DNA of 64,000 bases from Bryoerythrophyllum caledonicum. Taxonomy: Eukaryota > Streptophyta > Bryopsida > Pottiales > Pottiaceae. Position 1 is the stretch's first letter; each line of letters begins with the position of its first letter. Both the position numbers and the translations under genes were made by a program. The DNA is taken from contig OZ020514.1 in the NCBI GenBank assembly GCA_963971425.1, positions 9,553,218-9,617,217 of the forward strand, read 5' to 3'. Below the pieces are notes generated by a model. The model worked only from the letters and a program-made list of their open reading frames with translations, searched no databases and was not told the origin of the DNA. This document shows positions 1 through 64,000 of the stretch, one piece after another.

Positions 1-377
1 CCTAGACTAGTATTAACCTTTAAGATAGATTACAGTTAAGAAAGGTAGAAGGTATTTCAAAAACCTTAGAGTGGATAAAAAGTAGTCTAGGACCCGATCC
101 TAGTTGGAGCAGAATAAGGAGCCCGGGAGGGGAAAACTCAAAGCTCAATAGTTGGAGCGGAGTGCAAGGAGCCCGGAGAAAAACAACTTGAAGCTCAATA
201 GCTGGAGTGGAGTATGAGGAGCCCGGAAGGAAAGAACCCGGAGATAACAACTGAAGCCTGAAGGAAACTTCTACGGCCCAAGCCTGGACTTCTTATAGAG
301 TTGGAACCTCGAGAGTGAACAGCACCAGCCTAGCCTGGAGGTCGACATCAACACGAACCCGGAGGCTAGCACTAGCA

Positions 378-835
378 GAGCGCGAGGAGGAGGTCCGAGC
401 AGGCAGCTCTAGCAGGAAGCTGCTCACGAGCTTCACCCAAGCTAGAGGCCGGTACAAGAACAAGTAGCGGAGCGCGAGGAGGAGGTCTGAGCAGGCAGCT
501 CAAGTAGGAAGCTGCTTACAAGCTCCACCCAAGCTAGAGGCCGGTAGAAGGATAAGCAGCGGAGCGCGAAGAGGAGGTCCGAGCAGGCAGCTCAAGTAGG
601 AAGCTGCTCACGAGCTCCACCCAAGCTAGAGGCCGGTACAAGAACAAGCAGCGGAACACGAGGAAGGAGGAGATCCGAGCAGACAACCCAAGTAGGAAGC
701 TGCTCCCGAGTTCCACCCAAGCTAGAGGCCGGTACAAAAACAAGCAGCAGAGCGCGAGGAGGAGGTCCGAGTAGGCAACCCAAGCACCGGAGCACGAGGA
801 AGGAGGAGATCCGAGCAGGCAGCCCAAGCACCAGA
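378..835. repeat. Tandem repeat, period about 90 bp
   Basis: Four to five copies of a unit of about 90 bp are seen, starting with a GAGCGCGAGGAGGAGGTCCG-type block and ending in CTAGAGGCCGGTACAAGAAC. The last copies are shortened. A shorter, related 60 bp repetition (GGAGCCCGGA) precedes it at about 115-240. Open frames that cross this array are by-products of repeat periodicity. Confidence 0.85.
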
Positions 836-943
836 GCGCGACGATCACCGCGGAGTAGGACTTTAAGGGAGAGGAAGAACCCCGTAAGGACGACGGCAAG
901 GAACATGAGAAAGCAGGCGGGAGGAAGCTGGCCCGGAAATCTG

Positions 944-1320
944 GCCTGGAAATCTGGCCCGGAAAACTGGCCCAAAAGGCTGGCCCGGAAAACTGTCTAG
1001 GGAGTCCCGAACCTTGGGAGAGGCGTAACTCCCTTGATACTTGTCCAAATGGGATAAAAGAGGAGTCTATCGGCATCTACGCAACAAGGAGATATCAATC
1101 AAGTGGTCGATTGTCCCGTTTAGATACGGGAAAAGGAAGATACACGGCCCGGAAGGCTGGCCCGGAAAACTGCCCCGGGAGTCCCGAACCTTGGGAGAGG
1201 CATAACTCCCTTGATACTTGTCCAAATGGGATGAGTGAGGAGTCTATCGGCATCTACGCAACGAGGAGATGTCAATTAAGTGGTCGATCGTCCCGTTTCG
1301 ATGCAAAACAAGGAAGATAT
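944..1320. repeat. Direct duplication, unit about 180-190 bp
   Basis: Two adjacent copies share the blocks CTGGCCCGGAAAACTG, GAGTCCCGAACCTTGGGAGA, TTGATACTTGTCCAAATGGG and GTGGTCGATCGTCCCGTTT, with scattered differences. The duplication is internal to copy A of the LTR-like fossil. No coding role is apparent. Confidence 0.85.
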
Positions 1321-2717
1321 GCTGCCTAGAAGGTTCAGCTTGGATGTGAGCTCGGAAGGGAGCTCGGATAGGCAAAGGAGGACGACCACCACCGCCACGG
1401 CAAGGAAGGCAAGTCCAGACCGGGAAGGAGAGAACGAGACCGGACCAGGGAGGAGAGGAGGTCCGGGCCAGCCCAGACTCTTAGGGACCAAGACGAGGAG
1501 CTCCATTGCTGGAGAAGAGGTCCGGGCCAACCTGGACTCATGGGGATCAAGACGAAGAGCACTTGCGATGGTAGCGCCCACCCCGACTTCAAGTCGTGTG
1601 TAGTGGCAGCAGCGCCGCCAATAGTAGTTATGGTCACCATTTTTAGTTAGAAGGTATCGTTTGAGTTTCGACTCGTATGTGAGTCCTTCGCAGTATAAGA
1701 GAGGAGTCTCGTGGCCTCTCTCTTCAGTGCTTGATGTGTGTACTTGCTTTCAATTCAATTCTAAACCTACGCTCTCAGAAAACCTTCGACGGTTGGAGAG
1801 CTCGGATTCTATATGACTGTGAGTACCATCTCAAGTAGTCCACTCCTCAAGTCCATACTAAACGTCGAGTCATTGTTTCCTTGTTCCATCAAGTAGAGTT
1901 TGTCCGGGTGGATGGGAATAACAGGTGAGATGGTTAGATGGTTACTTGGGCGTGACTCTAACTCTGACCCCTTGTGATTGTTTCCTTGTTCCCTCAAGTA
2001 GAGTTAGTCCGGGTGGAGGGGAATAACAAGTGAGATTATAAATGGCTAGGGGAGGACGAGGGGGGAGTGACGGGTGCAGAAGAGTCTTGATATGTCTTGT
2101 GTGACCGGTCGGCGGCAGGATGTCATCGATTGTGAAGATGTACTTTGGATCCCGGATGCGTCAACCTTTGGTCAGATAGGTTGATCCACAGGAGCATTAC
2201 ACACCATCAACCCTTCGTGTTGAGGACGGAATAGACTGGCGTGATCCAAGGGCAGTAAGCCCAGACCGACTCTAACAGCTCGGATTATCTTGAGAAAAGA
2301 AAGGAGATCCAACTAACCCCTTTGCGAGGTGACCATCGGAGTAATAGGAGGAGGACTTTGTTCCTTGAAGAAAAGAAGTGGGAATCGGGTACCCGGGGCT
2401 AATAGCTAGGCGATCCCACGACATACTATTCCTTTAGCTGATTCTGAGGTAAAGGAAGGTTTCACAGCTCGAATGGTAGGTAAACCGCATACTTGCCACC
2501 AGAGTAGTGTTAGTCCTTAAGGCCCAAGCCTTATCCCCTCTTACGGGGGGAACCCAGTGACACCACAACCATCCAAAGTTAATGAGTAGGAGTGATTGGA
2601 GAAACTGTGAGGAAGAAGTAACGTTTACTAAAACTTGTTTGAGTCCGTGAACCGTCGTTCATGGTGATAAAACACTCTCCGGATACGCAAGTATCCGGAT
2701 GTCTATAATGTATATAG

Positions 2718-2895
2718 TTGTAAAGGTCATGTAGGATCCGGGCCATGTAGAATCCGGGCCATGTACGATCCGGGCCATGTGGAATCCGGGCCATGTACGA
2801 TCCGGGCCATGTGGAATCTGGGCCATGTACGATCCGGGCCATGTGGAATCCAGGCCATGTACGATCCGGGCCATGTGGAATCCGAGCTATGTAAA
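2718..2895. repeat. Minisatellite CATGTACGATCCGGGC in terminal repeat of copy A
   Basis: About ten copies of a 16-17 bp unit (ATCCGGGCCATGTACG / ATCCGGGCCATGTGGA alternating) lie within the terminal repeat. The unique sequence on both sides matches copy B, where a different minisatellite occupies the same slot (8,567-8,762). Confidence 0.85.
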
Positions 2896-3104
2896 GTACT
2901 TGGGTGGGGCGGTTTCTGTAATTAACGCTCACCCCTTGTAATCTAAACCTTTCTCTCCTTTCTTTTGAATATATATTGTATAGTTGACATTGTACAGATC
3001 ATCGTTTGTTGTTAGTCGTTGTAGTTCTCGGTGACTCTCTGTGGGAACGATTACCTTAAGGGTATCTTTGTGTTAAGATGTGAATACTTGCCAACGCGTA
3101 CTAC

Positions 3105-3215
3105 GACACACGCGCCCGGCCCCATTCGCACGCGCCCGGCCATTCTGTTCGTACGCGCGAGACCATGATTGGTACGCACGAGACCGTCCCATCTCGTACG
3201 CACACGGCCTAAGGG
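3105..3215. repeat. hAT GC-rich subterminal array 1
   Basis: Short repeats of ACGCGCCCGGCC / ACGCGCGAGACC spaced by 6-10 bp. Similar arrays precede each gene of the hAT element (5,275-5,372 and 6,518-6,625), and one closes its right side (28,718-28,945). Clustered subterminal motifs in hAT elements are commonly transposase-binding sites. Here that is inference. Confidence 0.7.
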
Positions 3216-3461
3216 GGGCGTGCGCGCCTTGCTATAAGTTTGGGAATCGTGGCACTATGGGCCCACTTCCCAGGCGTTTTGGCGTGCAACTGCCACGTGG
3301 CGGCTGCTTGCTAAGCACTATTGGGAAGTGGGTCCTGGTGTCTATTGACACCCTTTGACTGCCGGTGTCTATTGACACCCTTTTACTCCCGGTGCCCCTT
3401 CACGCTAGTTTCAAGCATAGACTCAAGTGGGCCTTCTGAGATTCGGGCTTCCGAGAAGAAA

Positions 3462-4333
3462 ATGAAGAAACGAAAGCGTGATGCGGGACGAGTACGCAAC
3501 GACAAGCAGAAGAAACGCATTCACATATTCATCGATGGTGAGATGAAGGCATTTCGAGGCTGGGAGATGTACCAAGTCCGTGGGCATTTACACAGTGTGC
3601 AAAGTACATTGCCTGGTGTCATTTGGGACGAATGTGGCCGCATTCGCGGTATTCGCAACTTCGGAAATACGACAAGAGTAATTTAAATTACTGCACCAAT
3701 GAAGTATTCAAAGAATGGTGCATCCAAGCGTACCAGCACATCTACAACACGACAAAGGTTCATCGGAACGAGGTGAATCTATCCATTTTACATATGGTGT
3801 ATGCTGAGATTATACTCGGAGTAGTAGTCGATTGGAGGACGATGGAAATACAACCAAACTCCAAGATGACACAAGTATCCACGGCGTCACTACCAATAGA
3901 GCGCAAGTTTCTGGGAGAAGCTCTAGGAAAAAAGGCCAAGGAGGTTGAAGTTCCAAACAAGGAAGTCGTGTGGTCTGACACTTCCAGTGACGACTCGGAT
4001 ACTGGGTGTGACTCAACTATTCGCAAGGAGATTGAAGGCTTTATTAAATGCCATTGGCTAGATTCTGCCCTCCAAGAAACACCGAGAATTGGAGAAGATT
4101 TTGGCAAGGAAGAAGATCCAACTGAGATGGACGCGGTTGCATATGAGAACATCAATGAAAACCTAGAGTCTTCTGATGATGTTCCAATTGGACGAGAGGC
4201 TCATCTTCAACTTCTTGCTAAATATCAGCAGAGTTTACAGGAAAGCAAGAATCTGGTAGAAGAATCCAACCGCAAGAAAGAAGAACTTCAAAAATTACGC
4301 GCTGTACTCCAAGAAAAGGACAATCAAATCTAG
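3462..4333 (+). pseudogene. Unknown hAT accessory gene, copy 1 (one frameshift)
   Basis: I do not recognise the family. The product would begin with a very basic segment (MKKRKRDAGR, nuclear-localisation-like). It continues with a conserved block shared with copy 2: WxFxQCAKYIxWCHLG, YCTNE(V/F)FKE, AYQHIY, then NxSILxMVYAE and GxxVDWRTMEIQ. An acidic Ser/Asp stretch and a charged coiled-coil tail follow, ending LQEKDNQI. A single-base frameshift lies near 3,580: upstream the frame gives GWEMYQ, while downstream homology with copy 2 resumes one frame over. Upstream is a leader block (CTGCCACGTGGCGGCTGCTT and TGTCTATTGACACC) repeated before copy 2, so promoter and gene were duplicated together. 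The gene could be a second protein of the hAT element or a captured host gene. Confidence 0.55.
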
Positions 4334-5270
4334 GAATACGCGAAGTTGGTGTTTACTTTAAAGTCGTAGAATTTGATAGGAATGGAAGTAGTGCCATGAA
4401 TGATAAACAGGCAATTTTGTAACATTTTAAAATCATAGACCTTGTGAATTTTGTAAATTGCACTTCATTTGAAAATGGCTTTAGTTCGAAACAATATTGT
4501 TTATCTCTGACGTTAATCAAGTTTGTATGGTTCAGCATGTTTTATAATTTGGCTAGATGTAACAAAGTGAATGTTCTATACAGTCTTGTATACGTTTAAA
4601 TTATATATTTGATGAATGTGTTATGATCTTCCATGATTGTACAACTTCATGCACCCCAGTCAATAAATTAAATTCACTTTTGTCTAATATTTGATAACTG
4701 ACTACAATAGTCTATAGTATCATCAAGAATTTTTTTGTAGTGGAATTTATATCATGTATTGAAGAATAAAACTTAAATTTTTGTCTCAAACATGTCAATC
4801 ATAAGACTAAACAATAAAAATCATGTTACTTTCTTGCATAATAAATGATTTGGGATGTAACAAAATCCCCAATATTAATGCAACATTATTATTCTTGGTT
4901 GAATTATATGTAACTAATTGCAACGGCCTTCCAAATGATAAGAGATGGCATTCTACCATACAAATTATCCATATTATATCTTAATATGAGTATAAGTTTG
5001 GGAACAAATCATTGAGCATGCTAATTGAGGGTACTAACTCTCCCCAAAAAATCATTAAGTAAGCATAAGTATTGTGTGCCTAAGTAAGTATCAGTATTGT
5101 ATAAGTAAGTATAAGTATTAAGTATTGTATGTGAAAGTATAAGTATTGTAGGTGAAAGTATAAGTATTGTATGTGAAAGTATAAGTATTGTATAAGTAAG
5201 TATAAATTCAAGGCACTAGGTTATAAGTAAGTAGAAGTATTGTATGTCAAGTTCAAGGCACAAGTTCAAG
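4334..5270. other. AT-rich spacer with TAAGTATTGTA tandem repeat
   Basis: No gene is visible. From about 5,070 to 5,215 there is a tandem repetition of AAGTATAAGTATTGTATGTG units (roughly 20 bp). The rest is AT-rich spacer between the two copies of the accessory gene. Confidence 0.7.
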
Positions 5271-5274
5271 GCAC

Positions 5275-5372
5275 ACCCCTCTCGCGTACGCGCGCAGCCC
5301 TCCGAAGTACGCGCGCAGCTCTCTAGCGTACGCGCGTAGCCCTCGCGCGTACTCGCGCCTCTTGGTCGTATG
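5275..5372. repeat. hAT GC-rich array 2
   Basis: Repeats of the form GTACGCGCGCAGCCCTC at about 20 bp spacing. It stands in the same position relative to accessory copy 2 as array 1 does to copy 1. Confidence 0.7.
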
Positions 5373-5557
5373 CGCCCGCCATAGGTCACTAATTTACTAT
5401 GAATATGAGATTTCAAAGTTACGGGCCCCACTTCCTAGGCGCTTTGGCCTACAACTGCCACGTGGCGGCTGCTTGCTTGGCACTTTTGGGAAGTTTTTTA
5501 CGGTGTCTATTGACACCTTTGTATTTCGCCACCTTCGTATTCCTCCACCTCGTCACC

Positions 5558-6466
5558 ATGGATTCTGGACAACCATCTACCACTAGCAGTCCCCACGAAA
5601 AGCGACAACGTGATTTTTGTCACGCACGCTCAAAGCAGAAGAAGCGCCTTCACGTGTTGATGGATGAGAAGATGAAGGCATTTTCTGGTTGGGAGTCAGT
5701 TCCAATTCCATGGACATTTGCACAATGTGCAAAATACATTGGATGGTGTCATTTGGGGCACCTCTGGCCATACTCGCGGTATTCACTAATGCGATGTACA
5801 AATAGGGCCAACTTGGGGTACTGCACCAATGAGTTCTTCAAGGAGCGTTGAATCGAAGCGTACCAGCACATTTATGACGAGGCGAAAGTGCGCCGCAACT
5901 CGGTAAATATTTCAATTTTACGGATGGTTTACGCAGAGGTGGTACTTGGCATACCGGTTGATTGGAGGACAATGGAAATCCAAACACACTCCAAGATGGC
6001 GCCAGTAATTCGATTAACAATATTGTTTGTGCGGAAGTTTCCAGGAGAAGGTCTCGGGAAAACCATGGAAGTTGAATCTTTGAATCAAACAATCGAGTGG
6101 TCCGCGTCTTCATCATCCGAATTGGATACTGGATGTCATTAGTCTGTATGTAGGCAACAAGAACTGTCCATCATATCAGCGTCGAACCCTAAACCGTCGG
6201 TTTCACAACAAGACGGAGATGCCACAAAGACGGATGCGGTACCTGAGGAGGGCGTGGATAATATTAAAAAGTCTACGGAGGGTGACTGGGTGAGTCGTGA
6301 CGATTATCTTTGAGTAAAGAAGCGACTGAATGAAAGCTTGGACGTAATTGAGGATCTAGGAGAAGAGCTCGATGAGAAGAATAATGAAGTTGCGAAATGT
6401 CTTGAAGAAATTCAAGACTTGAAGGCACGAGTTCAGGAGAAAGACAATCTTCTTTCATTTTTATAA
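5558..6466 (+). pseudogene. Unknown hAT accessory gene, copy 2 (in-frame stops)
   Basis: This is a paralogue of the gene at 3,462-4,333. It starts at an ATG in CACCATGG context (MDSGQPSTTSSPHEKRQR). The conserved order is basic start, WTFAQCAKYIGWCHLG, YCTNEFFKER, AYQHIY, ILRMVYAEVVLG, VDWRTMEIQ, SSSSELDTGCH, then an acidic spacer and a coiled-coil tail (LGEELDEKNNEVAKCLEE, ending QEKDNLLSFL). Three in-frame stops interrupt it: a TGA after FFKER near 5,849, a TAG after TGCH near 6,140 and a TGA near 6,312. No frameshift is needed to follow the homology. The function is unknown. Retention of two copies beside the transposase suggests it once belonged to the element. Confidence 0.55.
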
Positions 6467-6517
6467 GATGTTTTACATATCAAAATGTTAAGTGTTGCAA
6501 TGTTTCAATATACCGTC

Positions 6518-6625
6518 GAATTAGTGCGCACGCCCCAACATTGTGCGCGCCCGGCCCACAGCGTGCGCGTTCGGCCACATAGAGTATGCGCCCGGCCCCC
6601 CTTGTGCGCGCCCAGCCCTAGATGC
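6518..6625. repeat. hAT GC-rich array 3, upstream of transposase
   Basis: Repeats GTGCGCGCCCGGCCC / GTATGCGCCCGGCC with a spacing like that of arrays 1 and 2. It lies about 210 bp upstream of the transposase start, so it may act as promoter element as well as binding site (inference). Confidence 0.65.
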
Positions 6626-6836
6626 TCCTGCTCCAGTACTATATAAGAACCATATGCGATGTGCTTGAGTCACCTCACGTCCTTGGCTTCGTGTCCTGGA
6701 ACTCCTTATTTGGCTCCTTGCAAGAATCTACAAGTTTGTGAATGACCTTTGTTGCAACATTTTCTATGCACACACAATTTCCTATTACTTTTGGCGGATT
6801 CTCTTTGGCACAACATTGCGCGCCAATTTTATTGTG

Positions 6837-7139
6837 ATGTCGTCTCAACAAAGGGCTCAAACGAAGGAGTGGGTCCCATGGTACACATTTAACAAGAAGG
6901 ATCAAGTGACATGTGTTTGGTGCAATTACACGTTCGCATACAAACGTGGGAGGTGCATGTCACACTATGGGTATCCACAATGGACGAAGACTTCGTGCAC
7001 TAAGGCCCCAGCAGCACTTAAAGCCCATTTTAAAATATGCGGGAATATTATTCCTACTAGGATGACCGAGGCGGAGATCGTTGGCCTTCCTAGCGCACCA
7101 GCAACATGTTCCACTGAACCTTGTTCTAGCCAATCCATC
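6837..7139 (+). pseudogene. hAT transposase, N-terminal part with BED zinc finger
   Basis: The ATG at 6,837 opens a frame beginning MSSQQRAQTKEW. A BED-type zinc finger follows: TCVWC (C-x2-C) then KAHFKIC (H-x3-C), with the aromatic WVPWYTF before it. BED fingers bind the ends of hAT elements. The frame runs into the MITE at 7,140. Taking out the MITE and one target duplication gives a continuous reading (QSIQQGSF) into the part at 8,102, so the MITE alone broke the frame here. The start codon was chosen as the first ATG upstream of the finger. The gene continues at 8,102 and again at 25,810. Confidence 0.85.
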
Positions 7140-8093
7140 CAAGGTTGTCTATCGTGACAAAGTGACGATGACGTGCCGTCACGACGTGACATGTCGTGAC
7201 GGACCCCCTTGTCACGACACAATAGGGTCAAACTAGGATCAAACTAGGCTCTGAACCCTAAGGTGGGTAATATTTCTACCCCTTTGCCACGTTGTCTATC
7301 CGATGTGTCACGAACTTGTGACATGTCAATCAGGTTCACGATTAGTTTTGGTAAATCTTTTCCTAACTGTCTCGACGACTCCCCGGGGGGAGAGAAAATT
7401 ACTAAATATAGTAAATTTTAGTGAAATTTCTAAAGGAAAATTGCTGTATTTTATGTCGAATGAAGCGGATGGGCGCGGATGGGGCGCGGGCGCCGCGCGG
7501 ACTAGGCACGGATGGGTCGCGGACTGGACGCGGACTGTGCGCGAACGGAACGCGGACTGGACGCGGACTGTGCGCGAACGGAACGCGGACTACCCGCGAA
7601 CGGGGCACGGATTGCCCGCGGACTGCCCGCGGACAGGGTACGGATGGCCTGCGGACGGTTTAGGATTGCCTGCGGACTGCCCGCGGACGGGACGCGGATG
7701 GCCTGCGGACAGGGTGCGCAGTCCGCTGGCAATTCACGCCCCGTCCGCGGGCCATCCGCTCCCTATCCGCGGGCCATCCGCTCCCCGTCCGCGGACATGG
7801 CACGGATTGCCTGCGGACGGGGACTGGGCGCGGATGGGATGGTCGTCAATGTTGTAAATTACCATCCATGTAATTACCCTAGTTGATGACATGTCTGCAT
7901 ATGTGGCATGTGGATTTCTTTGTGTATCGGACGTGTCTCTATGGTTGTAAATGTAAATATTGAATATTCAGATGTAAAAATAGCCCCGTCACGATAATGT
8001 GACGATCCGTCACAACGTCATGCTGTCATTGTGTCGTGACATCGTGACATTGTGACGGATTTGGTAGTCGTCACGACACAATAGACAACCCTG
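7140..8093. mobile_element. hAT-type MITE nested in the hAT transposase gene
   Basis: The 954 bp insertion is bounded by an exact 8 bp duplication, AATCCATC (7,132-7,139 and 8,094-8,101). Its ends are CAAGGTTGTCTAT at left and, inverted, CAGGGTTGTCTAT at right. These are classic hAT features: 8 bp duplication and CAGGG-like ends. Just inside both ends are GTCACGAC/GTCGTGAC repeats. The centre is a minisatellite. There is no transposase, so it is non-autonomous. The terminal sequence resembles the right end of the large hAT, so the same enzyme family may have moved both. Confidence 0.9.
7475..7835. repeat. Minisatellite with GCGGAC core in the hAT MITE
   Basis: Many copies of 10-25 bp units built on GCGGACTGCCCGCGGACGGG and GCGGATGGCCTGCGGAC. 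Two direct copies of a 32-bp block begin ACTGGACGCGGACTGTGCGC. The second half is partly inverted (GGCCATCCGCTCCCCGTCCG). Long open frames over it (7,303-7,857 and others) are periodicity artefacts. Confidence 0.85.
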
Positions 8094-8101
8094 AATCCAT
8101 C

Positions 8102-8346
8102 CAACAAGGTAGTTTCTTGGAAACCCGAAATGAGGAGAACACGCAGTCCGCAAATCCTCTAAGCCAAGCAGCATCATCAACACCAAGATATGTACGACAA
8201 CGGAGCTTTCCAGAGGCTTATCAAATAGAAAAACGAAAAGAGTTGGACGAATTATGGGCACATTTTTTTTATGAAGCAAATGTTGCATTCAACGTGGTTA
8301 GACATCCGGCCTTCATCAAGGCCACCCTCGCAACGTCAAAGGCGGA
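8102..8346 (+). pseudogene. hAT transposase, second part
   Basis: This continues in frame from 7,139 once the MITE is set aside. It encodes RYVRQRSFPEAYQIEKRKE, then LWAHFFYEANVAFNVVRHP. The last block is the segment that precedes the DUF659 / RNase H-like core in plant hAT proteins (FY.a..pFnvvrhp.F). It stops abruptly at 8,346, where the LTR-like fossil begins. Across that insertion the frame resumes as FDYTPPSYNAMR at 25,810, the next conserved hAT block. Confidence 0.85.
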
Positions 8347-9700
8347 TGTCGTAGTACGCGTTGGCAAGTATTCACATCTTAACACAAAAGATACCCTAAG
8401 GTATTCGTTCCCACAGAGAATCCTCGTGAACTACAACGACTAACAACAAGTCTATAACTATACAAAACTCTACATACCACAATAATTACATCACAAGACA
8501 GAGAAAGGAAGATAAATTACAAAGGTTAGACTTAGTTACACCAAATCTTCATTCCTTGTTACCAAAGTGAGGGAGGTATCCTCACTGGGTTCCTCACTGC
8601 GGTCCTCACTGGGGTTCCTCACTGCGGTCCTCACTATGGTCCTCACTGGGGTTCCTCTCTGCGGTCCTCACTGCGATCCTCACTGGGGTTCTTCTCTGTG
8701 GTCCTCACTGCGATCCTCACTGGGGTTCCTCACTGCGGTCCTCACTGGGGTTCCTCAATGGCTTTGGACGGGCATGACTTTATGTACACTATAGACATCC
8801 ACGTACTTTAGTATCCGGAGAAGATTTTTCACCATGAACGAGGGTTCATGGACTCAAAGAGATTTTAGTGTTTGACACAAGTACCAGCTACTCTTCCTCC
8901 CATTCTTTCCTTCTAACTCTACTCACTCACTTGGATGGATATGGTATCACTGAGATTCCCCCGAAGGGATGTTAGACCCGTGTTTCCGAAACTACGAGGT
9001 GCGTAATGTAAGTGAACAAGGGGCCTACCCACCCACTATCCGTCCTCCTCCTAGTCTCCCTCCACATCCAATGCGGCTCGAGGTAAGATGTTTCAGGGAC
9101 CGACCCAAGCCCTCACAACCGACGCCAATCTGACGCCGAAAGGTCACTCAAGACTCGCTAGGACCCTTACACATCCGTCACTCCCTCTTGTCCTCCCCTA
9201 ACCACTTATAATCTCACCCGTTATTCCCATCCACCCGGACTATTCTACTTGATGGAAGAAGGAAACAATCACAAAGGTCAGAGTTAGAGCCCCGCCCGAC
9301 TAACCACCTACCCGTCTCACCTGTTATTCCCATCCACCCGGACTAATCTACTTGATGCAACAAGGAAACAACGACTTAGACGGTTAGTACGGACTTGAGG
9401 AGTGGACTACTTGAAATGGTACTCACAGTCATATAGAATCCCAGCTCTCTCAACCATAGAAGGTTTTCAGAGAGCGTAGGTTTAGAATTAAACTGAAAGC
9501 AAAATACACACAACAAGCAGTGAAGAGAGGTGCCCGGACGCTCCTCACTTATACTGCAACAAACACACAAGCGTCCAAACGCAAAGGATGCCTTCTACTA
9601 GTATTTAACTACCCTTGACGGCGCAGCCACCGTCCCACCAACTCTACGTGCAAAGTCAAAGGCATCAAAACACAAATCCCAAGGCAAAACCAAGTCAAAT
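8347..9700 (-). repeat. Terminal repeat-like region of copy B
   Basis: Inverse match to about 1,580-3,104. Shared landmarks on the minus strand are the TATA-like AGTATAAG, TTCTAAACCTACGCTCTC, ATTCTATATGACTGTGAGTA, CGGATACT / GGATGTCTATA, TTGTTGTTAGTCGTTGTAG, and the end AACGCGTACTACGACA. It lies just 3' of the gag-like ORF, as a 3' LTR would. Confidence 0.6.
8567..8762. repeat. Minisatellite CCTCACTGCGGT in terminal region of copy B
   Basis: About eleven copies of a 16-17 bp unit (GGTCCTCACTGGGGTTCCTC and variants). It takes the same slot as the unrelated CATGTACGATCCGGGC array of copy A. Confidence 0.85.
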
Positions 9701-9762
9701 CCACGTTCAACTTGGGGCCAAGTCCAAGAGTGAACAGTAACCTACAAACAAAGAATCTGACC

Positions 9763-11732
9763 CTACTTCCGGGTCAACTCCTCAAGTCTTCTCTTCTCTT
9801 CCCTCCTCTTCCGCTTCTTCGCGCTCTTGCTCGAAGTCGGGAGAGCGGCGGCTGTCGCAAGCGTCTCAAGAGGGGATAGCATATCTGCGGATGAAGACGG
9901 TGCCGAACCGGCCATGGATGACCGAGGCAAGCCCTCCATCGAAGTCAACGTGGCATCCGGGCCACCCGGAGTGAGTAGCACAGAAGTAGTGCCCTAGTGG
10001 AGCTCAGACAGGACCGGAGGGACCGGTACCTGACTCGGAGTCCCCATGAAGACCTCCTGAACGGAGGTGTGTCCCAACTTGCCCTCCGTCCGTACTGGAA
10101 GGTGCAAGTAAGCTGAGCTCTCACTAGTAGTCTTCCCGAAAGGAGACATACCCTGCAAAGGGGCAACGGTCAATGTGGTGCGACCAGGGTCTCCAAGGGA
10201 AAAGTGGCACCCGTGCACTCCTTCCTCACGCTCTGTACCTATGTGGTGACATCTGAAGGGGAATGGCAGGCAATGACTCCCACAAGTGGAGTCCGTGAGG
10301 GCAGAACCGGGCTATCCAGATCAATCACATCCTTCCCCTTGGGAAGGCCTTGGTCACCCGAGTCTTGCCTCTCCGAATCAGCCTCCGAACCAGAATCGTC
10401 ATCCTGGCCCGCGCCATCTGAATCCTCCACAATCTTGGGCAGGATGTGGGTGAGGTTACTCACCATCATCCTCATGTTAGCATAAGTTGTCTCGAGCTTC
10501 ACCGTCTGCTCCACCATGAAAGCGATTACCCTCTTGCTGGAGATATGGCCATCTCTCTCCAACTTGGCATCGAACATCTTGGCCTTCAACACTGCATCCG
10601 CTGGAAAGTGCAAGGCCTCCTCCACCTGCTGTAACGTTGATGCTGAGGCGTTGGCTTGGAGACATGCCTCCTTCCAACCCTTCTCTGCCTACAACGCCCG
10701 ACTCCTCACCTTGGCCATGTCGAGGTTGAGCCGGTCCACCTTCTGCTCCATGATGCGGAGGTCACTAGCACCTCCCATCTTCTCCTTGACTGCTGCCACC
10801 AATCCATGGCTAGGTGGATTGCCCACCAAGCCACTCACCTGCCCCAACGTCCTCTCCACGTCGTCCACATACACCCGGAGAGCTTCAACCAACTCAGAGG
10901 CCTTGTAAGTCTTACCTCCGAGTAGAGCTGAACCGGTGGCTGCTGCTCGAATAGCTGCACGGGTCCGTGTCGAAGGAGCTCCACCTTGGTGCTGCCTCTA
11001 TCGCTTGGGGGGTGGTGGTGCCTCTTCCTCTGACTGAGATGAGCAGCTCCCTCCCTCCGATCCTGGCTCGTGCTCCGACTCCGTTCCCTCGAACTTCCTC
11101 GTCATGAATTGGGTTCCATACACCACGTCCTCATCTGGGGTGGTCTCCTTGAAGTGATGATAGAGATGGATCATGAATGGACAGATGGGAGAACGTCTGG
11201 TGTTTTCGACACTCTTGGCCAACCTCAGCACTACCTCCTTCACGATGATGGCCCAGTTGACTGTCCTGTCCCCCAGGTAGGCTCCATACAATGTATTAGC
11301 CAAAGTGACGATGACCCGGTTGGGTCTCTCAGGGTACAAGATGGGTACAAGGAATGAGAAGACCCGTTTGGCACGGGGGTCCACGCAGTCTTGCAACGCG
11401 TAGCCATTCTTGGCGTCCTTGGCCCTGAACCTCCCCTTGGCATACTCCTCCTTCTTCAAACTCGTCCATCCGGCGCCCTGGCGTGGAAATCCGTACACCT
11501 CCTGCCACCTCCCCATGGTCCACCGTTCGGGGCAAGCGCGGATACTATCTCCCTCCGGCTCTGGCAAGGAGTCCTGACGCAGCTCCTGCGGCGTGGACTC
11601 GATACAAAATCCCCAGCAAAACTCAAGGAGAGAGAGACACCCCATGCGGAGAAGGTCCTCTTTGAGCTTCGTGAGCTCAAGAGGATCCTTTGGGACAAGA
11701 GGGAAGATATCTTTTACCACTGAAAGAGCCAT
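9763..11732 (-). pseudogene. Gag-like / plant transposon-protein-like ORF of LTR-like fossil
   Basis: Minus-strand coding region just 5' of the terminal repeat. The first part (11,732-10,998) contains NRVIVTLANTLYGAYLGD and SPICPFMIHLYHHF. This resembles the 'putative plant transposon protein' family found in plant retroelement ORFs, where a conserved block precedes FPxLIxxLC. Further on come an acidic region, a coiled-coil-like segment and a lysine/arginine-rich C-terminal part. No protease, reverse transcriptase or zinc knuckle is visible. It is a fossil, interrupted about three times. Confidence 0.5.
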
Positions 11733-11769
11733 GCTTTCGCTCGCACAACTCTTGCTCCGGCCTTCTTCT

Positions 11770-12936
11770 CTCTTCCTCGGTTTTTACCTCGCCTGAGAGG
11801 TCCGCACTCTCCCGGTGAGGTCCAGCCGGTGAAGTCCTCCCGGTGAGGTCCTCTTACACTCTGCCGGTGAGGTCCTCTCACACAAGCCCCACCAACTTGG
11901 TGGGATTCACCCTCCTTGCTGGTGGTCCTGCTGGTCTTGCTCGTCGTGAGGGTCCTGTTAGTCTTGCTCGTCGTGAGGTCCTGCTGGTCTTGCTCGTCGT
12001 GAGGGTCCTGCTGGTCTTGTTCGTCGTGAGGGTCCTGCTGGTCTTGCTCGTCGTGAGGTCCGCGCACTTGGTCTGCAAACAGTCCTCGGTGTGAGGTCCG
12101 CGCACTCGCCCTCCGTGTGAGGTCCGCGCACTCGGTCTGCAAACAGTCCTCGTCGTGAGGGGGCGGCTTGTCTTCGCTCGGGTCGGTGAGGTCCGCACAC
12201 GCTACTTGTTTGTGCCTCCACGTCTCCCAGGGTTGCACACACCTTCCGTGTAGGTCTTCTCGGTGAGGTCCGCATACGCTCCCGGTTTGTGGTCCGCACT
12301 CGCGCTCCCTAATGAGGTACGCCCTAGGGTCGTGAGGTCCGCACACCCGGTTGGTGAGGTCGGCACTTGCCCCCTGTGTAAGGTCCGTGCACTCGCCCTC
12401 CTCCACCTTGCTGGTCCTCCACTTTATCCAGTAGTGAGGGTGCTACTCGTCCTCGCCTCTATCGGTGAGGTCCACACACGCTCCCTGATGAGGTACGCCC
12501 TAGGGTCGTGAGGTCCGCACACAAGGTTGGTGAGGTCGGCACTTGCTCCCTGTGTGAGGTCCGCGCACTCGCCCTCCTCCACCTTGCTGGTCCTCGACTT
12601 TATCCAGTAGTGAGGGTGCTACTCGTCCTCGCCTCTGTCGGTGAGGTCCGCACACGCTCCTTGATGAGGTACGCCCTAGGGTCGTGAGGTCCGCACCCAA
12701 GGTCCCTGATTGGTGAAGGTTCGTCTTCCTCGCTGGTTCCGATCGTCATGGTCGTGAGGTCCGCACACGCTTCCTGTATGAGGTCCGTTCACTTGGTGTG
12801 CAAACAGTCCTCGGTGTGAGGTCCGCGCACTCGCCCTCCGTGTGAGGTCCGCGCACTTGGTCTGCAAACAATCCTCGGTGTGAGGTTTGCGCACTCGCCC
12901 TCCGTGTGAGGTCCGCGCACTCGCCCTCCCTGTGAG
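11770..12936. repeat. Minisatellite GTGAGGTCCGCGCACTCG, left part
   Basis: Higher-order tandem array of GGTGAGGTCCGCACACGCT / GTGAGGTCCGCGCACTCGC units, with a sub-array of TGCTGGTCTTGCTCGTCGTG between about 11,925 and 12,060. Two near-identical blocks of about 170-180 bp, both containing GATGAGGTACGCCCTAGGGT, begin near 12,300 and 12,480. It continues at 25,169 beyond the inserted MULE. The long minus-strand open frames across it (e.g. 11,714-12,406) are not genes. Confidence 0.9.
12928..12936. repeat. Target site duplication of the MULE, left copy
   Basis: CCCTGTGAG, repeated exactly at 25,160-25,168. Nine bases is the length typical of Mutator-like elements. The host array does contain similar GTGTGAG words, but the left and right copies match over all nine positions and directly adjoin the inverted ends. 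Confidence 0.8.
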
Positions 12937-13008
12937 GGGGGATTGCTATTTTGCGTGCCTAGAGTGGTGAGCGGTGAGCGGTGAGCCGTGAGCCGTGAGC
13001 CGAGAGCT
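12937..13008 (+). repeat. Left terminal inverted repeat of the MULE
   Basis: Starts GGGGGATT, then GCTATTTTGCGTGCC, TAGAGT, and six tandem heptamers of GGTGAGC / CGTGAGC, ending AGCCGAGAGCT. The right end (25,089-25,159), read inverted, has the same GCTATTTTGCGTGCC followed by GTGAGCGGTGAGC heptamers. Iterated heptamers at the ends could serve as transposase-binding sites (inference). Confidence 0.9.
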
Positions 13009-13553
13009 GAAAAATAAAAATTTGTTGTGAGATTTTTTTGGAAAATAAAAAGTTTAGGAATAATTGTAGAATATAATATCTAAAATTAGTAAAATATGTG
13101 TGACCTAAAGCCGTGGAAAGAGGCCGCTTAATTTTTTGGGAAAAACATACCGTATACGAGGGTGTGATTCCATGAACGTATGGATTCATTCAACTTGGCA
13201 ATACAGGAAGTGTAGGACCTTAGACAAGTAAATTGTGAACTTACAAATAACTTGAAGTATTTCATTGTGAAATAATGTAACGAAGGTTTATTGTTTGAAT
13301 ACAAAGCATTTGACATCTTAGATAATGTCCTTATAGTTCCTGGACTTCTCCATGTAGTTTTGGATTCCAGATATTTAAATACTTGTTCATATCTCAAATG
13401 GAAGGTGTCGTGCATTTGATTGTATATACATGAGGTTGCGCCCTATCTAAACAATTGTCAATTTAGAAACACATCCGGTGGCCCTTGTAGTCTCACCGTT
13501 TTTGAATAATATAAAAGAAATGTAACACAGTGTTGAAATGCCCATACGGATAA
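13009..13553. other. MULE left subterminal spacer
   Basis: AT-rich sequence between the left inverted repeat and the end of the transposase gene. It holds the 3' untranslated region of the minus-strand gene. No further gene or convincing structure is seen. Confidence 0.6.
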
Positions 13554-16500
13554 CTACGCACTATACTGTTTGAGAATCAAAAGTTGAATAACTTGTTTGG
13601 TCTCATTCCAGCTGAAACTAGGAGCATGCATAAATACATCAACCTCAGGATCTAATCCACAGACAATATTCAGGATGAAGTAGAGGTGCTTACAGTATGT
13701 CCATTGCGCGCGTTTGCCAAGCGACTTGTCAGACATCTCCTTGAAAGATGGACAACTACAACTCGGAAACTGACCAATCACCACCAAATATGTGGAGACC
13801 TTGGAAATGCTTGTGGACTCCAAATTCACAATGCACCCTAGAGCTGGTCGCGGCACCATAAGGATCTTGCGAATTTTGCCAACCACGGAGAGTGCAGAGG
13901 CGCAACTGTTATGATGTTTTGTAGTCGGTGCCTGCGGATTTCTGCGGATATTCTTTCCATACCTCCTTGTGGGATGCTCTAATGGGTTTACGGGCGGAGG
14001 ATATTCCTCCAAGTCCACGGGCGCGGCAATGTCACTAAAAAGCTTCCTTGGAGACAATTGTAGGCGCTCGGCCAGGCGGAACCCAGCGTTTTCAAGTGCT
14101 AATATTTCCTTACTCACAAGATTCGTGCCCATCTTAACGGGCCATACATCTGGGATTTCAGGTTTGGACAAAACCCACTTCCTTCGACTGCCTTTGACAC
14201 AACGCTCGATGTCGTCATTGCAAAAGAAGAACTGCATCTTCTCATGCCTATTCTTCTTGTAGCTGTCCATCATACCTGTGTAAGTCGGGGCAACGGTACT
14301 TCTCCCGCCTTGTACGATCTTGGCAACACATTTCTTCTTTGTGATGGCCTGTTGAGCAAAACACGCTTTTGCAGAGGTTTTCGGAAGTCTAGCAATGTGC
14401 CATTGTCTCTCGTCGCAATCTGATTCCATAACATTCTTGGTGTGTTGTACTCGTAAGGAGGATGGCGGAGTCGGGGAATCAGGGGCTCGAGCTGCATCAT
14501 GTTCTTGACCCGGATATTGGACGTCAACCTCGATTGGAAGGACACTTATTTCTGGATTTATCCGTCCAGTCTTCACACGAGGGCGTGAGATACTGATCTT
14601 GTCGGGTCGGTGAGAGTCAAATTCAGAACCCGGCGGTAGATCAGCCTTTCTTTTCATTGAGAGAAAGACTTCTTCACCTTCAAGATGAGGGTCACGGATG
14701 CAAAATTCGTCGGCCCCAGGCATGTTGGAAAACGCTTCGTGAAGTACTTTTGAATTACCAGACTGTTGCGCAGTTCGTTGGGCGGCACGAAGTCGAAGTT
14801 CTTCTTTTCCTGGGCCAGTTCCAGCCTTCTCACCCTTCAGAAATCCATAATAGGCCACAACTTGCATGAAGGCACGAACCATGTCATCTACGGTTGCCAC
14901 ATATAAGTCGTTGCCTCTCTTGCCTGACTGCTGCAACCACTTGTTGTGAACGGTTTCCGCTAGATTACATGAAGGCATCTCAGCTAATTCCGACTCGGAT
15001 AAAGCCTGGAAGACATAAACAATTCTACGTCAATATGTCAATTTGGCACTATAAAAAAAAACTAATCAAAATAGAGTTGTGAATATCCTTAGCAAAGAGG
15101 GATGGCGCTATCGGCTCCCATTTAGGGGTGGTTGGCGGAAGTAATCATTGCTCGACTCAGAAGGAGGGGCCGACAACAACACCTCTTTTCGTGTGGAACT
15201 CTGAATACAACAGTCGACGACTCCAAGGGGGTGCCGACAGCGGCACCCACTCTGAAGTAGAGCAAAGATTTCAGAGGTACAACATCCAGGGAGGGTGCCG
15301 CTATTGTGACATTTGACGAGTAAAATGTGATTTATTAATTTCCGAGACTTAGGGGGGTGCCGAAGGCGGCACCTCCATCTAGCAGGAAGAAAAAAAGGAC
15401 TTCGACAATATTCAACAAATGAAAAAAAAATTGGTAGATGGTCACGTCAGAGAAAATAAAAGTGAAGTATGGGTAGCTTACATGATCCATGAAGCCTCCC
15501 CACTGTCGATAGCGGAAATGCCAAAAGGCAAGCCATAAGTCGAGTCGGACGAGGCCATCATCCGTCGTTGCTCCAGAAGATAACCACCATGATCGAATGG
15601 CGAGGTATTTAGTCTGTGCCTCCTCCATGGATGTGGAATTCTTATATTGTTTGCAAAGTCGCTTGTGTTGGTCTTGCAAGTCTGCCCTAATGTCTGCCTT
15701 TGTATGTTTTTCCAATGATTGCGTCCAATGAAAGAGGCAGGTCCTTTCCCGGTTGTCCATTCGGATATTCGCGTCTCCACTTCCGTAAGTAATACGTATA
15801 GCATTCCAATTTGCCTGTGCGCTGTCGGCCATGAAGCCTTTGAAATTCACATTTGGCATATCATGCCTACCCGCCACTGCATTCAAATTGTTCCAGAATA
15901 CTCGTTGCGCAGCGACATCCTCGGATTGCATGTCACAAATAGCAATGGTCATAACACGGCAATACGTGGAATCATACACATGGGAAGCCATTGTAGTCCA
16001 TCCTTTGACGCGCTTCACATGATCGAACATCATCCAAGAGTCTTGCAAATCACCGCCAGGCTGCATTCGGCGTACTAAATCAACACCACTCCCTGGTCCA
16101 ATCTCTGCCATCTTAAATATAAAGACCTTGTCTGCGTCTGCACCTTGTCCCGGAAAACGGTTCTCTTGGACAAAAGCCCAATTGCTAGAGCCTCTCAATT
16201 TTGTTATACTGTCCATGACTCCAAATCGACGCAAGTAACGGAATGTTGTGACTTCATTGCGGAGACTAGGGGAGGTCATCTGCTTCACCTTGTTCAAGAC
16301 AGGGACAAGTTCATCTAATCCCAAGGTCTTGTGCGGAACACCGTCAGGGCAGAGGAGCAGTTCTCCAAGGTAATCCTTACTTGCTTCCAAGATGATGGAG
16401 GAGTTTGTCGCACTGGGAGTCCGTTCAACTTGTTCCCCAATCAAGGCCCTAAGTTTTGCGTTTGACTCTCTGCAATTACCTCTCTTCACCACATGACGAT

Positions 16501-17605
16501 GATATCCCAAATGCACACATGCACGTGACATATGACTCTCTCCAACAACATAATAGACTTTAGCCATACAACTGTCTATGCATGTCGGGGGAAGCAGACA
16601 AATGGCACAAAGAACAGAAGAATTGAAAGGTGGCTCACAGCCAGGGAGAAATGAAGAGGAGGCGGTACCCTCCCACTCTGTCTCATTAGAAGGAGATGTT
16701 CGATTGGGACGTTTGAGATAGTCGCAGAGACTATTAGTGCACCTTAGGTGTCCCAAGCATGAAGACATCCGGAACGTGAGCTGCTGATCAGACTTGATGT
16801 GAGAAGTGACGGTACGAGTCCAAGCATGACCATCATGTTTCTTATCCATACCGTGGAGGTGGCCTGCCTTGGAAGAAGGAAGAGTGTTTCCAAGAGGAGG
16901 TAGTTCAAACACGATGTCTCCATCAAAAGTGGGAGGCAAAAAGTCGACTTTCTCTATGGTGATGGAATTGAAATCTATTCTACTAAGGACTGACTTTGAT
17001 CTACGCCGGGAACTCAAATTTCGGAGGCAGTCCACTATGCTTAGTGGAGACGAGGCAGATGGTGCAAGAGGGGGTTTAGATCTAGGATCGGGAACAAAGC
17101 AAGAGGACGATGGACGAGGATTGGAAGAAAGAGATGAGGATTGAAACGAAGTAATGCCAGGATTCAATGGAAGGCACTCGCAATCAGAGTCGTCACTCAA
17201 AACAAAAACATTGTCATTAACTGGCTCTAATTTGACCTTTGAAAGCAGTGGTGTGACCTCACTAGCACTAGATGACAGACGCGGTGTAAACGCAGGTAAG
17301 GGTGTTCCATGGATGCTATCGAACTTGCCATAAACTCGGTATTTCCCTGCCTTCAGCGACCAAATCTCGTCCTCACCACGGCCACTACTAATCTGAGCAA
17401 TTGAATGAGTAAGTTCACCCGTGACTGCATCAAACACTTCTCGGTCAACATGAACCGTTTCCTCAGAGATCTTGAACCTCAATGCAAGACGACTTCCACT
17501 CACAGAAGCAAAGCCAGTTTCATCTACTACAAATGAAACAGGGACTCCAGGACCATCTCCTCGAAGCAAGACACTACTGCTCAGTTCATCTTCAAGGTCA
17601 GCCAT
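13554..17605 (-). CDS. Mutator-like DDE transposase with SWIM zinc finger (2 exons)
   Basis: Predicted 1,191 residues from two exons on the minus strand: 17,605-15,482 (708 codons) and 15,005-13,554. They join in phase 0 across a GTAAGC..TTCCAG intron of 476 bp. Residues 1-270 are a unique Ser-rich region. About 280-370 is a Cys/His-rich segment (SCLGHLRCTNSLC, LCAIC, RACVHLGYHRH), probably zinc-binding. The catalytic core reads HVYDSTYC (D545), FMADSAQANW (D594), CLFHW (C623/H626) and, in exon 2, CNLAETVHNKW (E725): a DDE triad of the MULE type. A SWIM finger near the C-terminus has C1124-x-C1126, then C1146-x-H1148 (CSC..CKH). It should cut and join the inverted ends in the nucleus. The start is the first ATG of the long frame; no break is seen. 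The divergent neighbour is the methyltransferase gene. Confidence 0.87.
15215..15380. repeat. Hairpin motifs in the transposase intron
   Basis: Three occurrences of the core GGGGGTGCCG..CGGCACCC: CCAAGGGGGTGCCGACAGCG near 15,222, GGAGGGTGCCGCTATTG near 15,290, and GGGGGGTGCCGAAGGCGGCA near 15,352. The first and third can fold on themselves. The same motif builds the perfect hairpin in the first intron of the methyltransferase gene. Confidence 0.75.
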
Positions 17606-19024
17606 AATTTAGAGGACAATTGAATTGAATTCTATCAAAGACAAAGTGAATTGAATTCTAACAAAGACGACATTGAAAGAGTTGATTCAAGGGAGATATA
17701 TAGGAGTATATATACTTTAAGCCCCTGAGAGTAACTATAGCAACCATAAGGTTATTAAAGGACAGTGGGCATACGTGTATCCACGATGGATGATGCTAGG
17801 GAGACATGGAAAGGGCCGTCAAATTGCAATAATGTTGCGCTATTAATATTGATAAGCTCCGCTTCTCAGATCCTGTATATAATATTCTAATGAAAGCAAT
17901 CTTGATCTGGCAAAGAATTTGGCCAGCACTAACATGACTCTGAATTAGCTGATCTAATCTCAGAGCCGCCTTCGTACGGTTTTTCCTGGAGAGGGATATG
18001 TTTAGATTGAAACGGCCGCCACATAAAATTATAAGAAATTGAAAATAACAAAGAATTCGAGTCACTTCCACGATCTGAACACAGAATTGGTGGGATATTT
18101 ACAATAATTTAGAAAAATTTGAATAAAAATGAGCAGACTTGCTGAATTAACTACGTTGAAACCTTGAAAGAATGGCCGCTAAAAGGTGGTGGTGAAAGAG
18201 GAGTTGAATGCAAGTAGAATCATAATTCAAAAATTATGAAGAGGCAAAAGAGAAAAGCTCTGTACTTTAGTGATGCAAAGACGCTAAAACGGAGTAGGCA
18301 AATGAGAGAGAAGAAGTCGATGCCGAGGGAGATAGATTCAGGCGAGACCGCAAGGGTTTTAAATTTTGAGGATGCATCTGACTTGAGTCCAGTTATGAGT
18401 TGTCGGAGTGGTCTGGAGCTTCAGAGAATTGCAGAGCACGTTACGGAGGATAAACAACCCAATTTCGATTTGCAATTCAACGGCAAAGGAATTTGCACCC
18501 CCCCGAGGTCGGCCATGGATTGCGATCAATGTGAGTTAATTCAAGTCCAAGTTATGTTTGTCTTTGTGATTTTAGCATTTTGTGCGAGGTCCAAGATGTC
18601 AAAGGCTGAAAAGACCCTAAAGCCGTTAAGTCAATAGTCTTTTGTTACATATGGCCAAGTCTTGTTCCCGTCCAATCCCGTCGTGAGTTCCCGCCCTTAC
18701 CCGCCCTTACGTGCCATTTTGAGAAAATAGGGTTTTATTGCTGCCGATATGAGGTAGACAGGAAGAACCATTTCTATTTGCTAAGGGTTTCGAGGCATTC
18801 GCAGTGAAGAAGAGAGGAGGAACGATTTCATTCAGTGTAGGGTTTCACGATAGTGCGCAACTGATTGCACTCACATGCTTGCTTGATGAGTTCACAAAAT
18901 CTAAATCTAACGTGAGGCTTGGACGCAAGTCGTCGCAGCCGAGGACAACGGGCTTCAATCTGATCGAAAGAGCGACACCCACAGCCTCGAGATTGAGGGA
19001 AGTTGCGATCATCGAAGACTCGAC
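17606..19024. promoter_or_regulatory. Divergent intergenic region with possible upstream exons
   Basis: The two gene starts face away from each other here, so the region should hold both promoters. An open frame at 18,236-18,530 (MKRQKRKALYFSDAK, basic and nuclear-localisation-like) ends at a good donor, AAT|GTGAGT. It joins in phase to an open stretch after the acceptor CATTCGCAG at 18,804 (LKKRGGTISFSVGF). If spliced at the strong donor after 19,031, that frame ends soon afterwards, making an upstream ORF. If spliced at a weaker GTATTT donor near 19,042, it would extend the methyltransferase protein at its N-terminus. The sequence cannot decide. Confidence 0.5.
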
Positions 19025-22000
19025 ATGGAGGGTAAGCATCTCATGTATTTCCTCCTCTTCTTCGTAATCCTTGAGTTTATTCGTTATTTTCTCTATCGAT
19101 ATCTGCGGCGCCACCTTCGAGGGGGTGCCGCTGTCGGCACCCCCTTGCGGATCGCGACTTTGGATCACGGTCGGCACCCCGTAGGAGAGAAGGCGGCAGC
19201 TGCACGTCGGGGGGGCGGGGCTGTCGACATTGACAAAGCCTTCCCCGAGGGGGTGCCGACAGCGGCACCCCCTCGGGGAAGGCTTTGTCAATGTCGACAG
19301 CCCCGCCCCAAAGTTGCGACCCGCAAGGGAGGTGCCCACAGCTGTACCTCCTACAGGATGTTGATTTTTTTTTCCAGTTTCAGTGAACCATTAGCACACC
19401 ATTTAGATATTCACCACCCTTCTTTCCGTGGTGATGTTTTCAGATTCTTCTTTCAATGAGATGCTAGAGTCCACCCAACATGATCAGGAGAACGAAGGTA
19501 TTGGTAATGTGATTGGACTTACTTTTGTTTTGTTTCATTTTGATTTCCAAATCTCATGTGGTTTTCCATGATATTGCAGAAGTCCAGCCGTTGATAGAGA
19601 CGGCAGACCTTGATTTGGAGGACCCAAATGAGAATTCGAAGCTTATGTCCGCCGACGAGCTTGGAAAGGAGATGGATGAACTGGTCATCAAAGAATCTGT
19701 GAATACTAACCTTGTGTTGGAAAGGCTCCGATTTAAACCAAGGCACAAATCAAAGTTGAATATTCCTCTATGCAGAATGATTTCATTACCGGTAGTTCGA
19801 CCTTCTTTGAAGAATGATGTGATGGGTTTGGGTGCGCATTTTGTGAGCACGGGATATATGGATGGCCACGGTGTATTCTACGTGGCTATGGAGGACAACG
19901 AGGGCAAGACGGTAACTGTCACCCAAGCCATTTCAGATTCTTGGAGTCCATTGTGGACTCAAGCAAATGAACAATTTGAGACTGAATTGGAGATGGATGA
20001 GGATTTAAAGCAGTTTTCTGGAAGAATGTTCCATGTTTGGGATGGGAACCACAGATTACAAGCATGGATGCCAATAATCAATCGAGACCATTCCAACGAT
20101 GCTAAGTGGCATTATGCGGTGGAATCTATTATCCTCAATGTGGAGGGTCAAGTGGCTCCTCTACTAACAGCTCTTCACCAAGTTAACTGGTATGATTACC
20201 ATTTGCTTTCAGTTAGTTGGTGAAATTAAATTCTAACTTATGAATTTGAGCTTGCAGGAGGAACCAAAAATCTCACGTCACCATGAACCTTGTCCACAAA
20301 TTATATCGTATTCAGGGCATTGCCGGGCAGCCACTACAGTATTTTGAGTCCTTGGTGAGCAAGGATGAAATTTCAGCTGCCGAGGCAAAGCAGAAGTCCA
20401 AGGACAGAACATGGTATACCTTGACATTCAAGTCTCTAATCGCAATTCTTTATCAGGTATTCTTGCTCTTCTATAACATCTACTCAGTATACTTGCATTT
20501 TTCATCAATGTTATAGTGGATGCTTTCCCCTACTTCAATTGTTGGTGTGTTGATCAGAATGTTCAGTGTTGTTGACGCGACACCTTGCTTGGTTTTGTAG
20601 CAAGAGTTGGGGGAGGCAGCTGCTCATGCTAATCGAAAGTTCAAGGAGAAGTTTCCAGATGACTCTCTTTGGACTTCCGCCAAGTTTCATGACTTTGTTT
20701 CAGCCGCAATTGAGAAAGTGAAGGTTCAACTAACATCTGAGCTCAAGAAGCAATTGCCAATTGCTGACCCCAAGCACACTTCCCAGTTTCTTCAACAAGT
20801 TCGAATCCACTATGAGGACCGCGAAGATGATCCTGAGATGTCTCAGGAGAAGCTCTACTACCTCGCCACCTCCGCTATGGTCCCAAGCATGAAAGTGAAA
20901 TGGTTGGAAAGGTGGAACAAGCCATCTTCCCTTCGTGAACAAGTTCGCTTTCCAAAGTCTAAGTTCCCAGACCATGACTTTCCAGAATGGCTTCACAAGG
21001 CCACATGGTGGGCTCAGGTACAAGCTGAATTACCATTCTTTGATAGTGTTATTTCATTGTGCTTCTATTTCTTACTATTGTTTGAATGGTAATTGCAGCT
21101 TTCAGGGGAGACTGAATCATTGTTCCAAGGGATATTATCTGACATGGAGGTTAATATTGACTACTTTCCTGAGCATGGTATGCCTATCCAAACAATACCC
21201 GAATATGTTGAACAGATGCGCGTGCAGCTCTGGGATATTGCCTTCCATAACGAGTTTAAGGGGAAGGGAGTTCATAAGAATAATCCACCCGAGAAGCAAG
21301 TAGGACTTAAGCAAGCCATCAACCGGACTCTCTACAGGTACTTCATGTACATTCTATTCCCGAGGAAGGCAATTTATCGTACTCCACCATCCTTCTCCAA
21401 TTACTTGGAGAAGACTAGTGATATGTTCATGTTCACTGACGATATCATGAAGACATGGGGGCGTGAGCATTGGGAGCGTTGTGGTTGGTATTTGGATTGT
21501 CCCGTTAAGAGGCCTCCTTCATTTGATATCGAATTACGGAACAGTGTCCAGCCAGATCTATTGGGTACGGAAACAATACTTCCTTCTGTTTCTACAGAAC
21601 TTGGTGCGAAGAAGACCCGTGTCTCCAAGAGAAAGGCTACCGCTGATGCTGAAGTTGTTGCTAAAGCAAAAGCAGAGTCAGAGGCTGCCGCGAAGGCTGA
21701 ATTGGAGGCTGCAGCAGTGGAAGTGGCCAAAGCACTTGCCGCCGCGAAGGCGGAACTAGCCTCACAACATGCTCAGCTGATCACTTTGGCCTCCACCGCT
21801 CGTATTGATGACATTGAGATGTTGGATTCAGAGTCCTTAGTGGCGCCCTTGCAGTCTCAGAGGAGATCAAAGCGATCAGCACCCGAAGCATCGAACGCTT
21901 CAAGTCCCCTTTCACAGAACTCTAACATGCTTATCATGACGGTGAAGGCTGGGAGAACCTCGCCACCTCCACCAGCGAGTGTCTTTGTAGACAACACATC

Positions 22001-23647
22001 AATCTCTATGATCATGGATTCTTTCCCTGACCAGCATTCCACGCTTCTTGCCATGAATAAGTTTGTCCTCCAGGTACTTAAGCTAGTTTTTTACATCTCA
22101 ATTTCAAGATATGTCTATTTCTTTTCTTGCCATGAATAAGTTTGGCCTCCAGGTACTTCAGCTTGTTTTTTACATCTCAATTTCAAGATATGTCTATTTC
22201 TTTTCCTGTACTTATTGATTGTTGTTGTCCCAAAAGAATAGGATTGTTTTACAACTAGAACTATAAATTATCCTCTTCATTGTAACAAAACATCCAATGC
22301 CATTGTTTCAAAACACTATTACTGACTTGTGCTTGTCCAGGCGAGGAAGAAAGCTTGCAGTTCAGGTCGTTCAGCTCACTGCCCTCACAGTGGATTCGAC
22401 TTGATCTTGGCAGACATCCCTGACGGGATGCCGGTTCCATCCATCTCGAAGCATACAAATGACATTCCAACCTGGAACGAGTATTCGATTCCGGTCGTGG
22501 AGAGCTTATTTGAGTTTTCAGATTTCTTCCTCCATGACAAGGGCGGGATGCTAATCTTCTTGCCCGAGGTCCCCTCTATCCGGTCCGATGTGTTGTCTTA
22601 TGCGGGTGGATACGGTTTCAAAATCCTCAGAGATTGGTGGGCAATAAACGACCTCCCATTCACCTCGCACATTGATGCTTCGCTGAAGGTGCGCTTAACC
22701 GATCCTCCTTCTTACATTTCAGATGTTTTATTTGTTGATTTTATTGTATATCTCATTCTAACTGTCTCTATTGGATTCGACGTGCATTGCAATCGCAGTC
22801 GCGTAGGTTCCGTGTTTTGTTCCTTGTTCGACAGAATGTGGATGTTGCCAACTTCAAGTTCAATAAAAACGACGCCCTCTGTGAGATGGGAATGGGCGTG
22901 GAAGAATCCGATGTTCTTTTCAATTTCACCTCTGCCGAATCACAGTCCATGCGAGGATCCATTCCATGGAGGGGGCCACGTGAGAAGGACGCTACCTTCC
23001 TCCAGATGTTGATCGAGGCTTTATCACAGCCTCAAGCGGTTGTTCTAGATGCGTTTGCCTCTATCGGTGAGTCTTCTTCATTTCTTAAGCAATGTACATA
23101 ATTGTAGTCATAACTAATTTTGTTATTCCTTTGCAGGAAATTCTGTGCGCGCATGCCAGATGTCCGGCCGTCATATTGTTGCTTTGGAAAGCGACACCGT
23201 TGTCTTCAACGAGAAGTTGAAGGCCCTATCATCGCCATCAGTCGATTCGACCATCCCAAGCGAGGCGCCTCTAATGGCAACTCTCTTAGACGAAGACATT
23301 CCTATCCGCAAGATTGTGAAAAGAAATAGACTGAGTACGTAAGTTCAAAGTTGTTAAATTTGAAATTCTCTGCCATTCTCTGTGAAGAATTCCTTGATTT
23401 GATAACCTAATTTCTCTATGGACTCTGCAGTCTGATTGCCAGGGCGGCTTCCCCAACCAAAGATTTTCTGCTGCCACCTTGGGCCGCCCATGTCGCAGAC
23501 TTAATGGCGACTACCTCGTCTCCTCAAATCCATACCCACAATCGGCGATATGATTCCCATGTGCTCCATTTTCTAGATGTAGAAGCAGACGTCGAAAGAC
23601 ATGTCCTATCCTCCTCCTCGGCCTCTAGTTCGTCTGCATCTGCGTGA
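19025..23647 (+). CDS. ParB-like / beta-class DNA amino-methyltransferase protein (10 coding exons)
   Basis: Inferred coding exons: 19,025-19,031; 19,444-19,497; 19,580-20,189; 20,258-20,456; 20,601-21,017; 21,099-22,073; 22,341-22,688; 22,799-23,066; 23,137-23,338; 23,431-23,647. All introns are GT-AG and the frame is open for 1,098 codons to TGA. Residues about 85-185 end in FHVWDGNHRLQAW, the box II-like motif of ParB/sulfiredoxin-fold domains. About 225-590 is unrecognised. About 600-655 is an Ala/Lys/Glu coiled coil. Residues 755-990 show a beta-class N6/N4 methyltransferase order: motif IV-like FDLILADIPDG (779-783), HDKGGMLIFLPE, motif X-like REKDATFLQMLIEAL, then motif I-like VLDAFASIGNS (951-962) and GRHIVALESD. 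Motif IV is DIPD instead of DPPY and motif I lacks one glycine, so activity is uncertain. ParB-methyltransferase fusions are known in phages and bacteria. The role here (marking element DNA) is inferred. Confidence 0.82.
19118..19352. repeat. Fold-back element with perfect 47 bp hairpin in first intron
   Basis: Arms 19,212-19,258 and 19,263-19,309 are perfect reverse complements (47 bp) separated by the 4 bp loop ACAG. Outside them, a second imperfect inverted pair (TTGCGGATCGCGACTTTGG against CCAAAGTTGCGACCCGCAA) extends the structure. The core GGGGGTGCCG..CGGCACCCCC also occurs three times in the transposase intron. It could be a small fold-back transposon or an RNA structure affecting splicing. 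Confidence 0.85.
22048..22205. repeat. 79 bp tandem duplication over a splice donor
   Basis: Two adjacent copies of a 79 bp unit containing TGCCATGAATAAGTTTG, CCTCCAGGTACTT and TTCAAGATATGTCTATTTC. The first copy includes the end of coding exon 6 and its GTACTT donor. The second places an identical donor in the intron. Use of the second donor would add 79 bases with a stop codon, so the first is probably the productive one. Confidence 0.9.
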
Positions 23648-25088
23648 GCACACTTTTTATCTTCTGTGGACTCTCCTTTTTCTTTGGCGTTTATGTTATG
23701 ATCTGTTTGTAAACGATCCTTATCCTTTAGAATTTCCATATTTTGTTTCCATATTAGCAGTCTCAATTCAAACTTCTATTTGGTCAATTATTGAATTCCC
23801 GCCTTTCTGTAATTCAGTGCACGATTGTTTCATTGGCTGCTAACATAATGTGGCTTGCAAAATATATATTTCTTTTTGTCATCCTCACAACCAAATTTCA
23901 TGCTACACTTCTTGGCTATTTCTTTAGTGCTATAGCCCAATATATCTTCATCCTATTACATTATTTGCTTTAATCTTCCTTCATTTGGTGATCTCCATAT
24001 CTTGAACTCTTGGAACGTTAAAGACAAGTACAAATTTAACAACATATTTACATTGTGAAATTTTTGCCTTCAATTACCCAACTTGTTGTATCTTCCATGA
24101 AGAGTGTCGTTGTGAAATTTGAAGTTCATATATACGCTTGCTCAAGCGTAAGCACCCATGGAGTATATTAACCTGATTCATAGTTCTAAAACTCATGCAA
24201 TAGCAAGGAATACAATGAATAACCAATGAGAATCACTAAAGTACTATGAGTTGCATGCCTTTTGCTCTGTTTGGTTTCATTCATATTCAATAAGATTAAT
24301 GTCTGGAATTTTGATTGAACCGTGTCGTCTTTCAGATTGCGAGATTTAAATTTGTTCCTCAGATTAAAAATTTTGTCGATTCATGAAGACTTTCATTGTA
24401 GGCCATTTAAATTTACTAAGTTTATCATGTACCAACAAGTTGAGCAATGTAAAAATTCAACAATGCTCTGGAATGAAGTTTACTTTACATATAATATGCC
24501 ACTGCAAAACTGTCTACCTAGCTCCTACTTTGACCAGTAATTTAATATACAAAAATCCTTCCTATCATCTCTTCCTACACAAGCACTCTATTCTCCCAAG
24601 TCCACATTTTCCACTATATATATGAGGTATCTTTAATCATTATAATTTGTATCCTAAAACATTCCATGTTTTCTACGGGTATTCTGAAATTTAAAATATA
24701 CTATTTATTTCTATTATGTACGATCATGCAACGTAACTGGCATTGCATTTTCTATGAATGCTGATAAAATGTAAAAATCAACACACAAAATGGTTTCATA
24801 TAAACATGATGCTGAATAATAGGGATATTTATGCAACATCACTTATTGAAGAGAGTTTTGGAAATCCACGGTCATAGGGTTTCTACAACCCTCATCAATT
24901 TCATTCACCACCCCCTTCTTAAAAAGTACCTCCCTAGGTACTTTGGTATACAAACAAATAAATCATATAAGACTAGGAATCCATGGCTATAGGCCCTCTA
25001 CCGTCACCTTTTGCTTTAATTTTCACTTTCTCATTTACATTAATTCCAACTTTATCAATAACTTTTCCCAAAAAATGCCCCACTATTT
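23648..25088. other. MULE right subterminal spacer
   Basis: AT-rich 1.4 kb between the methyltransferase stop codon and the right inverted repeat. It holds the 3' untranslated region and no coding sequence I can support. Confidence 0.6.
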
Positions 25089-25159
25089 TACTCTAGGCTC
25101 ACCGCTCACCGCTCACCGCTCTCCGCTCACCGCTCACGGCACGCAAAATAGCTTCGTCC
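25089..25159 (-). repeat. Right terminal inverted repeat of the MULE
   Basis: Read inverted from 25,159: GGACGAAGCTATTTTGCGTG, then CC and heptamers GTGAGCG / GTGAGCGGAGAGC, closing with GGTGAGCCTAGAGT. The TAGAGT word also follows GTGCC at the left end, so the heptamer block is placed slightly differently at the two ends. The target duplication CCCTGTGAG follows directly. Confidence 0.9.
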
Positions 25160-25168
25160 CCCTGTGAG

Positions 25169-25510
25169 GTCCGCGCACTCAGTCTACAATCAGTCCTCGT
25201 CATGAGGGGGCGGCTTGTCTTCGCTCAGGTCGGTGAGGTCCGCACACGCTACCTGTTTGTGCCTCCACGTCTCCCTCGTACTGCCCGCCGTTAGGTGCTG
25301 TTGTGGGTGCGGTCTCACCGGCCGTAGGATCTTCTCGATGGGTCCCTCCCACCTTCTCCTTGATGGTTTCCGCACCACCTTCCTCACGGTGGTTTCTGCA
25401 CCACCTTCCTCACGGTGGTTTCCGCACCACCTTCCTCACGGTGGTTTTCGCACCGGGGTTTCCGCACCGGGGTTCCGCACCGGGGTTACGCACCGAATTG
25501 TTGACTTGCT
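25169..25510. repeat. Minisatellite of LTR-like fossil, right part
   Basis: This continues the GTGAGGTCCGC array cut by the MULE; the block CGGCTTGTCTTCGCTC matches one at about 12,160. It then changes to a second tandem array of about 23 bp, CACCTTCCTCACGGTGGTTT, from about 25,370 to 25,450, followed by GCACCGGGGTTTCC units. Confidence 0.85.
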
Positions 25511-25804
25511 GCTTGACTGATCTTTGTGGAGCCTTTTACCCTGAGCTGGGGTACCCAGTTGCCACCAGTTGAGGTTGATCGGTTGCCTCCAGCTTGGAAA
25601 TCAAGGATGAGGCTTTAAGTTAGATTCGGGCCCTAGGGTCTACTTAATTCTTTTTAAGGATCCTAGAGTAGTCCTCTATTCCCCCAACCCTAATTCTATC
25701 TAACGACTAATTCTAGCGTAACTAATCCGTCAAACTAAACTAATTGATCCATGTTAATCATCCCTAACTATCTAACTAAAAAATTTAAAATTTGTGGTAC
25801 GACA
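25511..25804 (-). other. 5' end region of LTR-like fossil copy B
   Basis: About 300 bp of non-repetitive sequence ending GTGGTACGACA, i.e. a minus-strand start TGTCGTACCAC. No gene is seen. I found no second copy of this stretch in the window, which is why the LTR assignment of the whole element stays open. Confidence 0.5.
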
Positions 25805-25809
25805 ACGGG

Positions 25810-28495
25810 TTTCGATTATACACCGCCATCGTACAATGCCATGAGGACGAAATACATTGAGCCTGTAAAAAAAAAGTGAAAGACCTTGTGGACAAGAAGA
25901 CCGGCATAGATATTGCCAAGTATGGGGCAACAATATGCTCGGACGGGTGGGACAATGTTACACGTCGCCCTCTCATGAATGTCATGCTCGTATGTCCAAT
26001 GGGTGATATCTTCTTCGGGCCTATAGACACCACGGGTATGAAGAAATCTACGGCATATATAGGGGACCAATTGAAAAGTTTTATCCGTAAGGTTGGACCA
26101 TTGAATGTGGTCCAAGTGTGCACCGATAATGCTTCAAACATGTGAATACATAGGGGCAATGAAGAAGGTCAACGATGAGTACCCGCACATATATACTCAA
26201 GGGTATTGTGCACATATTTTGGACCTCCTCCTCGAGGACTGGAGGAAGGAAGGCATGTTTGCAGACCTTGTCCAGAAGGCAAAACAGATTGCATTGTATA
26301 TCCGGAACCACCATGTGCCCATGGCCCTTTTTCGTCGATTTTCGCCAAAATTGTCTCTGTTGTGGCCAGCAGCAACAAGGTTTGCATGCAATTACATAAT
26401 GATCCATCGTCCGTTGGAAGTGAAGAATGCCCTGGAGATGGTTATGATAGACCCAGCATGGGTATCCTACGTATCCTCTCTTTTCGATAGGCAAAACGGG
26501 CACCGTGCCCATGCGAAGGCATCACGGGTGCGAGCCACCGTTCTAGACGAGACTTTCTGGCATCGGTGCACTAACTTTGAATTTGTAGTCGCACCAGTAC
26601 TAAAGGCATTGCAGACTTTTGATGGTGACACTCCGGCAATGGGAATTGCTTGGGTGACCATGAACAGGCTAAAAGAGCACGTGTTCAAGCTGCGCAATGC
26701 GCCATTCAACATGCTTGACGGAATTGCAACTTGCCTCGAAGGATCATTCCTACGGCGTTGGAAGATGATGACAACAAATCTCTATTATATAGGGGCTTTA
26801 TTGAATCCTTATCTAGCCAATAACTTGCAAATTCAAAACAATGGTGAGGCCAAAAGGGCCCTAAACAAGATTGTTATGACGCTCTATGGTCCACTCGGAG
26901 TGTCTTTTTCGGCAGTAATGCTCGAAATCACGGAGTATGAAGAATTGTGAGGCCCATATTCACCGAAGGAAGCTGGGGAAATTGAAAATAGCAACCTCTT
27001 GCCTCACCAATGGTGGAACCGCGTGGGCGAGCAATCATTGCCTATCATTGCGAAGCGTATACTAGCACAAACATGTTCGGCCTTGTCATGTGAGCGTAAT
27101 TGGAGCATGTATTCGTTCGTGCATAGTAAGAGCCGAAATCGCTTGGAAGTGCAGAAAGCGGAAGATTTGGTTTACATCTACACGAATAGTCGATTGCTCC
27201 GAGAACGTGCTCGACCAGACCCGATTCGATGGTATGAGGTGAATGTGCATTCAGAGGAGTCTGATCGAGATGGGAGACTTCCTTCAAACACAGAGGACGA
27301 GGGCTTGGAGTCGGATGATGAGGGTTACAACTGGATGGGCGTCGATTGGGAAGACCTTGCCGGTAACAACAATCTTGTGTCTGATCATTGTCCACCTAGG
27401 GACAACTCTGCAAACAACGAGCACAGTGGAGATGCACTATATGACCATTTTCACAACGTCCACGGTGACCCAGCGGATCCTTTTGTGTTTGATGATGTCG
27501 ACGCAACGGCAGTCCATACTGTAGTAGAATTATCGGGTGAAGACCGTGCCCAAGAAGCTAGGGCAGACGAAGATGGGTCGGCATTGGGGGGCAATCTTGA
27601 TGGAGATGACAACATCTTGGAGAATTAGTCTCCCAACTCAAACGGCTCTAGCGCCTCAGGCCCTTCTAGTGGCAATGGCCCTCATATCGACGGTCATGGC
27701 ATTGGCATTACAGCAAACGATACATTTCCTCACGATGGAAACGAAGTGAGCAGTGCTGGAAACAATATTGAATCCCATGAGCCAATGGCCATCACGGGGT
27801 CCATTGAAGTTGTGAGAAGCAATGCGGTTTTGCCTCCAGCAATAGAACCGGACTCAAAGGAAGACATGCCACTCCAAGATTTGTTTCAGCGGCCACGTGC
27901 TCAAAGTACCGCATCGATCGAAAGAACTCTTTTACGCGTAAAGAAAAAGACCTCTTTAACAATAGTTCGGCCACCCGTCCACCGTAGCGCACTCGGCCCA
28001 AATGGTGGTGTGGAGCGTGCGATACTAACCCCACAACTTCCCTCCGCGAGGGCAGGGTCCTCTACTATGAGCAGCCATTTAGGGACACGGAGGGGCGAGA
28101 ACAATGGTACTCTCCCTTTCTTCACAGGACCTTGGCGAAGTGGAACCTCGAAGAGAGTCATTGGGGTCAAAGGCAACCGCTCCAAAAACATGGATGGAGT
28201 AACAGACAAAAGGAAGAATATCCGAGTAAAACGACTTGTGAACGCCGCATCAACTACTGGAGCCGAGCTACAACTACGAAACTTGGCCCCGGAGATTGAG
28301 GAGTACGTGGCACCAGTCTTGGAAAATGCAGCGGAGAACTTCTCATCATTGGGCGATGATGCAGACGATGAGGATTGCGATGAGGTACCTGGCGACAATA
28401 CGGTGGTGCTTCGCGTGCTTTCTCTTCCCCAATATGTTCGCCGATCAAAATGGAAGCGGAAACACAATGAAGAATCCTCAAGTTCAGATGATTAA
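25810..28495 (+). pseudogene. hAT transposase, catalytic core, dimerisation domain and long C-terminal extension
   Basis: It resumes with FDYTPPSYNAMR, then the DUF659 block ICSDGWDNVTRRPLMNVML and VVQVCTDNASNM, carrying the first two catalytic Asp positions. The RNase H-like middle follows, then the hAT C-terminal dimerisation motif (WWNRVGEQ.., SCERNWSMY, HSKSRNRL, EDLVYIY). Beyond this is an unusual extension of about 430 residues: acidic first, then basic, ending KWKRKHNEESSSSDD. Breaks in this host-type DNA transposon: a one-base slip in an A-run near 25,870, another frameshift near 26,142 just after NASNM, an in-frame TGA at 26,948 and an in-frame TAG at 27,626. Downstream of 26,142 everything stays in one frame. 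The element can no longer make this protein. Confidence 0.88.
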
Positions 28496-28717
28496 AAGTT
28501 GACGGACACGAGGGTACGACAAGTTAAAAGTGTCTTTAGTGGTGTGGTGATAGTATGGTACAATAGTACCGCGGTTTTAAAAAATATACTTGGTGTTGAG
28601 AGTGCCCATTCATGAACGCACCACATTGAAATAAATAATTTTAATGTTAGAGCACCCTGGTACAATTGTATTCTTTCAAATTCTCTAAACCTCAACCCAT
28701 TTGAGAGGCAAACGCAG

Positions 28718-28945
28718 TGTTCGATCGCGTGCGCCCGTTAGGCAGGTGCGCGCGCGACCTACAATGGTACGCGCCAGGCCCGTGACGCTGCGCGCCCGGC
28801 CCGTAACGGTAGGCGCCCGGCCCTGAAATGCACGCGCGAGGCCCTTAGGTGTACGCGCCCGGCCCTGTATGCACGCGCCCGGCCCTAAATCGTACGCGCC
28901 CGGCCCCAAATGATACGCACGCGGTCCGAAGGCACGTGCCCGCCC
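28718..28945. repeat. hAT GC-rich subterminal array 4 (right end)
   Basis: About ten units of the form GTACGCGCCCGGCCC / ACGCGCGAGGCCC at about 20 bp spacing. They are in opposite orientation to arrays 1 and 3 relative to the element ends. Confidence 0.75.
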
Positions 28946-29144
28946 CTTGATGTGACGTGGAAAGCCGTCTGATGTGTCGTGCTCACGTGTTTTACCAGGG
29001 ATAAGTTGAAAATTTGATTTAGGATTTGTAATTTTTTTTTACACACAACTGTCCGCCAAAAAGTGTTGTCCGTCCTGTCCGTCCGTCCTACTGTCCGTCT
29101 GTCCGCTGTCTTTGGGCCCCTGTCTGTCTATGTAGACAACCCTA
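28946..29144. repeat. Right terminal region of the large hAT
   Basis: After the GC array come repeated GTCCGT / GTCCGTCC words (29,060-29,110) and the end TGTCTATGTAGACAACCCTA. Inverted, this begins TAGGGTTGTCTACATAGACA, close to the CAGGGTTGTCTAT of the nested MITE. The exact last base and the 8 bp duplication (TGTAGGGC would follow) cannot be verified without the left end. Confidence 0.6.
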
Positions 29145-29152
29145 TGTAGGGC

Positions 29153-30818
29153 TAGTAGTAAAGAGCTTCCAAAAACATCCCACGCCTACAACAAACCAAA
29201 CTCGCCAACACCTTTAGAGTAGACGCAACCCCTATCAAGACACATCCACAAACTTTGAAGAAATCTACAACCTCAACTTCAAAGCGTGACCTCATCCCCA
29301 AATCCCAAGGCATGAAGAAGAAGACCCTGGAGATAGACTCCATCCCACCTAGAAAACACCATCAAGAGCCTCCAATCCATCTCTCAGACGGCCAAAAAGA
29401 CATCCCTCTCACATTCTCTAGATCAAGCCCAAAGCGTTGGGCTCCAGCTTCTCTCTCTTCCTCTTCTAATTGCAACAACCAACCCACCTCCAGTAACCTT
29501 TGAAGTACTATGGAACAACTCCAAAAGGAATCATGTAATACAGCTGAAGCTATGGACATAGAAAGCGGCAAAACCAATCCCACGCTGCTTAGCGCTGACA
29601 AAGCCTCCACCACGGATCCTCTAGAGGTACAACAGTCTACAAAGAAACAACGAGGTAGTACTCCACACCCAAAACCTAGTAGTAGCACTCTAGACGGGTC
29701 CGCATTCCGCCCCTAGTTCAGTTTCCACAATATGGAGAAGCTTACGAAGGACGCCGACCTGGAACCACTATTCAGTGGAAAGAGTATTACTAATATGATG
29801 ACTTGAGAAGTACCCAAGTCAGAAGCACAAGAGGCTCTAAATGCCACAGTAGCTTATCCCCACATTCCACAGATGTTATACCCCAAGGTGAGAGAGGATG
29901 GTATTGTGGAGCAACACTACAACCTTACACAACTCTCCTTTCATATCTCCACTCACTCTGAAACCGGTCTATCACATGATTTCCATGTTCCCATCATTTT
30001 CAAATTGCGTAAAACTCCATTGTTTCACAATGATGTTAAAAAGCTTGCTAGATATAGGCTTGCTACCATGAACATTCCTCTTGGTACTAACCTTTTGGAT
30101 CCCTTTGCAATTCATTGCAATGTGGTGAGTAAGGAGGGTCAAAAGCATGTTTTCTTGCTCAACCCGGCAAATGATGTCATCTCCCTACTTTGTGGCAAGC
30201 GGTATTTTGTGTTGCAACTTGACCGTATGGGGCCGGTGTCCCTGGAAAAAGTTTGCAAAACATGGCACGCGGTTGCCCGACAAGGTCTCTACATCAACAT
30301 TGGGAGTGGCAATCTCTGTGGTGTTCTTGCAAAGACCTTGTTCCACAACGTGGTGCTTAACCTTGAGTTTGAAGTCACTAAAGTCACTCCTTCTCATGCT
30401 TTGGAGTCCTTTGCGGCGATCGTGACACCCACTCCCACCCAAGCAAAGAAACTGGAGATGCAACAAATCACGACCTTCCACGAGATCATTGCTGTGAAAG
30501 CCAGCAAAACCAGAACCTTCTGAACCTCTGGTTGGGCCAAAAAGGACGCGCTCACATCCACACTATGTCAGCTACCGATCTTGCTAAGCGTGGTTGAAAC
30601 CACAAAAGCCATCACTAAGGCTTTGGAGGCCAAGAACATCGTAAGCATTTGGTTCCACCGGCACACTAAGGACAAGTATAATGGCTCTGCCAATGTGCAA
30701 GTTGTTAACCCTATTGTCTATAGACAATATCTCAAAATGACTTTCAACATTGATTGCCACAAAGTTGAATTTTGGCCCCACCCTTGCGGCCTTGATGGCA
30801 TTGATCCTTGTCCAACAG
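29153..30818 (+). pseudogene. LINE ORF1 (first part), plus-strand copy
   Basis: One reading frame can be followed from about 29,255 to 30,818: a basic Ser/Lys-rich start (MKKSTTSTSKRD), then a globular part with FHVPIIFKLRKTPLFHND, NVVSKEGQKHVFLLNP and LDRMGPVSLEKVCKTWH. In-frame stops lie at about 29,501 (TGA), 29,714 (TAG), 29,804 (TGA) and 30,521 (TGA). There is no frameshift. Assignment as ORF1 rests on its position upstream of the AP-endonuclease and reverse transcriptase of the same strand. I do not recognise the domain and see no zinc knuckle. It is cut at 30,818 by an LTR-type fossil and ends at 34,405-34,747. Confidence 0.55.
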
Positions 30819-33800
30819 TGTTGTAGTCTAGTGGTTCGTAATTTTCAAAGATAACCGAAATTAACCATAAGCTAGTCCACTTTACCAGATCGTTTCCAGG
30901 GATTTTTATCGTGCATCAAACTCTTTAAATCTTAACAACACTTCACACTTAGTACCTCATCACATCCAAGAGGATGGATTCCCCGGTACCTAAGTAATCG
31001 GTAACAAGTAATCATAAGTATTTAAGTTAAACTCTGTTGAGCGTCAGAGTAGTTTCCCGGTAAGTTTTTACAGTGCCCCAAAAGTCACTGCCTTCCGTTC
31101 CCGCAATCCAGAGGCTACAATATCCACAATCTAACCCTACACCTTGAAAGAGTTAAAAGGTTGCAGCCGGTTAACCGGTCTTCACAATCTACCGAGAACA
31201 ATCTACCGGGACTCTTCCAATTGATACATATAGGGATTATCAAGAAGGTTGGAAGTACCCACATAGTCAAGAGAATCCACCAGAAGGTTAGATGTCTCAA
31301 CCGGGAGGTCTACCGGTGGATTGGGAATATCCATCGGTAGGTGAGATGTATCTATAGATATACGAGGAGCCTCCTTGAGATCAAAAAGTATGGCCACTAA
31401 AGACTCCACCAAGGAATCCGGTGGTGAGGAAGGGAGGTCAACCGGTTCTTTCCCGGTAGAGTTTACTGGGAGGCTTGGTTTTCTCTCATAGACCTTCACG
31501 CCCCACTCCTTGGAGGATGGGGAACCCACCCGACTCACTGGTGTTTGAGTGGGTGGGTCATCCTTCTCCGAAGATGGAGATTTGTCATAGACAAATTTTT
31601 TCTTGTTCTGGGGCGGACTCCGTCTTGCAATGGTATGGTGATACTAGGTTGACCGACAAGCATCTTGGTCAACGTCATGATAGTCTCTTTGGAAGTAGTC
31701 TTCAAATCATGGAGCTCCTTCGGGGTGGCCCGGAGATCCCTCTTCACCTAGGCCACTAGCTCCAGTTTCTCCTAGGCCGCGGGAAAGATGTCGCGGTTGT
31801 CCTCCACTTCAAAAATCTTCCGGAGAATCCTTTGGAGACCCCTTGCCTCCATTAATTCTATCTCCATCTCTTGGACCTCCCAAGTCACCTCCCGGGAGAA
31901 CTTGGATATGTTCTCCATGAGAGTGAGTTTCTTGGATGCCCCGGGCGGTTGTGGTGGTTTCTACCGGTGAGACCGGAAGGTCCACCCCTCACTCGAGATC
32001 GCTTGAGATAAGACGCTTCCCGTGGAGTTGCCGGTTTAGCCAACCGAGAAGCCGGTTGTTGAGGAGGATCTCGAGGAGGATGATCTGGAGAAAACATCCC
32101 TTGTCTCCACATCTTCTTCTCTTCCGGCTCTAAACAATGGTGGTGCTCATACATATGCATGAGATATGGGGTCAAGAATATCTTAGAGCATCCACCTTAT
32201 TGAATTGTCTGGAGTTGAGGCAATATTGCCTCAATCAACAAATATCCCCAATTAGGGGAGGATTCTTAGAAAAACGCTTTGATGTAGGCGGTGGCCAACC
32301 GAGCTGTGACCCTTTCACGTCGGTTGAGATCGATGATTGGGTTTAGAAACTCAATCGCGCTTCTCAACCGTGATTCGTGAAATGGTCGCTCCCGTAGCAA
32401 TCCAACGCATTGTAAGGGCTTGATACATGTTCTTCTAGCAGCTTCCGGTTGACTCTGAATATCTTTTCCCTCTCTTGACGAAGAAAGTACCATTTGCGCC
32501 ATACCTCCGTAGTCCAAGACCGGGGTTGGCCCGGTAGACTCCCCGGGGCGTCCAGGGAGGCTGCAACTCCGCCACCGCATGTCCTCTTTGGAATACCCAT
32601 GGCTTCTTGTAGAGTCCTCTGCACCCCATTCGGATGAGGTCCTCCTCCAATTGTTCACCTTTCATAGTCCCCTCCCACTAGTTCGGGTCAACCTTCGAAA
32701 GAGTTATCGATTCTCGTAAAGCCATGTTGTCCGGGATGGCCAAATCCGCAAAATGCATGTACTTCCACCAATCTCCTTACTAACTTATCACAAACTCCGG
32801 TCTCACCCGGAAAATACAAGTCTACCGGTCAATCGGTGTGGTACTCCAGAACACTTTGCTAGAATACGTGGATGTATGTATCTCACATATCTAACAACCC
32901 CCTAACGAAATAATATCACATATGATCATTTCAAGGAGAGAACTTGGGAGAACAAGACTTAGAAAGAGATTTTTCCGGTTGACTGGGGAGACCGGGAAAA
33001 TGATAGGAAATTTGGACAAGATCTATAGAGGATAGGAGGATGGAAAAAACCTAAAAGAAAAACTTGCCACAGGCCTAAGACAATTGAAAACGAATGATAT
33101 GACACCAACGTAGACTCACACGTATAAGAAGTCACAATCTACGACATATATGGTCTAGATAGAGTCCACTGGGGGATTTTTTTCTCTAGACCGGAGAGGA
33201 CGTTATCGTAGGTCACCCCGGTAAAAAATAGGAAATAAAGTCTTACAAACAAAGAAGTTCGCTTACACAAGATAAACCCAACATGAGCAAGAATCACCTT
33301 TGTTTTCCAACTCCTTGTTGCATCCGCAACCTTCGTCAGCTTTTGTCTCTTGGATCTACTCGTTGTAGCCACGAACCTCCTTGCACCACCAAATCCTAGG
33401 TTGAACGCACATCTTCCACCACTTTCAAGACACTTGAAGAAGCCTCCAAAATGTCTCTCAAACCACCTTAAAACCTTCAAAAGTCTTCTTCAAAACTTCT
33501 TCTTCCTTCAAACCCTAGTTGCACCACCAATCTCCTCCAAACCCTAAAAGCTCAAGTTCCCAACCTCTAAGCCTAAGACAGAGACATAGACAGGACAGAA
33601 AAAAAAATAAGAGGAGGGGGGGGAATCAGGAGAGAGGGGCTAGAGTTGAAGGAATTAGGGAGAGAAAGAAAAAAGAAGGGTTGTGGTCAAAGGCGGTTGT
33701 GGTCTATTGGCGGCAACCTACTCTCTCAGCCAGCTGGCGGTTGGGTTGGATTTGTACCCGGGGTTGCCCTCTCCCATGCCTGGGACTGCCAAGGTATGTA

Positions 33801-34404
33801 CCCGAGTTCCCGGGTAGGGCCCGGCTCATGGTCGAGGCTGGTGCCCGGGTCATGGGCCGGTGTATCGAGCATATGCCTGGCGCGGCCCTAGAGATGTTAC
33901 TCGGGCTGCTGCCCGGGTATCCAGTCATACTCGGGTTGGTATCCGGGTTGGCTCATACCCGCATTAATACCCAAGGGTTTTTTTTATTTTATTTTTATTT
34001 TTTTGTCTTTTTTTTCATATAACTAAATTCTTATTCTTTCAAATAAAAAATTGTGTCTATAACAATAAATAAAGAAGGAACTAAAATTATTTCCTAATTA
34101 ATCTAACTACCTTCTAAACTTAACTAATTAATTTAGGTTAAGTGGTGGTTTTAGAATTACATCCCGGAATCTCTTTCGAGACTCTTTGAAATTGTTTTCC
34201 GGGACTAAACTAGTGATTTTAAGACCCGGTTTTATCACTACTATAAACCTAATTAACTACTTAAGCATTTTCCTATTTTCACTATCTGCTATCTAATCTA
34301 ATTCTACACAACACTAACACTTTTTTAGTTAATTAAGACTAAAAATCCTACTTTAACTAATTATTTTGGTAGGGGCAACCAAGTGAGAGTTTTAGACTTC
34401 CACA
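30819..34404 (+). mobile_element. LTR-type fossil E1 (solo LTR or non-autonomous)
   Basis: Begins TGTTGTAGTCTAGTGGTTCG and ends TTTTAGACTTCCACA. It belongs with E2 (37,713-41,251) and E3 (48,074-51,138): TG..CA ends, 3-3.6 kb, 5 bp duplications in E2 and E3, no coding sequence. The flanking 5-mers here are dissimilar, so the duplication has decayed or the boundary is off by a few bases. The interior has CCGGT-rich blocks and a TACCCGGGTT minisatellite (about 33,755-33,975). With no gene and no internal LTR pair, a very long solo LTR is the simplest reading. Confidence 0.6.
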
Positions 34405-37400
34405 ACCACCTTGGTAGAGAAATGAGGATTTAATGACATAAACACCGCCTCGGTGAACACGGTTGCCGCCATCAACCCCACCACCACTCTGACCACCAAC
34501 ATACGTAAGAGGTGGCCTCTGATGCGGCCAAAGGCCACAAAAAAGTTCATTTGGAGCTAACTACTCTACGAAGGACATTATTCGTGAGACTGGTGAATAC
34601 ATCAACGCCAGCAATGGTGAGGTATACACAAAAGTTAATGATGTTGAGAAACTAATGAGTGTCGCTTTGTCCCTAATGAAAGATATCAAGTCCAACCATG
34701 AGGCGTTATCTCACTCCCCCCCAAATGACCCTTCAAACGTGGATTGACAACAGACCGCCCATAAATTCTCTAGCAACTAGGTGATCATGGGACTATGTTA
34801 CATCTAGCTCTATTTCTCTTTAGAGACATACTAGTGCTCTCTTACTCGCAAGAACTTTCACCCTATACTACTACCACACCACAAAACTCTTAAACTACCC
34901 AACACACACCCAAACACGGCACACAAACAAACACCATTTACAAATCACTACACCATATACACCCTCAACTCAAACAATTATTTGTCTCTTCCCACTAACA
35001 CGTTTCCACACACACATATCCCTAAAAACCTTTACAACCTTTCCCACAAAACTATCATACCAACTTTCTACATCACACCAATCATACATACATCTACAAC
35101 TCTACATAAGAAATACAACCCAACCACACCTTGCTTCCCCCAACTACAACAACACTTACAACATCTACACAACCACCCCACATCCCAACAATACAAAATT
35201 CGACTACTCCACACCTCCCCCCCACCAATACTATGCATAAAACCACTTTTAGCGTACACCATCAAAACACACCTATACCGCCGTAGCCCACAACCACCCA
35301 TCCACCCGTACGACTCTCACATGCTCTCACCACAATTCTTATTTTTTCTTCCGTGGAAGGTAACAACACATTAAAAGGACAGAACCATAACAACAATACA
35401 ACATGGACTAAGACACTCTTTAACACCCTATCTTCTATTAAAAAAATCCACATATACAACACATCCATAGCGCTCGCCTCCACCTCCGTACAATCCAACA
35501 ACACTTCTTTCAGCACAAAGACTCAATACACAACAACTTACACAACCCCATTGACGCTTATTCCATCTCCTCCACAACCATTGAAATCTAGCAACAAATT
35601 TCCTTCCTCTCCTACACTTCTCGCCACAACCTTTCAAAACTTTGAAACCATCAGCACACACATCCTCCATACCCACAATCTTATCCCTTCCACAACCATT
35701 ATACAAAACACCACCATAAGCAAAACACAAATAACCCCCAAGATCAAAATTCAACCACAAACAATAACAATAAAAATAATGAAATGAAGCATAGAAATTC
35801 TAAACACTCCGCCCTATTCTTACTAATAAATGGAAACATCATCCACTACATAATATTACTAACAATGTGTCGAGACATAAAATCTAATCCTAGTCCAATG
35901 CCAACGTCCTACACAATCATCCAAAACAAAAAAATGCCTAACACATACCCATGTACTCCATCAAACATACACCTCACTCTACCCTCACATTTCTCACTTT
36001 GTACAACAAAATAAATAACAATAATAATAATAAAAATAATAATAACCACCCACCTCAACACATTATCTACGCTTTAATTGTCACCCTCCACTCCTCAATA
36101 GATGAATGTAATAACACCATTGGCCAACACACTACAAACACTAATCCAATATATTTGACAAATCTATTATTAAACACCCTCTCCTCCCTACAAACACACC
36201 CTAAAAGACATATCAAAAGAAAACATCCATACACCAAATTCCTAGAAGAAAACCAACACATCTCGCAACACAAAAACTCATTCCACAACAACTTATATAC
36301 CTTCATCCATAGTCAAACTCCATTCCCTATCCTTAAAACAACACAATTCAAATTTCTCTTCTTCCCAAACAATCTTCTTTACAAGGCTCTACAATGTTTT
36401 GAACCAATTAATGCATACAAACATCCCCTCGCCACCTATCTACATCCTCTCTTGCCCTCGTAACCCAAATATGGAAGATAGAAACACCTACATGACAACA
36501 TAGAACGCCTCAACACTAAATACCGCCCTACAATGCATTTACAATCTAGCTTTTCAAACTAACACATCCCTCTCTATAATTGCCATTCAAGAAACTAAGC
36601 TAACCACTACAAAATCCACAAAATCTATACAAAAAACTTTTCCCGACTACAAACTCATATTCAAGAATACACATGCACTCACACAATGTATCCAACAACA
36701 AATGTCATATACACCGGTGAGAGGTGGACTTCTCATGCTCATACACCAATCTAATGCTTTTCCCAGAAACATTACCAAAATCCCTACCTTGGTTTAACAT
36801 ACCGCCATAACTACAAATCATCAAAATTGCAAATCGACGACTCCAACCATGGCTTATTCTACATTTATACATGCCCTCACATTTAGAAGACTCTAGACTT
36901 ATTCCAGATATCCAAAATTCCATCACCACTCCAATAAACTCACACACCAATCACACAATAATACTATGCGGAGACTTTAATCAAGACATTGCCCTCCTCG
37001 AACGACCAAACGGCTACGTCTTTATCCCTCTATTTGAAAAGACTACCCAATGGCGAAATTACACGGACAACCTAGAACTTGCATATATCCCAACGGACAC
37101 CTCATATTCTAGACAAGGCGGACTGAACTTCACACACACGAGCCTAATAGAAGGATTTTATATAAAAACATCAAATTTCATCTACTACACAGCTACTACT
37201 AACAACACAACCAATTTAAACTTGGACCACTTTCCAGTCTAAGTCAATATTCCCCGTAACATCCTTCTTAGGAATACCTCCACAACCACAAATCCAAATA
37301 ATATTATAATACTCAACTCCATTCCCAAAGAAAACCTACAAAACTTTAATACAACATTTTAAAAGAAAATCCTCACAAATTGACAACCTCACAAATACCC

Positions 37401-37712
37401 TTACAATTACAAACACCTCACAGAAACACAATGGCAAGAAGCTTGCACTCCTTGAATAGCCTAATTAACACAATTTCTAATACCTTAGAAACAACTTGTA
37501 AGGAGCCACCTATACCACAATTGACACCCAGAACCTCACAACAAGGAAGTTACCTCCCTTGCAAATTCGCAAAACATTGGAAACAACACCTTGCCACATA
37601 CTACACCACACAAAAAGCATCATTTTGTAAAAACTAACCCCAATTGACGTACCCACCATATACTCTCCAAATTTCAAAACCTTCGCCATATTTAAATACG
37701 ACAAGTACCACC
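34405..37712 (+). pseudogene. LINE ORF1 tail, spacer and AP-endonuclease, plus-strand copy
   Basis: 34,405-34,747 is the ORF1 tail (KDIIRETGEYINASNGEVYT..). About 34,800-36,460 is A/C-rich low-complexity sequence belonging to the LINE, with no recognisable domain. From about 36,500 the second ORF shows an apurinic endonuclease: LSIIAIQETKL, TIILCGDFNQDIALLER, SYSRQGGLNFTHTSLIEGFY and LNLDHFPV (the Asn-x-Asp-His signature appears as L-D-H). After it comes CKEPPIPQLTPRTSQQG, shared with the minus-strand copy at 53,300-53,400. Several stops and frameshifts are present. The endonuclease nicks target DNA to prime reverse transcription. Confidence 0.75.
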
Positions 37713-40700
37713 TGTCGTAGTCTAGTGGTTCGTAATTCTCAAAGTTGACCAAAATTAACCTTAACCCCTAAAGTTCCTTGACAATTCCCCTCAAAAACTA
37801 TAAGTGGTACTAACTTTCAAACCACAAATCCAAAAAATAAAATAAAAATATGTCCACCAAGCTCTTATCAAAGGCAATCTAGCTTTAAAATTTCAGAGAA
37901 AATTGATTTTTTTTTAAATTTTAGGAACCTGCCCAAAAATCAAGGAATCCCTCCGAAAGAGACACTGGTCCATTAGGGGTTAAGCAAGCCTACCTTACCA
38001 TATCGTTTCCAGGGATTTTTATCGTGCATCAAACTCTTTAAATCTTAACAACAATTCATATTTAATACCTCGGCACATTCCGGAGGATGGCTTCTCCGGT
38101 ACCTTAGTTATCAATAACAAGTAACCACATGTATTTCAGTTAAACTCTGTTGAGCGCCAGAGTAGATTTCCGGTAAGTTTTTATAGTGCCCGAAAAGTCA
38201 GTGCTCTCCGTTCCTGCAATCCAGACGCCACAATATCCACAATCTAACCCTACACCTTGAAGAGTTAAAAAGGTCGCAACCGGTTTACCGGTCTTCACAA
38301 TCTACCGGGAACTTGTCTCGGTAAACCGGTCACGCAAGCCCGGGTTTCAACTACAACCACACCCGATGAATCAAACCAAGAAGATACAAGACTCACAACA
38401 AGTTAGTACTAAGCAAATCATATGAGCAAGACAACCTTCCACGGGGATTGTCGTAACTAGTCCACTATAAGGGTAGAAACCCCAGAATTCTCCGGACTCA
38501 GGCTTAGCCGGGATCTCTCCCGGTGTACCAAGGGGAGGGATATCACCCCTCCTCTCCACCAATCCAAACACTTTCCACTTAAAGGAGGCTATCATAAATA
38601 GCCGTGGGCTTCCCGGATCCTATCCGCCAAGACAACTCTTTTCGCTCCCACCAGTGAAGGGTTTGGAGTATAGATCCCGGATCTCACTCTACCTATCTAA
38701 CCTGGATATCCTACACCCTCGGGAAGTCTCTACTCACACTCAATCACATAACACACAACAAGTCACAACCTTGTATACCTAACAAATACACACTAAAAGG
38801 ACTCAACTCTCTCCCGGTCCACTCACACAAGCTCAACAAAGACTCTAAACACAAGCAATGAAGGCAAGACACGAGCACATCAACAAAAAGAAGAGTATTT
38901 AATACAAAAGCCCAAGGCTCTTTAAGTACACAAAGGCTACTAGCTACTCTCCAAACGTAGATCCCCAAAAGGTGGAAATGGCATCTAGAGAGTGCACTAA
39001 AGTCAACAGTTACCCTCCATATTAAATCCTCAAAAGGTGGAAATGGCATCTAGAGAGTGCACTAAAATCAATAGCTACCCTCCAAAAGTAGACCCATTAA
39101 AGGTAAAAACGGCATCTAGATCCTAAAATCAAGGGTAGCCTAGTCACCGGCGGATTACTGGTAGACCGATAAACCGGAAGACTTCCGGTCCCGAGACCAG
39201 TGAACCTTTCCCTTACAAAAGTAAGTAGTCGGAGAAACCACTCAAATCATAGTGACTGGGTGCGCAATGAGGCCCCATCGACATCACTACTCTAGTGTTT
39301 AAATCTAGCAACTTAAAACAACATCTCACCAACCGGTGAGATAAATCAACAATAACACATAACATATAACAAAGGCTCAACCGAAAGACTCTTCTGATTG
39401 ATACATGTAGGGATTGTCACTACGGCTGGAAGTACCCACATGGTCGAGAGAATCCACCGGAAGGTCAGATGTCTCAACTGGGAGGTCTACCGATGGAGTG
39501 GGAATATCCACCAGAAGGTTGGGTGTATCTATAGATACACTTGGAGTCTTCTTAAGATCAATTAGTATAGCCACAGAGGACTCCACCAAAGACTCCGGGG
39601 GTGAGGAAGGGAGGTCAACCGGTTCCTTCTTGGTAGAGTTTACCGGGAGGCTTTGTTTTCTCTCATAGACCTTCACGCCCCAGTCCTTAGAGGATGGGGA
39701 ATCTACCCGACTCACCAGTAGAGCCATGTTGTCCGAGGTGGACAAAATCCTCAAAATGCATGTACTTCCACCAATCTCTCTATTAACTTGTCACAAACTC
39801 CGGTCCGGCCCGGAAATACAAGTCTACCGGTCAACCGGTGGACAACTCTGGAACACTTTGCTAGAATATGTGGATATAGGTGTCTCACATATCTATCAAC
39901 ATACTAACAACACAAGATCACATAAAATCGTAACAATGAGAGGACTTTGGAGACAAAGACTTAGAAAGAGGTTTTCCCGGTTGACCGAGAAGACCGGAAA
40001 AAATATAGAAAATATAGGCAAGACCTAAAAATGATAGGAGGATGGAGAAAACTCAAAAGAATGACTTGCCACAAGGCTAAGACAATAGACAACAATAAAT
40101 ATGAAACTAATGTAGACTTCACATGTATACTAGGTCACAATAAGGTCTAGATAGAGTCCACCAAGGGACTTTTTTTCTAGACTGGGGAGGATGTTACAGG
40201 GGAGTCACCCCGGTAGAAAAGAAAGAAAAAGACTTACAAACAAGGAATTTGCACAAACAAGAGAAACCCAACATGGACAAGAATCACCTTTGTTTTCCAA
40301 CTCCTTGTTGCACCCGCAACCTCCTTTCTTTGTCTCTTTTATCTTCTCGCCTTGGCCACGAATCTCCTTGCTCCACCAAACCCTAGGTATCTCCACCACC
40401 ACCAAACCCTAGCTTGCCCGCACCCCTTCCACCACCTTCAAAACATTTGAAAAGCCTCCTCTTCTTCTTCTTCTTCCTTATTGCACCACCTCTCCTTCAC
40501 TTCTTTGACTACTTCTTCAAACCCCAACTCCAAAAAAGACCAAATAGAGGGAGAGGGAGAGGGAGAACTTATGAGAGAGAGAAAACTTGACAGGGAGATA
40601 GAGGAGAAAATTTTAAGGGGGGGGGGTTTATAGAGGGATGGGGAGAGAGAAGAGTTCTGGAGGCGGGAGAAGAACTACTGGAGGGGGTCTGGACTCTGTT

Positions 40701-41251
40701 TCGAGAGAGGGGACTTGGAGGGCGGTTGGAGCTGCCCGGGTGATACCCGGGTACCCAGGTATCATCCCATACCCAGGTTGGTACCCGGGTTAGTTCATGT
40801 CCGGGTTGATACCCGGGTATGCATTTTAATTTTTTTTATTTTTTATTTTTTTTCTGTTTTGTCCTTTTTTTTTTCTCTTCCTCCTACAACTAACTAGTAA
40901 TTCTCTCAAACTAGAATTAGGGTCTAGAAAAGAAGAAGGACTACTTCTAACTACCTCCTAAACTTAACTAATTAGTTTAGGTTAAGTGGTGATTTTAGAC
41001 TTTCATCCCGGGATCTCTTCCGGGACTCTTTTGAAATTGTTTTCCGGGACTTAAATTAGTGATTTTAAGACCCGGTTTTATCACCACTATAAACCTAATT
41101 AACTACTTAAGCATTTCTCTATTTTCTCTAGGCCCTATCTAATCTAATTTCACACAATACTAACTAATTTTCTAGTTAACTAACACTAAAAACTCTATTT
41201 TAACTAATTTTTTTGGTAGGGGCAACCAAGTGGGAGTTTTAGACTCCCACA
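37713..41251 (+). mobile_element. LTR-type fossil E2
   Basis: Starts TGTCGTAGTCTAGTGGTTCG and ends GACTCCCACA, flanked by an exact 5 bp duplication CCACC (37,708-37,712 and 41,252-41,256). It lies within the LINE. It is non-coding, with a TACCCGGGTA array near 40,735-40,820. It contains a TTAA-flanked MITE (37,765-37,979). About 1 kb near its 5' end looks identical to E3, while the 3' half is nearer to E1. Confidence 0.7.
37765..37979. mobile_element. piggyBac-type MITE in E2 (TTAA target)
   Basis: A 215 bp insertion between duplicated TTAA (37,761-37,764 and 37,980-37,983), with ends CCCCTAAAG and CATTAGGGG. E3 shows the empty site: ATTAACCTTAAACAAGCCCA against ATTAACCTTAA[insert]TTAAGCAAGCC here. 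The interior (CTAACTTTCAAACCA, poly-A/T runs, GACACTGGTCC) matches the right end of the large TTAA element at about 60,640-60,808, so it is a short relative of that element. Confidence 0.9.
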
Positions 41252-44200
41252 CCACCATCCAACACCCCACACAAAGAATGGCTGAACAAGATCGCAACTA
41301 TTGCTAAAAATGCCAATAAACAAGCCCGTAAAATCGTTACAAAATACACTAGAGAATGTATCAGAATAGCCATCTCTAAATACCGTCAACTTTATGACAC
41401 AAGCCCTAAAAAATCTAGTAGAAAAATGGATTATAATGGATCTATATTAAAAAAATATGTTGTTGTTGTGTTGATCCATTATGGATTCAATAATGGATTG
41501 CATAATGGATTGCATAATGGATCAACACAACAACATTCCAACTAGCCCTGAGTACATCGCCAAAGAAATCCACTCAATAATCCATAAACAATAGACCAAC
41601 CAACCTTCTATGTGATTTTTAGTTGCAACACATACCAACATGCACATGTGGAGTGAGACAATATCCGTGGCATGACCTCAAGGGATTAACCACTGACAAA
41701 AGGAAAACCAACAATCCCTCTTTACACATATTACAATGAAGAAACGTACAATATGTACCAAAAAAATTTGGAAACAACAATGCCTCTGGTCCGGATCAGA
41801 TACCCAACTTCATTTTTTAAATATTTTCCTAAGATTCCACGAGCTATTATTATTATTATTATTTTCCTATTGTTACAAAAAAAATCAATATCGGATCTTG
41901 GAAAACAAGTTTGACCATTTTACTATACAAAAAGGTAACCCATCTGTATTATTTAACCACGGACCTATAGCCCTCGCTAAGACCATCTACAAGTTGTACA
42001 CAAGCACATTAACATCAATATTCTTGGCATATGGAGAGAAACATCAAATATTAAATGATAGCCGAGAAGGATTTAGAGCCAAGAGAAGCACCACTCGGCC
42101 CTTGAAGATGCAAAATTTACCAACCAAAACATTTACATACTTTACATTGACTTTAAAAACGCCTTTCGATCCATTGACCACCCCCGACTACTAGCTATCA
42201 TGAGGGGTGACAACGGTTACTCCTTTGGCACCTCGAAAATCACTGTAAACTTGGCCGCGTACGCCGATGACCTAACAGCCATTTCCGGACGTCTTAAACC
42301 ACTTCAAATCCAATTGGAAAAAATAGATAAGTTTTGCCCATGGACCAGTATGGAACTCGGAGCTCAGAAATGTGGCGTAACCGGTTGCCGCAACAAATCC
42401 AAAGTAAGTCCAACCGCCTTCAAAGCTCTTATCTAAGCTACCAATATTAATTACCAAACCCAACCAATCCCGGTTCCACACCAAAACCAACCTTACATCT
42501 ATCTCAAAATAAACCTTGTTCCATTGTCCAAATGGAAAATGCAAATCCACGTTACTTCTTCCAAACTTATTAAACAATGCAAAGAACTAACGCTATGTCC
42601 GGCCACAATGCAACAAAAATAAAAATGATTGATATTGTTATACAACCGGGAATTTCATATTGTTTCTATGCGGTCCCCTATTCAAAGCCCACCACCAAAA
42701 AACTTCACAAGAAAACCATAGCTATATAGAAGAAAGTATGTGGCCTTCCCAATTGCACATCCAATGTCATAACACAACTCCCCCAACATCTATTTGGACT
42801 AGGAGCATTCTCCATTAAAAATGTCTATCTCCGTTTCATTAGGGAACAACTCCAAAACGCCCTTAACGACAAAGGATGGACTACGACAAAGGATTTTTTA
42901 TGTCGTTAAGGGCAAGGGATTTTTTATTTGGACTACAATATGGGACTCATTTGTCATAGTCTCTCCTAATATGGGTGTGCCAAAAAACTCTAAAGACTAA
43001 AAAAATCCAATTGCATGCGGTCCCCTATCACTCGCACACTCTTCCTGCACAAGACGGAAGGCCAAACGTTTCTAAAGAGCACACTAGCACATTTTTTACT
43101 TGGCCCCGCCCCTCTAGAACAAATTTGGTAGAATGAAATCCATAATCTCCCTGCACTTGATCGACAACTATCCTCTAAACTTCTACAAAATTTATTCTCC
43201 GTAAACATCACCAACCTAAAACAAATTACACTACCAAACGGTACACACTTTATGGACGAAAATAATTGTAGCATGTTTTATGGTACTCTACACAAGGTTC
43301 TAAAAAGTGCGCTCAATGTTGCTAAACAACTATTTTGTCATCCCCCATGCCTTTCTACATGCTTTACCCCATACCCAATTCATGTCCCACCTTGCATGCA
43401 CACTAAAAGAACCATACATCATTGGTGACAATGACATCCAACCCGACATTAACTCCCCACCAAACCCCCCTAAACCCACCACATCCATCTCCTCTCTCCC
43501 CCACCGCCACTCATATTAAAAAATCCTACTACATACTCTATCAACAACATTACCGACCACATATATAGAAAATATGTAAACTCAAAAAAATAAGCTAAAA
43601 AGACACATCATACCTATGCCATTGGCAACACAACAACACAACCTATAGTAATTGGCTCCTCCAAATAAATATTTTTCCTTGGCACAATCAAAACACCTCT
43701 CTCCATAACACCAAAATCCTTAAACAATACTACGACAAAGTCCAAAACAACTTCTACCTACAAATCATAAAACTACATCACTCCAAAGAACAACTTAGAG
43801 ATATAAGATTTGTTACACCGTCCATCATCATCCCCCTCCTAAAAATCTTCACAACTCAATGTTACTCCAAAACCGACATTTTCACATAAACAAACACAAT
43901 AAAAATACAACAAGATAATGCCTCCATATATGAAGAAAATAGTAGACACCTAAGCACTACACCGATTGCTAGACTACAATGGTTGTGGAACCAATACCAC
44001 GAAGCAATTCAAACCCCCATGGACATTGAACCTACACCTCAACCATTTGAAACCAAAATAATTTGGCTATACCAAAGATACAAATATTGCATTCTAAAAA
44101 AGGACCCCCTTAAACATGCACACTACGCATTATTCACTCCTATATTAGGCTCTCTTATCACATCTTTTAATATAACACAATCATATTTTTTATCCCCCGA

Positions 44201-45916
44201 CACATGTTCTACTTAAATTTCAAAGTTTTATTTTCCATGTCAACGGGATAAAATATTTGGCTTATTAGGAAAAGCATTTGACTATAGGTGGAACGAAATA
44301 GGCCTTGCACACCCCCATAATGACAAAGATACACAATAAAAAATACATTGGACAGACCTAGCGGCAATCAACAACCCCAATCATACCGCCACCATCATTA
44401 TTACACCCGTCATACCGCCACCATCATTATTACACCCGACATTAACTGGTACCAAAATTTTACTCCACACTTGGGCCCATTTCCGGACTCCAATATCATA
44501 GCACTATTTGAAGCAAATACAATGTTGTTTATAGAACCCACCATACCACCGAAAATACAAAAACAGAGACTTGAACCATCAGCCTTATGTGTCCTTTGTA
44601 TACATCATCAAAATTGAGAAATTGGCACATTAGAACACCTTGCTTAACTCACACTAACTGCAAAAAATCTCAACATCAATAATGTATACACCGCAATTGT
44701 CCCACCTACACCTACACTAACCCATGAAAATCGCAATAAAAAATGGTCTAAAATCCCCTCTAAAAACAACTTCACACCTCTAACCCCTCCAACCCCCTTG
44801 TTTTCCAAAAACCAAACTTTCACCCCTCTCAAATTTGACCCCAACTTTAGTTTCTTTTTTTTTTACTCAAAACTTTTTTATTACACCAATGGTTCCTTCA
44901 CAAAACCAACCAAAGTAAGTCCAAGACATTGGCACCTTGGAAAAAGCTAGCTATGGAATATACTATCCCATCAAACAAATTAAACTTGCCAAAAGACTAC
45001 ATGGACTCCAAATTATCCTTAGAGAAAAAATGATGGCTATCCATAAAATCACATGGTCTAACACAAATCTCCACACTCCATAATTTATCCTAACACAAAT
45101 GGTCTAACACAAATCATCACACTCCATAAAGTTTGAGCTCATGCTAACATCGACGGCAACAAACAAGCCAACAAATTAGCAAAGGAAGGTCAAGAGAAAG
45201 CCTACCAAGATGCCAAACACCCATACAAACACGCATATGCCACCCCATACTACTTCCATAGATAAAAATGGCCCTCTATGGCCGAAACCCCCGACAGAGG
45301 CTCCATAAGGTTCTTGGATAAATACCTCAAAAAATATGACCTCAAAAATAATTTGGAAATACTTACAGAAAAATTCTCTAATATTGATAAATGGACCATT
45401 AATACAAACACTGGCAACAAATTCTCTACCAACTTTTGGAAAAACCCCATAATTACAAACTCACAAATAATTATGCCTAGTCAAACTCCACATTGGACAA
45501 TGTATGGGAAACGCCCGTATACAACTCTTCTTTGGCATAGAAAGATTCTCCTCCATAACATGTTCCATACACAACACTATGGACCCGGACACATGGCAAC
45601 ATGTTTTACTCAAATGTCATAATCCTTGTATACACGCCCTAATTGTCAAACGCCACATCAAAGAAGTGTGGGCAATCCGTAAATCAATTGTGTCATCAAA
45701 CTAACCTCGTTGTTTCATCCTCATGAATGCCGGAACCTTTAATGACAACCCGCAAGAAAATACAGTTCCCCCATGGTTATTACCATGAACATGCGGAACT
45801 CAAGGATGTCACTGTCAAGCAAGATTTAAACCCTATCTATTATGTGTTATTGGTTACCATACAAAGACTTCCCACCAACCGACATAGACCTGAATCTCAA
45901 TATTTAATCTATTGAA
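41252..45916 (+). pseudogene. LINE reverse transcriptase and RNase H, plus-strand copy
   Basis: The reverse transcriptase is recognisable at 42,080-42,440: IYILYIDFKNAF-like block, HPRLLAIMRG, then AYADDLTAI (the catalytic YADD) and MELGAQKCGVTGC. Part of the palm appears deleted between LLAIM and NGYSFGTSK. Downstream are CPATMQQK, then an RNase H domain near 44,880-45,200 (YTNGSFTKP, AHANIDGNKQANKLAKEG), followed by the C-terminal region (TNFWKNP.., MDPDTWQHVLLKC, RHIKEVWAIRKSIVSS). It is heavily decayed, with many stops and frameshifts. The family looks like an I/Jockey-type LINE with RNase H. A 74 bp palindromic insert sits at 41,461-41,535. Confidence 0.8.
41461..41535. repeat. Small palindromic insert
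   Basis: 23 bp arms (41,461-41,483 and 41,513-41,535) are exact reverse complements, TGTTGTTGTGTTGATCCATT onward. The centre repeats ATAATGGATTGC. It interrupts the LINE coding region and looks like a tiny fold-back insertion. Confidence 0.8.
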
Positions 45917-46773
45917 GGGCGTAAGTACGCTAAAGGGGGTACAAAATGGGCAAAAATAATATACTTCATAGTATGTTAGTTTTGAAGCCTTTTGCTAAAT
46001 TGTTGTTAAATGCCAACCGTCCATTTTTTAGGTGTGGAGAAATCATGGCCAACAAAATATTAGGTGAACTGAAAATCTCTTGAACAAAGTGCTGATTTTT
46101 GGAACTTTGTGTTGTCATAACACATGTTGCTCTATAAGAGGCCGAACCCTTTCCTGAGATGAAAATACTCCATACTACAGAGACTGAAAATATACCAAAA
46201 ATACTACGCAATAACTCAATTTTTTCAAAGCACCAGAAACTAGGTTTTGAAGAAAATGATGGAAAAAATATATATTTTTGAAAACACTTTATATTTTAAG
46301 ATAGATTTTTGTATGCTAAAGAAGATTCGATAAGAATTTGGAGCAAAAATCAACATTTAACCCCCATTTTAAGCATTTTTGACAATTTTGCCCATTTTTT
46401 GCTATTACAAGCAAATTTAAGTCTCAGATCATAATTTTTCATTTGGAATGACCGAAAAGAACATATTGTGCATGTAATCTGAAAGTTTTGTAGAATTGTG
46501 AACTTTTGATCTCCCACAAGAAGTATATTTGCTACATTTTTAAAACTGTAACAAGTATACAATAATTACAAATATACTTCTTCTCATTGAACTATAGACC
46601 GATTCGGTGAAAATTTATGATATTTGTGATGGCATGGAAGTCAAGACTCACATTTTGGAGACCAACATCTGAAATCACAAGCAAATTGGGCATGTGACGC
46701 AAAAGAGCAGTTGTGACATGGCAAAAAACGGTTTGTGACAGTTTATTCGTACCACTTTAGTCGACTATCACCC
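45917..46773. mobile_element. TIR element with 4 bp duplication TGAA
   Basis: An 857 bp AT-rich insert in the LINE between TGAA (45,913-45,916) and TGAA (46,774-46,777). The ends are GGGCGTAAGTACGCTAAAGG and, inverted from the right, GGGTGATAGTCGACTAAAGT. LINE homology resumes directly after it (EFKYCNDSFSTEAI). There is no coding sequence. The 4 bp duplication does not fit hAT, MULE or Harbinger, so I leave the superfamily open. Confidence 0.7.
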
Positions 46774-46777
46774 TGAA

Positions 46778-47330
46778 TTCAAATATTGTAATGATAGTTT
46801 TTCAACGGAAGCTATTGCAAACAAAATAAATAAATATCAACCACTCCTCAAGGATTTCAAGCACTTGGATGGAAAGTAGACCCCCTTATTGTCATCACCG
46901 CGGGTGCCAAAGCCACCACCTTTACCCCCTCAATGACAATCCTGGAAGAAACATTCAAAATTTACATGACCTCAATGAAGACCACCTTTATAAATATTAA
47001 CACTATTGCAATCCAACATGCTATGTCCATACTTCTACACAAAAGAAAAATAAAAAACAACCTATCCATTCTGGACACGCTAGACCCCCCAAAAAAACCT
47101 ACGATACACCTCATCGCATTAGCCTCATTTGCATCATTGGCTCTTTGTTCTTGGACATTTGGTACGTGGTACATATTGTCTTTCCTCGAGAGGGGAAAGT
47201 AGATCCATACTACTTACCCATGTCTCGTGGACATGGACTAAGTGGTGGAATGAACAAACACTTTATTCACGCCGGCCCTCCCTTTAAAGACCAAAGTTCT
47301 TCTTCTTCTAGGTTGCAATTCAGGCCCCCG
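46778..47330 (+). pseudogene. LINE C-terminal tail, plus-strand copy
   Basis: The last coding part of the plus-strand LINE (TILEETFKIYMTSMKTTFIN, AIQHAMSILLHKRKIKNN), then about 200 bp of 3' end. The opposite-strand LINE copy begins near 47,330, with no clear poly-A tail between the two. Confidence 0.65.
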
Positions 47331-48073
47331 CCGTAATCACTATAAGTGGGTCAATTTTCCAACCAAGTGTGCTAATTTCATCATGGAGTGATGTGTAATT
47401 ATCAATTTTGTTAGTGATTATTTTTGGGAAAAATCTATTGTAAATTTAATGAATTGTATGGTGAGATTTGGGTCCGGTGTTGTTGAGGAGGGGCTATAAT
47501 ATAGTAGATTGCGCACACATAGCTGGTTTAAGTTTGGCATTGCAGTGGCATCTCTGTGTCACATGTGCATGGTTGCAAGCATGGTGGTACTTTATTTTGG
47601 GGGGTTACCATTAAAGGTATTGGCAATGATGAAGGTGAAGCAACTGGATTTGCAAGTTGAAACTAGGAGTTTCCTAATTATCCATACTCCTTTGTTATGC
47701 CTTTTAATTAGTGAGTGTATCTGTGGATTTTGGCATTTGAGTAGTACATGTAATCATGTATCAAGGTCTGTAAAGTTGCAAATGGGGCATGTTATGAAGG
47801 GATATTTTCAAATCCAAGAATTTGTTTTTGGGCTTTTGCCACACATTGGCTTGTTCGGAATTTCATGAGACAAGTTTTTTGTAAATTGGTGCTACGAGGG
47901 TTGTTCCAGAAGTCACGGAATTGATCTTTATCTATGTTTTTGTTTGTTGTCTATTTTGCAATGTTTGGAAAATTGTTGGCAATATCCGTAAGGTGTTTTT
48001 CTAGATCATGTTTTTTGAGGTGTTTAGTGAGGAATCTAATGGGCCCATTATCCGTAGTTTGACCCATAAATGG
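47331..48073 (-). pseudogene. LINE C-terminal part, minus-strand copy
   Basis: Read on the minus strand, this gives TDLDTCLHVLLKCQNPQIHS and RHNKGVWIIRKLLVSTCKS, the same C-terminal block as the plus copy (DPDTWQHVLLKC..). It is separated from the rest of this LINE by fossil E3. Confidence 0.75.
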
Positions 48074-51000
48074 TGTCCTAGTCTAGTGGTTCATTACTCT
48101 AAAAATTAACCAAAATTAACCTTAAACAAGCCCACCTTACCATATCGTTTCCAGGGATTTTTATCGTGCATCAAACTCTTTAAATCTTAACAACAATTCA
48201 TATTTAATACCTCGGCACATTCCGGAGGATGGCTTCTCCGGTACCTTAGTTATCAATAACAAGTAACCACATGTATTTCAGTTAAACTCTGTTGAGCGCC
48301 AGAGTAGATTTCCGGTAAGTTTTTATAGTGCCCGAAAAGTCAGTGCTCTCCGTTCCTGCAATCCAGACGCCACAATATCCACAATCTAACCCTACACCTT
48401 GAAGAGTTAAAAAGGTCGCAACCGGTTTACCGGTCTTCACAATCTACCGGGAACTTGTCTCGGTAAACCGGTCACGCAAGCCCGGGTTTCAACTACAACC
48501 ACACCCGATGAATCAAACCAAGAAGATACAAGACTCACAACAAGTTAGTACTAAGCAAATCATATGAGCAAGACAACCTTCCACGGGGATTGTCGTAACT
48601 AGTCCACTATAAGGGTAGAAACCCCAGAATTCTCCGGACTCAGGCTTAGCCGGGATCTCTCCCGGTGTACCAAGGGGAGGGATATCACCCCTCCTCTCCA
48701 CCAATCCAAACACTTTCCACTTAAAGGAGGCTATCATAAATAGCCGTGGGCTTCCCGGATCCTATCCGCCAAGACAACTCTTTTCGCTCCCACCAGTGAA
48801 GGGTTTGGAGTATAGATCCCGGATCTCACTCTACCTATCTAACCTGGATATCCTACACCCTCGGGAAGTCTCTACTCACACTCAATCACATAACACACAA
48901 CAAGTCACAACCTTGTATACCTAACAAATACACACTAAAAGGACTCAACTCTCTCCCGGTCCACTCACACAAGCTCAACAAAGACTCTAAACACAAGCAA
49001 TGAAGGCAAGACACGAGCACATCAACAAAAAGAAGAGTATTTAATACAAAAGCCCAAGGCTCTTTAAGTACACAAAGGCTACTAGCTACTCTCCAAACGT
49101 AGATCCCCAAAAGGTGGAAATGGCATCTAGAGAGTGCACTAAAATCAATAGCTACCTTCCAAAAGTAGACCCATTAAAGAACAAAATGGCATCTAGACCC
49201 TAAAATCAAGGGAAGCCTAGTCAACGGCGGATTACCGGGAGACCAGAAAACCGGAAAACTTCCGGTCCCGAGACCGGTGAACCTTTCTTTAACAAAAGTA
49301 AGTAGCCGGAGAAACCACTCAAGTAATAGTGACTGGGTGCATAATGGAGTCCTATCGACATCACTACGCTCACTTTTGTGTATAAGTCAAGTAACTCAAC
49401 ATTATCTCACTAACCGGTGAGGCATACAACACGTAACATGTAACAATTAATACACAATATAGGTTCAACCGGAGAACTCATCCGGTTGAGTTGGAGACAC
49501 ATAAGGGAGATACAGATAAGGAGAGACCGGAAAATTGAGTTTAAAAACTCATCCACTCTCCTTAAATCTCCCTATCACAAGTTCCGGTCCGGCCCGAAAA
49601 ACTTAAGTTTACCGATCAACCGGTGCACATTTCTGGAACATTCTTCTGGATTGATGTAAATGTAGGCATCTCACCTATCCAACAACTTATTGAAAACACA
49701 ATATAACATGTGTCCATCACAACAAAAGAACAAGACTTTGGGAAGAGAATTTTCCGGTGACCGGGGAGACCGGGAAATGAGTAAGAATTTTGGGCAAGAC
49801 TTCGAGAGGATAGAATGATAAGAAAAATAGAAAGGAAAGTTTAAGACAATAGAGAACAAACACCAAAACACAAACGTTGACTCATACAAACAAGGAGTCA
49901 AAACTTAATACACAAGTGGTCTAGATAGAGTCTTCCGGGGGGCTTTTCTTTAGAACAGAAAAAAGAAACTTCAATCACCCCAGAGAGAGATTTGATAGGA
50001 GATTTCAAAAATGAAGTTGTACACACAAGAAAAAGAAAGTATGTGGCAAAGATTACCTCTTTTCTTGCCACCTTTACGTTGCACCAGTTTTTCTTCAAAA
50101 CCCTAGATTTCTCCTCCACCACCAAACCCTAGAAAGCGCGCACATCTTCCTCCAAATCCTAGCTTGCGCGCATGTCTTCCTTCAAACCGTAGCTTGCGCG
50201 TACCTCTTCGTCCAAACCCTAGATTTTCCTTGATGTGCACCACCTCTTCTTCTTCACTTCCACCTCTTTTTCTTTGCACAAAACCCCAACTTCCTCTTCT
50301 TTGCACAAGATTCCAACTCCTCTCCTTCTACTTCAAAACCCTAACTCCCCTAAAACCCAACAATCAAAATGACCCAACAAGAGCTCCTCTCTTGTATACA
50401 AGCACTATGGAGCAACCTCACGCAAGTCAAAAGGTATAGACAAAACTCTGATAGCACAAGACCCCCAAAAATGGAGGGTCTTGTGCTCACAACACCCTCC
50501 ACAATTATGGCCACGAATTCTTACCACAAGACCCTTGCAAATGATGGGTCTTATGCTCGCAGCACACTCCACCTTCTTGTCTTTTCATCCGAGCTCGTCA
50601 TTTCCATCCTCGCGGTCGACTTCTCCGTTGTCTCTGCATCTCCTCGCTCGGTACTTGATTGATGCCGATACCCGGTTGGTACCCGGTACCAACTATTGAA
50701 ATTTTTTATATTTTTATATTTTCTTATTTTTCTCATTTTTATATTTTGTTCCATATAATTAAATCCTTACTCTTTCGAATAAGAATTTATGCTACAACAA
50801 CAACAAAAGAAATATCTAACTAACTTCTATCTAGTCTAACTACCTTCTAGACTAAACTTAATTAATTAGGATTATGGTGATTTTAGAAATACATCCCGGA
50901 ATCTCTTCCGGAGTATTTAAGATTTTGTTTTTTGGGCTTTAACTAGTGAAACTAAGACCCGCTTTTATCACCATAATTAAGCTAATTAACTACTTAAGCT

Positions 51001-51138
51001 TTTTCCTAATTATGCTAATCACTATCTAATCTAATTCTACACAACACTAACTATTTTTCTTGTTAATTAACACTATATCCCCTATTTTAACTAATTTTTT
51101 TAGTAGGGAAAACCAAGTGGGATTTTTAGACTCCCACA
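48074..51138 (+). mobile_element. LTR-type fossil E3
   Basis: Starts TGTCCTAGTCTAGTGGTTCA and ends TTTTAGACTCCCACA, between AATGG and GATGG, i.e. a 5 bp duplication with one difference. It is 3.1 kb and non-coding. It lies inside the minus-strand LINE. It preserves the empty site of the TTAA MITE of E2 near 48,127. A Cys-rich 74-residue open frame on the minus strand (48,513-48,737) is identical to one in E2 and is not treated as a gene. Confidence 0.7.
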
Positions 51139-53650
51139 GATGGCCACTTGTTTCTTTGGTAGTAGTATGGGCGTTGTGTGTGAGTGTTCGTGTGCGTGTT
51201 TAGCATTTTTATGGTCTTTAGTTTTGCGAGTTTTTCTTGTTGCCCACAATGTTGGTATGGGCTCACACTTTATATAGTTTAGTGGCTTGTGTTTGTGATT
51301 GTATCATTTCTACCATTGATTGGAGGATGATTTTGTCAAAGTCGCTATTATGCATGGATGGATGTTGTATTTGTGTATTTAAAAGGTACAGTACATTTAC
51401 GCAATTGATAAAGATGTCTACAGGTTCATTTGAATATTTGGTGGTTAGGATCCAGAGTGTTTTGAGGATGGCCATCATTTATGCTTTAAGTATGTTTTGT
51501 AGTCCATGGAGTCTTTTGGAGACTTTTAATTCTTTTGAGGCATTGCATATTCCATAGCCGGATTTTTTTCTTTGCCATTCTCTAGTAATTGTTTAGTAAT
51601 TATTTGCCAATACATCTAAGATAGTATTTTTTTAGAGAAAGGCGTCAAGTCCGTAGAAGTTGTATTATGATGTTCGATATAGATCTAGGAAGGCCACAAA
51701 TTGATTCTTGCAACTAACATTTTTTTGTCTAATTTATTAATGGCTGATGTAGAGTATGGTACCGTGATAAAGCTATATGCCACTCCCGGTCTGATAACCG
51801 TGTCTATCATTTTTATTTTTTGTTTCATGGTGGCCGGGCAGTTTGTTAGTTCTTTGCATTGTTTGGTAAGTTGGGTGGTGGTGACTTGTGTTTGGATTTG
51901 CTAATTTAGTGATGGGACTATGCGTGTCCCTAGATAAATATAGACTTTGTTTTTGTGGAGAGCCGGTATTGGTTGTTGTAGTAATTGATATTTGTAGCTT
52001 GTATATAGGCTTTGAATGTTGTAGGGGTCATTTTAGATTTGTTGGCGCATCCGGTAACCGCGCATTTTTGTACGCCAACATCCATTCCAGTCCACTTATA
52101 GAATTTGTCAAATTTATTTACTTGTGTGTGTAAGGATTTTGATTTTCCAAATAATGCCCCTAGGTCATATGCATAGGTTGCGAAGTTTATTGTGACTTTG
52201 GATGTTCCACGTCAGTAACCGTTATTGTCTCTTTGGAGCCATTGTAGAAATGGTTCCAAGAATATAATAAATAAGTAGGGACTAAATGTGTCACCTTGAA
52301 TAGTACTGCATTAAATGGATATTAGGTGGATTTTTCCAAAATGTTTGCGGATGTAGGCGGTAGTGGATTGTGAGTATATATTGCCAACAAGTGTGACGGC
52401 ATCGACTAGGTAACCAAAGTCACTCATGATGGATAGTAATCTAGCGTGGTCGATAGAGCCAAAGGAATTTTTGAAATCTATGTATATAATGTAGATATCT
52501 TGGTTTGTAAATTTGGCATCTTTTAGTGCAACAATGATTATTTGAATTTGTTTGGCAATGTTGTGTTCAACTCAGAACCCTTCTTGGCTGTCATGTAGAA
52601 TATTTAAGGATTGAGATACGTATGCGGTCTAGCCGAGGGGCTTTGTTATTTCTAAGGTTTTTTAGGCATGTGTCGTGGATTTCATTGTTAAAATATGTGT
52701 GGAGCGGGATGTTGGATGTGCTTCTTTTTTCTAAGGTAAATCCGACGATATTGTGCCAAAGGTATTGCTTGACGTTGCATATGTTGTTTTGGGGGTGATT
52801 TTTTTGGGTGGTGGAGGTGGTTAGTATAGGTTTATTGATTGTGCTTTGTTGTGTATAAATTTCATTTGCAATGTCTTTAGGGTTTGTTAATATATCACCA
52901 TTTGGATTTATCATGCAATCCAGGGGGTGTGATATATTATTTTTGAAGACTTTGTGGTTGATTTTCTTGGGGCTTTTAGCATAGGGTTGTCAATATTTAG
53001 AAATGGCTTTTCTGATGCAATCTTTATTGTATTCGGTTGTTATTTTTTGGGAAAGTTTGTTTGCAGTTTGGACAACACTTGCAATGTCTGTGATTCATTG
53101 ATTGAGGAGGATATCATCATGCGGGGGGTCTGGTATTTGGGTGTGTCTCTGGTTATCAATGTTGTTGAATATGGCGTGATTGTGCCAATTCGAGTTATTT
53201 TGAGAATTATAATGGTTTCTCTAAAGAGTTGATAGGTTTCAAGGTATTTTTTCCACTGTTTTGTTAATTTTTGTGGTAAGAAACCACCTTATTGAGCGGT
53301 TCAAGGCGTTAGTTTGGGAATGGGTGGCTCTTTGCATGTTTTTTCTAATGTATTGGAGATTTTGTGAGTGAGTGTATCTATGGTATTGCATGCACTTTGC
53401 CATTGTTCCTATGTAATATTATCATTATTTTTGAGTATTGTATTGAGGTTTTTAATAGTGTGTGTGTTGTTCTCAAAGAAGGCAATGTGTAATTTGTTGA
53501 GATTGTCTTATGGGATAGGGTTTAGTATTAAAGTGCAATTTTGATTTATGATTAGTGGTTCCCTAAAAATTAGTTTGTTGATTGGAATGTGTAGTTGAAT
53601 GGGAAAATGATTGGAGTTGAGGTTGCTACTGGTATCTGTTGTTAAGGTGA
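51139..53650 (-). pseudogene. LINE endonuclease end, reverse transcriptase and RNase H, minus-strand copy
   Basis: On the minus strand from 53,650: the end of the endonuclease region and EKTCKEPPIPKLTP, then NPKDIANEIYTQQS and DTCLKNLRNNKAPRLDRIRI (52,914-52,591). Next is HDSQEGF..KDAKFTNQDIYIIYIDFKNSFGSIDHARLL near 52,600-52,430 (reverse transcriptase palm; the FGSIDH block is better kept than in the plus copy). RNase H (DIFINCVNVLYLLNTQIQ.., AHTNIVGNK) lies near 51,230-51,480. The copy starts within the endonuclease, so it is 5' truncated, as usual for target-primed reverse transcription. Many stops and frameshifts are present. Confidence 0.78.
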
Positions 53651-53999
53651 ATTCGTGGGACTGTGATGAGGTTTACAAAGAAATTGCATAGAGAGATATA
53701 GAGAGAAGTGAAAAGAAGAGAGAATAGTATGATTAACTTGTTGTTTATAATGGGACAACGTAGCAATTATTGCAAAAGCCTATCAATGCACCATATTTTT
53801 TTCTCCATCCTCAACCTCCATCTCTATGAAAAGCCTATCAATGCACTCATTGTGATTAACGCATCTTCTTCCAGGCGCTGCACACTAAGCCCTTCAATGC
53901 ACCATATCAATGTCCTTGAATTAAACTACGGGATATCAAAGGACCTTGACAATATCAATAGTGGCCGTGGATATCACCTAGGTAGGATCACCACACATA
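53651..53999. other. Unassigned sequence
   Basis: About 350 bp between the 5'-truncated LINE and the TTAA element. The word AGCCTATCAATGCAC recurs. A 133-codon open frame on the plus strand crosses it and the element border. I see no domain and do not call a gene. Confidence 0.5.
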
Positions 54000-54729
54000 T
54001 TAACCTTAAAGGACCAAGTGTCAAAATTGGGCTTTTGAATATCAGGTTCCTATGGTGTCAATTTCCAACATTCCACTTTGAGATTTTTATTGTAGAAGCG
54101 CATTACTAAGACCTCAGTGGAAGGACAATTTTTCCCTAAATCCGACATTAATTGAAAAAGTTAGAGGGTTTTGAATTTCAAATGGGGGGACTGGGCACTT
54201 TTGGCACCTCCAAAAACTTTTGCTAGGACACTCATTGCATGTGGGATTTTCAATTCTATCAAGTAATATTATTTCCCTTCATATTTTTAAAAAAAATCTT
54301 GTCTTTAGTGAAACATAGTATATTAACCCAAGTCAAACATTTTCACACATTGTCACACATTGTCGGGCAAGGTACCAAAAAAACTTCTTATTTTCCACAT
54401 AAAACTAAGAGATCTTCATATTAATTTCACAAAATATTAAAACGTAAATTGACAAATTTTAAACCTCCACTCCTTGCACAATTGTTTTGAATATGCTACA
54501 CCCCTCCTCTACCTCTAAAAAATGGTGAAAAAGGGACTGATATCATGCTTAACACGATGGTTATGGATTTAGACCTTGTGTAGTGCAAAAATTTGACACC
54601 AAGTGCAGTCAAAGTCTGCTGATCCACTAAACGCAGGGAAGAAAATAACCCATTAGCTTGCCTTTAAACACTATAATCTTTCAATACGTGCGGTCAAAGT
54701 TAACAAAATTTTGTGAGTATGTTACTTAA

Positions 54730-55534
54730 CCCCTAAAGGACCAAAGTCTCCTCTGGGGACATTTAGAGTTTCGGTAAGGTACCACATTCTCAATTCTAGG
54801 CATTATTTTCTAAGAATTTTTGTTAAACAGAGAACTTTTGATTAGCTTTGCGTAGACACAAATTTTGTAGAATTCCAACATACGGTTCAAAAGTTACAAT
54901 TTATTTTCACTTACATATACAAATAGTGCAACAATTTAGTGTGACATATCACAAATACTATCACTAAACTTTAATAATTTCTAAATTCAATAGAAATTCG
55001 CTTTTTTCCATTTAAAAGAAAGAAATGTCCGCTTGGAAAAGAAATTGAGATCTTTGCATCTACCGTACGAATCTATGAATTTCAAAAATTTGAGAAAGAT
55101 ATGATATATGCAAAGTATAAAGTGTATTGTTGATTCTCAGCACATTGTTGCATTGCAGGCTTTTTTAGGACATCTTCTACAACTCTTCTACTTCAAAAAT
55201 TTGGTGCACATGTGCCTAACATGATATTTTTCAAGTTAACATGATAAATTCACGGCCCGTAGTGCAAAAATTTGCCATAGAAGGTGGTCGAAGTTTGTTG
55301 AAGGTGTTTAGTATGACCTCAAAATGAGATTATGTGTCACTTCAAAGGCTGATAACTTTCAATCCGTGCGGTCAAACTTACCAGAATTTTCACCACACAC
55401 TTTCATACAACTCTAGTACAAGATCCTACAGTTAAATTTTCAGGAAAAATATTTTGTATCATTTCGTGTTGAATGCGCTGAAAATGGCAGTTTTGGAGTG
55501 ATTTTGAGGGGGAAATGTCTTGGTCCTTTAGAGG
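54730..55534. mobile_element. TTAA MITE nested in the left arm
   Basis: TTAA (54,726-54,729 and 55,535-55,538) encloses 805 bp with ends CCCCTAAAGGACCAA and, inverted, CCTCTAAAGGACCAA. The opposite arm supplies the uninserted version, GTTACTTACTACGTC.., aligning with GTTACTTAA|TAATTC.. here. It contains sequence of the same family (CAATCCGTGCGGTCAAACTT), so a relative jumped into a relative. Confidence 0.85.
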
Positions 55535-55967
55535 TTAATAATTCTTATTTGAGATCCTACAGTCATAATTAGAAACAAAATTTATTGTATCCTTTTCATT
55601 CATTGCACTAGAATCCAACAATTTAGAAGTATTTTTGGTGTGAAACTGTCACCGTACTTTAGGGGTTAAAATAAGACTAGTAAATCACATGTCATCTCCA
55701 ACGGGCAAAGTGCAATCCTTAGTTAAGTAAACGCATGTAAATGCAAAAATCAAATACATCCTTCATATACCAGTTAAATACTTTATATACATGTTGTTTA
55801 CTTGGTACACCCATTATTTACTTTATATACCCGTTATCTACTTTGAATACCAGTCATTAGTTTACACCCATGGTAATATACCTGCAGTTCCTTTAAAAGT
55901 AATTCCGTCTTGCGGATTCGAGCGTGGAACTATCTTGGATAGACGGACACTAGACTCTTAAAACTAA

Positions 55968-56468
55968 GGGGCGCTTTACTCTATGGACCATGAGGATTGA
56001 CCAAGAGAAATCATTTATTTTCATGGTCACGCTCTTGGTCTAGAACCATGACCATGAAAAATGAAAAATCATTTTTTAAGTGTCTTGGTCACTTCTCATA
56101 GTGTAAAGTGGATTTGGACCGGGACAAGTATGGGCTGATTTTTTAATGTATATTTACAAATCCGGGAAAAAACTTAATTAAAAATAATAAATAAATAAAT
56201 TTCAGCCAATCGTTGATTTTTAGCTCAATGGTCCCCTTGATTTCCGTCGAGTCGGCCTATTTGCCTCGAACCAACTAAAAACCCGTTGGACCAAGACACA
56301 TTATCCACTCGACAAAAAATAGCATACTTAGGTAACCTCGAACTCCGTGGTCAATCTCCTTTTTTCAAGGTAGTGTAAAGCAAACTTGGACCGGGACAAC
56401 TTCCTTGGCCAATCACAGATTTTAGAGGGCCGTGGTCAATCTCCATGGTCCGTAGTGTAAAGCGCCCC
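55968..56468. mobile_element. Harbinger-type MITE
   Basis: 501 bp with TAA duplicated at 55,965-55,967 and 56,469-56,471. The ends are GGGGCGCTTTACTCTATGGA and, inverted, GGGGCGCTTTACACTACGGA, continuing CCATG..GATTGACCA at both sides. A TWA target and G-rich ends are typical of PIF/Harbinger. No transposase. Confidence 0.9.
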
Positions 56469-56641
56469 TAACCTTGGATTCATCTTGTAGCATGCCTCTC
56501 CCCACTTGCAGTCCGACAATAGACTCTTCTTATCCATTGAAGACCATTGGCAATAACTCTGACTAAATACAGAGATCTGCTCAATCATAGACCTAGACAT
56601 AATTAAAAGTTGAAACCCTAAACCTAGAAAAGGCTACGAAT

Positions 56642-56990
56642 CAGGCCTTTTGTTTTGGTTTCAGAGTTTTAGCCAGATTTGGCCAGAGTGGCGACACAAA
56701 CTTTTTGACGACCCCAAGTTTGGCGACACAAAGTTTCATTCGAAACCAAATTTTCTCTGTAAATATCCATTTTGGAGAATTCATCTCTATAAACATAGAT
56801 TTGTACATCCTTTTTGGCGACAAGTTGAAGTCTCCATTGTTCATTAGTAGCAATATGGCGATATTCCAACAGCCATCAATGAAGTTTTGGCGATATAAAA
56901 TCTTAAAGTTTCCCTGTTTTTCTGGAATATTCTATTTCTGGAAATAAAAATTCGCTATTTGGCTGTAAGACGCCAAAAACAAAAGGCCTG
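56642..56990. mobile_element. hAT-type MITE
   Basis: 349 bp between exact 8 bp duplications CTACGAAT (56,634-56,641 and 56,991-56,998). The ends are CAGGCCTTTTGTTTTGG and, inverted, CAGGCCTTTTGTTTTTGG. The interior repeats TGGCGACACAAA. The 8 bp duplication and CAGG ends fit hAT. Confidence 0.9.
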
Positions 56991-57194
56991 CTACGAATGC
57001 TCTCACAGTACACAGACATTCAAACCTAATTTTTCAACCACAACCTCAATCCACAATCGCCCTCCTTGCTGCAGTGCACTCCTCAAATCTCAAACTGAGC
57101 GCAATCAAAACCGCGCTGGAAGATTCCAACACACCCAACGGACAACGTCAACTTTCATTGCAAACCGATTGGTCCAAGCATAAGAATCCCAGTA

Positions 57195-58755
57195 CACTAA
57201 AGATGGCATTTAGTGTAGTGGACACTAAATACGAACCCATACACTAATTGTCAACTTTACAACTAGTTTAGTGACAAAACTGTACACTAAATGTCAACTA
57301 CTACACTAAATGTCGATTGTAGTAAATATTGGAACTGGGGTTTTTTTACATGTGGACATTTAGTGTATGAAACATAGAAAATGATTACATGCACATTTCG
57401 AGCATCAAAGTAAAGAAGGTTACGAGTGCATTGAAAAAAAAAAACAATTTGCAAAAGAAAGATCGGAAAAAATATAACGTGGATATGGAGCAAAAAAGAA
57501 ATCCCAAAAGTAGAAAAAAATAGAATGTGCATATGGAAGGAAATGAATTTGCAAATATAAGATTGGAAAAATAAGAAATTGGAATTCAAAGGAAAGTGAG
57601 AGAAGAAAGATACAGAGGAAAATTAAAAAAACATACATATAAAATAAATGAAAACCAAATAAATATTAAATAAACAGACATACAATAAATGTTCATTAAG
57701 AATAATATTGGATACTAAAATAATAAATATTAAATAATGAAATTGGTAAAAAACAAACATTAAATAATCATGGATCATGATAAATGAATATATACAAAAA
57801 TAAATATTCACAAAACTTACAAAGATACCAAAGTATTATATTATATAATTAAAATATATAAATATTCATTCAAATCATTGATATACAGTCTATATTCATT
57901 AAATATTCACAAATATTCATTAAATATCAATTACATAATAACTAAATATAGACTAAATACTAAATAAATATTTATTAAATATAGGTAAAATACTAGCTGA
58001 ATACCATTTTAATATTAATTACATATTAAGTGAATGTGAACCAAATATTAATTAAATATTCATCAAATATTCATTAAATATTCAACTCATATTCATGAAA
58101 TACAAAGTAAATATTAATCACATATTTATTAAATATTCAAAAATATTCATAATATGTCATGAAACTTTCATTAAATATTTATTAAATATTCATTGTATAC
58201 TCATTGAATATTCACAAATTATCATTTTCATATTAAAATATTATTTACATACCAGTAAAGTATTAAATAAGCATATATTGCATATTATTTAAATACCAAA
58301 TATTCATTATTTATATATAATGAATATTATTTTGTAATTATTTTAATATTAATATGTTATTATTTTAATATTATTATAAATTAAATACCCATTGATTATA
58401 TCCATTGTAATCTTAAAGATATTCATTAAATATTCATATAGAATTCATTTAAATATTTAGTAAATAGGAATTTAATGTTCATTAGATATTTAGTAAACAT
58501 TCATCAAATACAAATATATAAACTAAACATTCATGAAATATAGATCAATTATTTAATATACATCAAATAGTGTACTAAGGTAGGTGGATGATTGGGGACT
58601 AAAACTTATTGTTAATTGTTTTAGAAATAGTGTACTAAGATAGGTGGATGATTGGAGGTTACCATGGCGGCTAACACTAAATGCCAACTTGTTAACGAAT
58701 AGTGTACTAGGGTATTACACTATTCGTACCATTACACTAAATGCCATCTTTAGTG
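57195..58755. mobile_element. TA-flanked TIR element with CACTAAAG ends
   Basis: Flanked by TA (57,193-57,194 and 58,756-58,757). The ends CACTAAAGATGGCATTTAGT continue GTA and are exact inverted copies. ACACTAAATGTCAA words recur behind the left end. The TIR is itself nearly palindromic. TA targets suit Tc1/mariner; the CACTA start and subterminal words recall CACTA elements, but no 3 bp duplication is present. There is no coding sequence. Confidence 0.75.
57640..58560. repeat. AT-rich TTAAATATTCA array
   Basis: Over 80 percent A+T by eye, built from TTAAATATTCATTAAATA-type words without strict period. It fills the centre of the TA-flanked element. Short open frames here are not genes. Confidence 0.8.
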
Positions 58756-58813
58756 TACCGACCAAAAAAATCCAGAGCGAGCTTTCAAAACGATTAACTA
58801 ATACAACTCTCTA

Positions 58814-59728
58814 CACTGATTTTAATGTTTAGTGTCATGGGCACTAAATGAATTGTAAATGCTGTAAATTTTTACTTTTGATATAATTTTTTACTAAGAG
58901 CACAACAATCTATACTACTCAAAGAGGGGGATCATAGTGGACACGGTCGGTAAACATATTCATCAAGAGTGAAAACTTGTAGCATTAACAAGTCATTTAC
59001 TGCCCATGACACTATACATCAAAATCAATGTACTTACGATCATTCACTACACTAATAATGTTCAATAGTGTTATGGCACCAATAGTGTAACTACCCCTAT
59101 GACCTGACTTTCACTAAATGTCAATCTGTTTACATGTAGTGTTAAATGTCAAAAAATCAACTTAACAAAATTGCTCATAACTTTTGCATTACGACGAATT
59201 AGAAGATATACCGCATACCGATGGAATCTTCTTGAAAAAAACATAAGCTGGTCACCTCACTTGATAGGTTTGGTGCGAAATTGATAAAGATATGCCTCTT
59301 CAAACTTTCAACCAAAACTCAGGAAATCTGCCCAAAATATTTGCTATAACTTTGTATTTAAGATGAATTTGAAGATGGGTAAGGTGCCATTGGAAGTGTC
59401 TTTTCAAATCGGTTTAAATAGGCACCAAAAACTCTCAAATTGGATAAAAATTGCCTCCCAATCATCATTTGAAAAACCAACCTTCAAAAAATCAGCCCAA
59501 CATGGAAGGTTTGCTTTTGACATGTGGCGAGATTTGGGTGACTTGCAATGAATTGTTACATAACCAACACTAAATGTCAATATGATAAAATGTAACAAGG
59601 GCAAGAATTACAGAAATTGACAATTAGTGTTTAAATTGACATTTAATGTTGTTACATTAGTAGGGTAATTGACATTTAGCGTTTATGTTTGTAAATAGTG
59701 TTGCAAACACTAATGAACATTATTAGTG
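58814..59728. mobile_element. Second TA-flanked element, related ends
   Basis: Ends CACTGATTTTAATGTTTAGT and, inverted, CACTAATAATGTTCATTAGT, between TA at 58,812-58,813 and 59,729-59,730. CACTAAATGTCAA words recur inside as in the neighbour at 57,195, so both belong to one family. No gene. Confidence 0.6.
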
Positions 59729-60812
59729 TACTTCCCGTGATTCCATCTGGTGGATTTTAGCACAAATTGTCTAGGATTGCTGGACATACTTTTATCTTTT
59801 ATTTAGAGAGAAGGAGATCATACACTAGCTAAAAAAGAAAATGAGAACAAGAGGAAAAGTGAAAATTCAGCAAAGAACAAATTTTGGTGCGGATCGGTCA
59901 AGTGAGTATATGATTAACATTAAAAGACCGTGATAATTTCACACCAAAAACACTTCAAAATTATTGATTCTAGCAATGAGTAAGGTAGGAAACAAAACCT
60001 TATATTTATGGTTTTGACAATAGGATCTCAATTAAGACGTAGTAAGTAACATACTCACAAAATTTCAAAAACATTGACCGCACGGATTGAATGATTACAG
60101 TGTTTGAAGTCAAGAAAATGGTTCATTCTCTTCCTTGCATTGAGTGGATCAGCAGACTTTGACTTCACTTGGTACCAGATTTTTACACTACGTAAGGCCT
60201 AAATCTTGTACCATTGTGTTAAGCATGGCCTTAGTTTCCTATACACCAATCATTAGAGGTAAGGGATGGATGTAGCATATTCAAAACAAGTGTGTAAGGA
60301 GTGGAGGTCAATTCACGTTTTTATTCTTTGTGAACTTAATATGTTTTAGAATGATGATCCAAACAGTCAATATGAAGGTTCTCACCACGTATTGTTGTTG
60401 ATAAAATAAAAAGTGAAAAATATGAAGATCTCTAGATCTTATGTAGAAAAGATCAAGTTTTTTTTCCCGCTTGCTTGAAATGTGTAAAATGTTTGACTTG
60501 AGTTAAGATGTTTCTTACACCATAGACAATTTTTTTTGACATCTTCAAAGAAGGTAGTATTCTCTATATGTATGAAAAATCTCAATGTCAATAGAAGCTT
60601 CTTGCAGAAGTTTAGAGATGCTTATAGTCCCCATTTCTAACTTTGAGTAGTTCTAACTTTCAAACCATGAATTTAAAAAAAAAAAAAAAACCTCCACAAA
60701 GCTCCTGTCAAAGACAATATAGGATAAAAAATTCATTTTTTTTTTCAAATTTTAGGAACTTGCCAAGATCATAACTGTCCTCCCAAGGGACACTTGGTCC
60801 TTTAGGGATTAA

Positions 60813-61127
60813 TTACCAACACTACTGTAATCCAACCAAAGCAAAAAATTAGGTAAGACAACCCAAAATTGACAACCCAAAATTCTAGGGAGGAAATGTA
60901 GCCGGTCTTTACATGACTTATGCATAGACCAATGAATTTATTAAGATGTGACAACCAACCGTATTTTCTCCCTAAAATCTGGGAAAGGTCTAAAAGTGAG
61001 TGGTATTTGGTTGCTAATTAATTTTGAATTGTCCTACCAACGACCCAATATTGCTCCCTAGATTTTATGGAATAAATGTAGCATGTCTTTACATGACCTA
61101 TGCATTGACCAATGAATTTTTAAATGA
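60813..61127. repeat. Direct repeat pair, about 65 bp
   Basis: GGTCTTTACATGACTTATGC / TGTCTTTACATGACCTATGC, followed by ACCAATGAATTT, occur near 60,910 and 61,085. An inverted GGGAGGAAA / TTTCTCCC pairing lies between. No gene is seen. Confidence 0.6.
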
Positions 61128-61849
61128 CTAGTATATCAACCCATTGTTCTCAACGGGTGGTGTAAGTTTAGAAAAGTTGTAAAAGTAAAAGTAATAAAAG
61201 TAAATGTAAGGTGTCGTCGCCTCCTACGACAGGTATCACCTAGGTATCCCCAATTTTCATCACTAGATATGTTCCTTCCTCTTCTAGAATTATACTAGCA
61301 ATTGGCGCTTGCTTTGCAACGCATTAGTCAAACCATTTGAATGTAGTTTTTATATTACAAACTATTAAATAAAGGTAACATATTAAGTGCACGGGTACCT
61401 GCGCAATTAATTGCGCGGTTGAATGCAACGTTTCTATAGTTCACTGCACGGTTCGCTGCGTGGTTGATCGCTGTGTGGTTCATTGCGTAAATTATGAATT
61501 GAGTAGTAAAACTAGCAATTGGCGCTTGCTTTGCAACACATTAGTCCAATCATTCAACGTAGTTTTTACATCACAAATTATAAAAAGGTAACATGATTCA
61601 CTCCATGGTTGACTGCGCAATTAACTGCGCGGTTCACTGCAACATTTTTGTAGTTTACTGCACGGTCGACTGCGTGGTTGATTGCTACATGGTTCACTAC
61701 GTAGATTCTGATTTTAGTAGTATGATAGATACTAGTATACCGACCCGTTGTTTCCAACGGACAGTGTAAGTTTAGGTAACATAACTAAAATTTTAAAAGT
61801 AAAAATAAAAGTATATGCTACATGTGTCGCCTCTTAGGGCGGGTATCAC
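61128..61849 (-). mobile_element. Cluster of four Helitron-like 3' ends
   Basis: On the minus strand, four GC hairpins are each followed within 7-12 bp by CTAG and then T. Ends are at 61,128 (hairpin ACCCGTTG AGAA CAATGGGT), 61,295 and 61,512 (GCGTTGCAAAGCAAGCGCC and a variant), and 61,732 (CCGTTG GAAA CAACGG). Hairpin plus CTRR before a T is the Helitron 3' signature. The ends come as two types in the order a-b-b-a. Between them are GCGGTTCACTGC / GTGGTTGATTGC repeats. No Rep/helicase gene is present and the 5' ends are not identified. Confidence 0.55.
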
Positions 61850-62732
61850 TGTTAAAGGGGGATTTCACCCAAAGATTAGGTGAAACATCTTCTCTACGCT
61901 CATTCAAACTGTAGTCCAAGCCATAAGACACAAGTCAAGGATCTGACTTGTACTGAATCCAAAACCTCCGAATCGACCTAGATCTGAATCTAGATTTGAA
62001 TTCAGGGTTAGTTGGGACTTCGTTTCTGTGGTTTTTCTTACGTTTAACGCACTGATCTGAAGTTTCCGTACGCAATTACAGTAAATCAGACCATATCCAC
62101 AACAGATCCGGACTCGATTCTAACTCTAACATGCTGGATTTGATGAGGGTTTAGTAGATCGAGCTAGATCTATAACAGATCTAGTGCACTTAGCCCAGAT
62201 CTTCAATACCCACAACCAAATTGCACTCAAACCCTCTCCTAACAACAAGATCTACTCACACATTCACAACACCAACACAAACACGCAAGAGGTAGTATCC
62301 AATTCATGCTTTACTTCCTCAAACCTCCACAAACCTCTTCCATACTCTCTACAACTACAGATCCGCACATTAGCTCCAGATCCTAACTCTCTAACCACAC
62401 GTCTACATTTTTGTCTAACACATTACGAGCTCCACACACACCCACACACCAAGAGAAGAGAGTGAAAGAGAGAATGAGCCTCCAACCCAAGAGGGCGGCT
62501 CTCTACCCCCTCCAAACCCTAATCTGCCCTAATGGATGAAAGGTGTCCGGATGGATGACATCCAAGTCCGGACAGTTTCATTCAAAGTACAAACAGTTCA
62601 TCCACTGTCATTCAGGACAATTTCATCCACTGTCCAGATTCATCCACTGGTTTACTTTTTAACCATAACTACTTAGTAACTTCAAAAAATTACTACCGGG
62701 ACCCTATAATAAGCCTAAATCTCCGGTTAACA
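61850..62732 (-). mobile_element. LTR (3' LTR) of a minus-strand LTR retrotransposon
   Basis: An 883 bp repeat with ends TGTTAA..TTAACA. On the minus strand it is preceded by the purine tract AAAAGGGGGATAA, which directly abuts TGTTAACC, as expected for a 3' LTR. The partner LTR lies beyond the window. The internal region continues to 64,000. The element looks unbroken in the part visible. Confidence 0.8.
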
Positions 62733-62864
62733 TTATCCCCCTTTTGAACAACATCTGCCCTCAGATGTTCACGTGGTACTGGAGAGAAACATAACTCTAG
62801 ATACAAAAATACTGGTACTGACATCCAGAGCACGAAGTCACCTCTGAAGCTCGACTGGACATCT

Positions 62865-64000
62865 CTAGCCACTTGAAGGAAGAACTACCTCGCGGGGAAG
62901 ATCTTCAGTGCTTATCAAACCAATTCCAGGCTCTGAACTGGTCGCTGCCTGCAAATCATGTCCAGAACTGGATGCCTTCGCCTTCAGCTTGATCGATTCG
63001 GGTCCTGAAACTGCCTTCGGGTCGAGTGTCTTCGTCAATTCCACTCGTGGAGGTGCAATAGGCGTCTGGACTGGTCCTGGGAAAGTGCCTGGAGGAGCCA
63101 TCGGATAATACTGCTGATACTGCGGTGCATGTCCTCCCGTACTAGAACCCATACCATAATGTCCAGGTACTCCACTAAACGGATAGTGCCCCAGAGGCGG
63201 ATAAGGGAACGGGCCTCCGTAGCCTCCTGCTCGAGCGTAATGCTCCATAGTAGCCATGTTGAACCCTGGTGGTCCTCTACCGCCTTGAACGTCTGGAGAT
63301 CCAGAAGAAATCCCCGCTTGACCCTGAATGGGTCCAGAACTAGAGCCACCTTGGAAAGGATAAGTGGTTCCCCAGAACGGAGTAGTCTGAGGCTGAAAAT
63401 CTGGGGTTGGGAGAGGAATCGTCCGGTCCCAAGGAAGGGTCACCGTCCTGGCAGCAGGTGCCTTGGACTGGGGAGTAGCCTGCCATCCAGTCTCAGTGTC
63501 GGAGGCAAGTGCAGAAGTATCTTGAACACTTCCAGATGTACCACCTTCTGGAGTTGGATTAGTCTCCTTCTCTGGAGGGTCGTCCAACTCCTCATCGGAG
63601 CAGTAAACAAACTCCGGGTAAGCATCCACAGACTTGAGTAGATACTTGTTCAAACGATCCAGATCTGCCTGGTAAGCACCCACCTCACTGAGCAATTGTC
63701 GTCGTGAAGCAGCAAGGAGAGGCTTGGTTATCCCACGGCTAGAGATCGTCTGACGCCCCTCTACTAACTCCAGTCGACGAAGAAGTTGATGGTTATCCAC
63801 CACCAACTGGTCAAATGCTCGAAGTCGAGCACTCATCTGAGTCTCCAGTTCCACCCTCTTGACATGAGCTGCTACAACAATCGCTGGGTCAAATCTGGAC
63901 ATGTCCAATCTTGCGATGTCCAGCTCCTTCCCTTTGTCCTCCAAGGTCTGAGAAGTGATTTGTAGTTGAACCTGGAGTGCTTGAATTGTTCTTTGGAGTT
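62865..64000 (-). CDS. ORF of LTR retrotransposon, C-terminal part (runs off the window)
   Basis: Minus-strand frame open from the window edge to a stop at 62,865, i.e. the last 378 or so residues. It starts in a heptad-like coiled coil (IQALQVQLQITSQTLEDK, then RLELVEGRQ). An acidic stretch (YCSDEELDDPPEKE) follows, then a long Pro/Gly/Tyr/Gln-rich region (GGPFPYPPLGHYPF) and a Lys/Ser tail. There are no zinc knuckle, protease or polymerase motifs. It sits immediately before the polypurine tract, so it is either the gag-like sole ORF of a non-autonomous element or an extra ORF after pol. The upstream start is not visible. Confidence 0.65.
   Translation of the reverse strand, partial: LQRTIQALQVQLQITSQTLEDKGKELDIARLDMSRFDPAIVVAAHVKRVELETQMSARLRAFDQLVVDNHQLLRRLELVEGRQTISSRGITKPLLAASRRQLLSEVGAYQADLDRLNKYLLKSVDAYPEFVYCSDEELDDPPEKETNPTPEGGTSGSVQDTSALASDTETGWQATPQSKAPAARTVTLPWDRTIPLPTPDFQPQTTPFWGTTYPFQGGSSSGPIQGQAGISSGSPDVQGGRGPPGFNMATMEHYARAGGYGGPFPYPPLGHYPFSGVPGHYGMGSSTGGHAPQYQQYYPMAPPGTFPGPVQTPIAPPRVELTKTLDPKAVSGPESIKLKAKASSSGHDLQAATSSEPGIGLISTEDLPREVVLPSSG

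Follow-up and report, generated by a model that had tools for sequence, protein, structure and literature searches.

A MULE-like transposon of Bryoerythrophyllum caledonicum with a second gene that joins a DGNHR motif to an altered methyltransferase-like domain

Background

What would a eukaryotic DNA transposon do with a gene, carried beside its transposase gene, whose product resembles bacterial ParB proteins and amino-methyltransferases? The question is raised by an element of ~12.2 kb at positions 12938-25160 of the window (the whole stretch of 64,000 nucleotides analysed here). A preliminary description of this DNA took it for a Mutator-like element (MULE) that may carry its own DNA-modification enzyme. 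The element proves to be a real transposon and its second gene an old one; an active enzyme is doubtful, and we tentatively favour a role of the protein in recognizing the element's own DNA.

Results and discussion

Ends and layout of the element

The 8-mer CTGTGAGG that flanks the element on both sides extends to the 10-mer CCCTGTGAGG (12928-12937 and 25160-25169), so the target site duplication (TSD) is 8-10 bp long, within the ~8-11 bp of MULEs. These two sites are the sole occurrences of the 10-mer within the window, and joining the flanks with one TSD copy restores a unit of the 26-bp flanking array in register. The 9 bp duplication first proposed lies in this range, but if it is right the ends proposed with it are one base off. 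Heptamer-rich inverted ends had been described correctly: the element has the terminal inverted repeats (TIRs) of a MULE, with arms (12945-13006 and 25091-25152) that match at 89% over 62 nt with a local score of 41 (at most 11 in 300 shuffles), and arrays of GTGAGC[CG] are present in both.

Two spliced genes run divergently between the ends, and the frames of both are open (Table 1); one is for the transposase and one, called gene 2 here, for the accessory protein, as the preliminary description had it. Their five stop-free frames (757 and 491 codons in the transposase, 348, 236 and 228 in gene 2) all exceed 225, the longest found in 200 Markov resamples, and the introns of gene 2 are GT-AG. 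Codon usage of the two genes correlates at 0.84 when both are read in frame; out of frame the values are 0.73 and 0.81, so that this measure discriminates poorly. Gene 2 is modelled at 1,194 amino acids rather than the 1,098 residues given before, with an uncertain 5' end. Rfam and tRNA scans of the window returned nothing.

Table 1. Coordinates of features of the element, in window positions
Feature	Position	Strand	Remarks
Left TSD CTGTGAGG	12930-12937	.	extendable to CCCTGTGAGG from 12928
Left TIR (GGGGATTGCTATTTTGCGTGCC...)	12938-13006	+	heptamer array GTGAGC[CG] at 12962-13007
Transposase gene	13554-17605	-	exons 17605-15482 and 15005-13554; 1,191 aa
SWIM-like zinc finger CxC...CxH of transposase	13686-13760	-	Pfam PF04434 E 0.037, below cut-off
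Candidate D-D-E residues	16024-16022 (FDH), 15826-15824 (ADS), 14957-14955 (NLAE)	-	picked by eye
24-bp palindrome	15227-15250	.	one mismatch; transposase intron
Second palindrome	15353-15376	.	one mismatch; transposase intron
Gene 2	18236-23647	+	ten exons, 1,194 aa; first exon uncertain
Gene 2, exons 1-5	18236-18530, 19444-19497, 19580-20189, 20258-20456, 20601-21017	+	
Gene 2, exons 6-10	21099-22073, 22341-22688, 22799-23066, 23137-23338, 23431-23647	+	
Palindrome GGGGGTGCCG-CTGT-CGGCACCCCC	19121-19144	.	perfect arms; gene 2 intron 1
Palindrome	19249-19272	.	perfect arms; inside 98-bp inverted repeat 19212-19309, gene 2 intron 1
DGNHR region	19580-20456	+	DGNHR codons 20041-20055, residues 271-275
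Beta-class amino-methyltransferase-like domain	22341-23338	+	motif IV DIPD 22413-22424
Motifs X and I of this domain	X from residue 1026; I (DAFASIG) from 23048	+	
Right TIR	25091-25160	-	heptamer array at 25097-25137
Right TSD CTGTGAGG	25162-25169	.	

The transposase

The element is likely a MULE, and the original label of a DDE/SWIM Mutator-like transposase holds to that extent; by profile the assignment is weak, every match being below cut-off. A CxC...CxH pattern can be seen by eye in the transposase of the window and in its relative (L097, see below), in which PF04434 (SWIM) scores E 3, below cut-off. The Pfam MULE families gave no match to the window protein. PF00872 (Transposase_mut) matches the relative below cut-off, with E values of 0.037 and 0.014, beside a beta-lactamase match that is about equally weak. 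Exon 1 is 45% identical to L097, and the intron agrees with that of L097 in place and phase, as judged by eye. AlphaFold2 gave an uninformative pLDDT of 31 for exon 1 together with one relative. Identity as a KDZ or hAT transposase was considered and rejected, there being no Pfam match to any such family.

Relatives of gene 2 and selection on it

Searches covered 386 genomes with the gene 2 profile and 388, partly overlapping, with the transposase, and clear relatives of either gene were found in one of them, a cyanobacterial metagenome-assembled genome (G005) in which they are apparent eukaryotic contamination; the source of L097 and of two gene 2 relatives, L107 and L098, is thus apparently eukaryotic. 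In two further genomes, G154 and G252, a single short and weak match each (E 1e-4 and 3e-5) falls in the motif X-I part. L107 is 28.7% identical to gene 2 over 1,060 positions and has four of six intron positions and phases in common with it, and L098 is a partial copy with a stop near its 3' end. Because the relatives of gene 2 and of the transposase sit on separate contigs of G005, linkage of the two genes is not seen there. Searches of IMG/VR with exact peptide patterns confirmed no close relative of the transposase, the methylase part or the ParB region.

Gene 2 is under purifying selection in these relatives. Between L107 and L098, dN/dS is 0.107 over 876 codons, and it is lowest in the methylase-like domain (0.030, bootstrap 0.007-0.069, 226 codons), followed by the part before the linker (0.042, 330 codons), the linker (0.175, 211 codons) and the tail (0.49, 0.23-1.14, 109 codons). 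We take gene 2 for a long-lived accessory gene of the transposon.

The methyltransferase-like domain

Judged from its motifs, the protein of gene 2 combines a DGNHR (ParB/sulfiredoxin-like) segment with a domain that resembles beta-class amino-methyltransferases. That a eukaryotic TIR transposon has a second gene with these two parts was foreseen in the preliminary description and is borne out by matches of the methylase part to phrog_6952 (E 1.4e-7) and, below the gathering score, to Pfam PF01555 (E 6e-4 and 1.1e-4; E 1.7e-5, just under that score, in a gene 2 relative). An hhalign comparison reached E 2e-7 over 63 columns, with the X-I part alone aligned, and the methylase profile matched at 24.8 bits, where 1,000 shuffles reached 8.0 at most. 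Homology to the amino-methyltransferase family, as read from these alignments, is solid for the X-I part. The order IV-X-I and the spacing of the motifs fit the beta class; motif IV contributes just 1.7 bits to the profile match, and its placement is less certain than that of X-I. More remote comparisons were weak: a PDB search gave 0.0035 for RsrI and 0.022 for the profile, and tblastn against phages found 384 distant records (best E 6e-3 among 25 matches listed).

In amino-methyltransferases the catalytic motif IV is (D/N/S)-x-P-(Y/F/W) and motif I is a GxG SAM loop. All 12 phage enzymes of the alignment used have DLP[YF] at motif IV, whereas the three members of the gene 2 family have D-[IV]-P-[DE] (DIPD in the window, DVPE in L107 and L098), so that the catalytic aromatic is replaced by Asp or Glu in every one. 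The motif order announced in the preliminary description is therefore correct but its motif IV is not, the sequence being DIPD and not DPPY. Motif I reads DAFASIG or DITASTG, its first Gly being Ser in all three members, and the QKP of motif X is replaced by REK plus D or S. Motif IV retains its Asp and Pro, and the acidic residue that follows motif I is kept as well. (Of 20 loci the phage alignment holds 12, namely L001 with 11 of the 19 that were found; the omitted loci were L017, which has a stop, and L005, L015, L018, L019, L021, L022 and L023, most of which are duplicates or fragments.) A DLPF at residues 954-957 was rejected as the true motif IV, since the relatives have GLPL in its place and it lies mid-domain, 79 residues past DIPD.

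With the catalytic aromatic of motif IV and a glycine of motif I replaced in all three members, activity as a methyltransferase is doubtful, and the proposal that the element may have its own DNA-modification enzyme is weakened. DIPD/DVPE might still be an unusual but active site.

The DGNHR region

A motif of the DGxHR type with the conserved Arg expected of ParB/sulfiredoxin proteins is present, and WDGNHR is found in both members that span the region (the window and L107; L098 is without it). The DGNHR motif of the preliminary description thus stands, but no similarity to ParB profiles goes with it: the region scored 0.7 against a YbdM-like ParB profile (up to 4.9 in 1,000 shuffles), and hhalign gave a probability of 0.4% against the ParB family tested (YbdM-like). 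That profile was made from 25 hand-picked viral loci of 71, of which 24 were kept (one with a stop was dropped), plus E. coli YbdM; another alignment (A4) held 11 of the 71 and YbdM. Pfam ParB matched neither gene 2 nor its relatives, phrog_1033 (ParB-like) reached E 0.23 in a gene 2 relative, phage tblastn with the ParB region gave four records at E 2 or worse, and a PDB search with the ParB part gave nothing meaningful. AlphaFold2 returned a pLDDT of 35 for exon 3 alone, too low to be informative on the fold. As far as sequence comparison goes, the ParB label of gene 2 rests on one motif, and the profile tests are negative.

Palindromes in noncoding DNA

The element has four GC-rich palindromes, against a mean of 0.05 and a maximum of 1 in 100 resamples; four others lie in the window outside it. 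Exact GGTGCC-N6-GGCACC occurs at four sites in the window, all within the element. L107 has a different palindrome upstream of gene 2, in four copies (two exact, two variant) spaced 106-109 bp apart, whose pattern occurs at three places in the G005 assembly, all on the L107 contig, and it has further palindromes outside this upstream array. A scan for GC-rich palindromes with 8-base arms found none on the L097 transposase contig or in the partial L098. In both lineages GC-rich palindromes recur in the noncoding DNA near gene 2; their sequences differ, and they may be ordinary fold-back repeats. It is a separate question whether the intronic ones, rather than being binding sites, are repeats that form hairpins, as fold-back insertions or as a source of hairpin RNA, and have no relation to gene 2; we see close to an even chance of this: one palindrome lies in a near-perfect 98-bp inverted repeat, the positions are intronic and the sequences differ between lineages, but the exact core is confined to the element within the window and L107 has its own array upstream of gene 2.

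Comparison with known systems

Transposons of brown algae, and green and red algal elements cited in the same paper, are reported to encode ParB-like plus N4/N6 methyltransferase accessory proteins (PMC12477816). This cargo is therefore of a known kind. The preliminary description knew of no MULE with such a gene, and the MULE-like vehicle does seem new, our literature search having found no report of ParB-methyltransferase cargo on a MULE-like element. By the published description, the likeness extends to a single protein of ~1,100 amino acids with both domains (1104 in Ectocarpus Sola1-1_Ec32; the ParB part here is a motif only) and to a gene on the strand opposite the transposase. The vehicles differ, being MULE-like here (8-10 bp TSD, SWIM-like finger) and Sola-1 in Ectocarpus, and the catalytic motifs of gene 2 are altered, the algal proteins being compared by their published description. 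The Ectocarpus authors suggest that the methyltransferase marks the element's own DNA with 6mA/4mC (PMC12477816).

The anti-silencing VANC proteins of Arabidopsis VANDAL MULEs are described as targeting short motifs that recur within the introns of VANDAL genes and upstream of these genes (PMC5735166, PMC10398659). Gene 2 is like VANC as an accessory gene on a MULE, with repeated short motifs in intronic and upstream noncoding DNA; the accounts cited mention no methyltransferase domain in VANC, unlike gene 2, and the likeness is one of analogy. DNA-modification genes on DNA transposons are also reported from fungi (PMC12730594), but as TET/JBP dioxygenases, a different enzyme with 5mC as substrate. 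Transposable elements that encode DNMT- or Dam-like methyltransferases are reported from Symbiodinium and Klebsormidium and from DIRS elements (PMC5890265); these carriers are retroelements, the 5mC enzymes among their products belong to another family, and that account mentions no ParB-like part. The bacterial Bce_0392 (PMC5512222), by its domain description, shares the fusion of a ParB domain to an adenine methylase with gene 2, but is prokaryotic.

Possible roles of the gene 2 protein

The replacement of a key catalytic residue under strong selection hints at DNA recognition rather than methylation. We infer, with a confidence that stops somewhat short of even, that the element is a MULE-like transposon whose accessory protein is a sequence-specific, VANC-like self-recognition factor. 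Such a protein would act on its own element's DNA; the DGNHR domain would dock on the repeated palindromes and/or the terminal heptamers in noncoding DNA, the altered methyltransferase domain could serve as a base sensor, SAM sensor or DNA clamp, and the noncoding regions might stay open against silencing, or the transposase be loaded, as VANC does on VANDAL MULEs. A more specific version, to which we give a good deal less credence, is that eukaryotic transposons adopted a bacterial-type ParB-methyltransferase fusion that became a conserved pseudo-methyltransferase, a parS-like self-recognition device on palindromes. Catalysis would then have been lost (D-[IV]-P-[DE]) and the SAM/DNA-binding shell kept; the protein would dock on palindromes that are specific to the element and lie in its introns and promoters, shielding the element from silencing or licensing its transposase. 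Palindromes and protein would evolve together, as is the case for VANC and its targets.

The main rival to self-recognition is enzymatic marking, in which the product of gene 2 would be active as an N6A/N4C methyltransferase and would mark copies of the element. The solid homology of the X-I part, the beta-class order and spacing, the retained residues in motif IV and after motif I and the strong purifying selection in relatives all suit it; with Asp or Glu for the aromatic of motif IV and Ser for the first Gly of motif I in all three members, motif X altered as well and DLPF an implausible substitute, we consider it rather unlikely. The protein could instead be a second transposition protein that binds the ends or nicks DNA and so aids excision or integration. 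Its divergent position beside the transposase and its long conservation would fit, and published accounts report DNA nicking by a bacterial ParB-methylase and describe mudrB as a gene that integration apparently requires; many MULEs in a published survey have a single ORF, however, and DGNHR is the sole candidate nuclease signature considered, so that this role appears unlikely. MULEs are reported to tend to pick up host gene fragments, and gene 2 might on that ground be a passenger that the element captured and that does nothing for it. This is already disfavoured, and we regard it as highly improbable, given that dN/dS between the two gene 2 relatives is near 0.1, falling to 0.03 in the methylase-like domain, that both genes have relatives in a second source (29% and 45% identity) and that genes of the same kind are reported from other transposon superfamilies.

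What is new here is the finding of relatives of both genes in apparent eukaryotic contamination of a cyanobacterial genome. If accessory proteins of this kind recur in algal and plant-like transposons yet have altered catalytic residues, the first thing to test is whether they write 6mA/4mC on their own DNA, as has been suggested in print. The family lends itself directly to tests: there are copies whose frames are open, candidate target sites are defined, and the catalytic positions are clear. If self-recognition is true, it would be a second, independently evolved anti-silencing system of the VANC type, assembled from bacterial plasmid-partition and methylase parts.

Structure of the element

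The transposon is flanked on both sides by the target-site duplication CTGTGAGG (8 bp, extendable to 10) and is inserted into an array of 26-bp units; joining the flanks with one duplication copy restores a unit of that array. Its ends are terminal inverted repeats (62 nt, 89%) that carry tandem GTGAGC[CG] heptamers; their local score is 41, whereas 300 shuffles never exceeded 11. The element of the preliminary description and its heptamer-rich inverted ends are real; the coordinates given there (12937-25159) are one base off, and the duplication, put there at 9 bp, measures 8-10 bp.

Features of the transposon and its surroundings
Feature	Positions	Remarks
Transposon	12938-25160	two divergent genes inside; target-site duplication, terminal inverted repeats
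Left minisatellite array	11800-12937	GC-rich; units around GTGTGAGGTCCGCGCACTCG; flanks element
Right minisatellite array	25162-25500	GC-rich; flanks element
Tandem duplication	22045-22205	79 bp (96%); spans exon 6 donor site of gene 2
Stop in exon 6 frame of gene 2	22139	ahead of second donor in the 79-bp duplication
hAT-type transposase remains	26105-27625	right of element; DUF659 E 2e-4 (below cut-off), hAT dimerisation region E 2e-7
Strand-asymmetric region	about 34800-46000	strong; GC skew to -0.72, plus strand A- and C-rich
Stop-free frame	62868-63998	minus strand, window edge; 377 codons; no Pfam match at E 0.01

The transposase is encoded by 1,191 codons in two exons, and gene 2 (the second, divergent gene) has ten exons with GT-AG introns and 1,194 codons in the present model, whose first exon is uncertain because a relative's gene begins at about window exon 2-3. 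In 200 resampled elements no stop-free frame is longer than 225 codons; the element itself has five that are, two in the transposase (757 and 491 codons) and three in gene 2 (348, 236 and 228), which agrees with the earlier recognition of two divergent, spliced, open genes; the 1,098 residues then assigned to the second protein fall short of the present model.

The element is called MULE-like (Mutator-like) here, in line with the earlier proposal, on account of the duplication, the inverted repeats, a finger resembling SWIM and, identified by eye, a D-D-E pattern. Profile support is weak: the SWIM profile matches at E 0.037 in the window transposase and E 3 in a relative, and Transposase_mut matches the relative weakly (E 0.037 and 0.014), with an about equally weak unrelated match alongside.

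Relatives in a metagenome assembly

Bacterial genome contigs scanned with a 53-residue stretch of the transposase gave 45 matched places, one of which encodes a transposase relative (56% identity across 304 core residues). It lies on a 4.1-kb contig (L097) titled uncultured Synechococcales cyanobacterium, in metagenome assembly G005, where two further contigs, L098 and L107, separate from that of the transposase, carry relatives of gene 2. The L107 protein (1,136 aa) shares 28.7% identity with gene 2 across 1,060 aligned positions; L098 carries a partial copy with a stop close to its 3' end. The transposon genes on these contigs have GT-AG introns, and four of the six in L107 match window introns in alignment column and phase; the three contigs are therefore apparently eukaryotic contamination, misbinned in a public cyanobacterial assembly. 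Outside G005, no clear relatives were found in 386 genomes searched with a gene-2 profile or in 388 genomes, a partly overlapping set, searched with the transposase.

The two gene-2 relatives may be paralogues, alleles or copies from two species. Their dN/dS is 0.107 (876 codons; bootstrap 0.084-0.143); by region it is 0.030 for the methylase-like part (226 codons), 0.042 for the stretch ahead of the linker (330 codons), 0.175 for the linker (211 codons) and 0.49 for the tail (109 codons; 0.23-1.14). Whichever kinship holds, we infer that gene 2 is under purifying selection in these relatives.

The gene 2 protein

By sequence comparison, the C-terminal part of the protein belongs to the methyltransferase families. 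It matches PHROG 6952 (E 1.4e-7), Pfam PF01555 under the gathering score (E 6e-4 and 1.1e-4) and, in the PDB, RsrI (E 0.0035), and a profile built from 12 phage adenine methylases reaches 24.8 bits, where the top score among 1,000 shuffles is 8.0. In that profile motif IV (1.7 bits) precedes motifs X-I (20.8 bits). The methyltransferase half of the "ParB-like and methyltransferase" protein proposed earlier, with its motif order, is retained; the evidence for its ParB half is the WDGNHR motif, and Pfam, a YbdM-like profile and hhalign gave no ParB similarity, the nearest hint being phrog_1033 (ParB-like, E 0.23) in a relative. Structure predictions for gene-2 exon 3 alone and for transposase exon 1 with one relative gave pLDDT 35 and 31, too low to weigh on either side.

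Active beta-class enzymes typically need an aromatic residue as the fourth of motif IV. This motif is DLPY or DLPF in all 12 phage enzymes of the alignment, whereas the window protein has DIPD and L107 and L098 have DVPE, on which three alignment modes concur. Since the hhalign alignment to the methylase family is restricted to the X-I part, motif IV is placed by its order and spacing, by the weak match to the profile and by these alignments. Motif I of the gene-2 members is DAFASIG or DITASTG, with the first glycine replaced, and motif X is REK instead of QKP. The methylase-like domain is conserved, with an active site that is not canonical, and this combination argues against simple self-methylation, the self-modifying role suggested in the preliminary description.

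Palindromes and a possible function

The element contains four palindromes of the pattern GGGGGTGCCG-N4-CGGCACC(C/T)(A/C)C; the intron of the transposase gene and intron 1 of gene 2 hold two each. All four exact matches in the window to the core GGTGCC-N6-GGCACC are within the element, as are six of the ten with up to two mismatches (shuffle mean 1.35; ten reached in none of 100). A general scan for GC-rich palindromes gave four in the element, where 100 resamples had 0.05 on average and never more than 1, and four, of different sequence, in the remainder of the window. L107 has another palindrome, GGGTCTCGGATCCGAGACCC (two exact copies and two variants), upstream of gene 2 at a spacing of 106-109 bp; its pattern occurs at three places in G005, all on that contig (reversed control 0). 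Additional palindromes are found elsewhere on L107, and none with 8-base arms and GC-rich sequence on L097 or the partial L098.

The targets of VANC, the anti-silencing proteins of VANDAL MULEs, are short motifs that recur in introns and in upstream regions, and the palindromes of the element and L107 are placed alike. Because of this parallel, we prefer a mechanism in which the gene-2 protein would act as a VANC-like self-recognition factor, with the palindromes as candidate targets.

Relation to known transposons

The available text of a MULE survey (PMC6446971) lists accessory ORFs and SET domains, and the word methyltransferase is absent from its main text. A MULE with such a ParB-like/methyltransferase gene was not found in the literature searched, to which subscription papers mostly do not belong, so its absence is weakly supported; to that extent the earlier remark that no described MULE with this cargo was known stands, but the cargo belongs to a known kind, PMC12477816 reporting ParB-like and N4/N6 methyltransferase accessory proteins in brown, green and red algal transposons. 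The original observation holds, and the cargo is genuine; what is new relative to the known kind is a MULE-like vehicle and a conserved but altered catalytic site.
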